Source of the DNA: Arthrobacter hankyongi | GTDB lineage: Bacteria; Actinomycetota; Actinomycetes; Actinomycetales; Micrococcaceae | Assembly (NCBI RefSeq): GCF_022012395.1 | Contig: NZ_JAKLTQ010000030.1 | Span: 1-44,923, forward strand | Length of the DNA stretch: 44,923 nucleotides | Direction of reading: 5' to 3' | Shown here: positions 1 through 44,923 of the stretch, in pieces | Position numbering within the stretch: the first letter of the stretch is position 1 | Layout of the letters: the number at the start of each line of letters is the position of its first letter | The notes under the pieces: model-generated | Told to the model about the DNA's origin: nothing | The model's input: only the letters and a program-made list of their open reading frames with translations | Databases searched by the model: none | Made by a program: the position numbers and the translations under genes

Positions 1-364
1 AGCAATACCCGCCCTGCCATACTCGACAGACCTGGCGGCGCCCGGACGGCGCTGCCGGAGACGGATGCCTTCGCCACGGACGGCACCGGCCTTTGCCGGC
101 TGCCGGTGCTTCGCGCATCCGTTCGCCGCTGCCGTATCAGCCGGTCCCCCGCCGCGGCACTTCGCACCGCTCCCCCGCCGGAATTCCACCCGGAGGTGGG
201 ATCGATCCGGCTGCCGCAGGGCCATGTTACCGGGCCTCTGCGGTTACCCCCCCTTGGGGCATGCCGGGCAGGCCGGACTTCCCCTCCGTCCAAAACCGGC
301 CCCGCAGGCTTCCCTCAAGGCCGGAGCGCAGCCGGCACAACCACCGCCAGAAAGAACAGGTCTC
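1..364. other. Intergenic start of window, no gene supported
   Basis: G/C-rich sequence in which the open frames overlap one another in several phases and resemble no family I recognise. The only plausible signal is a weak purine-rich stretch (AGAACAGG) just before the ATG at 365. The upstream extension of that frame to position 65 is Pro/Arg/Ala-rich and looks non-coding. Confidence 0.5.
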
Positions 365-589
365 ATGTCCATACCATTGACGTCCATACCACCGGCCGGC
401 GGGAAAATTCCGACCTCCGCGGCTGACCAGGCCGATATGCTGCTGGACCTCGTGGTCGAGGAACTCCGGCACCTGGCCCGGCAGGACCGCAGCTGCGGCA
501 TCCTGGTCACCAGGACAGCACCGGGACGGTTCTGCGTCGAGCTCAGCGACCAGGTCCCCTACGGCCTCACCTGGGAAACCGGCACCTGA
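365..589 (+). CDS. Small uncharacterised protein (paralogue of the 16.2 kb protein)
   Basis: A 74-residue protein of unknown function. No signal peptide or membrane segment is visible. The C-terminal half (GILVTR, then VELSDQVPYGLTWE) matches the same region of the protein encoded on the minus strand at 16188-16421 (GVLITR, then VALSPQVPYGMTFE), so the two belong to one small family with a conserved GxLxTR-(n)-V-LS-QVPYG-T-E core. The ATG at 365 is preferred to the longer frame from 65 because similarity and normal composition begin here. The family looks like a compact single-domain protein; no function can be inferred from the neighbours (a thiolase relic and a toxin-antitoxin pair). Confidence 0.6.
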   Translation: MSIPLTSIPPAGGKIPTSAADQADMLLDLVVEELRHLARQDRSCGILVTRTAPGRFCVELSDQVPYGLTWETGT

Positions 590-667
590 AATCGGCGCTA
601 TCGGCACAGCCGGTTCCGCCGGCCCCGGCAGGACCACCAGGGATGGTGGAGGCTCAGCACATCGACC

Positions 668-1418
668 GCCGGCATTCCGCTGACCGCCCACGCCGCCACC
701 GTCAACAAAGATCTGCCTCTCGGGGCTGGCCGCGGTCATCGAGGCCAGCCGGCTGCTGCGCCTGGGCGAGGCCCAGGTCGTGGTCGCCGGCGGCCAGGAG
801 TCCATGGGCAACGTCCCGCACCTGCTGCCTGGCTCCCGCTCCGGCACGCCGTACGGCAATGCAACGCTGGTCGATTCGGCCGCGCACGACGGCCTAACCG
901 ATGCCTTCGACCATGAGTCGATGGGCCTGGTGCTGGCCGGGCTGAAGCCGGCCTTCGCCCCGGCCGGAATCGTCACCGCCGGCAACGCCTCCCCGCTGAC
1001 CGACGGGGCGGCCGCCGTCGTGCTGACCACCCGGGGCCGCGCCGAGGCCCGCGGCCTGGACGTTCTGGCTACGGTCGGGGCCGCCGGACAGATTGCCGGG
1101 CCCGACACGTCCCTGCCCGTCCAGCCGGCCCGGGCCATCCGCAAGGCCCTGGACCGGGCCGGTTGGACGGTGCGGGACCTGGATTTCATCGAGATCAACG
1201 AGGCTTTCGCCTCGGTGGCCCTGCACTCGGCAGCCGAACCGGGCATCGGGCTGGACCGGACCAACATCCAAGGCGGGGCGGTCGCCCTTGGGCATCCCAT
1301 CGGCGCCTCCGGCGCACGAGTCGTGGTGTCCGCCGTCCACGAACTGCTCCGCCTCGGCAGCGGCAAGGCCGCCGTGGCCCTGTGCGGCAGCGGAGGCTAG
1401 GGCGAAGCACTGCTGCTC
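668..1418 (+). pseudogene. Decayed acetyl-CoA C-acetyltransferase (thiolase)
   Basis: Remnant of a type II thiolase carrying several lesions. Similarity begins at AGIPLTAHAATVNK with the first ~70 codons missing. One extra A at about 708-710 (gtcaacaaag) puts the active-site segment ICLSGLAAV, with its nucleophilic Cys, out of frame with what precedes it. After FDHESMG about 60-70 family residues are missing and the frame jumps to LVLAGLKPAF. The C-terminal NIQGGAVALGHPIGASGA box (catalytic His) and the CGSGG motif are intact. A TAG at 1398-1400 then sits where the family has Gln, followed by GEALLL, the normal end. The longest open piece is 780-1400. No functional product is expected. Confidence 0.85.
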
Positions 1419-1619
1419 TCACGCTTATATGCGATTGGCTGCGGTCACCTCCGAGTGCCCCAGAACCCGGCCGGACTGGCTATCCCCTGCCTCCCCGTCC
1501 CTGCCGGCGACGCATGCCCGCTGTCTCAAAGCCGGGGCTTGAGGGACATCAACGCGGGACACCCAATGCGAAGACCGTGTCCGGGACCGGACATATCGTC
1601 CGTTATCGGCCAAATATCT

Positions 1620-1657
1620 GGCTAGAGACTAGCCGAAATTCAGGCTAAAGTTGAGCC
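1620..1657 (+). promoter_or_regulatory. Probable autoregulatory operator of the toxin-antitoxin operon
   Basis: Two inverted repeats lie just upstream of the antitoxin start: GGCTAG-aga-CTAGCC (1620-1634, perfect 6-bp arms) and GGCT(n7)AGCC (1643-1657), which abuts the ATG at 1658. Antitoxin-toxin complexes usually repress their own promoter by binding such palindromes; the assignment here is inferred from position. Confidence 0.45.
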
Positions 1658-1933
1658 ATGAGGACAGTACCGCTCAGTGAGGCCAAGGACAAGCTTTCGG
1701 CGTTGGTCGAGGAAGCAGACAAGACCCATGAGATTATCCAGATCACCCGGCACGGCCACCCGTCCGCGGTGCTGATGTCCGCTGATGACCTGGAATCGCT
1801 GCAGGAAACCATTCACTGGCTCTCACAACCGGGCATCCGGGAAGATCTGGAACAGGCCAGGCGTGATATTGCCACCGGCAACACGGTCAGCGGCGACGAC
1901 CTTCGTCGTGAATTCGGTCTGCCGTCCCGGTGA
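1658..1933 (+). CDS. Phd/YefM-type (RelB-like) antitoxin
   Basis: A 91-residue antitoxin. The N-terminal part (MRTVPLSEAKDKLSALVEEA) is the Phd/YefM DNA-binding fold, followed by the typical strand ITRHGHPSAVLMSADDLESL. The acidic/charged C-terminal tail (about residues 55-91) would be the segment that wraps and neutralises the toxin. Its stop overlaps the toxin start by 4 nt (GTGA at 1930-1933), so the pair is translationally coupled, antitoxin first. Autorepression through the palindromes directly upstream is likely. Its length is normal for the family. Confidence 0.9.
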   Translation: MRTVPLSEAKDKLSALVEEADKTHEIIQITRHGHPSAVLMSADDLESLQETIHWLSQPGIREDLEQARRDIATGNTVSGDDLRREFGLPSR

Positions 1934-2223
1934 ATGAAGCACAGTCCGAAGACAAAGGACCCTGGAGAGTTGAAGTCACCAGCCCCGCACTGAAGGGATT
2001 CCGGCGCCTGCCGGAGAAGGCTGCCGCCGCAATCGTCGAGTTCGTCACCGGAGTTCTTGCCGCCAATCCCTACCGGCTCAGCAAGCCTTTGACCAACGAA
2101 CTGCTGGGCCTGCGCACCGCCCGCCGCGGCGACTACCGGGTGCTGTTCACCCTCGATGTTGAAGAACGCACCTTGTATGTTCACCGCATCGAGCACCGCT
2201 CCGACGTCTACAAGCCGCGTTGA
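1930..2223 (+). CDS. RelE/ParE-superfamily toxin
   Basis: A 97-residue RelE-like protein starting at GTG 1930 inside the antitoxin stop codon. It shows the family pattern: the early segment VTSPALKGFRRLPEKAAAAI, a central LTNELLGLRTARRGDYRVLF, and a C-terminal VHRIEHRSDVYK. The RRGDYRVLF and HRIEHRSDVY elements carry the basic and aromatic residues that in RelE relatives contact the ribosomal A site and cleave mRNA. Ribosome-dependent RNase activity is family knowledge and not shown here. No lesion is seen, so the module looks functional. Confidence 0.9.
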   Translation: MNEAQSEDKGPWRVEVTSPALKGFRRLPEKAAAAIVEFVTGVLAANPYRLSKPLTNELLGLRTARRGDYRVLFTLDVEERTLYVHRIEHRSDVYKPR

Positions 2224-2429
2224 CCCAACCCGTCAGCCCGCGAAGGCGTTCAGTTCCCCAAACAGCGCAGCCTGGCCCCGCAGGCTGACGGAATCACGGT
2301 TATCGGCGGCTAAAATGGGGTTGTTGGCTCGCCGTTCGTTGCGTGTGACGGCTGTGGGCAGACCAAACCGTGCTGATGTCTGGTCCGGGCAATAACATCA
2401 GCGTCCGTAAGCGAGGCCAGGAAATAACA

Positions 2430-2473
2430 ATGAAGCGGCCCGGGAATCGATGCTGAATTCTAAACCACTTCAT
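2430..2473 (-). terminator. Possible terminator of the BVMO-to-ALDH operon
   Basis: Reading the minus strand, ATGAAGTGG (2473-2465) pairs with CCGCTTCAT (2438-2430), a 9-bp stem with one G-T pair and a long loop, about 30 nt beyond the aldehyde dehydrogenase stop. There is no T-run, so support is modest. Confidence 0.3.
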
Positions 2474-2500
2474 CGCTCACAATCCTTCGCTCGGTGTGCA

Positions 2501-3895
2501 TTAGATGCCGGGGATGCGGACCAGTTTCTTGTTGGCGAACTCGCCCAGTCCGAACCGTGCCAGTTCCCGGCCGACGCCGGAGCGCTTGATCCCGCCGAAC
2601 GGCAGGTCGGGTGCGCTGCGGCTGATGCTGTTGATCCAGACCATGCCGGCCTCGATCTGCTTTGCGAGTTCACGGGCCCGGTCGACGTCAGCGGTGTAGA
2701 TCGAGCTTGCCAGCCCGAAGGGCGAGTCGTTCGCCAGCTCGATGGCTTCCTGTGTCGATGTCGCCGGGTAGACGACGGCGACGGGTCCGAAGAGTTCCTC
2801 CGTATAGGCACGCATGCCGGGCTTGACGCCGGTCAGGACGGTGGCGGGGAAGAAGGCACCCCTGCCGCCGGGCACGTTCCCACCCGTCGTTGCCGCCGCT
2901 CCCTGCGAGACCGCATCGTCGACCAGCTCCTGCAGTTCCTCGACGGAGGCGCGGGAGGCCAACGGTCCGAACGTGGTGGCCGGGTCGGTCGGATCACCGG
3001 GCTTCTGCCCGGCCATTGCCTGCAGGAAGCGCCGGGTGAATTCGTCGTAGACATCGTCCACGACGATGAAGCGCTTGGAGGCGGTGCAGGCCTGGCCGCC
3101 GTTGTACATGCGGCCCCGCACGGCGTCGGTTACCGCCTTGTCCAGGTCGGCGTCGGACAGGACGATGAAGGGATCGGCACCGCCGAGTTCCAGCACGTAC
3201 TTTTTCAGGTTGCGGCCGGCCACTTCGGCGACCGCAGCGCCGGCCTTCTCCGAGCCGGTCAGCGAGACGCCCTGGGTGCGGCGGTCGGCAATCATGTCAG
3301 CGACCTGGCCGCTGGTGGCGAAGGCGTTGAGGTACGCGTCGCGGGGAAGTCCGGCGTCGTGCAGGACTGACTGGATGGCCAGCGCCGCCTGCGGGCAGTT
3401 CCGGGCGTGCTTGACGATGACGGTGTTTCCCAGCACGAGGTTGGGCGCGGCAAACCGGGCGACCTGGTAGTAGGGGAAGTTCCACGGCATGATGCCCACG
3501 ACCGGACCGATCGGCTCGGTGCGCACGATCGCCTCGCCCTCGCCTTTGAAGTCGAGTTTCTCGTCCTCGAGGAATTGCTCCCCGTTTTGGGCGTAGTACT
3601 CGTAGATCGCCGCGACGAGGGCCACCTCTGCCCTGGCCTCTGAAATGGGCTTGCCCATTTCCAGTGTCAGGATGGCGGCAAGTTCCTCCGTGCGTTCGCG
3701 GTGGAGGTCGGCGGCCCGTTGGAGAACGGAGGCCCTCTCGCGTACGGGCGTCTGCTTCCAGGACGAGTAGGCCGCCGCGGAGTGTGCCAGGACGTCCTGG
3801 ACCTCGGCGTCGGTCAGGGTGGGGAACTCGGCGATATGTTCCCCGGTCGCGGGATTGATGCTGGCGTAGGTGTTCACGGTAGGCCGTTCTCTCAT
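2501..3895 (-). CDS. NAD(P)-dependent aldehyde dehydrogenase, succinate-semialdehyde-dehydrogenase-like
   Basis: A 464-residue enzyme of the aldehyde dehydrogenase superfamily, oxidising an aldehyde to its acid. It has PWNFPYYQ (about 137-144), the catalytic Glu in LELGGADPF (Glu236) and the nucleophilic Cys in GGQACTASKRF (Cys270), and ends in the usual PFGGIKRSGVGRELARFG block. Overall it resembles GabD-type succinate-semialdehyde dehydrogenases, but substrate cannot be read from sequence. It lies 128 bp downstream of the OYE gene at the end of the BVMO gene series, so it probably oxidises an aldehyde product of that pathway. A separate promoter in the 128-bp gap is possible. Confidence 0.92.
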   Translation of the reverse strand: MRERPTVNTYASINPATGEHIAEFPTLTDAEVQDVLAHSAAAYSSWKQTPVRERASVLQRAADLHRERTEELAAILTLEMGKPISEARAEVALVAAIYEYYAQNGEQFLEDEKLDFKGEGEAIVRTEPIGPVVGIMPWNFPYYQVARFAAPNLVLGNTVIVKHARNCPQAALAIQSVLHDAGLPRDAYLNAFATSGQVADMIADRRTQGVSLTGSEKAGAAVAEVAGRNLKKYVLELGGADPFIVLSDADLDKAVTDAVRGRMYNGGQACTASKRFIVVDDVYDEFTRRFLQAMAGQKPGDPTDPATTFGPLASRASVEELQELVDDAVSQGAAATTGGNVPGGRGAFFPATVLTGVKPGMRAYTEELFGPVAVVYPATSTQEAIELANDSPFGLASSIYTADVDRARELAKQIEAGMVWINSISRSAPDLPFGGIKRSGVGRELARFGLGEFANKKLVRIPGI

Positions 3896-4023
3896 GATGA
3901 TTGGTCCGGTTGTCCCAATATCTATTGGGGCCGTAATTGATGAATTGCTTGGAATAGTTCAGCTGTTGTCCGCCATCCGCCGCCGGGGGCACAGGCAATG
4001 CGATGGTGCTCGGTACCGGAGCT

Positions 4024-5193
4024 TCAGTCCTGGGTCAGCGTGTTCGCGCCGCGTTTAGGGCGGCCCTGCCAGTTGGCCTGCCAGTATTGGCGTGCCTGCG
4101 GCAGCATCCTGTCCGGTTCACCCAGAGTCACCGCAGCGGCCACGGGCCAGTTGGGCTGGCAGAGGGCAGCACGTCCGATGTTCACACCATCTGCCTGCCC
4201 AGTTACCAGGATCTGTTCCGCCTGGGCGGCCTCCGTGACCATACCCACGGCGGTGACAAAGGCGTTGGTGTCCCGTAGCGCTTCCTTGACTGCTGCTGCC
4301 AGCGGGACCTGGTAACCGGGCCCGAAGGGCCCCTGATACCGCCCAATACCGGCGCTCGAGATGTCGAACAGGGTGACGCCAAGGCAGTGGGCCTCTTGCG
4401 CAAACCGGATCGTATCCGCCAGTTGCCAGCCGGCATCACCGTTCCAGTCCTCCCCGGAGAGGCGGATCCCGAGCGGTTTGCCTTCAGGCCACTCCGTCCG
4501 AACAGCGCGGATCACTTCAATTGCGTACCGGACGCGATTCTCGAAAGGTCCCCCGTAGCGGTCGCTCCGGTGGTTGGTCAGCGGAGACAGGAATTCGTGG
4601 ATCAGGTAGCCGTGCGCCGCATGGATCTGCAGCACGTCAAAGCCTGCTTCGTGTGCGCGGCGGGTTGCGTGGACCCAGGACTGGATGGACGTATCGATCT
4701 GCTCAAGCGACATCTCCCGGGGCGGGACCAGTCCCAGCGCATCGGTGTCTGAGGGGCCGAGTGTCTGCCATCCCCCCTGGTCCAAGGGAATCGTTCCGAC
4801 GAGGCCGGCATCGGCTTCCGACTCATGCCAGGCATACGTCGACGCCTTACCGCCGGCATGGGCGATCTGGATACCGGCCAGAGCGCCCTCTGCCTGGATG
4901 AACTGCACGATCGGTTTCCATGCGTCGCGCTGGGCATCGTTCCATAAGCCCGTGTCCCGATCCGAGATGCGCCCCTCGGCGGCCACGGCGGTGGCTTCGG
5001 CCATGACCAGGCCGAAGCCACCGGCCGCCCTCGCCCCAAGGTGCACCAACTGCCAGTTGCGGGGAACGCCGTCGCAGGCGTCCACCGAGTATTGGCACAT
5101 TGGCGGAAGGATGGTGCGGTTGCGCATGACCGGTCCCGGGCCGGCGGCTGTTGGCAGTGCCACCGGGGCCATCATCCGGCTCATCGGTTTCAT
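4024..5193 (-). CDS. Old yellow enzyme (YqjM-type NADH:flavin oxidoreductase)
   Basis: A 389-residue FMN-dependent ene-reductase that typically reduces alpha,beta-unsaturated carbonyl compounds. The YqjM-class active-site Cys is present in PPMCQYS (Cys33), the substrate-binding His pair is His191/His194 in HAAHGYL, and SPLTNHRSDRYGG follows. The TIM-barrel strand VGMVTEAAQAE and phosphate-binding VNIGRAAL lie near the C-terminus. The start at 5193 overlaps the upstream gene's stop by ATGA and has GGAG nine bases before it. A longer frame to 5367 overlaps the upstream gene out of phase and is rejected. In context it would saturate a cyclic enone before or beside the Baeyer-Villiger step. Confidence 0.92.
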   Translation of the reverse strand: MKPMSRMMAPVALPTAAGPGPVMRNRTILPPMCQYSVDACDGVPRNWQLVHLGARAAGGFGLVMAEATAVAAEGRISDRDTGLWNDAQRDAWKPIVQFIQAEGALAGIQIAHAGGKASTYAWHESEADAGLVGTIPLDQGGWQTLGPSDTDALGLVPPREMSLEQIDTSIQSWVHATRRAHEAGFDVLQIHAAHGYLIHEFLSPLTNHRSDRYGGPFENRVRYAIEVIRAVRTEWPEGKPLGIRLSGEDWNGDAGWQLADTIRFAQEAHCLGVTLFDISSAGIGRYQGPFGPGYQVPLAAAVKEALRDTNAFVTAVGMVTEAAQAEQILVTGQADGVNIGRAALCQPNWPVAAAVTLGEPDRMLPQARQYWQANWQGRPKRGANTLTQD

Positions 5194-6107
5194 GAAGTAC
5201 CGCTCCGCATGCCCAGGGCTTCGGTCCGGGCAGGGCGGGCGAGACCGCCTTCGAGGTGCGGCAGGATGATGCCGATGTCCTCCTGGCCCAGGCCGGCGGA
5301 CAGGCAATCCAGGAACTGTCTGGTTGCGGCCTGGTTCACCTGCGCGGCGCCGTCGTCGTTGCTCCACAGGGAACCGGCCAATTCAAGGTCCTTGGCCAGG
5401 ATCGAGACCTTGGCTCCGCTGCTGTAGTCCCCGTTGATGGCACCGGAGAACAGCCAGTCCAGTACGAACGAATTGGTGGAAGACGAGGACAGGATGTCGA
5501 ACGCCCCCTGCTGGTTCACGCCAAGGCGGGTGCAGGCCGCCAACGCTTCGGCCGTCGCTGCCGCAATGCTGGCGAGCAGGGAGTTGTGGATCAGCTTCAT
5601 CGTCTGCCCGGCGCCTGCGGAGCCCAGGTGGATCTGCCGCCGGCTCATGCTGCGGAGGATGGGGCCGGCGTGTTCCACCGCGTCCGGGTGGCCGCCGATA
5701 AGGGTGGTCAGGCGTCCCTCTTCGGCGGCTGCCTGTCCTCCGCCGATGACGGGGGCATCCACCATTTGGTGGCCCGCTTGCTCCAGTCGGCAGGCATTGG
5801 CCTGGCTGGCCTCGGGGCCGACGGTTCCGAGTTCGATGACGGTCAGGGGCAGCTGCACGTGTTCCAGCAGCGTTCCGACCACCGCGTTGCTGGCCTGCAC
5901 CGTTGGAAGCATGAGGCACACGTGGGATGCCCCGGGGAGGGCCTCCTCAAGTGATTCGCTGGTGGACAGGCCGCGCCCGGCGGCCGCTTTCCTGGCCACC
6001 GGTGACAGGTCGACGGCGACCAGGCGGTGGTTGCGGTGGATCATCCCGGCGATGGGGGTCCCCATCACGCCGAGTCCGACGAAGACGACCTTGTCGGTTG
6101 TTGTCAT
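5190..6107 (-). CDS. NAD(P)-dependent oxidoreductase, 3-hydroxyisobutyrate dehydrogenase family
   Basis: A 305-residue beta-hydroxyacid dehydrogenase. It has an N-terminal Rossmann motif GLGVMGTPIAG (11-21), the substrate-binding APVIGGGQAAAEEG (118-131), and the catalytic Lys171 with Asn175 in GAGQTMKLIHN. The C-terminal helical domain is complete (FDILSSSSTNSF, then AKDLELAG). ATG 6107 has GGGAAG eight bases upstream; an ORF running to 7163 crosses the ABC permease gene out of phase and is not real. It oxidises a beta-hydroxyacid, or reduces a semialdehyde, in relatives. The four-base overlap with the OYE gene indicates tight coupling. Confidence 0.9.
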   Translation of the reverse strand: MTTTDKVVFVGLGVMGTPIAGMIHRNHRLVAVDLSPVARKAAAGRGLSTSESLEEALPGASHVCLMLPTVQASNAVVGTLLEHVQLPLTVIELGTVGPEASQANACRLEQAGHQMVDAPVIGGGQAAAEEGRLTTLIGGHPDAVEHAGPILRSMSRRQIHLGSAGAGQTMKLIHNSLLASIAAATAEALAACTRLGVNQQGAFDILSSSSTNSFVLDWLFSGAINGDYSSGAKVSILAKDLELAGSLWSNDDGAAQVNQAATRQFLDCLSAGLGQEDIGIILPHLEGGLARPARTEALGMRSGTS

Positions 6108-6172
6108 TTTCAGCACTTCCCTGGGGTCCGGAGACCGGGCTCCCGCGCCTTCGAGCGGGAGCCCGAAGCTCA

Positions 6173-7042
6173 TTACTCGGTTTCGGCGGCTTCCTGCCAG
6201 CGGAGCAGACGGCGCCGGATGGTCCGTAGCAGCCAGGAAAAGAGCATGGTGCCGGTCACCAGGATGATGAGGGTGGCGAAGTAGTCGTTCATTCGGAAGG
6301 AGTTGGCATAGAACTGCAACTGGACGCCAAGCCCGGCCCGACCGGCCAGCATCTCCCCGGCCACCGCTGCCAGCATGCCGAAAATGAAGCCGAGTTCCAG
6401 TCCGGTGAAGATGCCAGGGACGGCACCCGGCAGGACGAACTTGCGGAACGTTTGGATCTTTGAGGCACCCAGGACCCTGGCGAGCAGCCGGCGTTCGCTC
6501 TCGGCGCTCTGCACGCCGGCGAGGGTATTGGAGAACACAACGAAGAACGCCAGGCTGAAGGCCAGGGCGACCTTCGCCTCGACGCCAAGGCCGAACCACA
6601 GCAGGAACAGCGGCGCCAGGGCGACGCGGGGCAGGCTGTTGGCCATGGTGAAGTAGGGCTCGATGACCTTTAGCAGGTAGGGCGAGGCGCTTAGCGCCAG
6701 TGCCGCGGCGATCCCCAGTGCGGAGGCCAGCAGCCAGCCGAGGATGACGCCGGTGAAGGTGGCCACCGTGTGGACGTAGAGCAGCTCGCCGAACAGGTTC
6801 TGGAACAGGCTCTGGACGATCAGGCTCGGCTGCCCGAAGTACACCGGGTTCACCACCCCGGTAGTAGCGCAGATTTCCCAGATACCGATGAGCAGCAGGC
6901 CGAAGACCAGCCAGCCGAGGGGAACGGACCAGCGGAAATGCGCGTGCTTCCGCTTGGTCTTCAATTCTCCCGGAGGCGGGGCGCTGGGTGCGGGACGAGG
7001 TGTGGACATCGGCTCGGCCGGGGTTGCGGTGGGGGTGCTCAT
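6173..7042 (-). CDS. ABC transporter permease, SsuC/TauC/NrtB type
   Basis: A 289-residue inner-membrane permease with about six hydrophobic segments, beginning at WSVPLGWLVFGLLLIGIWEI after a ~35-residue Pro/Lys/Arg-rich cytoplasmic tail. The EAA-like coupling loop is near RRLLARVLGASKIQTFRKFVLPGAVPGI. It is the membrane part of the transporter formed with the ATPase and lipoprotein encoded just upstream. The start at 7042 overlaps the ATPase stop by ATGA; a second Met eleven residues later is an alternative. The substrate is probably an aromatic, sulfonate-like or other small organic acid, but this is not decided by sequence. Confidence 0.9.
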   Translation of the reverse strand: MSTPTATPAEPMSTPRPAPSAPPPGELKTKRKHAHFRWSVPLGWLVFGLLLIGIWEICATTGVVNPVYFGQPSLIVQSLFQNLFGELLYVHTVATFTGVILGWLLASALGIAAALALSASPYLLKVIEPYFTMANSLPRVALAPLFLLWFGLGVEAKVALAFSLAFFVVFSNTLAGVQSAESERRLLARVLGASKIQTFRKFVLPGAVPGIFTGLELGFIFGMLAAVAGEMLAGRAGLGVQLQFYANSFRMNDYFATLIILVTGTMLFSWLLRTIRRRLLRWQEAAETE

Positions 7043-7860
7043 GCTGCTGCCAGCTCCTTCCGGAGGACGCTCCAGATTTCCTGGAAGTAGTGGTGGTATT
7101 GGTCGTTCTCCTGCAGCTCCAGCACATTGCGGGGCCGTTCCAGGTTGATCCGGTAGTCGGCAATGATCTTGCCCGGGCGTGCCCCGAAGACGAGGATGCG
7201 GTCAGCCATGACGATGGCCTCGGACAGGTCGTGTGTGACGAAGCAGACGGAGCTGCGATGGTGCTCCCACAGCTTCAGGAAGACCCCTTGGAGCCGAAGC
7301 CGGGTCTCGGCGTCCAGCGCGGAGAACGGTTCGTCCATCAGGATGGTGGTCGGTTCCACCACCAAGGTCCGGGACAGGGCGGTGCGCTGCCGCATGCCGT
7401 GGGAGAGCTGGCTGGGATAGGAGTGCAGGAACTTTCCCAGGCCCACGGTCTCCAGCATCCCGGCGGCACGGTGTTCCGCCTCGGCACGGGGTGTCCCCCT
7501 CAGTTCCATGGGGAGCATGACGTTGCCCAAGGCCGTCCGCCACGGCAGCAGGCCGTCCCGGGCCAGGAGGTATCCGACGTCGGGGCGCCCTTCCTTGGCG
7601 GTCTTGCCATCCAGCGTGACCGTTCCGCCGGTGGGCTTGACCAGGCCGGCGATCTGGTTCAGGACGGTGGTTTTGCCGCACCCGGAGGGGCCAACGAAAC
7701 AGACGAATTCGCCGGGTTCGATGACCAGGGAGGTCGTGTCCACCGCAAGGACCGGCTCCTTGCCGGGAGAGGCGAAGTACTGGTAGACGTCTGAGACTTC
7801 GATCCGTGCCCCGCGGGGTGGGCCGAGGCGTTCCGGGGCGCTCATGGACGGGCTGCTCAT
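7039..7860 (-). CDS. ABC transporter ATP-binding protein, SsuB/TauB type
   Basis: A 273-residue nucleotide-binding subunit. Walker A GPSGCGKTT is at 57-65, Walker B ILMDEPFSALD near 173-183 and the H-loop in CFVTHDLSEA. Two departures from consensus stand out: the signature reads LSHGMRQR instead of LSGGMRQR, and the Q-loop position reads LLARDGLLPW, with Ala where Gln is usual. Both occur in functional relatives, so they are notes and not evidence of decay. ATG 7860 overlaps the lipoprotein stop by ATGA and has GGAAGG upstream, so it is preferred over the start at 7875. Confidence 0.92.
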   Translation of the reverse strand: MSSPSMSAPERLGPPRGARIEVSDVYQYFASPGKEPVLAVDTTSLVIEPGEFVCFVGPSGCGKTTVLNQIAGLVKPTGGTVTLDGKTAKEGRPDVGYLLARDGLLPWRTALGNVMLPMELRGTPRAEAEHRAAGMLETVGLGKFLHSYPSQLSHGMRQRTALSRTLVVEPTTILMDEPFSALDAETRLRLQGVFLKLWEHHRSSVCFVTHDLSEAIVMADRILVFGARPGKIIADYRINLERPRNVLELQENDQYHHYFQEIWSVLRKELAAA

Positions 7861-8930
7861 GGGGTTTCCTTCCACACCATGTCGTCCGCGTTCTCGGTGA
7901 GGTCGAGCGAGCGGCTCTTCTTGGTGAACTCGATGTATTTCTGCAGGGCATCCATGTCGATATCCGCATCGATCATGTCCGCGTAGGTGTCGATGGAGTC
8001 CCTGAAGACCTTCTCGGCGTTGGGGACTTTGTCGGGGATGGTGATCTCCCCGCGCATGCTCCGGTAGAGCTCGTCCCGGTTGGCCTTGGACGCGATCCAG
8101 TCCGAGGCTGCACCGAGGGCCGCCACGAATTGCCGTGTCGCCTCGGGGTTCTTATTAATGAAGGACTCCTGGGCGGCCCACATCATTGAAGCCTTGCCGG
8201 TCCCCTTGAAGATGGGAGGCACGGGATTGCCGGGTCCCGCCGGCCGGCGGGGGTCGGAGACCATAACGCCGTACCCGCTGGCGACGGCGACGTCCTGGGT
8301 CGTGCCGAAGTAGACCACGGCGTCGACGGTCCCGTTTTCCAGGCCGGCCAGCATGGATGCGGGGGCTCCCATGCCGATCCAGGTCACCGCCTTCGGGTCC
8401 CCGCCCAGGCCGGAGATGAACTCCCGGCCGTGGAACTCATTGGATCCGCCAATGGTCGTGACTCCGACCACATGGAGGTTCCGCAGGGTTTCCTTCAGGT
8501 TGGCACCGACCTTGTCGTGGGCCACCACCAGTGAGTAGTAGGGGCGGGTGAGGTTGTTGGCGATGAACTTCACGTCGATGCCCCGCTTGCGGAACGGCGG
8601 GATGTTGTCCGTGCCGCTGTTAATGAAATTCACGTCTCCAGAGACCGTCCCCGAAATGGACGAAGGCGTGTTGTTGAAGCGCGAGGGCTCCGCCAGCAGG
8701 CACTGCCGGGCGAAGAAGCCCTGCTTATCTGCGACGATCGCCTGCATGTTGATGATGTTGCCGTCGTAGACCTGGTAGGTGACCTTGTGGACCGTCCTGC
8801 AATGGTCGTACTCGGGCCCGGGCGGGTCGACTTCGGCGGCTGTTGCACCGATGCCGCAACCAGTGGCGGCCAGGCCCAGCGTGAAGAGGACTGCCATCAG
8901 GCGGGCCCGCCGGAGGTGGAGTGGTTTCAT
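7857..8930 (-). CDS. ABC transporter substrate-binding lipoprotein, NMT1/SsuA-like
   Basis: A 357-residue periplasmic-type binding protein. The N-terminus has basic residues (KPLHLRRAR), a hydrophobic stretch and the lipobox LAATGC, predicting a lipid anchor on Cys. The body follows the SsuA/NMT1 fold: a first lobe with KQGFFARQ, then VGVTTIGGSNEFHGREF, GMGAPASMLAGLENGTVDAVV and a C-terminal helix region. It would capture the operon's substrate outside the cell. ATG 8930 is chosen over the GTG three codons upstream. The binding gene precedes ATPase and permease, as is usual, with four-base overlaps throughout. Confidence 0.9.
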   Translation of the reverse strand: MKPLHLRRARLMAVLFTLGLAATGCGIGATAAEVDPPGPEYDHCRTVHKVTYQVYDGNIINMQAIVADKQGFFARQCLLAEPSRFNNTPSSISGTVSGDVNFINSGTDNIPPFRKRGIDVKFIANNLTRPYYSLVVAHDKVGANLKETLRNLHVVGVTTIGGSNEFHGREFISGLGGDPKAVTWIGMGAPASMLAGLENGTVDAVVYFGTTQDVAVASGYGVMVSDPRRPAGPGNPVPPIFKGTGKASMMWAAQESFINKNPEATRQFVAALGAASDWIASKANRDELYRSMRGEITIPDKVPNAEKVFRDSIDTYADMIDADIDMDALQKYIEFTKKSRSLDLTENADDMVWKETP

Positions 8931-8987
8931 AGGTATCACTTCTGTTCAGAGGGTCTTCTGCTGGAAGCGCGCGAACCGCTGAGGGAC

Positions 8988-9812
8988 TCAGCTGGCCCCG
9001 CGCACGATGCCGCCGTCAACACAGATGGTCTGGCCGGTGATGAAGTCGGAACCGGGGCCGGCGAGGAAGTCGACGACGTTGATGACGTCCTCCGGGGTGC
9101 CCAGGCGGCGCAGTGCGGCCATGCTGCGCCACGTCTCGAGCCGCTCGGGATCCGCGGCCCCCAGACGCTCGGAGAACTGGCCGGTAGCAATGAACCCGGG
9201 AGCGATCGCATTGGCGGTGACGCCGTGAGGACCGAGCTCCTGCGCCAGATACCGGGTGTAGAAGCTGACCGCAGATTTCGCCGTCGCGTAGTCGGAGCCG
9301 TGTCCGTCGCCCAGAACGGTCATACCGGTGAAGGAGGAGACCGTGATGATCTTCCCCGACTGCCGCTGCTGCATCATCGGCCCGAAGGCCTTGACGGTAT
9401 TGAAGACGGAGAACAGGTTGCGTTCGAAGGTGCTCTGCACGCCGTCCAGGTCCAGGTCGGTGGGCAGGTTCCGGCTGAAGTCGCCGCCGCCGCCGGCGTT
9501 GCAGATCAGGACGTCGGCCCGCCCCCACCGTTCCTGGACGCTGTTTGCGAACTTCTGGAGGGCGGAAGGGTCGGTAACGTCGACCTGTTGCAAGAGGTAC
9601 TCAACGCCGTACGATGCCAGCGTGGCCTCCAGGCTGCCGTCCACGAGGTTGTCGGCCTCAGCCTGGTACTCATGAGCGGACTCGAGATTCAGATCGCAGA
9701 TCGCGATGTTCGCACCGCGGTCTGCCAGCCGGCGGGCGTAGCCCAGGCCAAGGCCGCGTGCGGCACCGGTGACGACGGCGACTTTGCCGTGCAGGGGCTG
9801 ATCGGACTTCAT
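8988..9812 (-). CDS. Short-chain dehydrogenase/reductase
   Basis: A 274-residue classical SDR. The cofactor motif TGAARGLGLGYA is near residues 15-26, ICNAGGGG marks the NNAG position, the catalytic Ser is in ITVSSFTG and the catalytic pair in SDYATAKSAVSF; the C-terminus ends TGQTICVDGG. An acidic residue after beta-2 (ICDLN) suggests NAD(H) preference. ATG 9812 gives the family's normal N-terminus. It lies between the hydrolase and the transporter genes, so it may oxidise the alcohol released when the hydrolase opens the BVMO-made ester or lactone. Substrate is not determined. Confidence 0.9.
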   Translation of the reverse strand: MKSDQPLHGKVAVVTGAARGLGLGYARRLADRGANIAICDLNLESAHEYQAEADNLVDGSLEATLASYGVEYLLQQVDVTDPSALQKFANSVQERWGRADVLICNAGGGGDFSRNLPTDLDLDGVQSTFERNLFSVFNTVKAFGPMMQQRQSGKIITVSSFTGMTVLGDGHGSDYATAKSAVSFYTRYLAQELGPHGVTANAIAPGFIATGQFSERLGAADPERLETWRSMAALRRLGTPEDVINVVDFLAGPGSDFITGQTICVDGGIVRGAS

Positions 9813-9822
9813 AGGTAAATCA

Positions 9823-10653
9823 CTATCCTTCGTGGGTTGATGCGTCGACAAATGTTGCAGCGAGGGTTTCCTCAAGGGCGTCGATGGACGGTTGCGGCTG
9901 CTCGATGGTGGGCCAGTGGCCTGTTGCGGGGAGCCCGATGACACGGACGTTCCCGCCGGCCATTGCTGAGACGACCTGCTGGGCGACAGCCGGCGTCGAG
10001 ATGGGATCGTCCAGTCCGTGCACAACCGTGGCGGTAGCCAGGGATAACGGCGGATTGGACGGCTCCCAGGCCTCGGACATCGCCTTGGATGCCTCGGCGT
10101 AGCGTTCGGGGATCTGGGACATCAGGAAGTTCCTCACGATCAGGGCTGGCAGCGAGGACCTGAGGCGGGTTTCCTGGCTGATCCCGCCGAGGCCGAACCG
10201 GTCTGCGACATGGACCATGCCTTCGGCCAGGGCATCGCCTGCCCGGTCCAGGAAAATGCCCCGCGTCGACTCGTCCGGTGCCAGCACCGGACCGTAGAGC
10301 ACCAGCCCCCTGACCCGTGGATCTTCGGCGGCCAGATGGCGGGCTACCAGGCTGCCCATGGAATGTCCGACCACCAGCAGCCGCACCGCCTCGGCAGGAA
10401 TGGCCTTCCGCGCATCGTCGATCCACTGGCCGAAGGAAGGCACGGCCCGTGCGGCACTCCGGCCCAGGCCGGAGAAGTCCACGCTCACCGTAGTGAACCG
10501 GTCCTTCACCTGCTGTTGGAGCAGGTAGTGGACCATGCCGTTTCCGCCCAAACCGTGCAGGAAGACCACCACATCGGTTGTTGCCCCGCAGACGGGATCG
10601 GTCCGCTCCACCGCGAGCGTGGCGGGTTCGGATCGGAGCGCAGTGCTAGGCAT
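9823..10653 (-). CDS. Alpha/beta hydrolase (esterase/lactonase-like)
   Basis: A 276-residue alpha/beta-hydrolase. The oxyanion-hole motif is HGLGGNG, the nucleophile elbow GHSMGS, the acid HGLDDPIS and the catalytic His lies in LPATGHWPTIEQ. No secretion signal is seen, so it acts in the cytoplasm. ATG 10653 overlaps the end of the BVMO gene by eight bases. A Baeyer-Villiger monooxygenase followed directly by an esterase is a recurrent pair: the first makes an ester or lactone from a ketone, the second hydrolyses it, as in 4-hydroxyacetophenone catabolism. The precise substrate is inferred only to that level. Confidence 0.9.
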   Translation of the reverse strand: MPSTALRSEPATLAVERTDPVCGATTDVVVFLHGLGGNGMVHYLLQQQVKDRFTTVSVDFSGLGRSAARAVPSFGQWIDDARKAIPAEAVRLLVVGHSMGSLVARHLAAEDPRVRGLVLYGPVLAPDESTRGIFLDRAGDALAEGMVHVADRFGLGGISQETRLRSSLPALIVRNFLMSQIPERYAEASKAMSEAWEPSNPPLSLATATVVHGLDDPISTPAVAQQVVSAMAGGNVRVIGLPATGHWPTIEQPQPSIDALEETLAATFVDASTHEG

Positions 10654-12590
10654 CGGCCATGGCCTTACGGGAGTCGTCGGCATGGTCCCGGATGGAGCCC
10701 CGCCGAGTGGTGTTGTAGTGGCTGAGGTCGGCCGTCCGGTTCATGTCCCAGTAGTCCTGTGACGTCCAAGGCATGTTCGCAACCACCCGGCCCTTGGAGT
10801 TCCGGTACCAGGTGGATCCGGTGGGCAGGGCCCAGATCATGGTGCTGAGGGCGGCGTCCAGGTCCTCGTTGTACCGGCGGTAGACCTCCTCGCGGACCTC
10901 GACCCGGGTGGCATCGGCCTGGATCGCGTCGCGGATGATCCGGGCGATGTGCTGGCTCTGGGCCTCGGCCTGGAAGAAGATACTGCCGCCCACGCCGATA
11001 TTGGTGTTCGGTCCGTACAGGATGAACATGTTCGGGAATCCCGGGACGGAAATCCCCAGGTAGGCCCGGGGGTCGTCCTCTCCCCACGCGTCCCGCAGCG
11101 AGCCGTGGGATCCCTCGATGGACAGTGACCCCACCATGCGGGCGACTTTGAATCCGGTGGCGAAAATGACCAGATCGACGGCGGCATGATTGCCGTGGTC
11201 GTCCAGGACCCCGGTCTCGTCCATGGCAGCTGCACGGGAGGCAACCAACTCGACGTTGTCCCGTTGGAACATGCGGCACCAACCGTTGTCCCGCAGCATC
11301 CGCTTCATGCCCGGCGGGAAGTCCGGGACAAGGAGGGGCAGAAGATCCTGGCGGTGGCCCAGCTCCTGTCGCATGAACTCGGTGAGCCGCTCCTTGAGGG
11401 CCTCATTACCGGCGTTGACCATCCCGCGGGCCACGTACTCCGGATCCAGGGTGGCGTTGGGCCGCATTGCCTCGTTCATCGCCAGCATGGACCGCAGCCG
11501 GAACCAGCGCGCATAGGGCTCGATATTCTCCAAGGTCCAGATTTCCCCGGCGGAGAGATGTTCACCGTACTTCGGCGCCTTGGTGACCCACTGGGGGCTG
11601 CGGGTCATCACGGTCAGATGCTCGACGCGGTCAATGATGTTGGGACCAATCTGGTTGGCACTGGCGCCGTTGCCGACGAGGGCCACCCGCTTACCGGTGA
11701 CATCGATAGCCGGGTCCCAGGCCGCCGAGTGGACGACCTGCCCCCGGAACCGGTCCATGCCGGGCAGGTCGGGGATGCTGGGGGCGCTCAGGGCGCCCAC
11801 TGCGGACACGAAGAACTCGGCCTCTTCGAGCCGCTCCCCCCCCGCGGTCCTCGACGTGCACCATCCAGCGCTGGGTGCCCTCGTCGAACTTCGCGGACTT
11901 CACCGTGGTGCCGAAGCGGATGTGCTCTTCCAATCCAAACTCCGCGACGACCTCACGCAGGTACTGCAGGACCTCCGGCTGGGGGCTGTAATACGACGTC
12001 CAGTCATTCTTCCGGCGGAACGAATATGAGAAGTAGTGGCTCAGGATGTCCACCGCGCACCCCGGGTACGTGTTGACCAGCCACGTACCACCGGCGCCGT
12101 CGTAGCGGTCAAAAATGGTGAAGTTGATGCCCATCCGCTTTAGATGAATGGCGGTGGCGATCCCGGACAGGCCGGCACCGACGATGATGACTCGGTACTG
12201 GTCGGTTTGGGCGGGGCGCTCCCCGGCCCAGTCGACGAAGGCGTCCTCCAGAAGCCCCATCTCCTTGCGGAACAGATCCAGTTCGCGCTCTTCGACGTGG
12301 CGCTGTGCCGCCTCCTCGCTGAGGCGGCGAAAGCGGTCCGGGGCCGAGGTGATCGATTCACCCCGGAGACCGCCCCCAACGAAGCGCTCGGCAACCAACC
12401 GTGCAATCCGCTGCCGGGCCTCCTCCGAGAAGTCCTCGGAGAGCGTCAAGGGGTTGCTGATGTATGGGCGGTACTCCTCCAGCAGCACGTCGTCGCCGGT
12501 GTCCTCAACGAGGGCCAGGAGCAGAGCCGCGGTGTCGGCCTGCAGCAGGTTCTGTTCGATTGAGCCGCGGTCCAATGGGTTGGTATTCAT
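10646..12590 (-). pseudogene. Baeyer-Villiger monooxygenase (HAPMO-like), frame broken in an 8-G tract
   Basis: Together the two frames make a ~647-residue flavoprotein monooxygenase. Residues 1-130 form the N-terminal extension seen in 4-hydroxyacetophenone monooxygenases. FAD motif GAGLSGIA, NADPH motif VGNGASANQ, the BVMO fingerprint FRGQVVHSAAW and the late FATGF motif are all present. The frame breaks at 11836-11843, where the coding strand has eight G; seven would restore GGERLEEAEFFVSAVGALSAP. The N-terminal part ends shortly after the FAD domain and the C-terminal part lacks a good start, so as written no active enzyme is made. Homopolymer sequencing error or phase variation are alternatives. 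ATG 12590 has AAGGAG five bases upstream. Confidence 0.88.
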
Positions 12591-12630
12591 GAGTCTCCTT
12601 GATGGTTCCGTTGCAGTGAGGCTAGTCACA

Positions 12631-12649
12631 GATTCCTTTTTATAGAATC
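12631..12649. promoter_or_regulatory. Candidate IclR operator in the BVMO-IclR divergent promoter
   Basis: GATTC-(n9)-GAATC inverted repeat (GATTCCTTTTTATAGAATC) in the 81-bp region between the divergent BVMO operon and the IclR gene. It is A/T-rich against a G/C-rich background. IclR regulators bind short palindromes like this and often control both the adjacent operon and themselves; the site is inferred. Confidence 0.45.
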
Positions 12650-12671
12650 CCTTGTGTGATTAAATTCCTCT

Positions 12672-13427
12672 ATGTCGAATTCAGAAGGCCGGCGCACCTC
12701 GTCCGAGAGCGTCCTGCAGGTTCTCTGGCTCCTCCACCGGCAGCCGGACGTGGGGGTGTCGGATGTCGCTGCAGCCCTAGGGGTCGGCCAATCCACGGCA
12801 CACCGCCTCCTGAGCGCTCTGGTCAACGAGCAGATGGCGGTCCAAACGAGACAGCGCCGGTACCAGATCAGCCCGGGGTATTTGCGGCAATTCGGGGGCC
12901 GGGTATCGGTGGAGCACCAAGCCGACACAATTCACAGTGCTCTGGAGTTACTGGCCGAACTGACCGGTGAAACGACCCACTTGATGGTGCTCAAGTACAA
13001 CAACATCCAGTGCCTGGACAGTGTCGAATCGAAGCAGGACCTGAGGGTCAGCAGCCGCAAGGGCAATATCTGGCCCGCCCATCGAACGGCCAGCGGGCGG
13101 CTATTGCTTCGCGCATTGTCGGCGGAGGCCTTCGAAAGGGCCTATCCGGACGGTCCGCCCGAGGACTCCGGGTTCGGACGGGATCAGCTTGCTGAGTTCC
13201 GCCAGAGCATCCTCCAGTGGCGGGAGGACTACGCCTTTACTCTGGGAGGCGGCGAGACCGGGATTACGGGCATCGCCATGGCCATCAAGGATGACCGGGG
13301 CCGGCCGATGGCTGCCATGGCCGTCAATGGGCCAAGCGTCAGGATCGGCCGCCCCCAGGTCACGGGCATCGCCACCACTATGCGCGGCGTCATCGATGAC
13401 CTCGAGGCACGGCTCCGTGCCTCCTGA
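12672..13427 (+). CDS. IclR-family transcriptional regulator
   Basis: A 251-residue regulator with an N-terminal winged helix-turn-helix (about 10-70: SSESVLQVLWLLHRQPDVGVSDVAAALGV read as consecutive helices, then STAHRLLSALVNEQM) and a C-terminal effector-binding IclR domain (about 85-250, including PAHRTASGRLLLRAL and GETGITGIAMAI). It is transcribed divergently from the BVMO operon with only 81 bp between starts, and is the likely effector-responsive controller of that operon. The effector is probably the ketone substrate or an intermediate. The protein is complete. Confidence 0.92.
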   Translation: MSNSEGRRTSSESVLQVLWLLHRQPDVGVSDVAAALGVGQSTAHRLLSALVNEQMAVQTRQRRYQISPGYLRQFGGRVSVEHQADTIHSALELLAELTGETTHLMVLKYNNIQCLDSVESKQDLRVSSRKGNIWPAHRTASGRLLLRALSAEAFERAYPDGPPEDSGFGRDQLAEFRQSILQWREDYAFTLGGGETGITGIAMAIKDDRGRPMAAMAVNGPSVRIGRPQVTGIATTMRGVIDDLEARLRAS

Positions 13428-13807
13428 CTCCGGCAGAGCGAAACACAGCACGGTTGACCACAGCGCGATTATTCCCACTAAGGCGCCCAAACCTGGCCCA
13501 TGAAGTCGAGCAAACAGGACGTCTTGACCCTAATCCGCGCATAAAGAGCGAATTACCGTGCGACCTGTCCCACTTGCCGGTCCTTGACCGCAGCATTCCC
13601 CGGCCACATCCGGACAGTTAATTAGGTGCGGATTTCCGGGCTCTTGAGATTCGCATATGACCGGCCCGCAAAAATGCCCTCCCGGGTTCCCTAATCGCAA
13701 CAGTCGCAGCGGCCAGGACGGGGATTAGGTAGAGCGGGCAACCCTGAGCAGAGGCGTGCTCGTTGGAAGCATCCCATTTCGAGTGGCCTGCGTGCGCAAT
13801 GATGTCA
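13428..13807. other. Intergenic region upstream of the AraC-type site
   Basis: No gene is supported. Small frames on both strands have no recognisable similarity. The distal end leads into the 21-bp-spaced half-sites described in the next entry. Confidence 0.5.
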
Positions 13808-13908
13808 ATGGCCTGATTTCTAAGGGTGTCGGCCCACTTTGCTCTATTGCCCAGATCGCTAATGTTCCTAGAGTTGGGGCTCAACGGGCCAGCACTGAAG
13901 CTAGCGCG
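13808..13908 (+). promoter_or_regulatory. AraC-type operator, promoter and conserved leader, copy A
   Basis: Half-sites ATGGCCTGATTTC (from 13808) and TCGGCCCACTTTG (from 13829) start exactly 21 bp apart. Exactly 36 bp after the second start lies TTCCTAGAGTTGG (13865), containing a -10-like TAGAGT (13869-13874). A leader follows (GCTCAACGGGCC, CTGAAGC) that is nearly the same in the copies at 23.7 and 25.5 kb. It drives the SnoaL-like gene. The layout fits class II activation by an AraC-family protein whose proximal half-site abuts the -35. Confidence 0.65.
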
Positions 13909-13942
13909 CCACGCCACCAATTCCTATGACAGGAGACCAGAG

Positions 13943-14503
13943 ATGTCGCTGACCGAAGCTCAGCTCTTAAAACTGTGGGACGAGAAGTCTCTCCACGACA
14001 ACCTCATGATGTACTGCAGGGCCGCAGACCGGATGGACATCCAAGGCATCAAGGACACGTACTGGCCGGACGCGACCGACGACCACGGCGGCTATATCGG
14101 CACCGGACACGGGTGGGCCGAGGCCGTCGATGGTTGGAGGGACCGTCAGTACTCGAGCAGCCACTACGTCAGCAACGTGCTGTGTGAGATCGATGGTAAT
14201 CGAGCCCAACGCGAGAGCGCCTTCATCTGCGTGTCCAAGATGGTTGATCCCGGTGTGACGATGTTCCATGGCGGCCGTTACCGCGATCTGTGCGAGAAGC
14301 GCGACGGAGTGTGGAAGGTCTTGGTGCGCACCTGCGTCTGGGACTGGTCCGACGTCCGGGAAATGGCCACGGACTGGCGCGTTTCCGACGTCCCCGAAAT
14401 GTCCAATTGGGGCCTGCGCTTCCCGGATGACCCGATCTATAAGGACTGGTCCTCCAGCGCGCCCACACCCCGACCTGCTCACCAGGATCCGGTCGTCATG
14501 TGA
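13943..14503 (+). CDS. SnoaL-like / NTF2-fold protein
   Basis: A 186-residue protein of the SnoaL-like branch of the NTF2 superfamily. Its N-terminal helix LHDNLMMYCRAADRMDIQGIKDTYWPDATDDHGG is the family's typical opening, followed by HYVSNVLCEIDGNRAQRESAF and the later strands. Such cone-shaped folds act as cyclases, isomerases, dehydratases or small subunits. ATG 13943 has AGGAG seven bases upstream; the longer frame from 13826 runs through the promoter and is rejected. The gene stands alone between its AraC-type promoter and a strong terminator. Sharing that promoter with the flavin reductase and MFS loci suggests a role in the same pathway. Confidence 0.88.
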   Translation: MSLTEAQLLKLWDEKSLHDNLMMYCRAADRMDIQGIKDTYWPDATDDHGGYIGTGHGWAEAVDGWRDRQYSSSHYVSNVLCEIDGNRAQRESAFICVSKMVDPGVTMFHGGRYRDLCEKRDGVWKVLVRTCVWDWSDVREMATDWRVSDVPEMSNWGLRFPDDPIYKDWSSSAPTPRPAHQDPVVM

Positions 14504-14508
14504 CGCAT

Positions 14509-14547
14509 GGGCCCGGCCGGTGAGGCGTTCCTAGCCCGGCCGGGCCC
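14509..14547 (+). terminator. Strong hairpin terminator after the SnoaL-like gene
   Basis: Perfect 12-bp stem GGGCCCGGCCGG (14509-14520) / CCGGCCGGGCCC (14536-14547) with a 15-nt loop, starting six bases after the stop codon, followed by TTG but no long T-run, as is common in high-GC actinobacteria. Confidence 0.75.
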
Positions 14548-14699
14548 TTGCCGCTATCGCGTCAACCGAGCTTGACCAAGTCTGCGCGGAGCCAGCCTCG
14601 AATCCAACAAATAGTTGCAGGCACCACTTGAATTCACCCTCCCGATTCAAGCAGAAGGCTTCAAGATATCGAATTGTCGGATGCTGCTGGCTTGCACTT

Positions 14700-15118
14700 C
14701 TAATATTGGATTCGTTCGCGTCACCAGTAGGACGACTTCGAGCAGTTGGTGCTACGCCGAATAGGGCGTGCTCGTCCCCCACATCAGGACCCCTGGCTTA
14801 ACGACTGGTGGTCGTGGCGCCAGGACGAACACCTCGAGGCCGGCGCCGTCTCCCTCGCCATCATCCCGCCCCCCTGTGCACACGACAGCAGCCCTCTGGC
14901 CCAACGTGAACCCGCTGTTCGACATCTTCGCCGGGCCGCGCGAGGACTTCTCGAACAAGCCAGGCTGGGTGGTGAATGCAGATGACTCCTGGTCCGGGAT
15001 TGAAAGCCGCCCTCGTTCCGGCTCCCGGATGGAAAATTCGTAGAATATGACCAGAACCGCCCTGGAGCATGGCAAGTTCAGAACAACTCGGCCTTTAGAG
15101 ATTGTCTATATCGTCCAA
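14700..15118 (+). pseudogene. Unidentified gene relic with frameshifts
   Basis: Protein-like sequence that changes frame at least twice. Frame one (about 14730-14870) gives DPWLNDWWSWRQDEHLEAG. After the C-run near 14868-14876 another frame gives LWPNVNPLFDIFAGPREDF and GWVVNADDSWSGIE. From about 15029 a third frame gives PDGKFVEYDQNRPGAWQVQ. Aromatic-rich composition, continuity of sense and loss of frame all point to a decayed enzyme gene. I do not recognise the family. Confidence 0.4.
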
Positions 15119-15190
15119 TGGCGAAAGGAGAGGACGCTGCTTCATGCCTGAAACACAGGGCATTATTGCGCTGGCAGATTTTGCGCCGGG

Positions 15191-15370
15191 ATGTCGGAGA
15201 CCGGTGTCACTAACGACATGGCCGGGCTTAAAGGCACAGATTTCGGGCGCTTCAGCGCTGGCATGCTGCCTGTATACGGCGAGGGAAGTGCGGCCCTCCG
15301 CATTGTTTATCCTGACCGACGACTGAATTGTCAGAGGCACTTCCGCAAGTGCGCCCAGCCTTTTTCTTGA
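15191..15370 (+). other. Short open frame, possible gene relic
   Basis: A 59-codon frame from ATG 15191, with a normal-looking middle section (TDFGRFSAGMLPVYGEG, then AALRIVYPDRRLN) and a C-terminus that runs into the hairpin at 15353. There is no good ribosome-binding site and no recognised family. It may be the tail of the decayed gene upstream or a chance frame. Confidence 0.25.
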
Positions 15371-15386
15371 GTGAGAAGGGCTGGGC
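15353..15386 (-). terminator. Hairpin terminator beside the SDR 3'-end relic
   Basis: GCCCAGCC-TTTTTCT and its complement AGAA-GGGCTGGGC form a long stem (15353-15386). It lies just beyond the minus-strand SDR tail at 15415, in the position that the hairpin at 17936-17977 occupies relative to the intact SDR gene. Confidence 0.6.
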
Positions 15387-15414
15387 GGCACTCGCGAACG
15401 CGGCGGAACCGTTC

Positions 15415-15487
15415 TTACTCGGCCAGGCGTCCGCCGTCGACGACCAGCTCGCTGCCGGTCATGTACGAGGCCTCGTCGGATGCACGA
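15415..15487 (-). repeat. Duplicated 3' end of an SDR gene
   Basis: About 70 bp, from the TTACTC stop region to the codons for SDEASYMTGSELVVDGGRLAE, duplicates the last 21 codons of the intact SDR gene at 17999-18748, with a single C/T difference visible over the shared stretch (GTTCTTACTCGGCC onward, up to GTCGGATGC). Beyond that the sequence switches abruptly to an IS256-type transposase. This is the scar of an insertion and recombination event. Confidence 0.85.
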
Positions 15488-15864
15488 CCTCGTCGACCCC
15501 GTTCAGCCGGCGCTGACGCTTCTTCACGATCACCGGCTCGAACGACCCGTCCCGGTCCCGCGGGACCTCGATCTCCACGGGACCGGTCGTCTCGGTCAGC
15601 ACCGTCTTGGCCCGGGTCCCGTTGCGGCAGTTCCCGGGTGCCATTGGCCACGGCGTCATGCTTTTCGTAGCCAAGGTGTTCGGTTATCTCTTCATCGAGT
15701 GCGGTCTCGATGACTGTCTTGGTCAGTTGTTTGAGCAGACCGTCAGGACCGGCCAATGCCAGACCCTGCTCCCTGGCCATCCGCACGAGTTCGCAGGCGG
15801 CTCCTGCCTCGGACAGATCCTTCAGATTCTCGCTGTTCGGCACAGCCTCAAGTGTCGTGGCCAT
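15484..15864 (-). pseudogene. IS256-family transposase, N-terminal fragment, frameshifted
   Basis: The first ~125 codons of an IS256-type (Mutator-like) transposase: MATTLEAVPNSENLKDL, then GLLKQLTKTVIETALDEEI and HLGYEKHDA. At about 15640 one extra base (ACCCGGGAAC) shifts the frame, so the family sequence NCRNGTRAKTVLTE and PVEIEVPRDRDGSFEP continues in a neighbouring frame. The central DDE catalytic domain is missing. At its 3' end the fragment joins the SDR tail, giving a 149-codon chimeric open frame (15415-15864). No active transposase is encoded. Terminal inverted repeats were not identified. Confidence 0.85.
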
Positions 15865-16187
15865 ATCCGGATCCTCCCCGCTAGGCTCACTGCCCGGCGT
15901 GTCGAGCCGAATACACCGTTATTTACAGAGTCCCCCCGGGCCGGATGCACGCGCACAGTCACACGGCAAGGGCTTTGGTGGTAGCAACGATTCGGCCGGC
16001 GCCGGACCCGAACCTCTCAAGGGGAACGAGGTCGGGATCCGACGCATGGCCCGCCGGCAATAATCGGCGGAACGGACGCCGGGGAGCGCGGGCAAGAGGT
16101 CAGGCCGGTACTGCTGTGGCGGAGGCATCCGTCTCCGGCTGCGCCATTCCGGTCGCGGCCAGGTCTTGGTGGGCGGGAGTGCGGTAC
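15865..16187. other. Intergenic region, nothing supported
   Basis: G/C-rich spacer between the IS256 relic and the small protein gene. Overlapping short frames have no family similarity. It could contain the left end of the former insertion sequence, but I could not define an inverted repeat. Confidence 0.45.
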
Positions 16188-16421
16188 TCATTGAGGAGTT
16201 TCCGGGCAGTCCCGTTCAAAGGTCATGCCATAAGGAACTTGAGGACTCAGGGCGACGGTATACGCATCGTAGCGATGCCGGGTGATCAGAACCCCGTACC
16301 GGCGGTCGGATATGGCCAGGGATTTGACTGTTTGATGTGCCGTGTCCAGTTGTTCTTGGAGGGCATTCCAGCCGGTGCCGGCAGCAGCTGTGAGAGTGAC
16401 TTCATAATTGTCGTGTGTCAT
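16188..16421 (-). CDS. Small uncharacterised protein (paralogue of the protein at 365)
   Basis: A 77-residue soluble protein of unknown function. Its C-terminal core GVLITRHRYDAYTVALS-PQVPYGMTFE aligns with GILVTRTAPGRFCVELS-DQVPYGLTWE of the protein at 365-589, and both are preceded by a helical segment of similar length. ATG 16421 has GGAAA about ten bases upstream. It is next to, but apparently not coupled with, the riboflavin kinase/Nudix pair. Two copies in 16 kb, each beside mobile or decayed DNA, suggest a lineage-specific family. Confidence 0.6.
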   Translation of the reverse strand: MTHDNYEVTLTAAAGTGWNALQEQLDTAHQTVKSLAISDRRYGVLITRHRYDAYTVALSPQVPYGMTFERDCPETPQ

Positions 16422-16523
16422 GGATCGCTGTTTCCAGGTCAGAGGAGTTGAGGAGGCCGGGCTAGGTCTTCCAAGTGGTATCGGCGACGGTTGAAGCTCC
16501 CCGCGGTCTTACCTTGGGGTTCC

Positions 16524-17342
16524 CTATGCGTTCGGCGCGGAGGTGGCCTCGTACATCTGCTTCGTTGTCATGCGGTAGCGGAGGTCGCCGGGCAGTTCCT
16601 GGGGGGTGACCCATACTTGGTGGCCTTGGGATGCTTCGAACATTTGGCGCGGGCCGTTGGCGTCGGCGGCAATCCAGAGTGCCGTGGAGTCGGGCATGGC
16701 GTCTTCGACGAAGCCGGTTCTGATGACGCGGCCGTCGTGTCGGATTTCCACCCAAGCGTTGATTAGCAGGCTCCATTCGAGGTGGTTCCGCGGTGTTGGT
16801 CGGTGCAGTCTCTTGTCGCTTTCGGGTGTCAGGGCGTCAGCGGCGGCCCCGTTGGGGCCGGTACCGGCCGCGCCTGCCTGGGCCGTGGTGGCCCAGGAGC
16901 GCACGGATGCCACGTCGTCGCGGATTTGTGCTGCGAGTTCATCGGTTCCACGGAAGCGGCGCTGGGGGCGAATGTACTCGTGCAGACTCACCTGAACGCT
17001 GCGGCCGTACAGGTCCCCGTTGAAGTCCAACAGGTGGGCTTCCAGCAGCCGTGTCCCTTTGCGGTAGTAGGTCGGGCGGCGCCCGACAGAGACGGCGGCC
17101 GCGTAGGTCCTGCCTTCACCGTCCGGCCCAAGCCGGACGGTGCCGGCCCAGACACCGTCCCGGATGTCCCCTTCCGGTATGGCGATGTTGGCCGTGGGAA
17201 AACCGAGCTCCCGCCCGCGGGCATCACCATGCTCAACGACACCCTCCAGTCTGATGGCACCACTGATTGGGTCACCTGCCGTGGCACCCGACTGTAGTCG
17301 ACTGGTACCCGAAGGTGCGTTGGCGTTGGTCAGGGCTTTCAT
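16524..17342 (-). CDS. Stand-alone riboflavin kinase with a C-terminal extension
   Basis: A 272-residue protein. Residues ~28-150 are a flavokinase domain: GRELGFPTANI is the nucleotide/Mg-binding motif, followed by GVWAGTVRL, VSVGRRPTYY and EAHLLDFNGDLYGRSVQVSL, then the closing FRGTDELAAQIRDDVASVR. The FAD-synthetase (FMN adenylyltransferase) domain of bifunctional RibF is absent, so the predicted product is FMN only. After a Gly/Ala linker, a separate ~95-residue unit (LEWSLLINAWVEIRHDGR, then DSTALWIAADANGPR) is of unknown function. Start and Nudix stop overlap by ATGA. An accessory FMN maker beside flavin-dependent enzymes is suggestive, as in riboflavin-catabolism clusters. Confidence 0.85.
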   Translation of the reverse strand: MKALTNANAPSGTSRLQSGATAGDPISGAIRLEGVVEHGDARGRELGFPTANIAIPEGDIRDGVWAGTVRLGPDGEGRTYAAAVSVGRRPTYYRKGTRLLEAHLLDFNGDLYGRSVQVSLHEYIRPQRRFRGTDELAAQIRDDVASVRSWATTAQAGAAGTGPNGAAADALTPESDKRLHRPTPRNHLEWSLLINAWVEIRHDGRVIRTGFVEDAMPDSTALWIAADANGPRQMFEASQGHQVWVTPQELPGDLRYRMTTKQMYEATSAPNA

Positions 17343-17881
17343 GGACTCACTCGCTGATCTGGCAGGTTTGGGATCGTGGTGGCCGCCCTCGGTTGGCGTC
17401 CTCGGAGGGTAGCGGGGTAGTGGCCGGTTGCCTCGAGCACGTTGTCGAGCCAGCTGACCCGGTTGGCGAAGCGCTTCGCCTTATGCGGGGCGGTCCACCG
17501 GTAGGAATCGTGTTCCCAGTCGATTCTCAGCCGCCGCTGGGAGGTGAGGGCAGTGAACGTGTGCACCAGCCAGAGCGTTCCCGACCTATCGGGGACCATC
17601 AGGTCCGGTCCTGGCCGCAGGTCCAGGAGGTCTGTGGCGTGCAGCCCTGTTTCTTCAAACAACTCTTCTAGGGCCTGTTGTTCGGGTGTTGCACCGGCTT
17701 CCACATATCCGGTGATGCAGTGCCAACGGCCGCTGTCATGGCCAAGGCTGCGGCTCCTTCTGAACAGGGCAATCCTGCCCCGCCATTCGACCACAGCAGC
17801 GATAACAACGCGGTCTGGGCGAATGTTTGACACAGCGTCAGAGGGAAGCCTGACGCAAGGAGATGCGTTTATCGTACTCAT
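17339..17881 (-). CDS. Nudix hydrolase-like protein
   Basis: A 180-residue Nudix-fold protein. The Nudix box is recognisable as GYVEAGATPEQQALEELFEE plus TGL, but the consensus GX5EX7REUXEEXGU is altered: Ala replaces the first Glu and Glu replaces the Arg of REU. The core metal-binding EEL-EE is retained, so activity is possible. Relatives hydrolyse nucleoside diphosphates linked to another group (for example FAD, ADP-ribose or CoA). Coupling to a riboflavin kinase makes a flavin-nucleotide substrate attractive, but this is inference. ATG 17881 begins just downstream of the SDR terminator, so this two-gene operon has its own promoter. Confidence 0.8.
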   Translation of the reverse strand: MSTINASPCVRLPSDAVSNIRPDRVVIAAVVEWRGRIALFRRSRSLGHDSGRWHCITGYVEAGATPEQQALEELFEETGLHATDLLDLRPGPDLMVPDRSGTLWLVHTFTALTSQRRLRIDWEHDSYRWTAPHKAKRFANRVSWLDNVLEATGHYPATLRGRQPRAATTIPNLPDQRVSP

Positions 17882-17935
17882 TATCCTATCCTTACAACCT
17901 GCTCTCAGGGGCCGAGGCTGCTGCTGCTTTCAGGT

Positions 17936-17977
17936 GAGCGCCCCGTCCTTCTTTTGATTCAGAAGGGCAGGGCGCTC
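17936..17977 (-). terminator. Hairpin terminator between SDR and Nudix genes
   Basis: GAGCGCCC-CG-TCCTTCT pairs with AGAAGG-GC-AGGGCGCTC around TTGATTC, a long imperfect stem about 20 bases after the SDR stop. It separates the SDR transcript from the Nudix-riboflavin kinase operon. Confidence 0.65.
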
Positions 17978-17998
17978 ATGAAGGAGGCGTGAGCGTTC

Positions 17999-18748
17999 TT
18001 ACTCGGCCAGGCGTCCGCCGTCGACGACCAGTTCGCTGCCGGTCATGTACGAGGCCTCGTCGGATGCGAGGAACAGCACCGTGTACGACACCTCGCGTGG
18101 ATCGGCGAACCGGCGGATGGGGAGTGTCTGAGCAAACGCTTCGATCGTCTCGGGGTCCATCAGGTTCTTCGCCATCGGAGTGAGGATCGCGCCCGGATGC
18201 ACCGAGTTAACGCGCACATTGTGCGGTCCGTACTCGATCGCGGTGGCCTTGGTCATGCCCCTGACGGCGGCCTTGGCGCCCGTGTACGCCACGCTGGGGC
18301 TGCCTGCGAGGTGGGCCATCGCCGCTGCCGACGAGATGTTGACGATCGAGCCCCCGCCTGCCTCAACCATCCCGGGCAGCACGGCGCGCATGCCCAGGAA
18401 CACCCCGGTCTGATCGACCGCGACGACCTTGTTGAACGTCTCGAGATCGAGGTCCGCGGTGAACGCTTCGGGGCCAGAGAGCCCCGCGTTGTTCACGAGT
18501 ACCGTGACCGGGCCGAACTTTTCGACAGCCGCCGCCACGACGTCCGCCCAGGAGTCTGCGTCGGAGACGTCATGCTTCACGAAGAGGGCGTTCTCGCCGA
18601 GTTCCTTCGCGAGCACGGCGCCGTCCGTCTCGTTGAGGTCGGTGATGACGACCTTCGCGCCCTCCTCGACGAACAGGCGTGCGTGCTCGGCACCCATGCC
18701 GACTGCTGCGCCGGTGATGATGGCAACCTTGTTGGTCAAACGTCCCAT
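17999..18748 (-). CDS. Short-chain dehydrogenase/reductase
   Basis: A 249-residue classical SDR, close in pattern to 3-oxoacyl-ACP reductase/hydroxysteroid dehydrogenase types. Cofactor motif TGAAVGMGAEHA (12-23), acidic residue after beta-2 (ITDLN) indicating NAD(H), structural NNAG, catalytic Ser in NISSAAAM and Tyr/Lys in VAYTGAKAA. The C-terminus SYMTGSELVVDGG is standard; its last 21 codons are duplicated at 15.4 kb. ATG 18748 has AGAGG five bases upstream. It lies 287 bp downstream of the next SDR gene and may be expressed separately. Substrate is unknown. Confidence 0.9.
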   Translation of the reverse strand: MGRLTNKVAIITGAAVGMGAEHARLFVEEGAKVVITDLNETDGAVLAKELGENALFVKHDVSDADSWADVVAAAVEKFGPVTVLVNNAGLSGPEAFTADLDLETFNKVVAVDQTGVFLGMRAVLPGMVEAGGGSIVNISSAAAMAHLAGSPSVAYTGAKAAVRGMTKATAIEYGPHNVRVNSVHPGAILTPMAKNLMDPETIEAFAQTLPIRRFADPREVSYTVLFLASDEASYMTGSELVVDGGRLAE

Positions 18749-19035
18749 GAGGACCTCTTTCGTCCAATTGTGCGCCGGCGATGCGGCGCAGAGTTGATCT
18801 GATCTATTCAGTTAGGCGGCTATTCGCCGTTGAGCATGAAGCTCCTGTTGGTGTGGGAACCTGCGACCGGCGCCTCTGATCACGGCCCTGGGTCTCCGGC
18901 GATTTCTGCACCCCACACCGCAGAGGAAGCACGGACCTGTTGCAGGACCACCATCGGGGCATCACTCAGAGCGGTGACCTCGGGCCCTGTCCGTGGGTTC
19001 AGTTGTGACGTCACTTCCTTGTTTGGAGTATGTGC

Positions 19036-19962
19036 CTATTTGGTCGACAGGTCCGCCGCGTCGGCGGGGATCTCCGACTCCATCTCCGGAGCGAGGAAAA
19101 CGAGCTGCTCGCGGAAGGATTCGCTCGCGCTGCGCAGCGGGGAGAGCGCACCCTCCTGCATGAGGGTCTCCGCGTTCTTCGCCCACACTTCGGGCGTCGT
19201 GTCGGGCACCGTGATGCGCGGCATGGCGGTGATGACCGTTCTTGCTGCAGAGACACCGCCGATCTCGAACGCCTCTCCGTAGACTGTGGTGTCCTGGTGC
19301 GCCAGCCAGGTGGCGAACGCGGCGACCGCGTCGGCAGGGAACTTCTCCTGCATCACCTTCTGGATGGCGGGGTTGGGGAAGGCGTCTTCAGTCATTGGTG
19401 TCCAGGCGACGGGCAGGATGGTGGAGATTTGCACTCCGGCCTGGCGGCCCTCGGGGATGAGGGCGTTGCCGAAGCCCCAGATCGCCGCCTTCGCGGCGCT
19501 GTAGGCCGTGTCGTGCGGCGCACCCATCAGCGCGTTCGATGACACGTTGATGAGCCGGCCGGTGCCTGAGGTGATCAGGTGTGGCATCGCGGCGCGTGAC
19601 ACCTCGACCAGGCCGCGGAAGCTCGTGTTGAACACGCGCCACCACACCTCACTGTCCATCTCCCAGAACAGGCCGAACCGGTTGATCCCGGCATTGTTGA
19701 TCACGATGTCGAGACCGCCGAAGCTCTCGATGGCCGTCTGCACGACCTGGGCGGCTTCTTCCACAATGTCGTGGCTGTCGACGACCGCGGTGCCGCCGGC
19801 GTCGGTGATCAGTGTCACCGTCTCACCGGCGCGCTCGGCGTTGATGTCATTGGCCACGACCCGCGCGCCTCGGGAAGCGAGCATGATGGCATGCTCCCGG
19901 CCCATCCCCTGGCCTGCTCCCGTCACGATCGCCACTCGGCCGTTGAACCGCAGCTCACTCAT
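19036..19962 (-). CDS. Short-chain dehydrogenase/reductase with C-terminal extension
   Basis: A 308-residue SDR. TGAGQGMGREHA (13-24) binds the cofactor, VANDIN follows beta-2, then NNAGINRFG, catalytic Ser in NVSSNALMG and Tyr/Lys in TAYSAAKAAIWGF. The last ~60 residues extend beyond a minimal SDR and resemble the tails of SDRs acting on acyl or steroid-like substrates. The start at 19962 overlaps the stop of the isocitrate-lyase-family gene by ATGA, so the two are co-translated; the longer frame to 20073 is out-of-phase overlap. It is the last gene of the cupin, lyase and SDR operon. Confidence 0.88.
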   Translation of the reverse strand: MSELRFNGRVAIVTGAGQGMGREHAIMLASRGARVVANDINAERAGETVTLITDAGGTAVVDSHDIVEEAAQVVQTAIESFGGLDIVINNAGINRFGLFWEMDSEVWWRVFNTSFRGLVEVSRAAMPHLITSGTGRLINVSSNALMGAPHDTAYSAAKAAIWGFGNALIPEGRQAGVQISTILPVAWTPMTEDAFPNPAIQKVMQEKFPADAVAAFATWLAHQDTTVYGEAFEIGGVSAARTVITAMPRITVPDTTPEVWAKNAETLMQEGALSPLRSASESFREQLVFLAPEMESEIPADAADLSTK

Positions 19963-20930
19963 GACACGTTCCTGTCTCCGACGTTGACGCTGTTCTCGTA
20001 GTCGCGGCGCAGCTCCTCTGGAAGGAATTTCTCCTCCAGCTCGCGCACGTCCGCCATCAGCGGCAGTCCCCACTTCGCGCCCCAGCCCACGTCGTACTTG
20101 GTGTCGCGCTCGGCGTTCATCCGGTCAAGGTACTCGGCGAACGGCGTGGCCTCGCCTGACTCCTTCATATCGGTCAGCAGTCGCCACACCTCGTGGATGC
20201 CGGGCACCGCGAACGGTGTCGGCATGATCGCCTGGCCGACCGCGGTCATCTCGGCGACCGTGCGGCGCCCGATGAGGGAGATCCCGTTGGCGTAATTCAC
20301 GCCTGCGGTCTCCTTCAGCGCGAGTTCGGTCTGCTCCCAGGTATGGAAACCCTCGAAGAAGATGTAGTCGATGTCCGTCTCGGCACGGTAGAGCTGGGCA
20401 CGACGGATTGCTTCCTCGACGCCGCCGCCGGCAGCACCGTACCCGTCGGTTCGGGCGACGATCACGAAGTCCTTGTCGTATTTGTCCCGCGCTTCGACGG
20501 CGGCGTTCAGCCGCCCGATCGCTTCCGCGTCGGAAACGAGCTCGATGCCCGTCTCCCCGCCTGACTTCTTCGGCTCCCGCTGGTCCTCGATGTGGATGCC
20601 CGCGACACCGGCGTCGATGAACTCGGCGACCGTGCGCTGCACATTCAGCGGTGACGGGCCGAAGCCGGTGTCGGCGTCGCAGTAGACGGGGATGTCCACA
20701 CTGCGCGCCACGCGCTTGGCATGGGCGACGACCTCCGTCAAGGTCAGCCACCCGGTATCGGAGGCGCCCTCGGCCCACCACGCCGACATGCCGCCCGAAA
20801 CCTCGAACGCGTCATAGCCGGCAGCCTGCGCCATCTGCGCGTGGACCGGCAACGCGGCGAACGGAAGGATCGACGTCTTCTCGCTTTCGAAGACCGCGCG
20901 AAGTGCCTTGCCCGGTGATGTCACAGCCAT
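19959..20930 (-). CDS. Isocitrate lyase/PEP mutase superfamily protein with altered active-site loop
   Basis: A 323-residue TIM-barrel protein of the isocitrate lyase/PEP mutase superfamily. Mg-binding Asp85 and Asp87 lie in YCDADTGFG, HIEDQ is at 113-117 and IVARTDGYG follows. At the catalytic loop the family lyases have K-K/R-C-G-H; here residues 121-125 read KKSGG, so the acid/base Cys is Ser and the His is Gly. It therefore may not be an isocitrate or methylisocitrate lyase; oxaloacetate-decarboxylase-like or C-C bond cleaving activity on another alpha-hydroxy or keto acid is possible. It sits two bases after the cupin gene and overlaps the SDR gene. Confidence 0.85.
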   Translation of the reverse strand: MAVTSPGKALRAVFESEKTSILPFAALPVHAQMAQAAGYDAFEVSGGMSAWWAEGASDTGWLTLTEVVAHAKRVARSVDIPVYCDADTGFGPSPLNVQRTVAEFIDAGVAGIHIEDQREPKKSGGETGIELVSDAEAIGRLNAAVEARDKYDKDFVIVARTDGYGAAGGGVEEAIRRAQLYRAETDIDYIFFEGFHTWEQTELALKETAGVNYANGISLIGRRTVAEMTAVGQAIMPTPFAVPGIHEVWRLLTDMKESGEATPFAEYLDRMNAERDTKYDVGWGAKWGLPLMADVRELEEKFLPEELRRDYENSVNVGDRNVS

Positions 20931-20932
20931 GC

Positions 20933-21451
20933 TTACAGCTCCTCTTTCGAATTGAATCCGACGGTCACGACGATGTAGACGCAGTCCTCGTCGTACGGGT
21001 TTCTCCAGGCGTGGGGAACGCCGGCCATGACAAGCAGGTCCCCCGGGACGAGAGTTCGTACCTTTCCACCCGGGAGTTCGAGATCGACTTTGCCCGAGAT
21101 CACGACCTCGTAATCGATGGTGTCGCTGGCGTGCATGGCTGGATCACCGTCATGCCCGACGTCCATCGTGGGATCAATCTTGTTGATATCGATGTCTTTG
21201 CCGGCCGAACGCGCCGGGAAACTGTTGACCCCAAAGGTCGAACCGTTCGGCCCCGCGAGTTGAACGCTGGCGGGCGGCCGGCCGAAGTTCTCCTTACTGT
21301 GCCCGCCCTCGACGGCCCAGTAAAACGCCCCGTTGGCGACGTCCGGCACATCGATGACGGCTGGACCGTCAACATCGAGAAAATCGGCCTCTCCTGACTC
21401 GGTCGGCCCCGCAACTACCAGACGGAATTTAGCTGGGTGTGGAAAGGTCAT
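20933..21451 (-). CDS. Cupin-domain protein
   Basis: A 172-residue protein with a C-terminal cupin barrel (about 105-165). The first motif region is HASDTIDYEVVISGKVDLEL and the second PGDLLVMAGVPHAWRNP; His and Glu residues there could bind one metal ion. Cupins of this size are dioxygenases, isomerases or hydrolases in aromatic and keto-acid pathways. ATG 21451 has AAGGAG about eight bases upstream. It leads the operon with the lyase-family and SDR genes. A strong hairpin separates it from the luciferase-like monooxygenase upstream. Confidence 0.85.
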   Translation of the reverse strand: MTFPHPAKFRLVVAGPTESGEADFLDVDGPAVIDVPDVANGAFYWAVEGGHSKENFGRPPASVQLAGPNGSTFGVNSFPARSAGKDIDINKIDPTMDVGHDGDPAMHASDTIDYEVVISGKVDLELPGGKVRTLVPGDLLVMAGVPHAWRNPYDEDCVYIVVTVGFNSKEEL

Positions 21452-21494
21452 TTACCTTCACTCCTTAGTAAAACGATGTGCTTGAAATTTTGCG

Positions 21495-21531
21495 ACCGCT
21501 CACGTTAATCCCCCCGCCCGGTTTGAGCGGT
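21495..21531. promoter_or_regulatory. Inverted repeat in the cupin promoter
   Basis: Perfect arms ACCGCTCA (21495-21502) and TGAGCGGT (21524-21531), centres 29 bp apart, lie about 45-80 bp upstream of the cupin start. Position and spacing suit a dimeric regulator. One CTGGCC motif nearby (about 21547) resembles an AraC half-site but has no partner 21 bp away. Confidence 0.35.
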
Positions 21532-21607
21532 GGATGGAAAAAGGTCGGCCAGTGAACATGACGTTGTTTCTGGCGGGCAGTGAGGGCCAGGGCCTAAAGT
21601 GCCCCCG

Positions 21608-21649
21608 CTCGGCCGCATACTGCCGTGACGTCTGCAGTATGCGGCCGAG
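21608..21649 (-). terminator. Terminator of the flavin reductase-monooxygenase operon
   Basis: Perfect 16-bp stem CTCGGCCGCATACTGC (21608-21623) / GCAGTATGCGGCCGAG (21634-21649) with a 10-nt loop, 67 bases beyond the monooxygenase stop. It ends the AraC-controlled transcript before the cupin operon, and is symmetric enough to act in both directions. Confidence 0.8.
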
Positions 21650-21715
21650 CCGGAGGGTTCGCGCTTCCGGGGACCGCGTCAGTGCCGGCTGCCGCAGCGA
21701 GCACGCGGTCCTGTG

Positions 21716-22912
21716 TCAGGCGCGGAGTCCGGCGCTGCGCATCAGCGGGAAGATCTGCTCGTTCAGGCGGTCCAGGCCCTCGTTGTAGTCGACCGTCCCA
21801 ATGCAGGTACCGGCGATACCTGCGTCGGATAGCTTCTGAAGCCCGTCGACGATCATCTCCGGCGTGCCTACCAGCGGAACAAGACCCGCTCTCAGGTAGG
21901 CTCGGACAGCTTCGTCCTTCTTGAGATCCTCGGACCGCTTGTAGTCATCCCAGTTCATGCTGCGGGCGTCACCGGATTCAACGATTGCCTGGTAGCGTGC
22001 AGCGCTTTGCCAGTCTCCCATTTCATCTTCGACGTACTTCACATAGTCCAGCGCTTCCTTCTCCGTGTCCTTGCACACGATGTGGACGCCCGCCCACAGC
22101 GCAAGATCTTCCCGGCCCGCCTCGTCTGCGTTCTTCCGGAGTTTCGAAACGGCCTGCTTACTGTGGTCCACGTCGGTGACCTGGGCAAACAGGATGTTGG
22201 CATGGTCGAACGCGAATTTCTGGCCCGCCGGACTCGAGCCGGCGCTCATCACCACGGGGCCCGGCGATTGAACGGGCTTGGGATAGGCCTCCACTGCCTC
22301 CATCTTGAAGAAGTCGCCTTCGAAGTCGAACCTGTATTCATCACCCTCGTCGGACCAGAGTCGCTCGACGATCGTCATCCACTCGTCCGCCAGCTCGTAC
22401 CGCTTATCATGCTCCGGCAGGTCGAGACCGAACATCTTGTACTCCGGCTGGTGGTAGCCCGCGACGGCATTCAAGCCCATCCGGCCGCCACTGATGTGAT
22501 CGATCGTCGCAGTCATCTTCGCAGCCGTGAGCGGATGGAAGAACGGCATGTGGCAGGTGGCAAAAACCTGGATGTTCTGGGTCGCTGCCGCCAGCCCGGC
22601 CGCCCACGTGAGCGTCTCGAACTGGCGACCCCAGGGCCGGTCGGGGCCCGAAAGCCCCTGCCAACGGGCGATCGGGATAAATCCTTCGACGCCATACCTG
22701 TCCGCTTTTTGGGCAAGGCCTTCAACCTCGCCCCAGTTACCGAGCTTGATCGTATTCTCGGCCAGCGTGAGGCCGCCCTGGCCGGTCGAGACGTTCGCCC
22801 CGAACATTGCAACTTTGAACTTGTTCGGGCCGTCCATGATCGGCCGCCGGGCACGTTCAACCGTGTGATCAGCGATAAAGTCACGGTCAACGTCGCTCGA
22901 TGTAATGGTCAT
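21716..22912 (-). CDS. Luciferase-like flavin-dependent monooxygenase (RutA/LadA/SsuD group)
   Basis: A 398-residue TIM-barrel monooxygenase of the bacterial luciferase-like family, which uses FMNH2 from a partner reductase and O2. Family landmarks are ANVSTGQGGLTLAENT near residue 39, FATCHMPFFHPLTAAKM, DHISGGRMGLNAVAGYHQPE and PVVMSAGSSPAGQKFA. The SGGR-GLN-V-G block places it with RutA, alkane and sulfonate monooxygenases. Members attack pyrimidines, sulfonates, nitrilotriacetate, pyridine or riboflavin; substrate is not readable here. Its reductase is encoded 198 bp upstream in the same orientation, behind AraC-type operator B. Confidence 0.92.
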   Translation of the reverse strand: MTITSSDVDRDFIADHTVERARRPIMDGPNKFKVAMFGANVSTGQGGLTLAENTIKLGNWGEVEGLAQKADRYGVEGFIPIARWQGLSGPDRPWGRQFETLTWAAGLAAATQNIQVFATCHMPFFHPLTAAKMTATIDHISGGRMGLNAVAGYHQPEYKMFGLDLPEHDKRYELADEWMTIVERLWSDEGDEYRFDFEGDFFKMEAVEAYPKPVQSPGPVVMSAGSSPAGQKFAFDHANILFAQVTDVDHSKQAVSKLRKNADEAGREDLALWAGVHIVCKDTEKEALDYVKYVEDEMGDWQSAARYQAIVESGDARSMNWDDYKRSEDLKKDEAVRAYLRAGLVPLVGTPEMIVDGLQKLSDAGIAGTCIGTVDYNEGLDRLNEQIFPLMRSAGLRA

Positions 22913-23110
22913 GATTGTCAGTCATCCTTTCGTGGAGATGCAGGTTTGGGTGGGTTTGGTTCAGTGCCAGTCGGTGATTTCTTCCGGCCAAAGCGTGGGC
23001 GCCGAAGAGCACCGGTTTCAGGCCCGGATTGCCGACACGTATTCAAAGAGTTGACAGAGGGCAGGACGCGTATCTGTCCGCCATTGATGCTTGCCTATTA
23101 CCGGCCTTGT

Positions 23111-23689
23111 TCAGATTTGCGACGCATCTCCGAGGGCGTGCCAGGACCGGTTGTGGTAAACCAGTGGCCTTCCGGGCAACCCGCCACCGGACAGGCCTGG
23201 TGAGGCTTCAAGCGCCTCAACGGCGACGATGGCGGACCCGCCAGCAGCCATAGAGCTCACGATCCTGCCCCGGATCCAGGCCCCGGCCGTGAGGAAGTAG
23301 GGTTCCCCGGTCTCAAGCCACGACCACAGGGAGGTGTCCGCGAACCGATCGATTCCGCTGGTCGCACAGAGTTGCGCGAGGTGCACTTCTTCCGCGCTCA
23401 GCAGATGCACAACGACCGTATCTGCCCGGCGAATGGTCGGGGTGCTGGACGAGAACTCCGAGACGGAGAAGGCCAGAATATTGGGGTCCACGCTGGCCGA
23501 AATCACAGAAGTTGCAGTCAGGCCGACCGGCCCGTCGCCGGCATCGGCGGTGACGACAGCGACGCCACCGGGATGATTGCGGAATGCGGACTTGAATTCC
23601 TCGGCCGTAATCGCCGGCCTGTCGATTTCCATGAGTTGAGTCCCCCCTGAAGCGGTGCGGACGGCCGAGGCATTGCTGCTCATGCTCAT
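23111..23689 (-). CDS. Flavin reductase (HpaC/RutF-like), partner of the luciferase-like monooxygenase
   Basis: A 192-residue short-chain flavin reductase that supplies reduced flavin from NAD(P)H. Its core FRNHPGGVAVVTADAGDGP is followed by VGLTATSVISASVDPNILAF (flavin-binding region), then LSAEEVHLAQLCATSG with ID-RFAD and C-terminal PLVYHNRSWHAL. ATG 23689 (MSMSS) has GAGGAG five bases upstream; the 340-codon frame reaching 24133 runs back through the promoter and is rejected. The 5' part and promoter are duplicated at 25.5 kb. It is the first gene behind operator B. Confidence 0.92.
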   Translation of the reverse strand: MSMSSNASAVRTASGGTQLMEIDRPAITAEEFKSAFRNHPGGVAVVTADAGDGPVGLTATSVISASVDPNILAFSVSEFSSSTPTIRRADTVVVHLLSAEEVHLAQLCATSGIDRFADTSLWSWLETGEPYFLTAGAWIRGRIVSSMAAGGSAIVAVEALEASPGLSGGGLPGRPLVYHNRSWHALGDASQI

Positions 23690-23706
23690 CGGATCTCCTC
23701 TTGATG

Positions 23707-23811
23707 TAGTTGCGCCGGCTTCAGAACCGGCCCGTTGAGCACCAACTCTAGGAACATTCGTGACCCACCTGACACGGAAAAGCAGGCCAACACCATTGAA
23801 AAGAAGGCCAA
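23707..23811 (-). promoter_or_regulatory. AraC-type operator, promoter and conserved leader, copy B
   Basis: On the minus strand half-sites TTGGCCTTCTTTTC (from 23811) and TTGGCCTGCTTTTC (from 23790) start 21 bp apart. Exactly 36 bp on lies TTCCTAGAGTTGG (23754-23742) with -10-like TAGAGT; TGTCAG 18 bp before it could be the -35. The leader continues GCTCAACGGGCC ... CTGAAGCC and ends in the GAGGAG ribosome-binding site of the flavin reductase. The direct repeat is the best preserved of the three copies. Confidence 0.7.
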
Positions 23812-24119
23812 TCTTGCGCAATCTTGTTGGATGACGTGAAATGGCAGCTCCCACCAGGCCCCGGTGCCACCTGCTCCTCCTGCAACGCCGCATCGCTGCC
23901 GGGCTAGCAGCAGATCGACTCGAGGAAGAAGACACATGCATACCCGAACCTTTCCTCCCGACAGCCGGACGGAAACGCCCTGGGCAGCAACGGTTTCCGG
24001 CCCGGCTTCCCGGGACCCGTTGGCCGGCCGGCTCCCCTACGAAGCAGGTGGACGCGGCTACGCTGGGGTTCTGAACAATCCGCCCCGACTCCATACGTCG
24101 GCGGCGTAAGGGGGCAGCG
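23812..24119. other. Intergenic region between operator B and the AraC gene
   Basis: No gene is supported. It must hold the AraC promoter. AAGGGGG lies just before the GTG at 24120. No second 21-bp-spaced direct repeat was found here. Confidence 0.45.
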
Positions 24120-25181
24120 GTGAAATTAAGCACGTATCAGAACCTGCGGCTGCCGAATTTCAGTGTTCACGCACTGCGTGGACTGCTCGAAGAAGCCGGC
24201 CTCGATTGGCGGACTGCACTCGAGAATGCGGAAATTGACCCCGACGCGGTGAACCGCCCGGGAGGCACTATTCCTGCACGAAAGGAACTGGCCTTTCAGC
24301 TGCAGTTCGTCGCGCTCACCAAGGATCGGCTCGATCTTTGGGTGAAGGCCGCGCAAACCTACACCCTGGGCTCTTTCGGCGTGCGAGGACTGGCATTCCT
24401 AACGGCGCCGACCGTCGAAGCATGGGTAGAAGTCGCAACCGGAATGGACTACGGCCCCGGCCTCATGGAGATTGCGCCGCTGCGGACACCCGATGGCGCG
24501 GTGACCGGGATGGAGATGACCTACCCCGAGGCTCCAAAAGAGTTGATCCCGTTCAGCGTCTACCGTGACTTCTGTTCCGTCGCCCGTAACCTCACGTGGC
24601 AGTACGGCGGCCCTTTCCCCTTCACCAAGGTGGAACTCCCTCTCGTAGAAGCCTCCCCCGAAGTTTTGACCTACGCCCCCGGCAACATCGACTGCGGCGC
24701 CGAAACCCTGCGGCTCTGGTGGGACCCCGCCGTATCAACACACCAGCTGCCCTTCGGTGACGCTTTCCAGCACGCGGCATGGATCAAAGCAGACAGGCAG
24801 ATTCTCGACACCCTCAGGGCGACCGGCGACTGGCCCGGTGCCGTTGAGAAGGCCATCAAAGCCGCCCCCGAGCTCAACCGCAAACTGGCCAATGTGGCCG
24901 CAACACTGCAGGTCTCCCCACGCACCCTGCGGCGCAAGCTCGAACTCACGGGCCATGAATTCGCCCAGCTTCGGGATGCAGCCCTGAATGACCTCGCCAC
25001 CGATCTGCTCTCGAATACCAATCACTCCGTCGCACGAATATCCCGCACCCTGGGCTACACCGATCCAGCCAGCTTCACCATCGCCTTCAAACGGTGGAGG
25101 GGAATGCCGCCGACGGCATTCAGGGAGGCTTCCCGCTACAGAAACAACACCACTAGGCCTGCCCCGCCAACGCTCGTCTGA
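24120..25181 (+). CDS. AraC-family transcriptional regulator
   Basis: A 353-residue regulator. Residues ~20-210 match the arabinose-binding-like N-terminal domain of the OruR/ArgR-type AraC branch (opening SVHALRGLLEEAGLDWRTAL). Residues ~255-340 hold two helix-turn-helix units: LANVAATLQVSPRTLRRKL and SVARISRTLGYTDPASFTIA, the latter with the conserved FKRWRGMPPTAFR ending. GTG 24120 has AAGGGGG just upstream. It is divergent from the flavin reductase and upstream of operator C, and is the natural candidate for binding the shared 21-bp-spaced sites. The inducer is unknown. Confidence 0.92.
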   Translation: MKLSTYQNLRLPNFSVHALRGLLEEAGLDWRTALENAEIDPDAVNRPGGTIPARKELAFQLQFVALTKDRLDLWVKAAQTYTLGSFGVRGLAFLTAPTVEAWVEVATGMDYGPGLMEIAPLRTPDGAVTGMEMTYPEAPKELIPFSVYRDFCSVARNLTWQYGGPFPFTKVELPLVEASPEVLTYAPGNIDCGAETLRLWWDPAVSTHQLPFGDAFQHAAWIKADRQILDTLRATGDWPGAVEKAIKAAPELNRKLANVAATLQVSPRTLRRKLELTGHEFAQLRDAALNDLATDLLSNTNHSVARISRTLGYTDPASFTIAFKRWRGMPPTAFREASRYRNNTTRPAPPTLV

Positions 25182-25464
25182 AGAAGAGAGCGCTGACGGC
25201 TTCCTCGCCCGGCCAATCCGCCTCACCGTGAACCTGCTGGTCAAGCTCTTCAAGGGAACACTGTCTCCCAGCCAACAGCCGGACCTGGCAGCCCATCACG
25301 AGCAGATCCGCGGAGCTCCCGGGACGCCCCATTCCCCCGGGGATCCCGGTTCCGACTGCTGCGCAAAGTCGTGGACGAAACCGCCGGAGGAAGATTCGGC
25401 TGGCAGCCAACGGCAGCGCGATGACGACAACATTCGTGTCCTGCGCGTCATGGGATTGGGCAGA

Positions 25465-25562
25465 CTGGCCTCGTTTTTAAGCTTGTTGGCCTGATTTTCC
25501 GTGTCAGGTGAATCACGATTGTTCCTAGAGTTGGTGCTCGACGGGGCCGGCACTGAAGCCGC
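25465..25562 (+). promoter_or_regulatory. AraC-type operator, promoter and conserved leader, copy C
   Basis: Half-sites CTGGCCTCGTTTTT (from 25465) and TTGGCCTGATTTTC (from 25486) start 21 bp apart; TTCCTAGAGTTGG starts at 25522, exactly 36 bp on, as in copies A and B. The section from the second half-site through GTGTCAGGTG to the leader is nearly identical to copy B, showing recent duplication. The leader has one extra G (GACGGGGCC). Downstream are the truncated reductase copy and the MFS gene. Confidence 0.7.
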
Positions 25563-25587
25563 GCACTACATCAAAGGGAGGACCCGT

Positions 25588-25767
25588 GAGCATGAGCAAG
25601 CAATGCCTCGGCCGTCCACACCGCTTCAGGGGACTCAACTCGCGGAAATCGACTGGCCGGCGATTACGGCCGAGGAATTCAAGGCCGCATTCCGAAATCA
25701 TCCTGGCGGAGTCGCTGTCACCACAGCCGATGCCGGCGGCGGGCTGGTCGGCCTGACTTCATACTGA
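25588..25767 (+). pseudogene. Truncated duplicate of the flavin reductase gene
   Basis: Begins GTGAGCATGAGCA like the start of the intact copy (ATGAGCATGAGCA), then carries a one-base insertion and a G-run of four instead of six, so the N-terminal codons are scrambled. From about 25604 the frame MPRPSTPLQGTQLAEID continues through ITAEEFKAAFRNHPGG and VAVTTADAGGGLVGLTS to a stop at 25765-25767. The flavin-binding middle and the C-terminal two-thirds are gone, so no reductase activity is expected. Its intact promoter now reads toward the MFS gene. Confidence 0.85.
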
Positions 25768-25885
25768 GGCCGCCGCCACTGGCGCGGTCCCCGAATTCGC
25801 AAGCCCTCCCCTCTGGCGCTATGCGCCACTCGCAATCAAAAACGAAGCCCAGCCGCTGCTGGGTCCACAACAAAGGCGGTCAAAG

Positions 25886-27334
25886 ATGACGCAATCCACT
25901 CTCGTCGGGGCTCGCACCGACCGAATCACACCGATAGTCGCAATACTTCTGCTCGGCGGCGTGATCATCGACATCCACTTCGCCAGCCTCTCCCCGCTGG
26001 TCGGTGTGATTGCGAAAGAATCAGGCCTGTCAGGATCGGAGATCGGTTGGATCCTTAACGCGACGATGGTTGGCAGTGCCATCTCCGTCAGCCTCACCGC
26101 ACGCATTGGCGATATCTACGGGCATCGCAAGGTCCTCCTGGCCCTCATCGTCCTGGCACTGATGGGAGCTGCCCTGGGTGCGACCGCGAATGACTTTTGG
26201 CCTCTGGTTGCCGGCCGATTCCTCCTGGGCATCGCTATCTCCGTCCCGCTGAGCTGGGGGCTCCTGCGTCCGCGGGCCACTGCGCAGCAGATCCGACTTG
26301 TCTCGCTAGCGTTCGCGATGCTGGCGGCCATGTTCGCACCGCTTGCCGTAATCCTTGGCGGCATCATGGTTGGACTAGGGTTGCCGTGGCAAAGCGTCTT
26401 TTGGGTGAGTTTCGTTCTGTACGCGGTGATGCTGATCCTCGCCCTCCTCTCACCTGAGACGCCCGCATCCGCCCGCGCGGACGTTCGGCTGGACTGGTTC
26501 GGTGGACTGGGTCTGGGGGTTTGGGTCACAGCATTGCTGGTCGGAATCAGTGGAGGCCCGGGCCTGGGCTGGACCTCCCCCACCGTGCTCGGCTCGTTTG
26601 TCTTGAGCGGGGTGGTGTTGGCTGTGTGGATCGTTCAGCAGCGGCGCACGCAGGAGCCACTGGTGTCGTTCCGCAACATGGACGTCCGCCAGGCCCTCAT
26701 CGGGTTCTCCGGGCTCTTGGCGGTTACTATCGTCGGCAACGGCATATTTTTCGTGCTACCAGCACTGCTTCAGACACCAACATCCTCCGGGTTCGGCCAC
26801 GGCCTTTCTGCCCTCGACTCCACATACGTACTGCTCGCGATGATTCCCGGCGCCGCACTTGGATATGTTTGGACACGGTGGGGACTAAAGCGCTTTGGTC
26901 CGAAGACCGTCCTGGTCGTTTCCGGAACCGGGGCGATCATGGTCTATCTCGGCCTCGCGTTTGTGCATGGCCCAGTCTGGACGTCCTGGGTGTGGGTGTT
27001 CGGCTATGCCCTCACGATCCTAAGCTGTAGCTCTGTGGGATACGCACTGGTTGCCTCGGCCGGCCGTCAGGACAATATGGCGGTGACGATTAGCATGCAA
27101 AACATCGTCCAGTTCGTCGGGTCACCAGTAACGGTCGCGATTCTATTGAATGTGTTGGTGCCCGGCGCCGGCGGATTCATTCCGGAGGCGACGTTCGCCG
27201 GTATCTTTATCGCTTTTGCCCTGATCATCGCCGTATTAGTCATCGTGTGGGCTGTCCTTGCCCCGGCGCGCGTCATTGACCGGCACGCCATCGACACGGA
27301 GACCGACACGATGCTCCAACCTGCCCGCCACTAA
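25886..27334 (+). CDS. MFS transporter (DHA2-like)
   Basis: A 482-residue integral membrane protein of the major facilitator superfamily with about 12-14 predicted segments. Motif A is GDIYGHRK (between segments 2 and 3), with RFLLGIAISVPLSWGLL after it and a second-half loop around GYVWTRWGLKRFG. ATG 25886 has AAAGGCGG a few bases upstream. It follows operator C and the reductase relic at 118 bp with no terminator between, so it is probably AraC-controlled. It is the likely importer of the pathway substrate or exporter of a product. Confidence 0.88.
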   Translation: MTQSTLVGARTDRITPIVAILLLGGVIIDIHFASLSPLVGVIAKESGLSGSEIGWILNATMVGSAISVSLTARIGDIYGHRKVLLALIVLALMGAALGATANDFWPLVAGRFLLGIAISVPLSWGLLRPRATAQQIRLVSLAFAMLAAMFAPLAVILGGIMVGLGLPWQSVFWVSFVLYAVMLILALLSPETPASARADVRLDWFGGLGLGVWVTALLVGISGGPGLGWTSPTVLGSFVLSGVVLAVWIVQQRRTQEPLVSFRNMDVRQALIGFSGLLAVTIVGNGIFFVLPALLQTPTSSGFGHGLSALDSTYVLLAMIPGAALGYVWTRWGLKRFGPKTVLVVSGTGAIMVYLGLAFVHGPVWTSWVWVFGYALTILSCSSVGYALVASAGRQDNMAVTISMQNIVQFVGSPVTVAILLNVLVPGAGGFIPEATFAGIFIAFALIIAVLVIVWAVLAPARVIDRHAIDTETDTMLQPARH

Positions 27335-27453
27335 GGCTTGTCTCTTATTGCCTTGGGCTAGGCAGGGGAAGCACTGATGGGCAGGGGAAATGCGGACATA
27401 CCTAACTGAGCTGGTCCTCGAAACTTGGACTGGCTAAATCAGAACCTAGGACG

Positions 27454-27494
27454 CGGGGGCTTGAGCACGGTATTGCACCGGGCACAAGCCCCCG
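27454..27494 (+). terminator. Candidate terminator after the MFS gene
   Basis: CGGGGGCTTG (27454-27463) pairs with CAAGCCCCCG (27485-27494) around a 21-nt loop, 120 bases after the MFS stop. It also lies beyond the end of the leftward recombinase gene and could serve both. Confidence 0.55.
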
Positions 27495-27579
27495 AGCTTT
27501 GCTGCCGGCTCCCAGATACGCGGATACCCCGCCCGTTAAAGGGCCTGCCGGGGTGCCTCTAACGCTTCACCCTCGTCAG

Positions 27580-28143
27580 TTAGTCTGAGTCCAACCCCAG
27601 GTACCGATAGACAGTGGCGCGGCTGGCGCCAATGATCCTGCCGATGTCGGCCAGCTTGAGGCCCTGGGCCTTCAGCTCACGGGCGCGCTTCACCTTCCAG
27701 TCCCCTGCGGTGACTTCGCGTCGTCCCGCTTTGCGCCCGTTGGCGGCAGCTGCCGCCATCCCGGCCCTGGTCCGCTCGACCAGCTGGTCACGTTCGAGCT
27801 GGGCGAACGCGGACATGACCGTGAGCATGGCCTTGCCCATGGCACCCGTGGTGGTGATGCCCTCGGTCAGTGAACGGAAGTGGACCCCGCGTCCTTCAAG
27901 GTCATCGATGAGCTCCAGCAGGTTCCGTGTGTTGCGGCCGAGCCGGTCCAGCTTCCATACCACCACCTCGTCACCTTCCCGGAGGTGTTCGAGCATCTTG
28001 TCCAGCTCCGGCCGGCTGGCTCTGGTGCCGCTGACACCGTGGTCGGTGAAGATCCGTTTGCAACCGGCGGCCTTCAGTGCCGTATGCTGCAGGTCCGCGT
28101 TCTGGTCCACCGTGCTGACCCGGGCGTACCCGATGCTGGCCAT
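27580..28143 (-). CDS. Serine recombinase (resolvase/invertase family)
   Basis: A 187-residue site-specific recombinase. The N-terminal catalytic domain has YARVSTVDQNADLQ with nucleophile Ser10, followed by KLDRLGRNTRNLLELI with the family Arg residues and FAQLERDQLVERTRAGM. The C-terminal helix-turn-helix is LKLADIGRIIGASRATVYRY. ATG 28143 has AGGGGAG six bases upstream. No transposase partner is present in the window. It is next to the lower-GC Gabija genes and probably belonged to the element that brought them. Confidence 0.9.
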   Translation of the reverse strand: MASIGYARVSTVDQNADLQHTALKAAGCKRIFTDHGVSGTRASRPELDKMLEHLREGDEVVVWKLDRLGRNTRNLLELIDDLEGRGVHFRSLTEGITTTGAMGKAMLTVMSAFAQLERDQLVERTRAGMAAAAANGRKAGRREVTAGDWKVKRARELKAQGLKLADIGRIIGASRATVYRYLGLDSD

Positions 28144-28627
28144 GGCGCTCCCCTTGGTCCCATCAAAGGTTGTCTTCCTCGTTGTTGAGAATACTCCGAG
28201 TGAGACATATTGATGAGACAAGTCGTGGCCCGGAAATCCGGGCCGGACGGCCCGGAGCCGAACCGCCCGCCCTTGTCCTGGCAAAGGGTCCTTTGCTGAG
28301 ACAACGTTCCGAAGCTAGCCCGATGCCCAGTTGGAAATCCATAGTTTCAACCTGACAATCTCGTGTTGAAGGCTTAGTGGTCCGGTTGGATGCTTCAAGC
28401 GCGCCGCGAAATGCTGTCGCTGCTCCCACGTCCTTGGCACGTGCGGCACCCTAAGGGCCCAGCTGCGTCTCACTGTGGGCGCATATGATGTCTTTTTCAC
28501 TCAACACTCCGGACATTCCAACTATCCATGTGTGTCGCCAAAGGTGCGAGACACTTGTTGTGGTTGCGGCTCAGAGTGTTCGGACGGAACATTCGCGCCG
28601 CGTGATTGCAACGCATCTTGGAGTGGA
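28144..28627. other. Intergenic region between recombinase and Gabija operon
   Basis: No gene is supported. The minus strand carries TGTCTCA three times (around 28201-28207, 28215-28221 and 28299-28305), a possible set of recombinase-binding (res-like) elements. GTGTCGC / GCGAGACAC forms a near-palindrome at 28532-28554, upstream of gajA, and may be its operator. Base composition becomes visibly richer in A/T toward the gajA start. Confidence 0.4.
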
Positions 28628-30234
28628 ATGATCGAGAGAATCAGGATCCGCGGCTACCGCAAATACGTGGATTTCATGCTGAAGCCAAACCCAGGTATGA
28701 ACATCATTGTGGGAGGCAACGAGAGCGGAAAGTCCACTCTCCTTGAGGCGATCAGTCTGGCACTGACAGGCAGGGTTAACGGCCGAAGCGCTCAGGACGA
28801 ACTGAACCCTCACTGGTTCAACACCACTCTGGTGTCCGACTTTTTTGAAGCACGAAAATCGGGGCAGAACCCTACGCCGCCCGAGATATGTATCGAGATT
28901 TTTCTGGCAGACGACGATGACTTACAGCGTCTGTCGGGCGCCGCCAACTCAGACGTGCCGCCTATGCATGTCCAGGTGTGTCGATCGTCGTCGCACCGAA
29001 TCCCGACTATGTGATCGAGATCGAGGCCTACCTGACTAATGGTGAACCGAAGCTGCTTCCTGTCGAGTACTACAGTGTGGAGTGGCGATCGTTCGCTGAC
29101 GAGGTCATTACGAGTCGCCCTAAGGGGCTGGCTTCTGCTCTGATTGACTCGCGAACAGTACGCTCTTCGAGCGGAGTGGACTTTCATCTGCGCCAAATTC
29201 TTAGCGACCATCTAGATGGTGCGGAAAAAGCGGAAATTTCCCTGGCCTACAGAAGGATCAAAGGCGAGATGTCGGACACGACGCTCAAGAACATCAACGC
29301 CAAGATGTCTGCTGTACATGCTGAACTTCACGATGGCTTGATCGGCCTCTCGATGGACCAGACTTCTCGGACATCCTGGGAATCATCCATTATGCCCCAC
29401 GTGGATGAGATTCCCTTCGCCATGACTGGCCAGGGCCAACAGGCGGCGATCAAGATTGCCTTAGCCATGAATCGAACGGCCAAGTCAACGAACATCGTCA
29501 TGATCGAAGAGCCCGAGAACCACCTGTCTCATACATCGTTGAATAAGCTGGTGGGTCGAATCAAGGAGCTGTCCGGTGAACATCAGCAGCTTTTCATTAC
29601 GACGCACAGTTCCTTTGTCCTCAACAGATTGGGGCTGGATGCATTGCTGTTGGTTTCTGGAGGCCGCCACACCCGCTTAGGTGCACTCGACCCAAACACG
29701 GTGGCTTACTTCGAGAAACTGCCTGGCTATGACACGCTGCGGATGGCCTTGGCTGACAAAGTCGTGCTGGTCGAAGGCCCATCCGATGAGATCCTCTTCG
29801 AGCGCTTCTATGTAGACATGTTCGGCCATCGACCAATCGAGGATGGCATTGACGTCGTCAGCATGCGCGGATTGTCACTGGCCCGATGCCTAGAACTCTG
29901 TGCCGCTCTTGATAAGCCGGTTGCCGCGACAAGGGACAACGACGGTGAGGATCCTACTTCACTGTCCGACGGACTCACTGCATGGCTCACCGAAGACAGG
30001 CGCCGGCTCTTTATTGGTGCTGTGGAAATGGGAACGACATTGGAACCTCAGTTGATCAGCCAGAACGACGAAGGGCTACTTCGCTCGGTGCTTGGGATTT
30101 CAGACAGGGCGACGTTGGGAACCTGGATGTCCAACAACAAGACGGAAGCGGCAATAAGGATAGCCAAGTCTGCTGAGACAGTAACAGCGCCGCTGTATTT
30201 CCAAGAAGCCGCCAAGTTCATACATGATGCATAA
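28628..30234 (+). pseudogene. gajA: GajA-like OLD-family ATPase/nuclease, interrupted by one frameshift
   Basis: Restored length is about 535 residues, near the family norm. The first part (28628-29014) has the ABC-type ATPase start FMLKPNPGMNIIVGGNESGKST, Walker A at 29-37. The second (29-30 kb) contains the ABC signature-like FAMTGQGQQAAIKIALAMN, Walker B IVMIEEPENHLS, H-loop FITTHSS and the Toprim nuclease motifs VLVEGPSDEILFERF and RDNDGED. The break is near 28955-28961: adding one base after GCCAAC would give LRRAAYACPGVSIVVAPNPDY. GajA senses nucleotide pools and nicks DNA in Gabija defence. It is relatively A/T-rich and probably imported. A sequencing error cannot be excluded. Confidence 0.82.
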
Positions 30235-31315
30235 GAACCACTTGACATTAGCCGTTGCCGGATCCCGGAAGACGCAGAGCATCATCGATGCCTGCATAGC
30301 AGCGAGTAAGGCCGAAAAGGTCCTAGTCCTTACTTACACCACCACAAATCAAATTGAGATCCGCCAGCGCATGAGTCGGCAACTGGGCGGAGCGGTGCAG
30401 GTTGAGGTTCTCGGTTGGTTTACGTTCTTGATCAAGCACTGGGTGCGTCCATTTGTTCCATTTCTCGATCCCCATCGGAGAGTTCGCGGATTCGATTTTG
30501 AGAGCGATCCGCAGCGCTACATGTCAAGCGCGAGTGAGGACCGTTACTTTGACAACGGCGGGCGTGTTCGGAAGGTACACCTCCCGCAACTGGCGTGCCT
30601 GGTCGAACGTGCAAGCCGAGGTGCGCTGCTGTCACGGCTCGAGCGAATCTACGACACCATCTACATCGACGAGGTACAGGACCTCGGCGGGTACGACCTG
30701 GAGATTCTGAAGCTCTTGATGAAGTCGTCCATTAAACTGCGAATGGTAGGCGACGTACGTCAGGCGGTTCTAACCACCAACGAACGCGAACGGAAGAACA
30801 AGCAGTACATGTTCACCGGCGTCTGGAAATGGTTCAAGGCTCAAGCGGAGAGTGGCAAACTTGACATAAGCCAGCGCCACACAACATGGCGATGCCACCC
30901 AGAAATCGCAGCGTTTGCAGACTCGGTGTTCGGTGAGAGCTGGGGTTTTACGGCTACCAAATCCATGAATGAACGGAAGACCGAGCACGACGGGATGTTC
31001 CTCGTAAAAAGTGAAGACGTTCCTGCCTATGTAGAAGAGTTCAAGCCACTATGCCTGCGCTATATGTCGTCGTCGGCTCAGAAATTCTACTTGCCGTTCA
31101 TGAACTACCGAGCCTCAAAAGGGTTGACGCGTGAACGCGTTCTCATCGCACCCACCACCAACGTCGAAAGATTCATCAAGACCGGCAAGCCGCTCGAAGC
31201 CATGGCAGCGGCAACATTCTATGTCGCTATTACAAGGGCTGAGCAGAGCGTTGCCATAATCCTCGACACTCCGGGCACATCAGGGCTGCCATACTGGAAT
31301 CCGCAATCAGGGTGA
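30224..31315 (+). CDS. gajB: GajB-like UvrD-type helicase of a Gabija system
   Basis: A 363-residue superfamily 1 helicase-like protein. Walker A is degenerate, AVAGSRKTQ (9-17) instead of GxGKT; then Walker B IYIDEVQDLGG, motif III MVGDVRQAV, and the late helicase box VAITRAEQSVAIIL. It overlaps the end of gajA by 11 bases, the standard order. It is shorter than the ~494-residue Bacillus GajB, mainly in the accessory subdomains, but the core is intact. In Gabija the pair forms a complex that degrades phage DNA when nucleotides fall. Codon use is less G/C-biased than in flanking genes, consistent with transfer. Confidence 0.85.
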   Translation: MMHKNHLTLAVAGSRKTQSIIDACIAASKAEKVLVLTYTTTNQIEIRQRMSRQLGGAVQVEVLGWFTFLIKHWVRPFVPFLDPHRRVRGFDFESDPQRYMSSASEDRYFDNGGRVRKVHLPQLACLVERASRGALLSRLERIYDTIYIDEVQDLGGYDLEILKLLMKSSIKLRMVGDVRQAVLTTNERERKNKQYMFTGVWKWFKAQAESGKLDISQRHTTWRCHPEIAAFADSVFGESWGFTATKSMNERKTEHDGMFLVKSEDVPAYVEEFKPLCLRYMSSSAQKFYLPFMNYRASKGLTRERVLIAPTTNVERFIKTGKPLEAMAAATFYVAITRAEQSVAIILDTPGTSGLPYWNPQSG

Positions 31316-32348
31316 CGCAGCACCGACCAGCCCGACATGTTTGCGCCCTAGGCATGACATATTATCCGCTGGCTGTTCCTGAAAGCGGCGAGCACCATTC
31401 CGGTGGACGCCATCCTCATCATCACGGAAACGCCGATAACAGCGCATATGACAAAAGTGGGTGGACGCATCGGGCATTCCCCGGATCCCATCGACCCCTC
31501 CGGACGCGCAATACGACTGCGGACCCGGGGCTTCATACTCCTGCTGCAGCACCGGAAACAGTACGGACAAGCTGACTTCGGTTCCGCTCCGATCCCAGCC
31601 CCGGAGGGAACAGCGTCTCCCCCGGCAGGTGCCGCTCGCTCCACACCGTTGCATGCAGCGAGCGGGCGGATGAGCGAGTTGGAGTCCTGCCGTTCATGGT
31701 CTCCGATTGAGACCTTGAGTGGGCGGCAAGGCCGTCAAGGATTCCGGGAGAAAGTTCACAGGACCGGCACAGGTGCCGCAGGCAACTATGTCGTACGCTG
31801 GGGCTTGGGGAAGGGCCCCGGCCGCAGCCAGGGGATGCTGATCGGGGGAATCGGCCGGGGTCCTTCTGGGGTTCGTCGGCCCGGCATTTGGGGGGCATGC
31901 CGGCCCGGAGAACAGAGGACAGTTTGTCAGCGATCCGCCAAATAATCACATTCGTGTAACTGAAGTTACAGCGTTCCGTAACACGCCGGTGCTGCGGGGG
32001 GATAACGCCCGCGTCCGGCACGAACGGACCGGGGGCATCCCGCCAGGGCAGGACAGCCTCCAGGCACCTGCGGTCCGCTCTTCGGGCTTGCCGCCGGCAG
32101 TATCCGGACAAGGCGGAACGGCCGCTGCCTGCCGGACGAAATCCGGCTGATCCGGTCGGGCATGGCCGGTTCTGCCGCCAAAGGCCCGCTGCCGAGCTAC
32201 CGCCGGTAAACCCCCTTATCGGCGGTGCCGGTCCAGGGCCTTGAAGTGACCGTGCGGCGCCGGAAAACGAAATCGGCGACCTTCCGGGAGAGACAGAACG
32301 TTCAACGCGGCATCCCCTGACCGGCACCTGCCGGAGGCCCGGCCCCGC
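31316..32348. other. Long intergenic stretch, no gene supported
   Basis: About 1 kb with only overlapping frames of Arg/Pro/Ser-rich composition. A 16-bp near-perfect palindrome (31955-31970) is listed separately. It probably marks the right boundary of the imported Gabija segment. No transposase, tRNA or att-like repeat could be recognised. Confidence 0.45.
31955..31970. promoter_or_regulatory. Palindrome TGTAACTGAAGTTACA
   Basis: Arms TGTAACT and AGTTACA separated by GA, A/T-rich within G/C-rich surroundings. It has the form of a regulator-binding site, but no gene start lies close enough to assign it. Confidence 0.3.
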
Positions 32349-33203
32349 TCAGCCGCCGGTCCAGTGCGGCGGAACCGACAATCCCGGCGGCAGCTGCGTG
32401 GCCGGGTTTCCCCGGGCGGCATTGATCTGGGGCTGGGTCAGGTAGAGGGCCGCCGATAGGTCGGCGCCCTCCAGCCGGGCATCGCGCAGGTCGGCCCCGA
32501 GCAGATCGGCGCCGGCCAGGTCGCTGCCGCGCAGGTCCGCCGCAATCAGGCAGGCACCGCGCAGGTCCGTCCCGCAAAGCCGGCGCCTTCCAAGATTCCG
32601 TCCCATGAGGTCGGCACCCGGCGCCAGGTCTGGCTCCAGGTGGTCGTCGCCAGCGGCAAAGTAGCCGGCCCGCACTTCCTCGCTGAGCTGCATCAGGACC
32701 GTCCTGACCTCGGCATGAAGCGCCGCGATGTCATGGCCGAGCAGTCCGGGCACGTCCATCTGCGTGAGCGTGGCAATCGTGTCCGTGAGCCGGTGCACGC
32801 CGGCCGCGGTGTCAGGATCAAGGGTGCGTTCCCTGGCCTCGGCCAGGTACCAGAGCAGTTCGTGCAGCTGGCGCACGGCTTTGAAGGCGGCGAACATTTC
32901 CCGTGTGGTGTCCGGGCTGTCGCGCCAGCTGACTCCGCCGAACAGCCGCTGGGAAACGACCTGTCCGGCGCCAAAGCAGTCGAAGACCGTGCAGCCGCGG
33001 AAGCCCCGGGGGCGCAGCCGGTCGTGGATTCCGCAGGAGAAGTCGGGGCCGAGATGTTCGCAGGGCAAGCCGGCGGGCTTGTCAGCGGCGAAATCCGCAG
33101 AACGGCAGAAGCCGAGGGCTGTGCAGCACAGGGCGAAGCAGTCGCCGCAGGCAGGGCGCAAGGCGTCCCTGTCGACGGCAGGGCGCAGGGCAGTGATGGT
33201 CAA
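32349..33203 (-). CDS. Cys-cluster plus pentapeptide-repeat protein
   Basis: A 284-residue protein from TTG 33203, supported by GGAG six bases upstream; an ATG-type start at 33338 is possible but its extra region looks non-coding. Residues ~15-80 hold a Cys cluster: CGDCFALCC, C, then CEHLGPDFSCGIHDR and GCTVFDCFG, like metal-binding YkgJ-type domains. A helical middle follows. Residues ~200-260 are pentapeptide repeats A(D/N)LXX (for example GADLMGRNL, AADLRGSDL, GADLLGADL), forming a right-handed beta-helix. The combination occurs in actinobacteria, but function is unknown; DNA-gyrase protection has been shown only for other repeat proteins. Confidence 0.82.
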   Translation of the reverse strand: MTITALRPAVDRDALRPACGDCFALCCTALGFCRSADFAADKPAGLPCEHLGPDFSCGIHDRLRPRGFRGCTVFDCFGAGQVVSQRLFGGVSWRDSPDTTREMFAAFKAVRQLHELLWYLAEARERTLDPDTAAGVHRLTDTIATLTQMDVPGLLGHDIAALHAEVRTVLMQLSEEVRAGYFAAGDDHLEPDLAPGADLMGRNLGRRRLCGTDLRGACLIAADLRGSDLAGADLLGADLRDARLEGADLSAALYLTQPQINAARGNPATQLPPGLSVPPHWTGG

Positions 33204-33389
33204 GGTGTTCTCCAAATGGTGACGTCGGTATCGATCGGCGGGGCGGGGAACCCGTTGCCGGGGTTCCCCCTCCGGGGCACACCGAATCACCGCTCCACGG
33301 CGGTGCGTCAGACGCTCATGCAGGGGCGCTTGGGTCACAGAGAAAATTGATGAATCACTGTGGGCCAGCCTAGCAGCCCGGCAGCTGCC

Positions 33390-34784
33390 TCAAAGCAGCC
33401 GCTTGAGCAGTTCCGCCTTGCTCCACGAATACGGCGGGTACGCCACCCTCAGCGTGTCCACCAGCGCACTCTTGGACAGCACCGGGCGCAGCTGGCTGAA
33501 GGTGTCGAACGAGTGCCTGCCGTGGTAGGCCCCCATCCCGCTGGCCCCGACCCCGCCGAACGGCAGCCCGGGCACCATCGGGTGGGCGTTGCAGATGTTG
33601 TGGCCGACCGCCCCGGCCCGCACGGTCTCCTCGAAGATCCGCTGGTACTTCGGCCGCTCGCTGAACAGGTAGGCGGCCAGCGGGGCCGGCCGCTCGTTCA
33701 CGAAGGCCACCGCCTCCGCCAGGCTGGGCACCTCCAGCACCGGCAGGATGGGCCCGAAGATCTCCTCCTGCATCACCGGCGCGTCCGGGTCCACGTCCAC
33801 CAGCACCGTGGGTTCGATGTAGCGGCCGCTTGGCTCGCTGCCGCCGCCGCTGAGCACCGTGCCCTGGCCAAGGTAGCCGGTGAGCCGGTTGAAATGGTGT
33901 TCGTTGACGATCCTGCCGTAGTCCCGGCTGCGCGCCGGCCGCTTGCCGAAGAACTCGCGGATGGCCTCGGGCAGGTGCGTGCGCAGCGGGGCGGCGGCCT
34001 TGCCGACGACGAGCACGTAGTCGGGGGCCACGCAGGTCTGCCCGGCATTGAGGAATTTCCCGTGCGCGATGCGCCGGGCGATGTTCCCCCAGTGTCCGTC
34101 GACGACGACGGCGGGAGACTTGCCGCCGAGCTCCAGGGTCACCGGGGTCAGGTGGCGGGAGGCCGCCTGCAGCACCTGGCGGCCCACCTGCTCCCCGCCG
34201 GTGAAGAAAATATGGTCGAAGCGTTCCCGCAGCAGTTCGGCGGCGGTCTCCGGGCCGCCGTCGACAATCGCCACCACCTGCGGGTCCAGGTACTGCGGCA
34301 CCAGCCGGCACAGCAGCCGTGCCGTGGCCGGGGCCAGCTCGCTGGGCTTGAGCACCGCGCAGTTGCCGGCGGCGAGCGCGCCGATGAGCGGGGACAGCAG
34401 CAGCTGGACCGGGTAGTTCCACGGCGCCAGGATCAGCACCACGCCCAGCGGCTGCGGCTGGACCCTGGCCTGGGCCGGCTGCAGGGCCAGCGGCACCTTG
34501 ACGGAGGTCTCCTCCATCCAAGCGGGCAGGTGCAGCAGCACGTGGGAAATCTCGTGCTCCAGCAGGGCGAATTCGGACAGCCGGCTTTCCAGCGGATGCT
34601 TGCCCAGGTCCTCGGCCAGCGCCTGGGCGAGGTCCTTCTCGTTCTCGGCGAGGAGCCGGCGCAGGGCCTTCAGCTGCCCCACGCGGAAGCGCCGCGGCAC
34701 GGTGGCCCGGGTGCGGAATCCCTCGCGCACCCGGGCCACCGCCGCGGCGGGCGGCGTACGTTCGAATGACCCCATTTCATCCAT
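33390..34784 (-). CDS. Class 3 aldehyde dehydrogenase
   Basis: A 464-residue aldehyde dehydrogenase of the class 3/fatty-aldehyde type. PWNYPVQLLLSPLIGALAAGN is the early signature, FTGGEQVGR the NAD-binding turn, LELGGKSP carries the general-base Glu, and NAGQTCVAPDYVLV the nucleophilic Cys. The late GLPFGGVGASGMGAYHG block is typical. ATG 34784 (MDEMGSF) is used; a TTG one codon upstream is equally near the GGGGAG. No transmembrane tail is present, so it is cytosolic. It is a single-gene unit, bracketed by hairpins. Confidence 0.92.
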   Translation of the reverse strand: MDEMGSFERTPPAAAVARVREGFRTRATVPRRFRVGQLKALRRLLAENEKDLAQALAEDLGKHPLESRLSEFALLEHEISHVLLHLPAWMEETSVKVPLALQPAQARVQPQPLGVVLILAPWNYPVQLLLSPLIGALAAGNCAVLKPSELAPATARLLCRLVPQYLDPQVVAIVDGGPETAAELLRERFDHIFFTGGEQVGRQVLQAASRHLTPVTLELGGKSPAVVVDGHWGNIARRIAHGKFLNAGQTCVAPDYVLVVGKAAAPLRTHLPEAIREFFGKRPARSRDYGRIVNEHHFNRLTGYLGQGTVLSGGGSEPSGRYIEPTVLVDVDPDAPVMQEEIFGPILPVLEVPSLAEAVAFVNERPAPLAAYLFSERPKYQRIFEETVRAGAVGHNICNAHPMVPGLPFGGVGASGMGAYHGRHSFDTFSQLRPVLSKSALVDTLRVAYPPYSWSKAELLKRLL

Positions 34785-34879
34785 CAACGTGCCGCTCCCC
34801 CTTGATGTGTTCCCGGCCTGTGCCTGCCTGGGCAGGTGCCGTCCCCACGGCGGCTTCCACACAGTCTAGCGGCGAGGGT

Positions 34880-34906
34880 CCCGTCCTGAGCGAAGCGAAG
34901 GACGGG
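34880..34906. terminator. Hairpin between class 3 ALDH and the DszC-like gene
   Basis: CCCGTCCT (34880-34887) / AGGACGGG (34899-34906) with an 11-nt loop, about 45 bases after the stop of the minus-strand DszC-like gene and just upstream of the ALDH gene. Confidence 0.65.
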
Positions 34907-34949
34907 GAGCCGCTGGACGCTGGCATGCACTACCCCGGCCGGGGACACA

Positions 34950-36203
34950 TCAGGCTTTGGACGCGCCGGGCTGCTGCCCGGCCTGCTGTCCGGGGCCGGT
35001 GCCGATGGCCCAGACCCGCGGCGGGACGGCGCCGTTGACCGCGTGGTCCCCGACGATCCGCGCCTTGAACACCCACGGATTGTGGCTGGCCGCGGTGCGG
35101 GCGTTGCGCCAGTGCCGGTCCAGGTTCTTGGCGGTGCTGGTGCCGGAGGCGCCGAGGGCGTCGAAGATGTCCGAGGTGGCGCGGGTGGCCAGCTCGGTCA
35201 GCACCACCTGGGCCTGGGCGGATTCCAGCTCGGCGTCGTCGTTGCGGCGCTCCTCCTCTGCCAGGTCGTCCAGGAAGGCGGCCTCGTAGGCGCGCTGCAG
35301 GGCGCCGGCGGCCCGCTCGAGGACGGCCTCGGCGGCGTAGGCGCGGGCGGTCACCTCGCCGACCACCTGCAGGATCTGCGGGTCCGCGGCAAAGGAATCG
35401 GCGTTGCCGTGCGAGAAGATGCGCGTGCGCCGGGCCACCTCGGCGGCGATCTCGCGGCTGGCGGTCCGGACGGTCCCGGCCAGCACCGCCAGCAGCACGG
35501 CCTGGTAGAACGCCGTCTGGTACTTGAAGCGGGTCTCGAAATCGATCACGTGCTCCGCCTCGACCACGGCGTCCGTAAAGGTGCTGGTCCCCGAGCCGGT
35601 GGTCTGCTGGCCGAAGCCGTCCCAGTCATCGCCGTGGGTGACGCCGGGCTGGTGCGCATCGACGACGGCGATGACCTTGGTGCCGTCGTCGGTGCGCTGC
35701 GCGAAGGTGTCGATCCAGTCCGCGAAGATGCTGCCGGTGGAGTAGTACTTGGTCCCGTTGATCCGGAAGGTTCCATCCGGCTGCGGCTCGACCTTGGTGA
35801 CCACGTCGCCGATCTTCACCGCGCCCACCTCGGTCCAGGAGTTGCCGGCGATCTCGCCGTCGACGAACCGCTTGAGCCAGACGGCGCGCTGGGCCCCGGT
35901 GGAGACCAGCCGGTCCTCGACGAATGCAAAGTGGCCGCGCAGCGCCTGCGGGATGTTCGAGTCCGCGGCAGCCAGCTCGGCCAGCAGGCGGAACAGCTGC
36001 GGCAGCGAGGCGCCGAGGCCGCCGTCGGCCACCGGCACGCGCAGTGCCCCGAAGCCGGCCGCGGCCAGCTCCTTGATCTCGGCATAGGGCAGCCGGTGGT
36101 CCTTTTCGCGCGCCGAGGCGCCTTCGGCGATGCGCTCGAAGATCGGCCGGAAGCGGGCAGCCAAGGTTTCATAGTCGGCCTGGTGGATGGTGGCTGAAGT
36201 CAT
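34950..36203 (-). CDS. Acyl-CoA-dehydrogenase-fold monooxygenase, DszC/SfnB-like
   Basis: A 417-residue flavin-dependent protein with an acyl-CoA dehydrogenase fold: helical N-terminus (FRPIFERIAEGASAREKDHR), central beta-domain (NGTKYYSTGSIFADWIDTFA) and C-terminal helices ending with HWRNARTAASHNPWVFKAR, the conserved tail of DszC, SfnB and related monooxygenases, not of true dehydrogenases. These use reduced flavin to oxidise organosulfur compounds. ATG 36203 follows the AmiS gene stop at 38 bp. The SAM-IV riboswitch in front of AmiS indicates expression when sulfur/SAM is low, supporting a sulfur-scavenging role. No partner reductase is adjacent. Confidence 0.88.
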   Translation of the reverse strand: MTSATIHQADYETLAARFRPIFERIAEGASAREKDHRLPYAEIKELAAAGFGALRVPVADGGLGASLPQLFRLLAELAAADSNIPQALRGHFAFVEDRLVSTGAQRAVWLKRFVDGEIAGNSWTEVGAVKIGDVVTKVEPQPDGTFRINGTKYYSTGSIFADWIDTFAQRTDDGTKVIAVVDAHQPGVTHGDDWDGFGQQTTGSGTSTFTDAVVEAEHVIDFETRFKYQTAFYQAVLLAVLAGTVRTASREIAAEVARRTRIFSHGNADSFAADPQILQVVGEVTARAYAAEAVLERAAGALQRAYEAAFLDDLAEEERRNDDAELESAQAQVVLTELATRATSDIFDALGASGTSTAKNLDRHWRNARTAASHNPWVFKARIVGDHAVNGAVPPRVWAIGTGPGQQAGQQPGASKA

Positions 36204-36241
36204 GACGGTACCTTTCGGACGGCAGGGCTGGGCAGGAAGGG

Positions 36242-36880
36242 TCAGACGGATACGGATTCGCGAGTTTCGACGGCGGCCGGGGCTGCCGCAGCCCCGGCGG
36301 GGCGGGCCTTGGCCAGCCCGCGGGCCAGGGCGAACAGGGCGGTTATGACGGCGGCGGATACGCCGGCCGCGTCCCAGCCGGCCGGCCACGCGCCGGACAG
36401 GCCCAGCAGCGCCGGCACCGCCGTCGTCAGCGGCCCGGTCAGCAGCGTGGTCCAGCCGGTGAACGCGGCCAGTGCGGTCCGGCCCAGCGCCAGCAGCTGG
36501 AAAAACAGGTACCACAGCACGGCCCAGGCCAGCCACAGCACGGCCAGCAGCGGATCCTGGGCGAGGTTCGAGGCGGCGTAGAACAGCGCCAGCAGCGCCA
36601 CCAGGCCGCAGAACCAGCCCAGCCCGGCCGAGCCAAGGCCGAGCAGGGCATCCAAGCCCGCATACGCGTAGGTCAGGCCGAAGAGGAAGACGCCGCTGAC
36701 ACCCAGCAGCACGGCAGGGTCGCCGCCGGCGGCCGCGGCGGACACCGCGGCGAGGACCAGTTGGACGGTGCCGATCAGCAGGCTGAAAGCGCCGGCGTCC
36801 CGGCCCGGAATGCGTCCGAGCAGGCCCAGCCCATTGACCAGCAGCGCGGCGCCGGACAGGATCAGGCAGATAAAGGACAT
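36242..36880 (-). CDS. AmiS/UreI-family channel
   Basis: A 212-residue integral membrane protein with about six hydrophobic helices, beginning ICLILSGAALLVNGLGLLGR (first helix) and containing VSGVFLFGLTYAYAGLDALLGL, then WFCGLVALLALFYAAS. The family forms proton-gated urea or short-chain amide channels. The Ala-rich C-terminus extends past the last helix. It lies between a SAM-IV riboswitch and a DszC-like monooxygenase, so a sulfur-linked or amide substrate is possible here rather than plain urea; no urease or amidase gene is close. ATG 36880 was chosen because hydrophobic sequence begins immediately. Confidence 0.85.
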   Translation of the reverse strand: MSFICLILSGAALLVNGLGLLGRIPGRDAGAFSLLIGTVQLVLAAVSAAAAGGDPAVLLGVSGVFLFGLTYAYAGLDALLGLGSAGLGWFCGLVALLALFYAASNLAQDPLLAVLWLAWAVLWYLFFQLLALGRTALAAFTGWTTLLTGPLTTAVPALLGLSGAWPAGWDAAGVSAAVITALFALARGLAKARPAGAAAAPAAVETRESVSV

Positions 36881-36914
36881 GACAGGGTTCCCCAGATTCT
36901 CGGGACGCCGCAGG

Positions 36915-37036
36915 ACGGCGCCGTGCTTGCCCCGGCGCTGCTGCGCCGCGGCCAGATCGTCACCTGGGGCACCCCGCCACGGAAGAGGGTTGCCGTCCAA
37001 CCAGCCAGGGCTTTGCATTGGAACTCGTAATCTGGC
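36915..37036 (-). promoter_or_regulatory. SAM-IV-type riboswitch upstream of AmiS/DszC-like genes
   Basis: On the minus strand P1 is CCAGAT (37035-37030) pairing with ATCTGG (36957-36952). Between them lie the conserved TACGAG, a P2/P3 stem with AAAGCCC, the core CGGCAACCCTC, CCGTGG, then CGGGGTGCCCC and AGGTGACGA, which follows the order of the Mycobacterium SAM-IV aptamer. After P1 the G/C hairpin and GGCAAGC of the SAM-IV 3' domain follow. It should repress the AmiS and DszC-like genes when SAM is high. Class assignment (SAM-IV rather than the I/IV variant) rests on the downstream GCAAGC. Confidence 0.8.
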
Positions 37037-37181
37037 ACCGAGCCTAGGACCGGGCCCGGCGGGCGCCCAAGTGTGTGACTTCGGGCGACTTTATGACAGG
37101 CCGGTGACGTAACAATGCCGACACGCTCTGGACGTAGGATTTTGCTGAGCCAACTTCCCCGCCCCCGTTGAAAGGCCCCCC

Positions 37182-38507
37182 ATGAGCATGCCCGGCAAGT
37201 CATCAGCGTTCCACTGGAACATCCACGGGGACGGCAAGACCATCACCCCCGGCTCGGTGGTATCGCCGCAGGAACGGCTCAGCTGGCCGCGCACCATCGG
37301 CATCGGCGCCCAGCACGTGGTGGCGATGTTCGGCGCCACCTTCCTGGTGCCGCTGCTGACCGGTTTCCCGCCCGCCACCACCCTGCTCTTCTCCGGCGTC
37401 GGAACCATCCTGTTCCTGATCATCACCGCCGGCAGGATCCCCAGCTACCTCGGCTCCAGCTTCGCGTTCATTGCGCCGATCGGGGCGGCGACGAACCAGT
37501 ACGGCATGGGCGGGGCGCTCGGCGGACTGATCATGGCCGGGGCGGTGCTCTTCCTGGTCGGCCTGGTGGTCCAAAAGGCCGGGGCCCACTGGATCCAGGT
37601 GGTCATGCCGCCGGTGGTCACCGGTGCCATCGTGGCCCTGATCGGCCTGAACCTGGCGCCCGCGGCCAAGGCGAACTTCGAAGCGGGCCCGGTCACCGGG
37701 CTGGTCACGGTGGTGGCCATCCTGCTGGCCACCGTGCTGTTCCGCGGACTGCTGGGCCGACTGTCCATCCTGATCGGCGTGCTGGCCGGCTACCTGACCG
37801 CGGTACTCCTCGGTGAGGTGGACTTCTCCGTCATCGGTGACGCCGCATGGGTCGGTCTGCCGCCGTTCCAGCTGCCTTCCTTCCACCTGTCCGTGGCCGG
37901 ACTGTTCGTGCCGGTGGTGGTGGTGCTGGTGGCCGAGAACATCGGGCACGTGAAGTCGGTGGCGGCCATGACCGGGCAGAACCTGGACCCTTACGCCGGC
38001 CGGGCGCTGATGGCCGACGGCCTGGCCACCGTGCTGGCCGGTACCGGCGGCGGTTCCGGCACCACCACGTACGCGGAGAACATCGGCGTGATGGCCGCGT
38101 CCAAGGTCTACTCCACCGCCGCCTACTGGGTGGCCGGCATCGTCGCGGTGCTGCTGAGCCTGTTCCCCAAGTTCGGCGCCCTGATTGCCACCGTGCCCCC
38201 GGGGGTGCTCGGCGGTGCGGGCGTGGTGCTGTACGGCATGATCGGCATCCTGGGCGTGCGGATCTGGGTGCAGAACCGGGTGAATTTCGGCAACCCGATC
38301 AACCTTTCGGTCGCCGGCGTCTCCCTGGTGGTTGCGATCGCCAACTTCACCTGGACCGTGGGCGAGCTGCGTTTCGAAGGCATTGCGCTGGGTACCGCGG
38401 CCGCGCTGATCATCTACCACGGCATGAACCTGATCGCCCGCTGGCGCGGGACCGAGCCGCTGGACGCCGCCGAGGACGAGGGCGTCCGGCCGTCCAAGCT
38501 CGGCTGA
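37182..38507 (+). CDS. NCS2-family permease (uracil/xanthine type)
   Basis: A 441-residue membrane protein with about 12-14 helices of the nucleobase-cation symporter 2 family. The GAQHVVAMFGATFLVP motif in helix 1 and GGSGTTTYAENIGVMA in helix 10 are closest to UraA-type uracil transporters. ATG 37182 (MSMPG) has GAAAGG upstream. The gene is divergent from the riboswitch operon. It probably imports uracil or a related nucleobase with protons. Confidence 0.9.
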   Translation: MSMPGKSSAFHWNIHGDGKTITPGSVVSPQERLSWPRTIGIGAQHVVAMFGATFLVPLLTGFPPATTLLFSGVGTILFLIITAGRIPSYLGSSFAFIAPIGAATNQYGMGGALGGLIMAGAVLFLVGLVVQKAGAHWIQVVMPPVVTGAIVALIGLNLAPAAKANFEAGPVTGLVTVVAILLATVLFRGLLGRLSILIGVLAGYLTAVLLGEVDFSVIGDAAWVGLPPFQLPSFHLSVAGLFVPVVVVLVAENIGHVKSVAAMTGQNLDPYAGRALMADGLATVLAGTGGGSGTTTYAENIGVMAASKVYSTAAYWVAGIVAVLLSLFPKFGALIATVPPGVLGGAGVVLYGMIGILGVRIWVQNRVNFGNPINLSVAGVSLVVAIANFTWTVGELRFEGIALGTAAALIIYHGMNLIARWRGTEPLDAAEDEGVRPSKLG

Positions 38508-38602
38508 TCCCGATCCGGACCCTAGCGTGGACCCGGCATTGCCATTAGCCTTGCAGGCACGTGCCCCGGGGCCGGTCCCGGGGCCATCTTCGAGGAGGAA
38601 GC

Positions 38603-38812
38603 ATGGCCAACCATGTCTACAGCGTCTCTGAAATCGTCGGCACCTCCCCGGACGGCATCGACGCGGCGGTCAAAAACGCCGTGGCACAGGCCAGCAAGAC
38701 GCTGCGCAACCTGGACTGGTTCGAGGTCACGAACGTGCGCGGCCATCTGGTGGACGGCGCCGTCGCCGACTGGCAGGTGACCATCAAGCTCGGCTTCCGG
38801 ATCGAGGAGTAG
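38603..38812 (+). CDS. Dodecin (flavin-storage protein)
   Basis: A 69-residue dodecin. Typical sequence: VYSVSEIVGTSPDGIDAAVK, NAVAQASKTLRNLDWFEV (Trp for flavin stacking), ADWQVTIKLGFRIEE. Twelve copies assemble into a hollow sphere binding riboflavin/FMN or other flavins in actinobacteria. GAGGAGG seven bases upstream fixes the ATG at 38603. It stands 95 bases after the permease in the same orientation and may be cotranscribed. Confidence 0.92.
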   Translation: MANHVYSVSEIVGTSPDGIDAAVKNAVAQASKTLRNLDWFEVTNVRGHLVDGAVADWQVTIKLGFRIEE

Positions 38813-38840
38813 CCGGGCCGCAGGCGCACCGGCCGCCCGG
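38813..38840. terminator. Terminator between convergent dodecin and glycerate kinase
   Basis: CCGGGC (38813-38818) / GCCCGG (38835-38840) with inner pairing, lying in the 32-bp space between the convergent genes; serves both strands. Confidence 0.5.
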
Positions 38841-38844
38841 CGGT

Positions 38845-39966
38845 TCAGGCTCCTTCCAAGGCCTGCTGGGTGGCCAGCGCGAGGTATTCCGCCGGGCGGG
38901 CAAAGGCCTCCTGTGGCGTGCGCGCCACGTCCAGCACGCTGACCGCTGCGGCGACCCCGCGTCCGGCCAGCTCCTGTAGAGGCAGCGTGATGCTACCGGC
39001 CACGACGACGGCGGGGACCCCGTGTGCCTGTGCCCGCTCCACCACCCCGAGCGGCGCCTTGCCGCGCAGGGACTGCCCGTCCAGCGCCCCCTCCCCGGTG
39101 ATCACCAGGTCCGCAGCGGCAAGCGCCTCGTCCAGCCCCACCAGCTCCGCCACCAGGTCGAAGCCGCGCTGCAGGCGCGCGTTGGTGAAGGCCAGGAACG
39201 CCGCCGGGTACCCGCCGGCCGCCCCCGCGCCGGGAACATCCACGGCGGAGCCGGTGACGTCCTCGAGCAGGTCGGCCCAGTGCCGCAGCGCCTCGTCCAG
39301 CAGGTTCCGCGCCGTGGCGTCGGCACCCTTCTGGGCCCCGAACAGCTGGGCGGCGCCCTCCGGGCCCGTCAGCGGGCTGTCCACGTCCGCGGCGATCCGC
39401 AGCACGGTGGACTGCAGCCGGGCATCGAGCCGGGAATCCTCCGCCCAGCGGGCCGACAGCAGCGCCGCGCCGCCAAGGGGCACCTCCGCGCCGCCGTCGT
39501 CGTAAACCTTCAGGCCCAAGGCGCGCAGCGCGCCGGAACCGCCGTCGGTCATCGCTGAGCCGCCGAGGCCGAGCACAATCTCGGAGGCACCGGCCTCCAG
39601 CGCGGCGGCGATGAGCTGGCCGCTGCCGTAGGAGTGCGCGGCCAGGGCGGTCTGCACCGAAGGCTCCACCAGCAGCAGTCCGCAAGCCCGGGCAATCTCG
39701 ATCACGGCGGTGCGCCGTCCGGGCCGTTCCAGCAGCGCCCAGGAGGCGTTCACGTCCTTGTCCAGCGGACCGCGGACCCGCTCCGTGCGCTGCTCGGCCC
39801 CGGCGGCGAGCGCAGCCTCCAGGGTTCCCTCGCCTCCGTCGGCCACCGGCAGCAGCCTGACCTGGGCGTCCGGGTATACCCGCAGCACGCCCTGGGCCAT
39901 GGCCGCGGCGGCCTCTGCGGCGGACAGTGTGCCCTTGAACTTGTCCGGGGCGACCAGCACCCTCAC
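38845..39966 (-). CDS. glxK: Glycerate 2-kinase (GlxK type)
   Basis: A 373-residue glycerate kinase. Start motif VLVAPDKFKGTLSAAEAA, PVADGGEGTLEA, central VLGLGGSAMTDGGSGALRALG and late DLVITGEGALDGQSLRGKAP are all diagnostic. It phosphorylates glycerate with ATP to phosphoglycerate. GTG 39966 overlaps the GDPD stop by GTGA, so it is co-translated; the frame extending to 40098 is not needed. It ends the LacI-led operon and links the pathway to lower glycolysis. Confidence 0.93.
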   Translation of the reverse strand: MRVLVAPDKFKGTLSAAEAAAAMAQGVLRVYPDAQVRLLPVADGGEGTLEAALAAGAEQRTERVRGPLDKDVNASWALLERPGRRTAVIEIARACGLLLVEPSVQTALAAHSYGSGQLIAAALEAGASEIVLGLGGSAMTDGGSGALRALGLKVYDDGGAEVPLGGAALLSARWAEDSRLDARLQSTVLRIAADVDSPLTGPEGAAQLFGAQKGADATARNLLDEALRHWADLLEDVTGSAVDVPGAGAAGGYPAAFLAFTNARLQRGFDLVAELVGLDEALAAADLVITGEGALDGQSLRGKAPLGVVERAQAHGVPAVVVAGSITLPLQELAGRGVAAAVSVLDVARTPQEAFARPAEYLALATQQALEGA

Positions 39967-40757
39967 GGCCGCACCCGCTGGGGCCAGAAGCCGCGCTCCC
40001 GCATGACATCGGCCAGCAGGTCCGCCCGGTCCGTCATCAGTCCGTCCACGCCCAGGTCCAGCAGACGCTCCATTTCCGTCCTTTCGTTGATGGTCCATAC
40101 ATGCACGGCCAGCCCGGCCCGGTGGCAGCGGCGCACAAAACCGGGGGTGACCACCGGGTACCGGCCGTAGCGGACCGGCACCTGGACCGCCTGCATCCGG
40201 GCCGCCCGGCCCAGCGTCCGGGTCAGGCCCAGCCGGCCCAGCGCGGCCAGCGCCGTCAGCGACACCACGCCCCCGGAGCTGGCTGCGGGCCGGGTCAGGG
40301 TCCGGAAGACCCCCAGCCGGCGCCGGTCCGAGAAAGAGGTCACGAGCACCCGGTCGTGCGCCGAGTACTTCTCAATCAGTTCCGCCAGCAGAGGCATGCC
40401 CGCCTTGTCCTTGACGTCCACGTTGAGCTTGACGTCGGGCCACTCGGCGAGCAGTTCCTCCAGCGTGGGGATGGGCTCGACGCCGCCGATCCGCACCTGC
40501 CGCAGCTGGCCGGCAGTGCACTGGGCGAGCGGGCCGTGGCCGTCGGTGACCCGGTCCAGGGTTTCGTCGTGAAAAACCATCAGCACGCCGTCGGCGCTGG
40601 TGCGCACGTCCGTTTCCAGGTACCCGTAGCCCATGGCGACGGCGGCCCGGAACGCGGCCATGGAATTCTCGTGTCCGGCCGGGGAGAACCCGCGGTGCGC
40701 GAAGGCCGCAGGTGCCCGGCGCGCCGGCCCCGGCAGCATATTCTCCAGGTACGGCAT
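39963..40757 (-). CDS. Glycerophosphodiester phosphodiesterase
   Basis: A 264-residue GDPD. AFAHRGFSPAGHENSMAAF carries the catalytic His and Glu region, LETDVRTSADGVLMVFHDETLDRVT the metal ligands and second His, and KLNVDVKD the third cluster. It hydrolyses glycerophosphodiesters to glycerol 3-phosphate plus alcohol. No signal peptide is seen, so it is cytosolic. ATG 40757 is used; a GTG four codons upstream is an alternative. It overlaps glycerate kinase by four bases. Confidence 0.9.
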   Translation of the reverse strand: MPYLENMLPGPARRAPAAFAHRGFSPAGHENSMAAFRAAVAMGYGYLETDVRTSADGVLMVFHDETLDRVTDGHGPLAQCTAGQLRQVRIGGVEPIPTLEELLAEWPDVKLNVDVKDKAGMPLLAELIEKYSAHDRVLVTSFSDRRRLGVFRTLTRPAASSGGVVSLTALAALGRLGLTRTLGRAARMQAVQVPVRYGRYPVVTPGFVRRCHRAGLAVHVWTINERTEMERLLDLGVDGLMTDRADLLADVMRERGFWPQRVRP

Positions 40758-40882
40758 GCGGGTGCTCACCCTCGGTACTCTACCGCCGGCCGCGCAAACG
40801 CAGCCAAAGTGGGAGCGTCTAGAGTGGGACGCGAGGGCCCCGCTGTGGCGGCGAAGCCGACACTGAGGGAGCGTCCCAATCT

Positions 40883-41686
40883 CTAGAGCCGCGCGAGCCG
40901 GGATTCGATGATCCGGGCCACGCCGTCGTCCTCGAAGGCCGGCGCCTTGAAGCGGGCGGCCCCGATCGCCAGCGGATGCCCGGAGGCCATGGCATAGCCG
41001 TGCCCGGCCCACTCGAGCATCTCGATGTCATTGGGCATGTCCCCGAAGGCCACCACGTCCCCGGCGTCGATGCCCAGGGAGTCCGCGTAGCCGGCCAGCG
41101 TGACGGCCTTGTTGATGCCCGGCCGGGCCATTTCCAGCAGCGCGACTGTGGGCGCCGAATGGGTGACCGCCACCAGATGCGACACCGCGGGCAGCACCTC
41201 GGCCAGGAAGGCGTCCGGCTCCAGCTCCCCGACCCGGGCCAGGAACTTCACCACCGAGTCCCCGGCAACCAGGGATTCGCGCAGCGGCCGCGGCATGATC
41301 TTACCCAGCAGTTCCACCGAACTGGACTCGGCAAACCCGGGTTCAAGCTGGAACCCCTCGGTGGTCTCGGCAGCGAAGGTCGCTCGTGGATGCAGTCCCA
41401 GGATGATTTCGCGCGCTGCGAAGAGGTCCGGGTGCGGCACCGTCTGTGCCGAGAGCACGCGGTCCTCGGCCAGGTCGTAGAGTACCGCCCCGTTGGAGCA
41501 GATCACCATGCCCTCGTGGCCGATCTGCTCGCGCAGCGGAGTCAGCCAGCGCGGGGGCCGGCCGGTGACGAAGACGATCTGCACCCCGGCGTCCGCGGCA
41601 TCATGGAAGGCACGCACCGTGCGCGGGCTGATCTTCCCGTCACGGCCGACAATGGTGCCGTCCAGATCGCTGGCTATCAAACGCAT
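40883..41686 (-). CDS. Cof-type HAD-IIB phosphatase
   Basis: A 267-residue HAD-superfamily hydrolase. Motif I is SDLDGTIV with nucleophile Asp, motif II FVTGRPPRW, motif III Lys in GINKAVTLAGYADSLGI and motif IV FGDMPNDIEML. The large cap inserted between motifs II and III defines Cof/IIB members, which dephosphorylate sugar phosphates and related metabolites. It is 34 bp from the kinase gene in the same orientation. Confidence 0.92.
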   Translation of the reverse strand: MRLIASDLDGTIVGRDGKISPRTVRAFHDAADAGVQIVFVTGRPPRWLTPLREQIGHEGMVICSNGAVLYDLAEDRVLSAQTVPHPDLFAAREIILGLHPRATFAAETTEGFQLEPGFAESSSVELLGKIMPRPLRESLVAGDSVVKFLARVGELEPDAFLAEVLPAVSHLVAVTHSAPTVALLEMARPGINKAVTLAGYADSLGIDAGDVVAFGDMPNDIEMLEWAGHGYAMASGHPLAIGAARFKAPAFEDDGVARIIESRLARL

Positions 41687-41720
41687 GAGTCTAGTTTAGG
41701 GGCCCCGACGGCCCGGCGGG

Positions 41721-42638
41721 TCAGTACTCCAGCTCGTCCCGGCTGGGCGGGTTGGCGCCGGCCCGGGAGACGGTGATCGCGGCCGCCCGGGTGGCGTACT
41801 CGAGGACCTCCTGCAGCTGCGTGCGGCCGATGTCCCGCAGCCGTTCCCGCCAGCCGGATCCGGCCAGACCCCGGTCCACCAGGACGCCGATGAGCGCGGC
41901 GGTGAAGGAGTCCCCGGCGCCGACGGTATCCACCACCTCCACATCCGGCGCGGCCACCTCGCAGCTGCCGCAGCGGGCCACCGCCCACGGGCCGCCGGCA
42001 CCGCGCGTCACCACCACGAAGGCCGGCCCCAAGGCCAGCCAGGCCTGCGCGGTCTGCTCGGGGGAACGCTCCGGGTACAGCCAGCGCAGGTCCTCGTCGG
42101 AGGCGCGGACCAAGTCGCTGAGCCGGACGAACTTTTCGGCTTGCCGCCGGGCGAATTCCCGGTCCGTAATCAGCGTGGGCCGGCAGTTCGGATCGTAGCT
42201 GATGAGCGCGCGCGGGTGGGCGTGTTCGACGACGGCCAGCACCGTATGGGCGCCCGGCTCCAGCATTGCGGCCACCGAGCCGGTGTGCAGCCAGGTGGTG
42301 CCATCCAGCAGCCGCGGCAGGGCCTTCTCCAGCGGCGGCAGCTCCCAGAGCAGGTCGAAGGTGTAGTGGGCCGCGCCGGTGGAATCAAGCCGGGCCGTGG
42401 CCACGCTCGTGGGCCGGTCATCGGGCTCCAGCGGGACCAGCACCGCGTTGCGGCGCAGGTGGTGCAGGATCATCGCGCCGTACTCGTCCTGGCCGTAGCG
42501 GCCGACGAATTGGACCGGATGGCCGAGCCGGGCCAGGCCCACGGCCACATTCATGGGGCTGCCGCCCACATGCGTGCGCGGGGCGGACGCGTCGCCCTTG
42601 ACCACATCCACCAGGGTTTCCCCGATCACAGTGAGCAC
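41721..42638 (-). CDS. PfkB-family carbohydrate kinase (fructokinase/ribokinase-like)
   Basis: A 305-residue sugar kinase. GGSPMNVAVGLARLG (25-39) is PfkB signature 1, DTVGAGDSFTAALIGVL near residues 235-251 is signature 2 with the catalytic Asp, and VVVTRGAGGPWA contacts the nucleotide. It phosphorylates a hexose or pentose with ATP; closest in pattern to fructokinases. It lies between an alpha/beta hydrolase gene and a HAD phosphatase gene in a LacI-led operon. Confidence 0.92.
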   Translation of the reverse strand: MLTVIGETLVDVVKGDASAPRTHVGGSPMNVAVGLARLGHPVQFVGRYGQDEYGAMILHHLRRNAVLVPLEPDDRPTSVATARLDSTGAAHYTFDLLWELPPLEKALPRLLDGTTWLHTGSVAAMLEPGAHTVLAVVEHAHPRALISYDPNCRPTLITDREFARRQAEKFVRLSDLVRASDEDLRWLYPERSPEQTAQAWLALGPAFVVVTRGAGGPWAVARCGSCEVAAPDVEVVDTVGAGDSFTAALIGVLVDRGLAGSGWRERLRDIGRTQLQEVLEYATRAAAITVSRAGANPPSRDELEY

Positions 42639-42682
42639 AGAGCCAACCTAACAGAGCGCGCCCGAATCCGGCAGGCCCTGTC

Positions 42683-43507
42683 CTAATCCAGTCCGGCCAG
42701 CACGTGGCGGACCGCGGCCATGGCGGCCGAGCACGGATCGATCAGGGTGTAGTGGTCCCCCGGCACCAGGATAAGTTCGGCCCGTCCGCCCGCGGCCCGG
42801 TCCGCGGCCACATAGGATTCGGCCAGCTCCACCGGCACCGTGTCGTCGCCGGTGCCGTGGAAGGCATAGACCGGAACGTCCAGCGGCACGTGGCTGAGCG
42901 GATCCGCCAGCCGATGCGGCTCCGGCGCCGCCCCCAGGAAGTTGTCCACCGCGCCGTCGCTCAGACCCAGCTCGCGCGCCCGGCGCAGGTCCAGCACTCC
43001 GGATTGGCTGAGCACCGCGTCCAGCCGCAGTCTGGGCGCGCTCCCCGGTGTGCCCGGGGGCAGCCGGTGGCGTCCGGCGGCCCAGACCGCCAGCTGGCCG
43101 CCGGCCGAATGGCCCAAGGCGGCCACCCGGTCCAAGGCCAGGCCCCGGCCGGCGACGGCAGCGGCCAGCGCGTCGATGCCCGCGGCCACGTCCTCGAAGG
43201 TCTGCGGCCACCCGCCGCCGTTGCCGGCGCGGCGGTACTCGAGGTTCCAGCACAGCCAGCCCCGCGCGGCCAGGTCCCAGGCCAGCGGCTCGCCGAGTTC
43301 CGCCCCGTAGGCGGCGCGCCAGTAACCGCCGTGGATAATAACGACGGCGGTGCGCCGGGTCCGCGGCCGCGGCAGGTACAGCTCGGCGTACTGGCTCGGG
43401 TCCGGCCCGTACGCATGGTGTTCCCTCTCGACGGCCGCGGCCGGAGCCTGCCGGCTCAGTCGGCGTCGCCGCCGCGGGCGGTAGTGCCGCGGAAATGCAG
43501 CTTCCAC
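42683..43507 (-). CDS. Alpha/beta hydrolase (esterase/kynurenine-formamidase-like)
   Basis: About 274 residues. VVIIHGGYWRAAYG is the oxyanion-hole HGGYW motif, ALGHSAGGQLAVW the nucleophile elbow and VPGDHYTLIDPCS carries the catalytic His, with the acid near FHGTGDDTVP. HGGYW is typical of formamidase/small-esterase types. The start is uncertain: GTG 43507 would overlap the LacI gene by 52 bases; CTG 43459 overlapping the LacI stop is another choice. The same frame running to 44173 is antisense-like overlap and not used. Confidence 0.85.
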   Translation of the reverse strand: MEAAFPRHYRPRRRRRLSRQAPAAAVEREHHAYGPDPSQYAELYLPRPRTRRTAVVIIHGGYWRAAYGAELGEPLAWDLAARGWLCWNLEYRRAGNGGGWPQTFEDVAAGIDALAAAVAGRGLALDRVAALGHSAGGQLAVWAAGRHRLPPGTPGSAPRLRLDAVLSQSGVLDLRRARELGLSDGAVDNFLGAAPEPHRLADPLSHVPLDVPVYAFHGTGDDTVPVELAESYVAADRAAGGRAELILVPGDHYTLIDPCSAAMAAVRHVLAGLD

Positions 43508-44499
43508 GGGGCTGGCACGTGCCGGCCCCCGGGCTGGTTTTCCAAGCCGCCATGCTGCCGCGCCTCGAGGCGGGACAGCAGCAGCCGGACAATGTCGTCC
43601 TGGACGGGATCCGGACCCACCGTGCTCAGCGCCGGCTCGGCATCCTGGCCAATGTCCGAATTGCCTACGCCGATGATTTCCAGCTCCTGCGGGACCTTGA
43701 TGCCCAGCCGTTCGGCGGCGATCCCAACGCACACGGCGTCCAGGTCCGTGGTGGCGAAGACCGCCGTGGGCGGTTCCTTGCCCGAAAGCAGTTCGAGCGC
43801 GTCCGTGTAGGTGGTCCGCCAGGAGCCTGGCGACGACCGTACCAGGGCCGGGTCCAGTTCCACGCCGTGGCGCTCCAGCCCGCTGCGGAAGAGCTCCAGC
43901 CGGCTCGGGCCGGACCTGGCATGCGCCCCGGTCCGCTCGATGACGCCGATCCGCCGGTGCCCGGAGGCCAGGTATTGGGCGGCCTCGGCGATGCCGCCGC
44001 CTTCGCCCATCGAGACGACGTCGAATCCCTTGGGCTCCAGCGTCTGCGACACCACCACCTGGGCGGCGCCGCGCGTGGCAAGGTCCGCGATGGTCCGCAG
44101 TTCCTCGGTGGATCCCGTGCTGAAGCCCAGGATGGCCCCGTCGGCACCACCGGAGAGCATGAAGTTGCGCCATGCCTCCTGACCCAGCAGGATCACCACC
44201 CGGTAGCCATGGCCGGGCAGGATCCGGTACGCCGCCTCAGCCAGCGAACGGTCCCATGGCGAATCGAGGTTCTCCACCACCACGGCCACGGTATCGGTAC
44301 GGCCGCGCCGCATCCCTCGGGCCGCGTGGTTGGCCACGTAGCCCAGCGATTGCGCAGCCTGAAGTACCCGCTCCTTGGTCGGTTCGCTGATCCGGGTGGA
44401 TCCGCCGTTGCGGCCGGACAAGACGTAGGAAACGGTTGCCAATGACACACCGGCCTGCTCCGCGACATCGCGAATGGTCGGCTTTAATGAACTCCCCAT
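43456..44499 (-). CDS. LacI-family transcriptional regulator
   Basis: A 347-residue repressor. The N-terminal HTH is PTIRDVAEQAGVSLATVSYVLSG with hinge helix region AQSLGYVANHAARGM; the C-terminal part is a periplasmic-binding-protein-like sensor (VAVVVENLDSPWDRSLAEAA through GNSDIGQDAEPALSTV). ATG 44499 is used; GTG 44505 or TTG 44520 are in frame and closer to the GGGGAAG. It heads the operon of hydrolase, PfkB kinase, HAD, GDPD and glycerate kinase and probably represses it, with a sugar or sugar-phosphate inducer. Confidence 0.92.
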   Translation of the reverse strand: MGSSLKPTIRDVAEQAGVSLATVSYVLSGRNGGSTRISEPTKERVLQAAQSLGYVANHAARGMRRGRTDTVAVVVENLDSPWDRSLAEAAYRILPGHGYRVVILLGQEAWRNFMLSGGADGAILGFSTGSTEELRTIADLATRGAAQVVVSQTLEPKGFDVVSMGEGGGIAEAAQYLASGHRRIGVIERTGAHARSGPSRLELFRSGLERHGVELDPALVRSSPGSWRTTYTDALELLSGKEPPTAVFATTDLDAVCVGIAAERLGIKVPQELEIIGVGNSDIGQDAEPALSTVGPDPVQDDIVRLLLSRLEARQHGGLENQPGGRHVPAPWKLHFRGTTARGGDAD

Positions 44500-44923
44500 G
44501 TTCACTGCTTTCTTCCCCAAGAATCAGTAGAAGCCCCTGAAGTACAGCGTAACGTTATCCACAGGAATTGATAGGCCGTGGACGAAGAAAGTTAAACCTT
44601 TCCAAGAGTTCCATAGGGTCCGGTCCTTGATCCGGGGCTCCTCGCCGTTTCGCGGGTGTGTCCGCCGGCCGCGGAGCGGCGGCCGGGGGACTGCCGTGGT
44701 TCCTGTCCGTCCGGGTGGCTTGGATTTCAGCCAGCGGTCCCTGAGGCGACCGCCACGCGGCCTGCAGCGGCCGTCCCTCCATCGTCCTCGGCCGGCTACC
44801 GCCGGCGCCGTGGAGCCGGAGCGTTTCACGTGGATCCGGGCCGCCACCATGGGACTGCCGATCTTCTGGCAGTAGCTGGGGATGCGCCCCCCGGGGACGG
44901 CTTGTGCTGACCGGCTTGTGTCG
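44500..44923. other. Upstream region of the LacI operon, no gene
   Basis: Short overlapping frames of Arg/Pro-rich composition only. TAACGTTA (44550-44557), a palindrome with the central CG typical of LacI-family operators, lies 50 bases upstream of the regulator start and is a candidate autoregulatory site. Nothing else is recognised to the window end. Confidence 0.5.

Follow-up and report, generated by a model that had tools for sequence, protein, structure and literature searches.

The window analysed here, a stretch of 44,923 nucleotides from Arthrobacter hankyongi, carries, beside a catabolic gene cluster, three promoters (A, B and C) of one geometry, and these are best explained, with a probability of about 80%, as a local regulon governed by the AraC-type product of 24120-25181, which would activate them in a XylS-like class II mode upon induction by a small molecule, promoter C having been formed by duplication of promoter B. 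In the most likely mechanism, two AraC-type monomers would bind two direct half-sites of about 15 bp, which lie 21 bp apart on the same face of the helix, the proximal half-site immediately preceding a poor -35 region, and the regulator with its bound small molecule, probably a substrate or an intermediate of the pathway, would recruit RNA polymerase to the -10 element TAGAGT. The products of such a regulon would be a two-component flavin monooxygenase, enzymes of cupin, lyase-like and SDR type, an MFS transporter and a SnoaL-like protein. It appears to be a genuine regulon, though a conventional one of the XylS-like tandem-repeat type, a kind already known.

Geometry of the promoters and uniqueness in the genome

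Promoter A (13808-13877, plus strand) is located upstream of the SnoaL-like gene and consists of half-sites at 13808-13822 and 13829-13843 and a -10 block at 13865-13877, in which TAGAGT occupies 13869-13874. Promoter B (23742-23811, minus strand) precedes the flavin reductase operon, with half-sites at 23811-23797 and 23790-23776 and the -10 block at 23754-23742, and promoter C (25465-25534, plus strand) precedes the MFS gene, with half-sites at 25465-25479 and 25486-25500 and the -10 block at 25522-25534. The TGGCC/CGGCC cores start at 13809 and 13830 (plus) in A, at 23810 and 23789 (minus) in B and at 25466 and 25487 (plus) in C, with a core-to-core step of 21 bp in each promoter, and TTCCTAGAGTTGG starts at 13865 (plus), 23754 (minus) and 25522 (plus), respectively, which is 35 bp past the second core, or 36 bp when counted from one base earlier as in the original prediction. 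The bases of the half-site pairs and their constant distance to the box are as that prediction described them; its half-site, TGGCC, is right as a core and too short as a site, the full form being TTGGC-N4-TTTTCC in relatives and TNGGCC-N3-TTT in the window, about 15 bp long and repeated at 21 bp with a gap of 6 bp between the two repeats.

The -10 region of A, B and C is TTCCTAGAG, the -10 match is four of six, and at 17-bp spacing the -35 match is two of six in all three promoters. The core second half-site would end 2 bp upstream of the -35 region as positioned by this spacing, and class II activation fits both the geometry and the poor -35 region. Better -35 matches (4/6) are found at 16 bp in A and at 19 bp in B and C, so basal promoter strength is possible.

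In the genome of 5,186,447 bases, TTCCTAGAGTTGG has three perfect matches, all inside the window. In addition, when two TGGC/NGGC cores, two TTT blocks and CCTANNGTTG were combined into one pattern with fixed distances and up to three mismatches were allowed, only A, B and C were matched in the 5.19-Mb genome, each with 0 mismatches, and the reversed-pattern control at the same tolerance gave 0 and 0 matches there. GGCC-N17-GGCC-N30..32-TTCCTAGAG was absent from all nine other genomes of the genus examined.

The AraC-type regulator and its predicted target genes

As had been predicted, a complete AraC gene (24120-25181, plus strand) lies between B and C, and both of its domains score above their cut-offs: the C-terminal double helix-turn-helix HTH_18 with 58.4 bits (cut-off 33.6) and the N-terminal Arabinose_bd (PF12625) with 45.6 bits (cut-off 27.6). 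It is preceded by a possible short upstream ORF of 57 codons (23936-24109, plus). The best NCBIfam match of the regulator is QhpR (NF049968) with 86.9 bits, below the equivalog cut-off of 250, and its DNA-binding domain matches solved structures including VirS (E 0.0003). Records of AraC orthologues come from Arthrobacter, Nocardia, Streptomyces, Rhodococcus and Rhizobium. The AraC protein matched 125 plasmid records, all with less than 60% identity (43.5% in the best of those listed), and the DNA of the reductase and monooxygenase gave five partial matches to plasmid records. In a partial literature library, nothing was found on this AraC subfamily or cluster apart from another AraC system, CphR.

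Promoter A is followed by the SnoaL-like gene (13943-14503, plus; SnoaL_4, Pfam E 6.5e-16). The operon served by B begins with a flavin reductase (23111-23689, minus; Flavin_Reduct, E 1.6e-26), continues with a luciferase-like flavin monooxygenase (21716-22912, minus; Bac_luciferase, E 3.6e-56) and presumably extends through cupin, PEP-mutase/isocitrate-lyase-like and two SDR genes (17999-21451, minus), which would make it one transcript; the gene order monooxygenase-cupin-PEP-mutase is common to the related loci L009-L012, L015, L021 and L022. Promoter C is followed by the MFS transporter (25886-27334, plus; MFS_1, E 3.4e-22). Concerning the substrate, the monooxygenase scored below all cut-offs of the NCBIfam SfnG, NtaA/DmoA and RutA models, no equivalog cut-off was reached among the NCBIfam models shown for the cluster proteins, and one SDR fits the broad subfamily model NF005559 (247.4 against a cut-off of 215), a model that does not specify a substrate. 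The predicted operator may be used for finding pathway genes and, via induction, the substrate of the luciferase-like monooxygenase cluster.

Conservation in relatives and co-occurrence with the AraC orthologue

Among 14 loci with an AraC orthologue, half-sites plus box (within 1 bp) were found beside AraC at nine, with exactly 21 and 36 bp at L009-L015 and one base less to the box at L018 and L021; two loci (L016 and L017) have the half-sites without the -10 block, and no motif adjoining AraC was found at the other three (L019, L020 and L022). The whole genomes of these three contain no site of at least 30 bits, L019 having one match of 19.1 bits. Over the HTH, the proteins of the ten loci L009-L018 share 79-86% identity with that of the window, against 73% for L021, where the motif is weak, and 67-69% for the three motif-less loci.

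When 395 genomes of the family were searched, profile sites of at least 30 bits occurred in three genomes, all of them among the five that carry AraC (E 1e-90 or better); the 390 others had none. These sites number 13, of which seven had been used in building the profile and six had not; in the remaining two carriers, G348 and the genome to which the window belongs, the profile gave no site of at least 30 bits. Of the 14 genomes from which the AraC loci come, searched in full, 11 contained such sites, and nine of these 11 genomes had contributed sites to the profile. Furthermore, the three Nocardia genomes of L016, L017 and L018 carry a site of 52-56 bits upstream of the monooxygenase, 25-28 kb from AraC, and the first two of these genomes made no contribution to the profile. 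The co-occurrence that the original prediction had proposed as its own check was thus found, and it supports a regulon local to the neighbouring AraC, with operators repeated in tandem at 21 bp.

The types of gene said to be served also recur, since counterparts of flavin reductase, luciferase-like monooxygenase, MFS and SnoaL genes are served in relatives. One SnoaL gene of Arthrobacter shares 63% identity with that of the window over residues 1-175, and its promoter site scores 19.5 and matches copy A; a second one (L079:16353-16871, 44% identical) has no site above 6 with the first matrix described below.

The repeats might instead be operators of another regulator, for example the IclR-type protein encoded at 12672-13427, close to copy A, or the AraC protein might work as a repressor or through looping instead of class II activation. 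The half-sites beside AraC without a -10 block in L016 and L017, suitable for autoregulation, could be cited for this. However, high-scoring sites go with the AraC orthologue in the 395 family genomes, motif presence follows HTH conservation, and two 15-bp direct repeats before a -35 region are the layout described for XylS and CphR (PMC5481539 and PMC6205950), so that this explanation is considered unlikely.

Profile and matrix searches

Profile R1, built on sequence only from 17 relatives' sites, gave B no better than E 0.036 and C no better than E 0.12 in the window and did not find A; its whole-genome scan, limited to scoring 150 of 5,584 first-look candidates, missed all three copies, and the site of the Arthrobacter SnoaL gene also escaped it. 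It was dropped in favour of ungapped matrices, being too local for the window copies. The first ungapped matrix, with all 69 columns, ranked B first, C second and A fifth (score 6.4) in the window, A being outranked by two places within other genes. The second matrix, derived from relatives only (11 classes) and with the spacer columns removed after the first matrix had put A fifth, ranked B (34.0), C (33.2) and A (13.9) first to third among 89,710 window positions, the next score being 4.0.

Ancestry of the three copies

The region 25454-25809 (plus) is an inverted duplicate of the promoter-B/reductase region without about 1.8 kb of the interior: 25454-25761 matches 23823-23513 inverted (86% over 313 aligned bp), and 25764-25809 matches 21697-21652 inverted (80% over 46 bp). 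B and C are within one inverted duplicate and are therefore not independent. Copy A had been said to retain the half-sites and the box alone, which does not hold, because the ungapped similarity of A to B starts at the first half-site and continues across the leader, with 14, 13, 11, 19 and 15 identities of 20 in successive 20-bp bins and 2-9 in other bins. A is probably an older copy as well, and because of this common ancestry the promoters do not count as three independent cases.

It might consequently be argued that A, B and C are merely duplicated copies of one promoter segment, with an unselected geometry that does not imply AraC regulation, and the -10 block, identical in the three and unlike CTAACG, TTAGCG and similar forms in relatives, would agree with this. 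On the other hand, the mean pairwise identity among 11 promoter classes of relatives is 0.68 and 0.62 for the half-sites and 0.69 for the box but 0.44 for the spacer; the spacing is kept across genera and before different genes despite a diverged spacer, and the motif lies upstream of the monooxygenase even where this is distant from AraC. Duplication alone is therefore regarded as very improbable. The constancy of the spacing has better evidence in the relatives than in the comparison of A with B, on which the original prediction had relied.

With the regulon as the preferred reading, promoter C would be derived from a copy of the promoter-B region which landed upstream of the MFS gene and apparently replaced its native promoter; similarity to the DNA upstream of relatives' MFS genes starts at 25821 (L011) or 25848 (L009). 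Promoter C may be a readable case of a transporter gene apparently kept under common control by promoter replacement.

Possible co-change of regulator and operator, and a possible leader stem-loop

Residue 271 of the regulator is Arg in the window protein and Gln in all 18 other aligned AraC copies, and all six window half-sites read GGCC, with C at one step where the 54 half-sites of relatives have G (48) or A (6). We take this residue to be equivalent to MarA Gln45, a base-contacting residue in the first DNA-reading helix.

The leaders may in addition carry a covarying stem-loop. That of B is GCCGGTT-CTGA-AGCCGGC (23714-23731, minus), with 6 of 300 shuffles as good. The possible one of A is GCCAGC-ACTGAA-GCTAGC (13888-13905, plus; five of six pairs), for which A by itself gives weak support, a different, non-significant hairpin being preferred in a free search; a remnant of four inner pairs is seen in C (25546-25563, plus; 146 of 300 shuffles as good). 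Pairs were counted in 16 leaders, picked in register by eye from 23 aligned and 28 listed, and the count is biased towards structure by this selection; four AraC2-divergent leaders, in which the stem is shifted, were left out, as were two SDR leaders, one M24 leader and those of L013, L015, L018, L021 and the second MFS gene. A free hairpin search over the 28 leaders showed for most of them, A and C included, no clear advantage over shuffled sequences. Folding nine leaders one at a time revealed nothing unusual (z -2.2 to 0.6), and the single Rfam match obtained for L001-L003 and L077 lay under the gathering score and was taken as chance. A natural change of the operator code across the whole small regulon (Gln271 to Arg with GGCC), with a conserved covarying leader stem-loop as a second, RNA-level layer, is a tentative and rather doubtful proposal. 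For this AraC subfamily the analysis yields a predicted operator and regulon, together with a specificity change that can be tested.

Comparison with known AraC-type systems

By protein similarity the nearest counterparts of the regulator are QhpR, its best NCBIfam match though scored far under the cut-off, and VirS, one of the solved structures matched by its DNA-binding domain. The following comparisons draw on excerpts of the cited papers. MtlR of Pseudomonas fluorescens has two similar 15-bp operator blocks, at -72 to -58 and -50 to -36, upstream of the -35 region (PMC4514859), a likeness to the two blocks of about 15 bp ahead of the -35 region in the window, but it differs in its 22-bp spacing and in serving mannitol metabolism. 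The Pm promoter of the TOL plasmid has two homologous 15-bp direct repeats before the promoter, each composed of a 5' and a 3' box, and is bound by two XylS monomers, the proximal site being occupied first (PMC5481539). The window promoters likewise have two repeats of about 15 bp with 6 bp between them; however, the XylS half-site is TGCA-N6-GGTA and that of the window regulon TTGGC-N4-TTTTCC, and, unlike Pm, the window regulon has several separate promoters; in these, with the -35 region placed at 17-bp spacing, the second half-site would stop 2 bp short of it. CphR of Rhodococcus sp. YH-5B is an AraC-type activator of a two-component monooxygenase operon, as supported by knockout and complementation (PMC6205950). 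It thus shares with the present system the combination of an actinobacterial AraC-type regulator and a two-component monooxygenase operon, activation being supported for CphR and predicted here, while it differs in its half-site (TGCA-N6-GGNTA), in its pathway (4-chlorophenol) and in having one target operon, as far as the excerpt describes it (PMC6205950).

Promoter architecture and gene content

Copies A (window positions 13808 to 13877, forward strand), B (23742 to 23811, reverse strand) and C (25465 to 25534, forward strand) are three promoters in which half-sites are paired 21 bp apart and, read 5' to 3', TTCCTAGAGTTGG lies 36 bp downstream of where the second half-site starts, the bases being just as described in the original prediction. 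TTCCTAGAGTTGG occurs exactly three times in the 5,186,447-base genome, and the genome-wide motif search which that prediction called for gave, with up to three mismatches allowed in the full architecture, three sites only, each with 0 mismatches, and 0 in the reversed-pattern control. A simpler form of the pattern was absent from all nine other genomes of the genus searched. As defined by relatives, the half-site is about 15 bp long (TTGGC-N4-TTTTCC). Their -10 blocks vary (CTAACG, TTAGCG and similar), which makes TTCCTAGAGTTGG particular to this genome within the set examined. The -35 region is poor in all three copies alike (2/6 at 17-bp spacing); alternative matches of 4/6 have a spacing of 16 bp in A and of 19 bp in both B and C.

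Downstream of copy A is a SnoaL-like gene, downstream of B a set of flavin reductase, luciferase-like monooxygenase, cupin, PEP-mutase/isocitrate-lyase-like and SDR genes, and downstream of C an MFS gene. Between B and C is, as had been predicted, a complete AraC-type gene (24120 to 25181, forward strand; hereafter AraC, orthologues included), in which Arabinose_bd and HTH_18 domains were found. Directly upstream of it is a 57-codon short ORF (23936 to 24109), possibly a leader peptide; short ORFs before AraC are also present in the relatives' loci L009 to L012 (second AraC copy), L013 and L014, most with a GAGGAGAGAG-type ribosome site upstream. In addition, a BVMO-like gene (10649 to 12629, reverse strand) is split into two overlapping frames near 11700 to 11850, beside a C run, by either a sequencing error or a true break, and a 97-bp direct repeat (91%; 15387 to 15483 and 17971 to 18067) is a copy of the 3' end of the SDR gene adjoining a Mutator-type transposase fragment. 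A resolvase gene and OLD-like TOPRIM and UvrD-like helicase genes (27580 to 31315) adjoin the cluster.

Regulator and sites in relatives

Scanning genome contigs for the AraC protein identified 14 loci (L009 to L022) at 62–77% identity. The half-site pair and -10 box adjoin AraC in nine of them (L009 to L015, L018 and L021) at distances as in the window, the distance to the -10 box being one base shorter in L018 and L021, and L016 and L017 have the half-sites alone beside AraC. A matrix search beside AraC gave nothing in L019, L020 and L022; similar words with different spacings were seen by eye in L019. The DNA-binding domain is 79–86% identical to that of the window protein in L009 to L018, 73% in L021 and 67–69% in the three motif-less loci. 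A close monooxygenase homologue was found in the locus DNA of 9/14 loci (in pieces in L020), and four Arthrobacter/Pseudarthrobacter loci, L009 to L012, have two AraC copies and an MFS gene. By eye, the AraC-operon intergenic regions of L009 to L013 and L015 have another conserved patch, near AGCTTTGCATCC, which is looser in L014 and L016 to L018 and was not apparent by eye in the window; it may be the promoter of AraC or a distal site.

With a matrix made from 11 promoter classes of relatives, the window and the spacer columns being left out, the three best of 89,710 window positions were B (34.0), C (33.2) and A (13.9), in that order, followed by one at 4.0; the top score was 12.1 among 267,652 other positions, many of them from loci fetched for motif likeness. 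The spacer columns were removed after the result of an earlier 69-column matrix was seen, in which B scored 30.1, C 24.7 and A, ranked fifth, 6.4; A's score there was reached by 3 of 2,999,933 random positions and those of B and C by none. A sequence-only profile from 17 relatives' sites, R1, found B and C weakly in the window and missed A.

Only five of the 395 family genomes gave an AraC match at E 1e-90 or better, so the catabolic cluster looks like an accessory element, possibly a mobile insertion. R1 sites of at least 30 bits were present in three of these five genomes (13 sites, 7 used in building R1 and 6 not), the two carriers without one being the window's own genome and G348, and in 0 of the other 390 family genomes, where the best score was 25.8 bits. 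The whole genomes behind L009 to L022 have such sites in 11/14 cases; nine of the 11 contributed sites to R1, and those of L016 and L017 did not. The genomes of L016, L017 and L018 each have, at 28.4, 25.5 and 24.6 kb from AraC, respectively, a monooxygenase gene 80–81% identical to that of the window, with a site unused in R1 before it (55.6, 55.3 and 52.0 bits). In the fragmented L013 assembly a 32.3-bit site precedes a monooxygenase (78% identical) that lies on a contig other than that of AraC, a weaker case because a distant AraC-like match (31.8% over residues 1–193) adjoins it. Further sites in family genomes G394 and G393 precede a BVMO-like gene, an M24 peptidase-like gene and a set of SDR and second flavin reductase genes, and G394 has one more before a second MFS gene. 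For the first three, the Pfam search covered the proteins of G394, and the genes of G393 are 95–97% homologues of these. A site scoring 19.5, unreported by R1, precedes a G393 SnoaL gene 63% identical to the window's, which supports copy A as a real regulon member; another G393 SnoaL gene (44%) has no site above 6.

The geometry shared by relatives, the first three ranks in the window and the tracking of AraC carriers by the sites essentially support the local regulon first proposed. The three promoters would, with a probability of about 80% as judged from sequence, constitute a regulon of the neighbouring AraC-type protein, with the half-sites as its predicted operators; this estimate was set slightly lower because the removal of the spacer columns followed the first matrix result.

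Possible change of the operator code

The base after GGC/GAC is C in all six window half-sites. Of the 54 half-sites in 27 sites from relatives, several of which are close orthologues of one another, 48 have G there and 6 have A. Residue 271 is Arg in the window protein and Gln in the 18 other aligned AraC copies; by our alignment it would correspond to MarA Gln45. MarA Gln45 contacts bases in the MarA-DNA structure (PMC3315485). Since the window promoters are related by descent, their six half-sites may stand for few events, and the two differences are suggestive of a co-change within a single lineage, short of demonstration.

Duplication history

B and C lie within one inverted duplicate (25454 to 25761 against 23823 to 23513, 86%), which has a second block (25764 to 25809 against 21697 to 21652, 80%), so about 1.8 kb of reductase and monooxygenase sequence is missing on the C side. 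Likeness to the DNA upstream of relatives' MFS genes begins at 25821 (L011) or 25848 (L009), and in L009 to L012 a motif promoter belonging to the MFS gene itself lies farther upstream. The simplest reading would be that the duplicate replaced the native MFS promoter and so held the transporter in the regulon. A aligns to B ungapped through the leader, so A is probably an older duplicate, and the earlier statement that only the sites survive in A does not hold.

Leader stem-loop

Many leaders have, directly after the promoter, a stem of 6 bp whose loop is close to ANNGAA. This stem-loop stands at a near-constant distance after many regulon promoters and a short way upstream of the ribosome site. 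The B leader forms it well (23714 to 23731, reverse strand), A (13888 to 13905) and C (25546 to 25563) less so, and it is also present in leaders of L009 to L012, L014 and the further loci L077 and L080. In 16 leaders (14 distinct), picked in register from 28, a selection that favours the structure, 86.9% of cells pair versus 12–48% in slid controls, and three stem pairs are changed on both sides. The shuffle control was mixed: the covariation score was reached by 1/500 shuffles, the number of pairs changed on both sides by 65/500 and that of pair types by 380/500. A role in mRNA stability, as a 5' stabiliser, is a guess.

Comparison with known systems

In AraC/XylS family proteins two monomers bind and RNA polymerase is contacted upon ligand. 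A pair of direct 15-bp half-sites spaced 21 bp apart, with a poor predicted -35 region beside the proximal one, suits such an activator, and we infer by analogy that two monomers of the window protein would bind and would contact RNA polymerase in the presence of a putative ligand. Two 15-bp repeats are used by XylS (PMC5481539) and lie at -35 to -69 for CphR of Rhodococcus (PMC6205950). The system is a multi-promoter case, and a new member, of a well-known regulator-operator arrangement.
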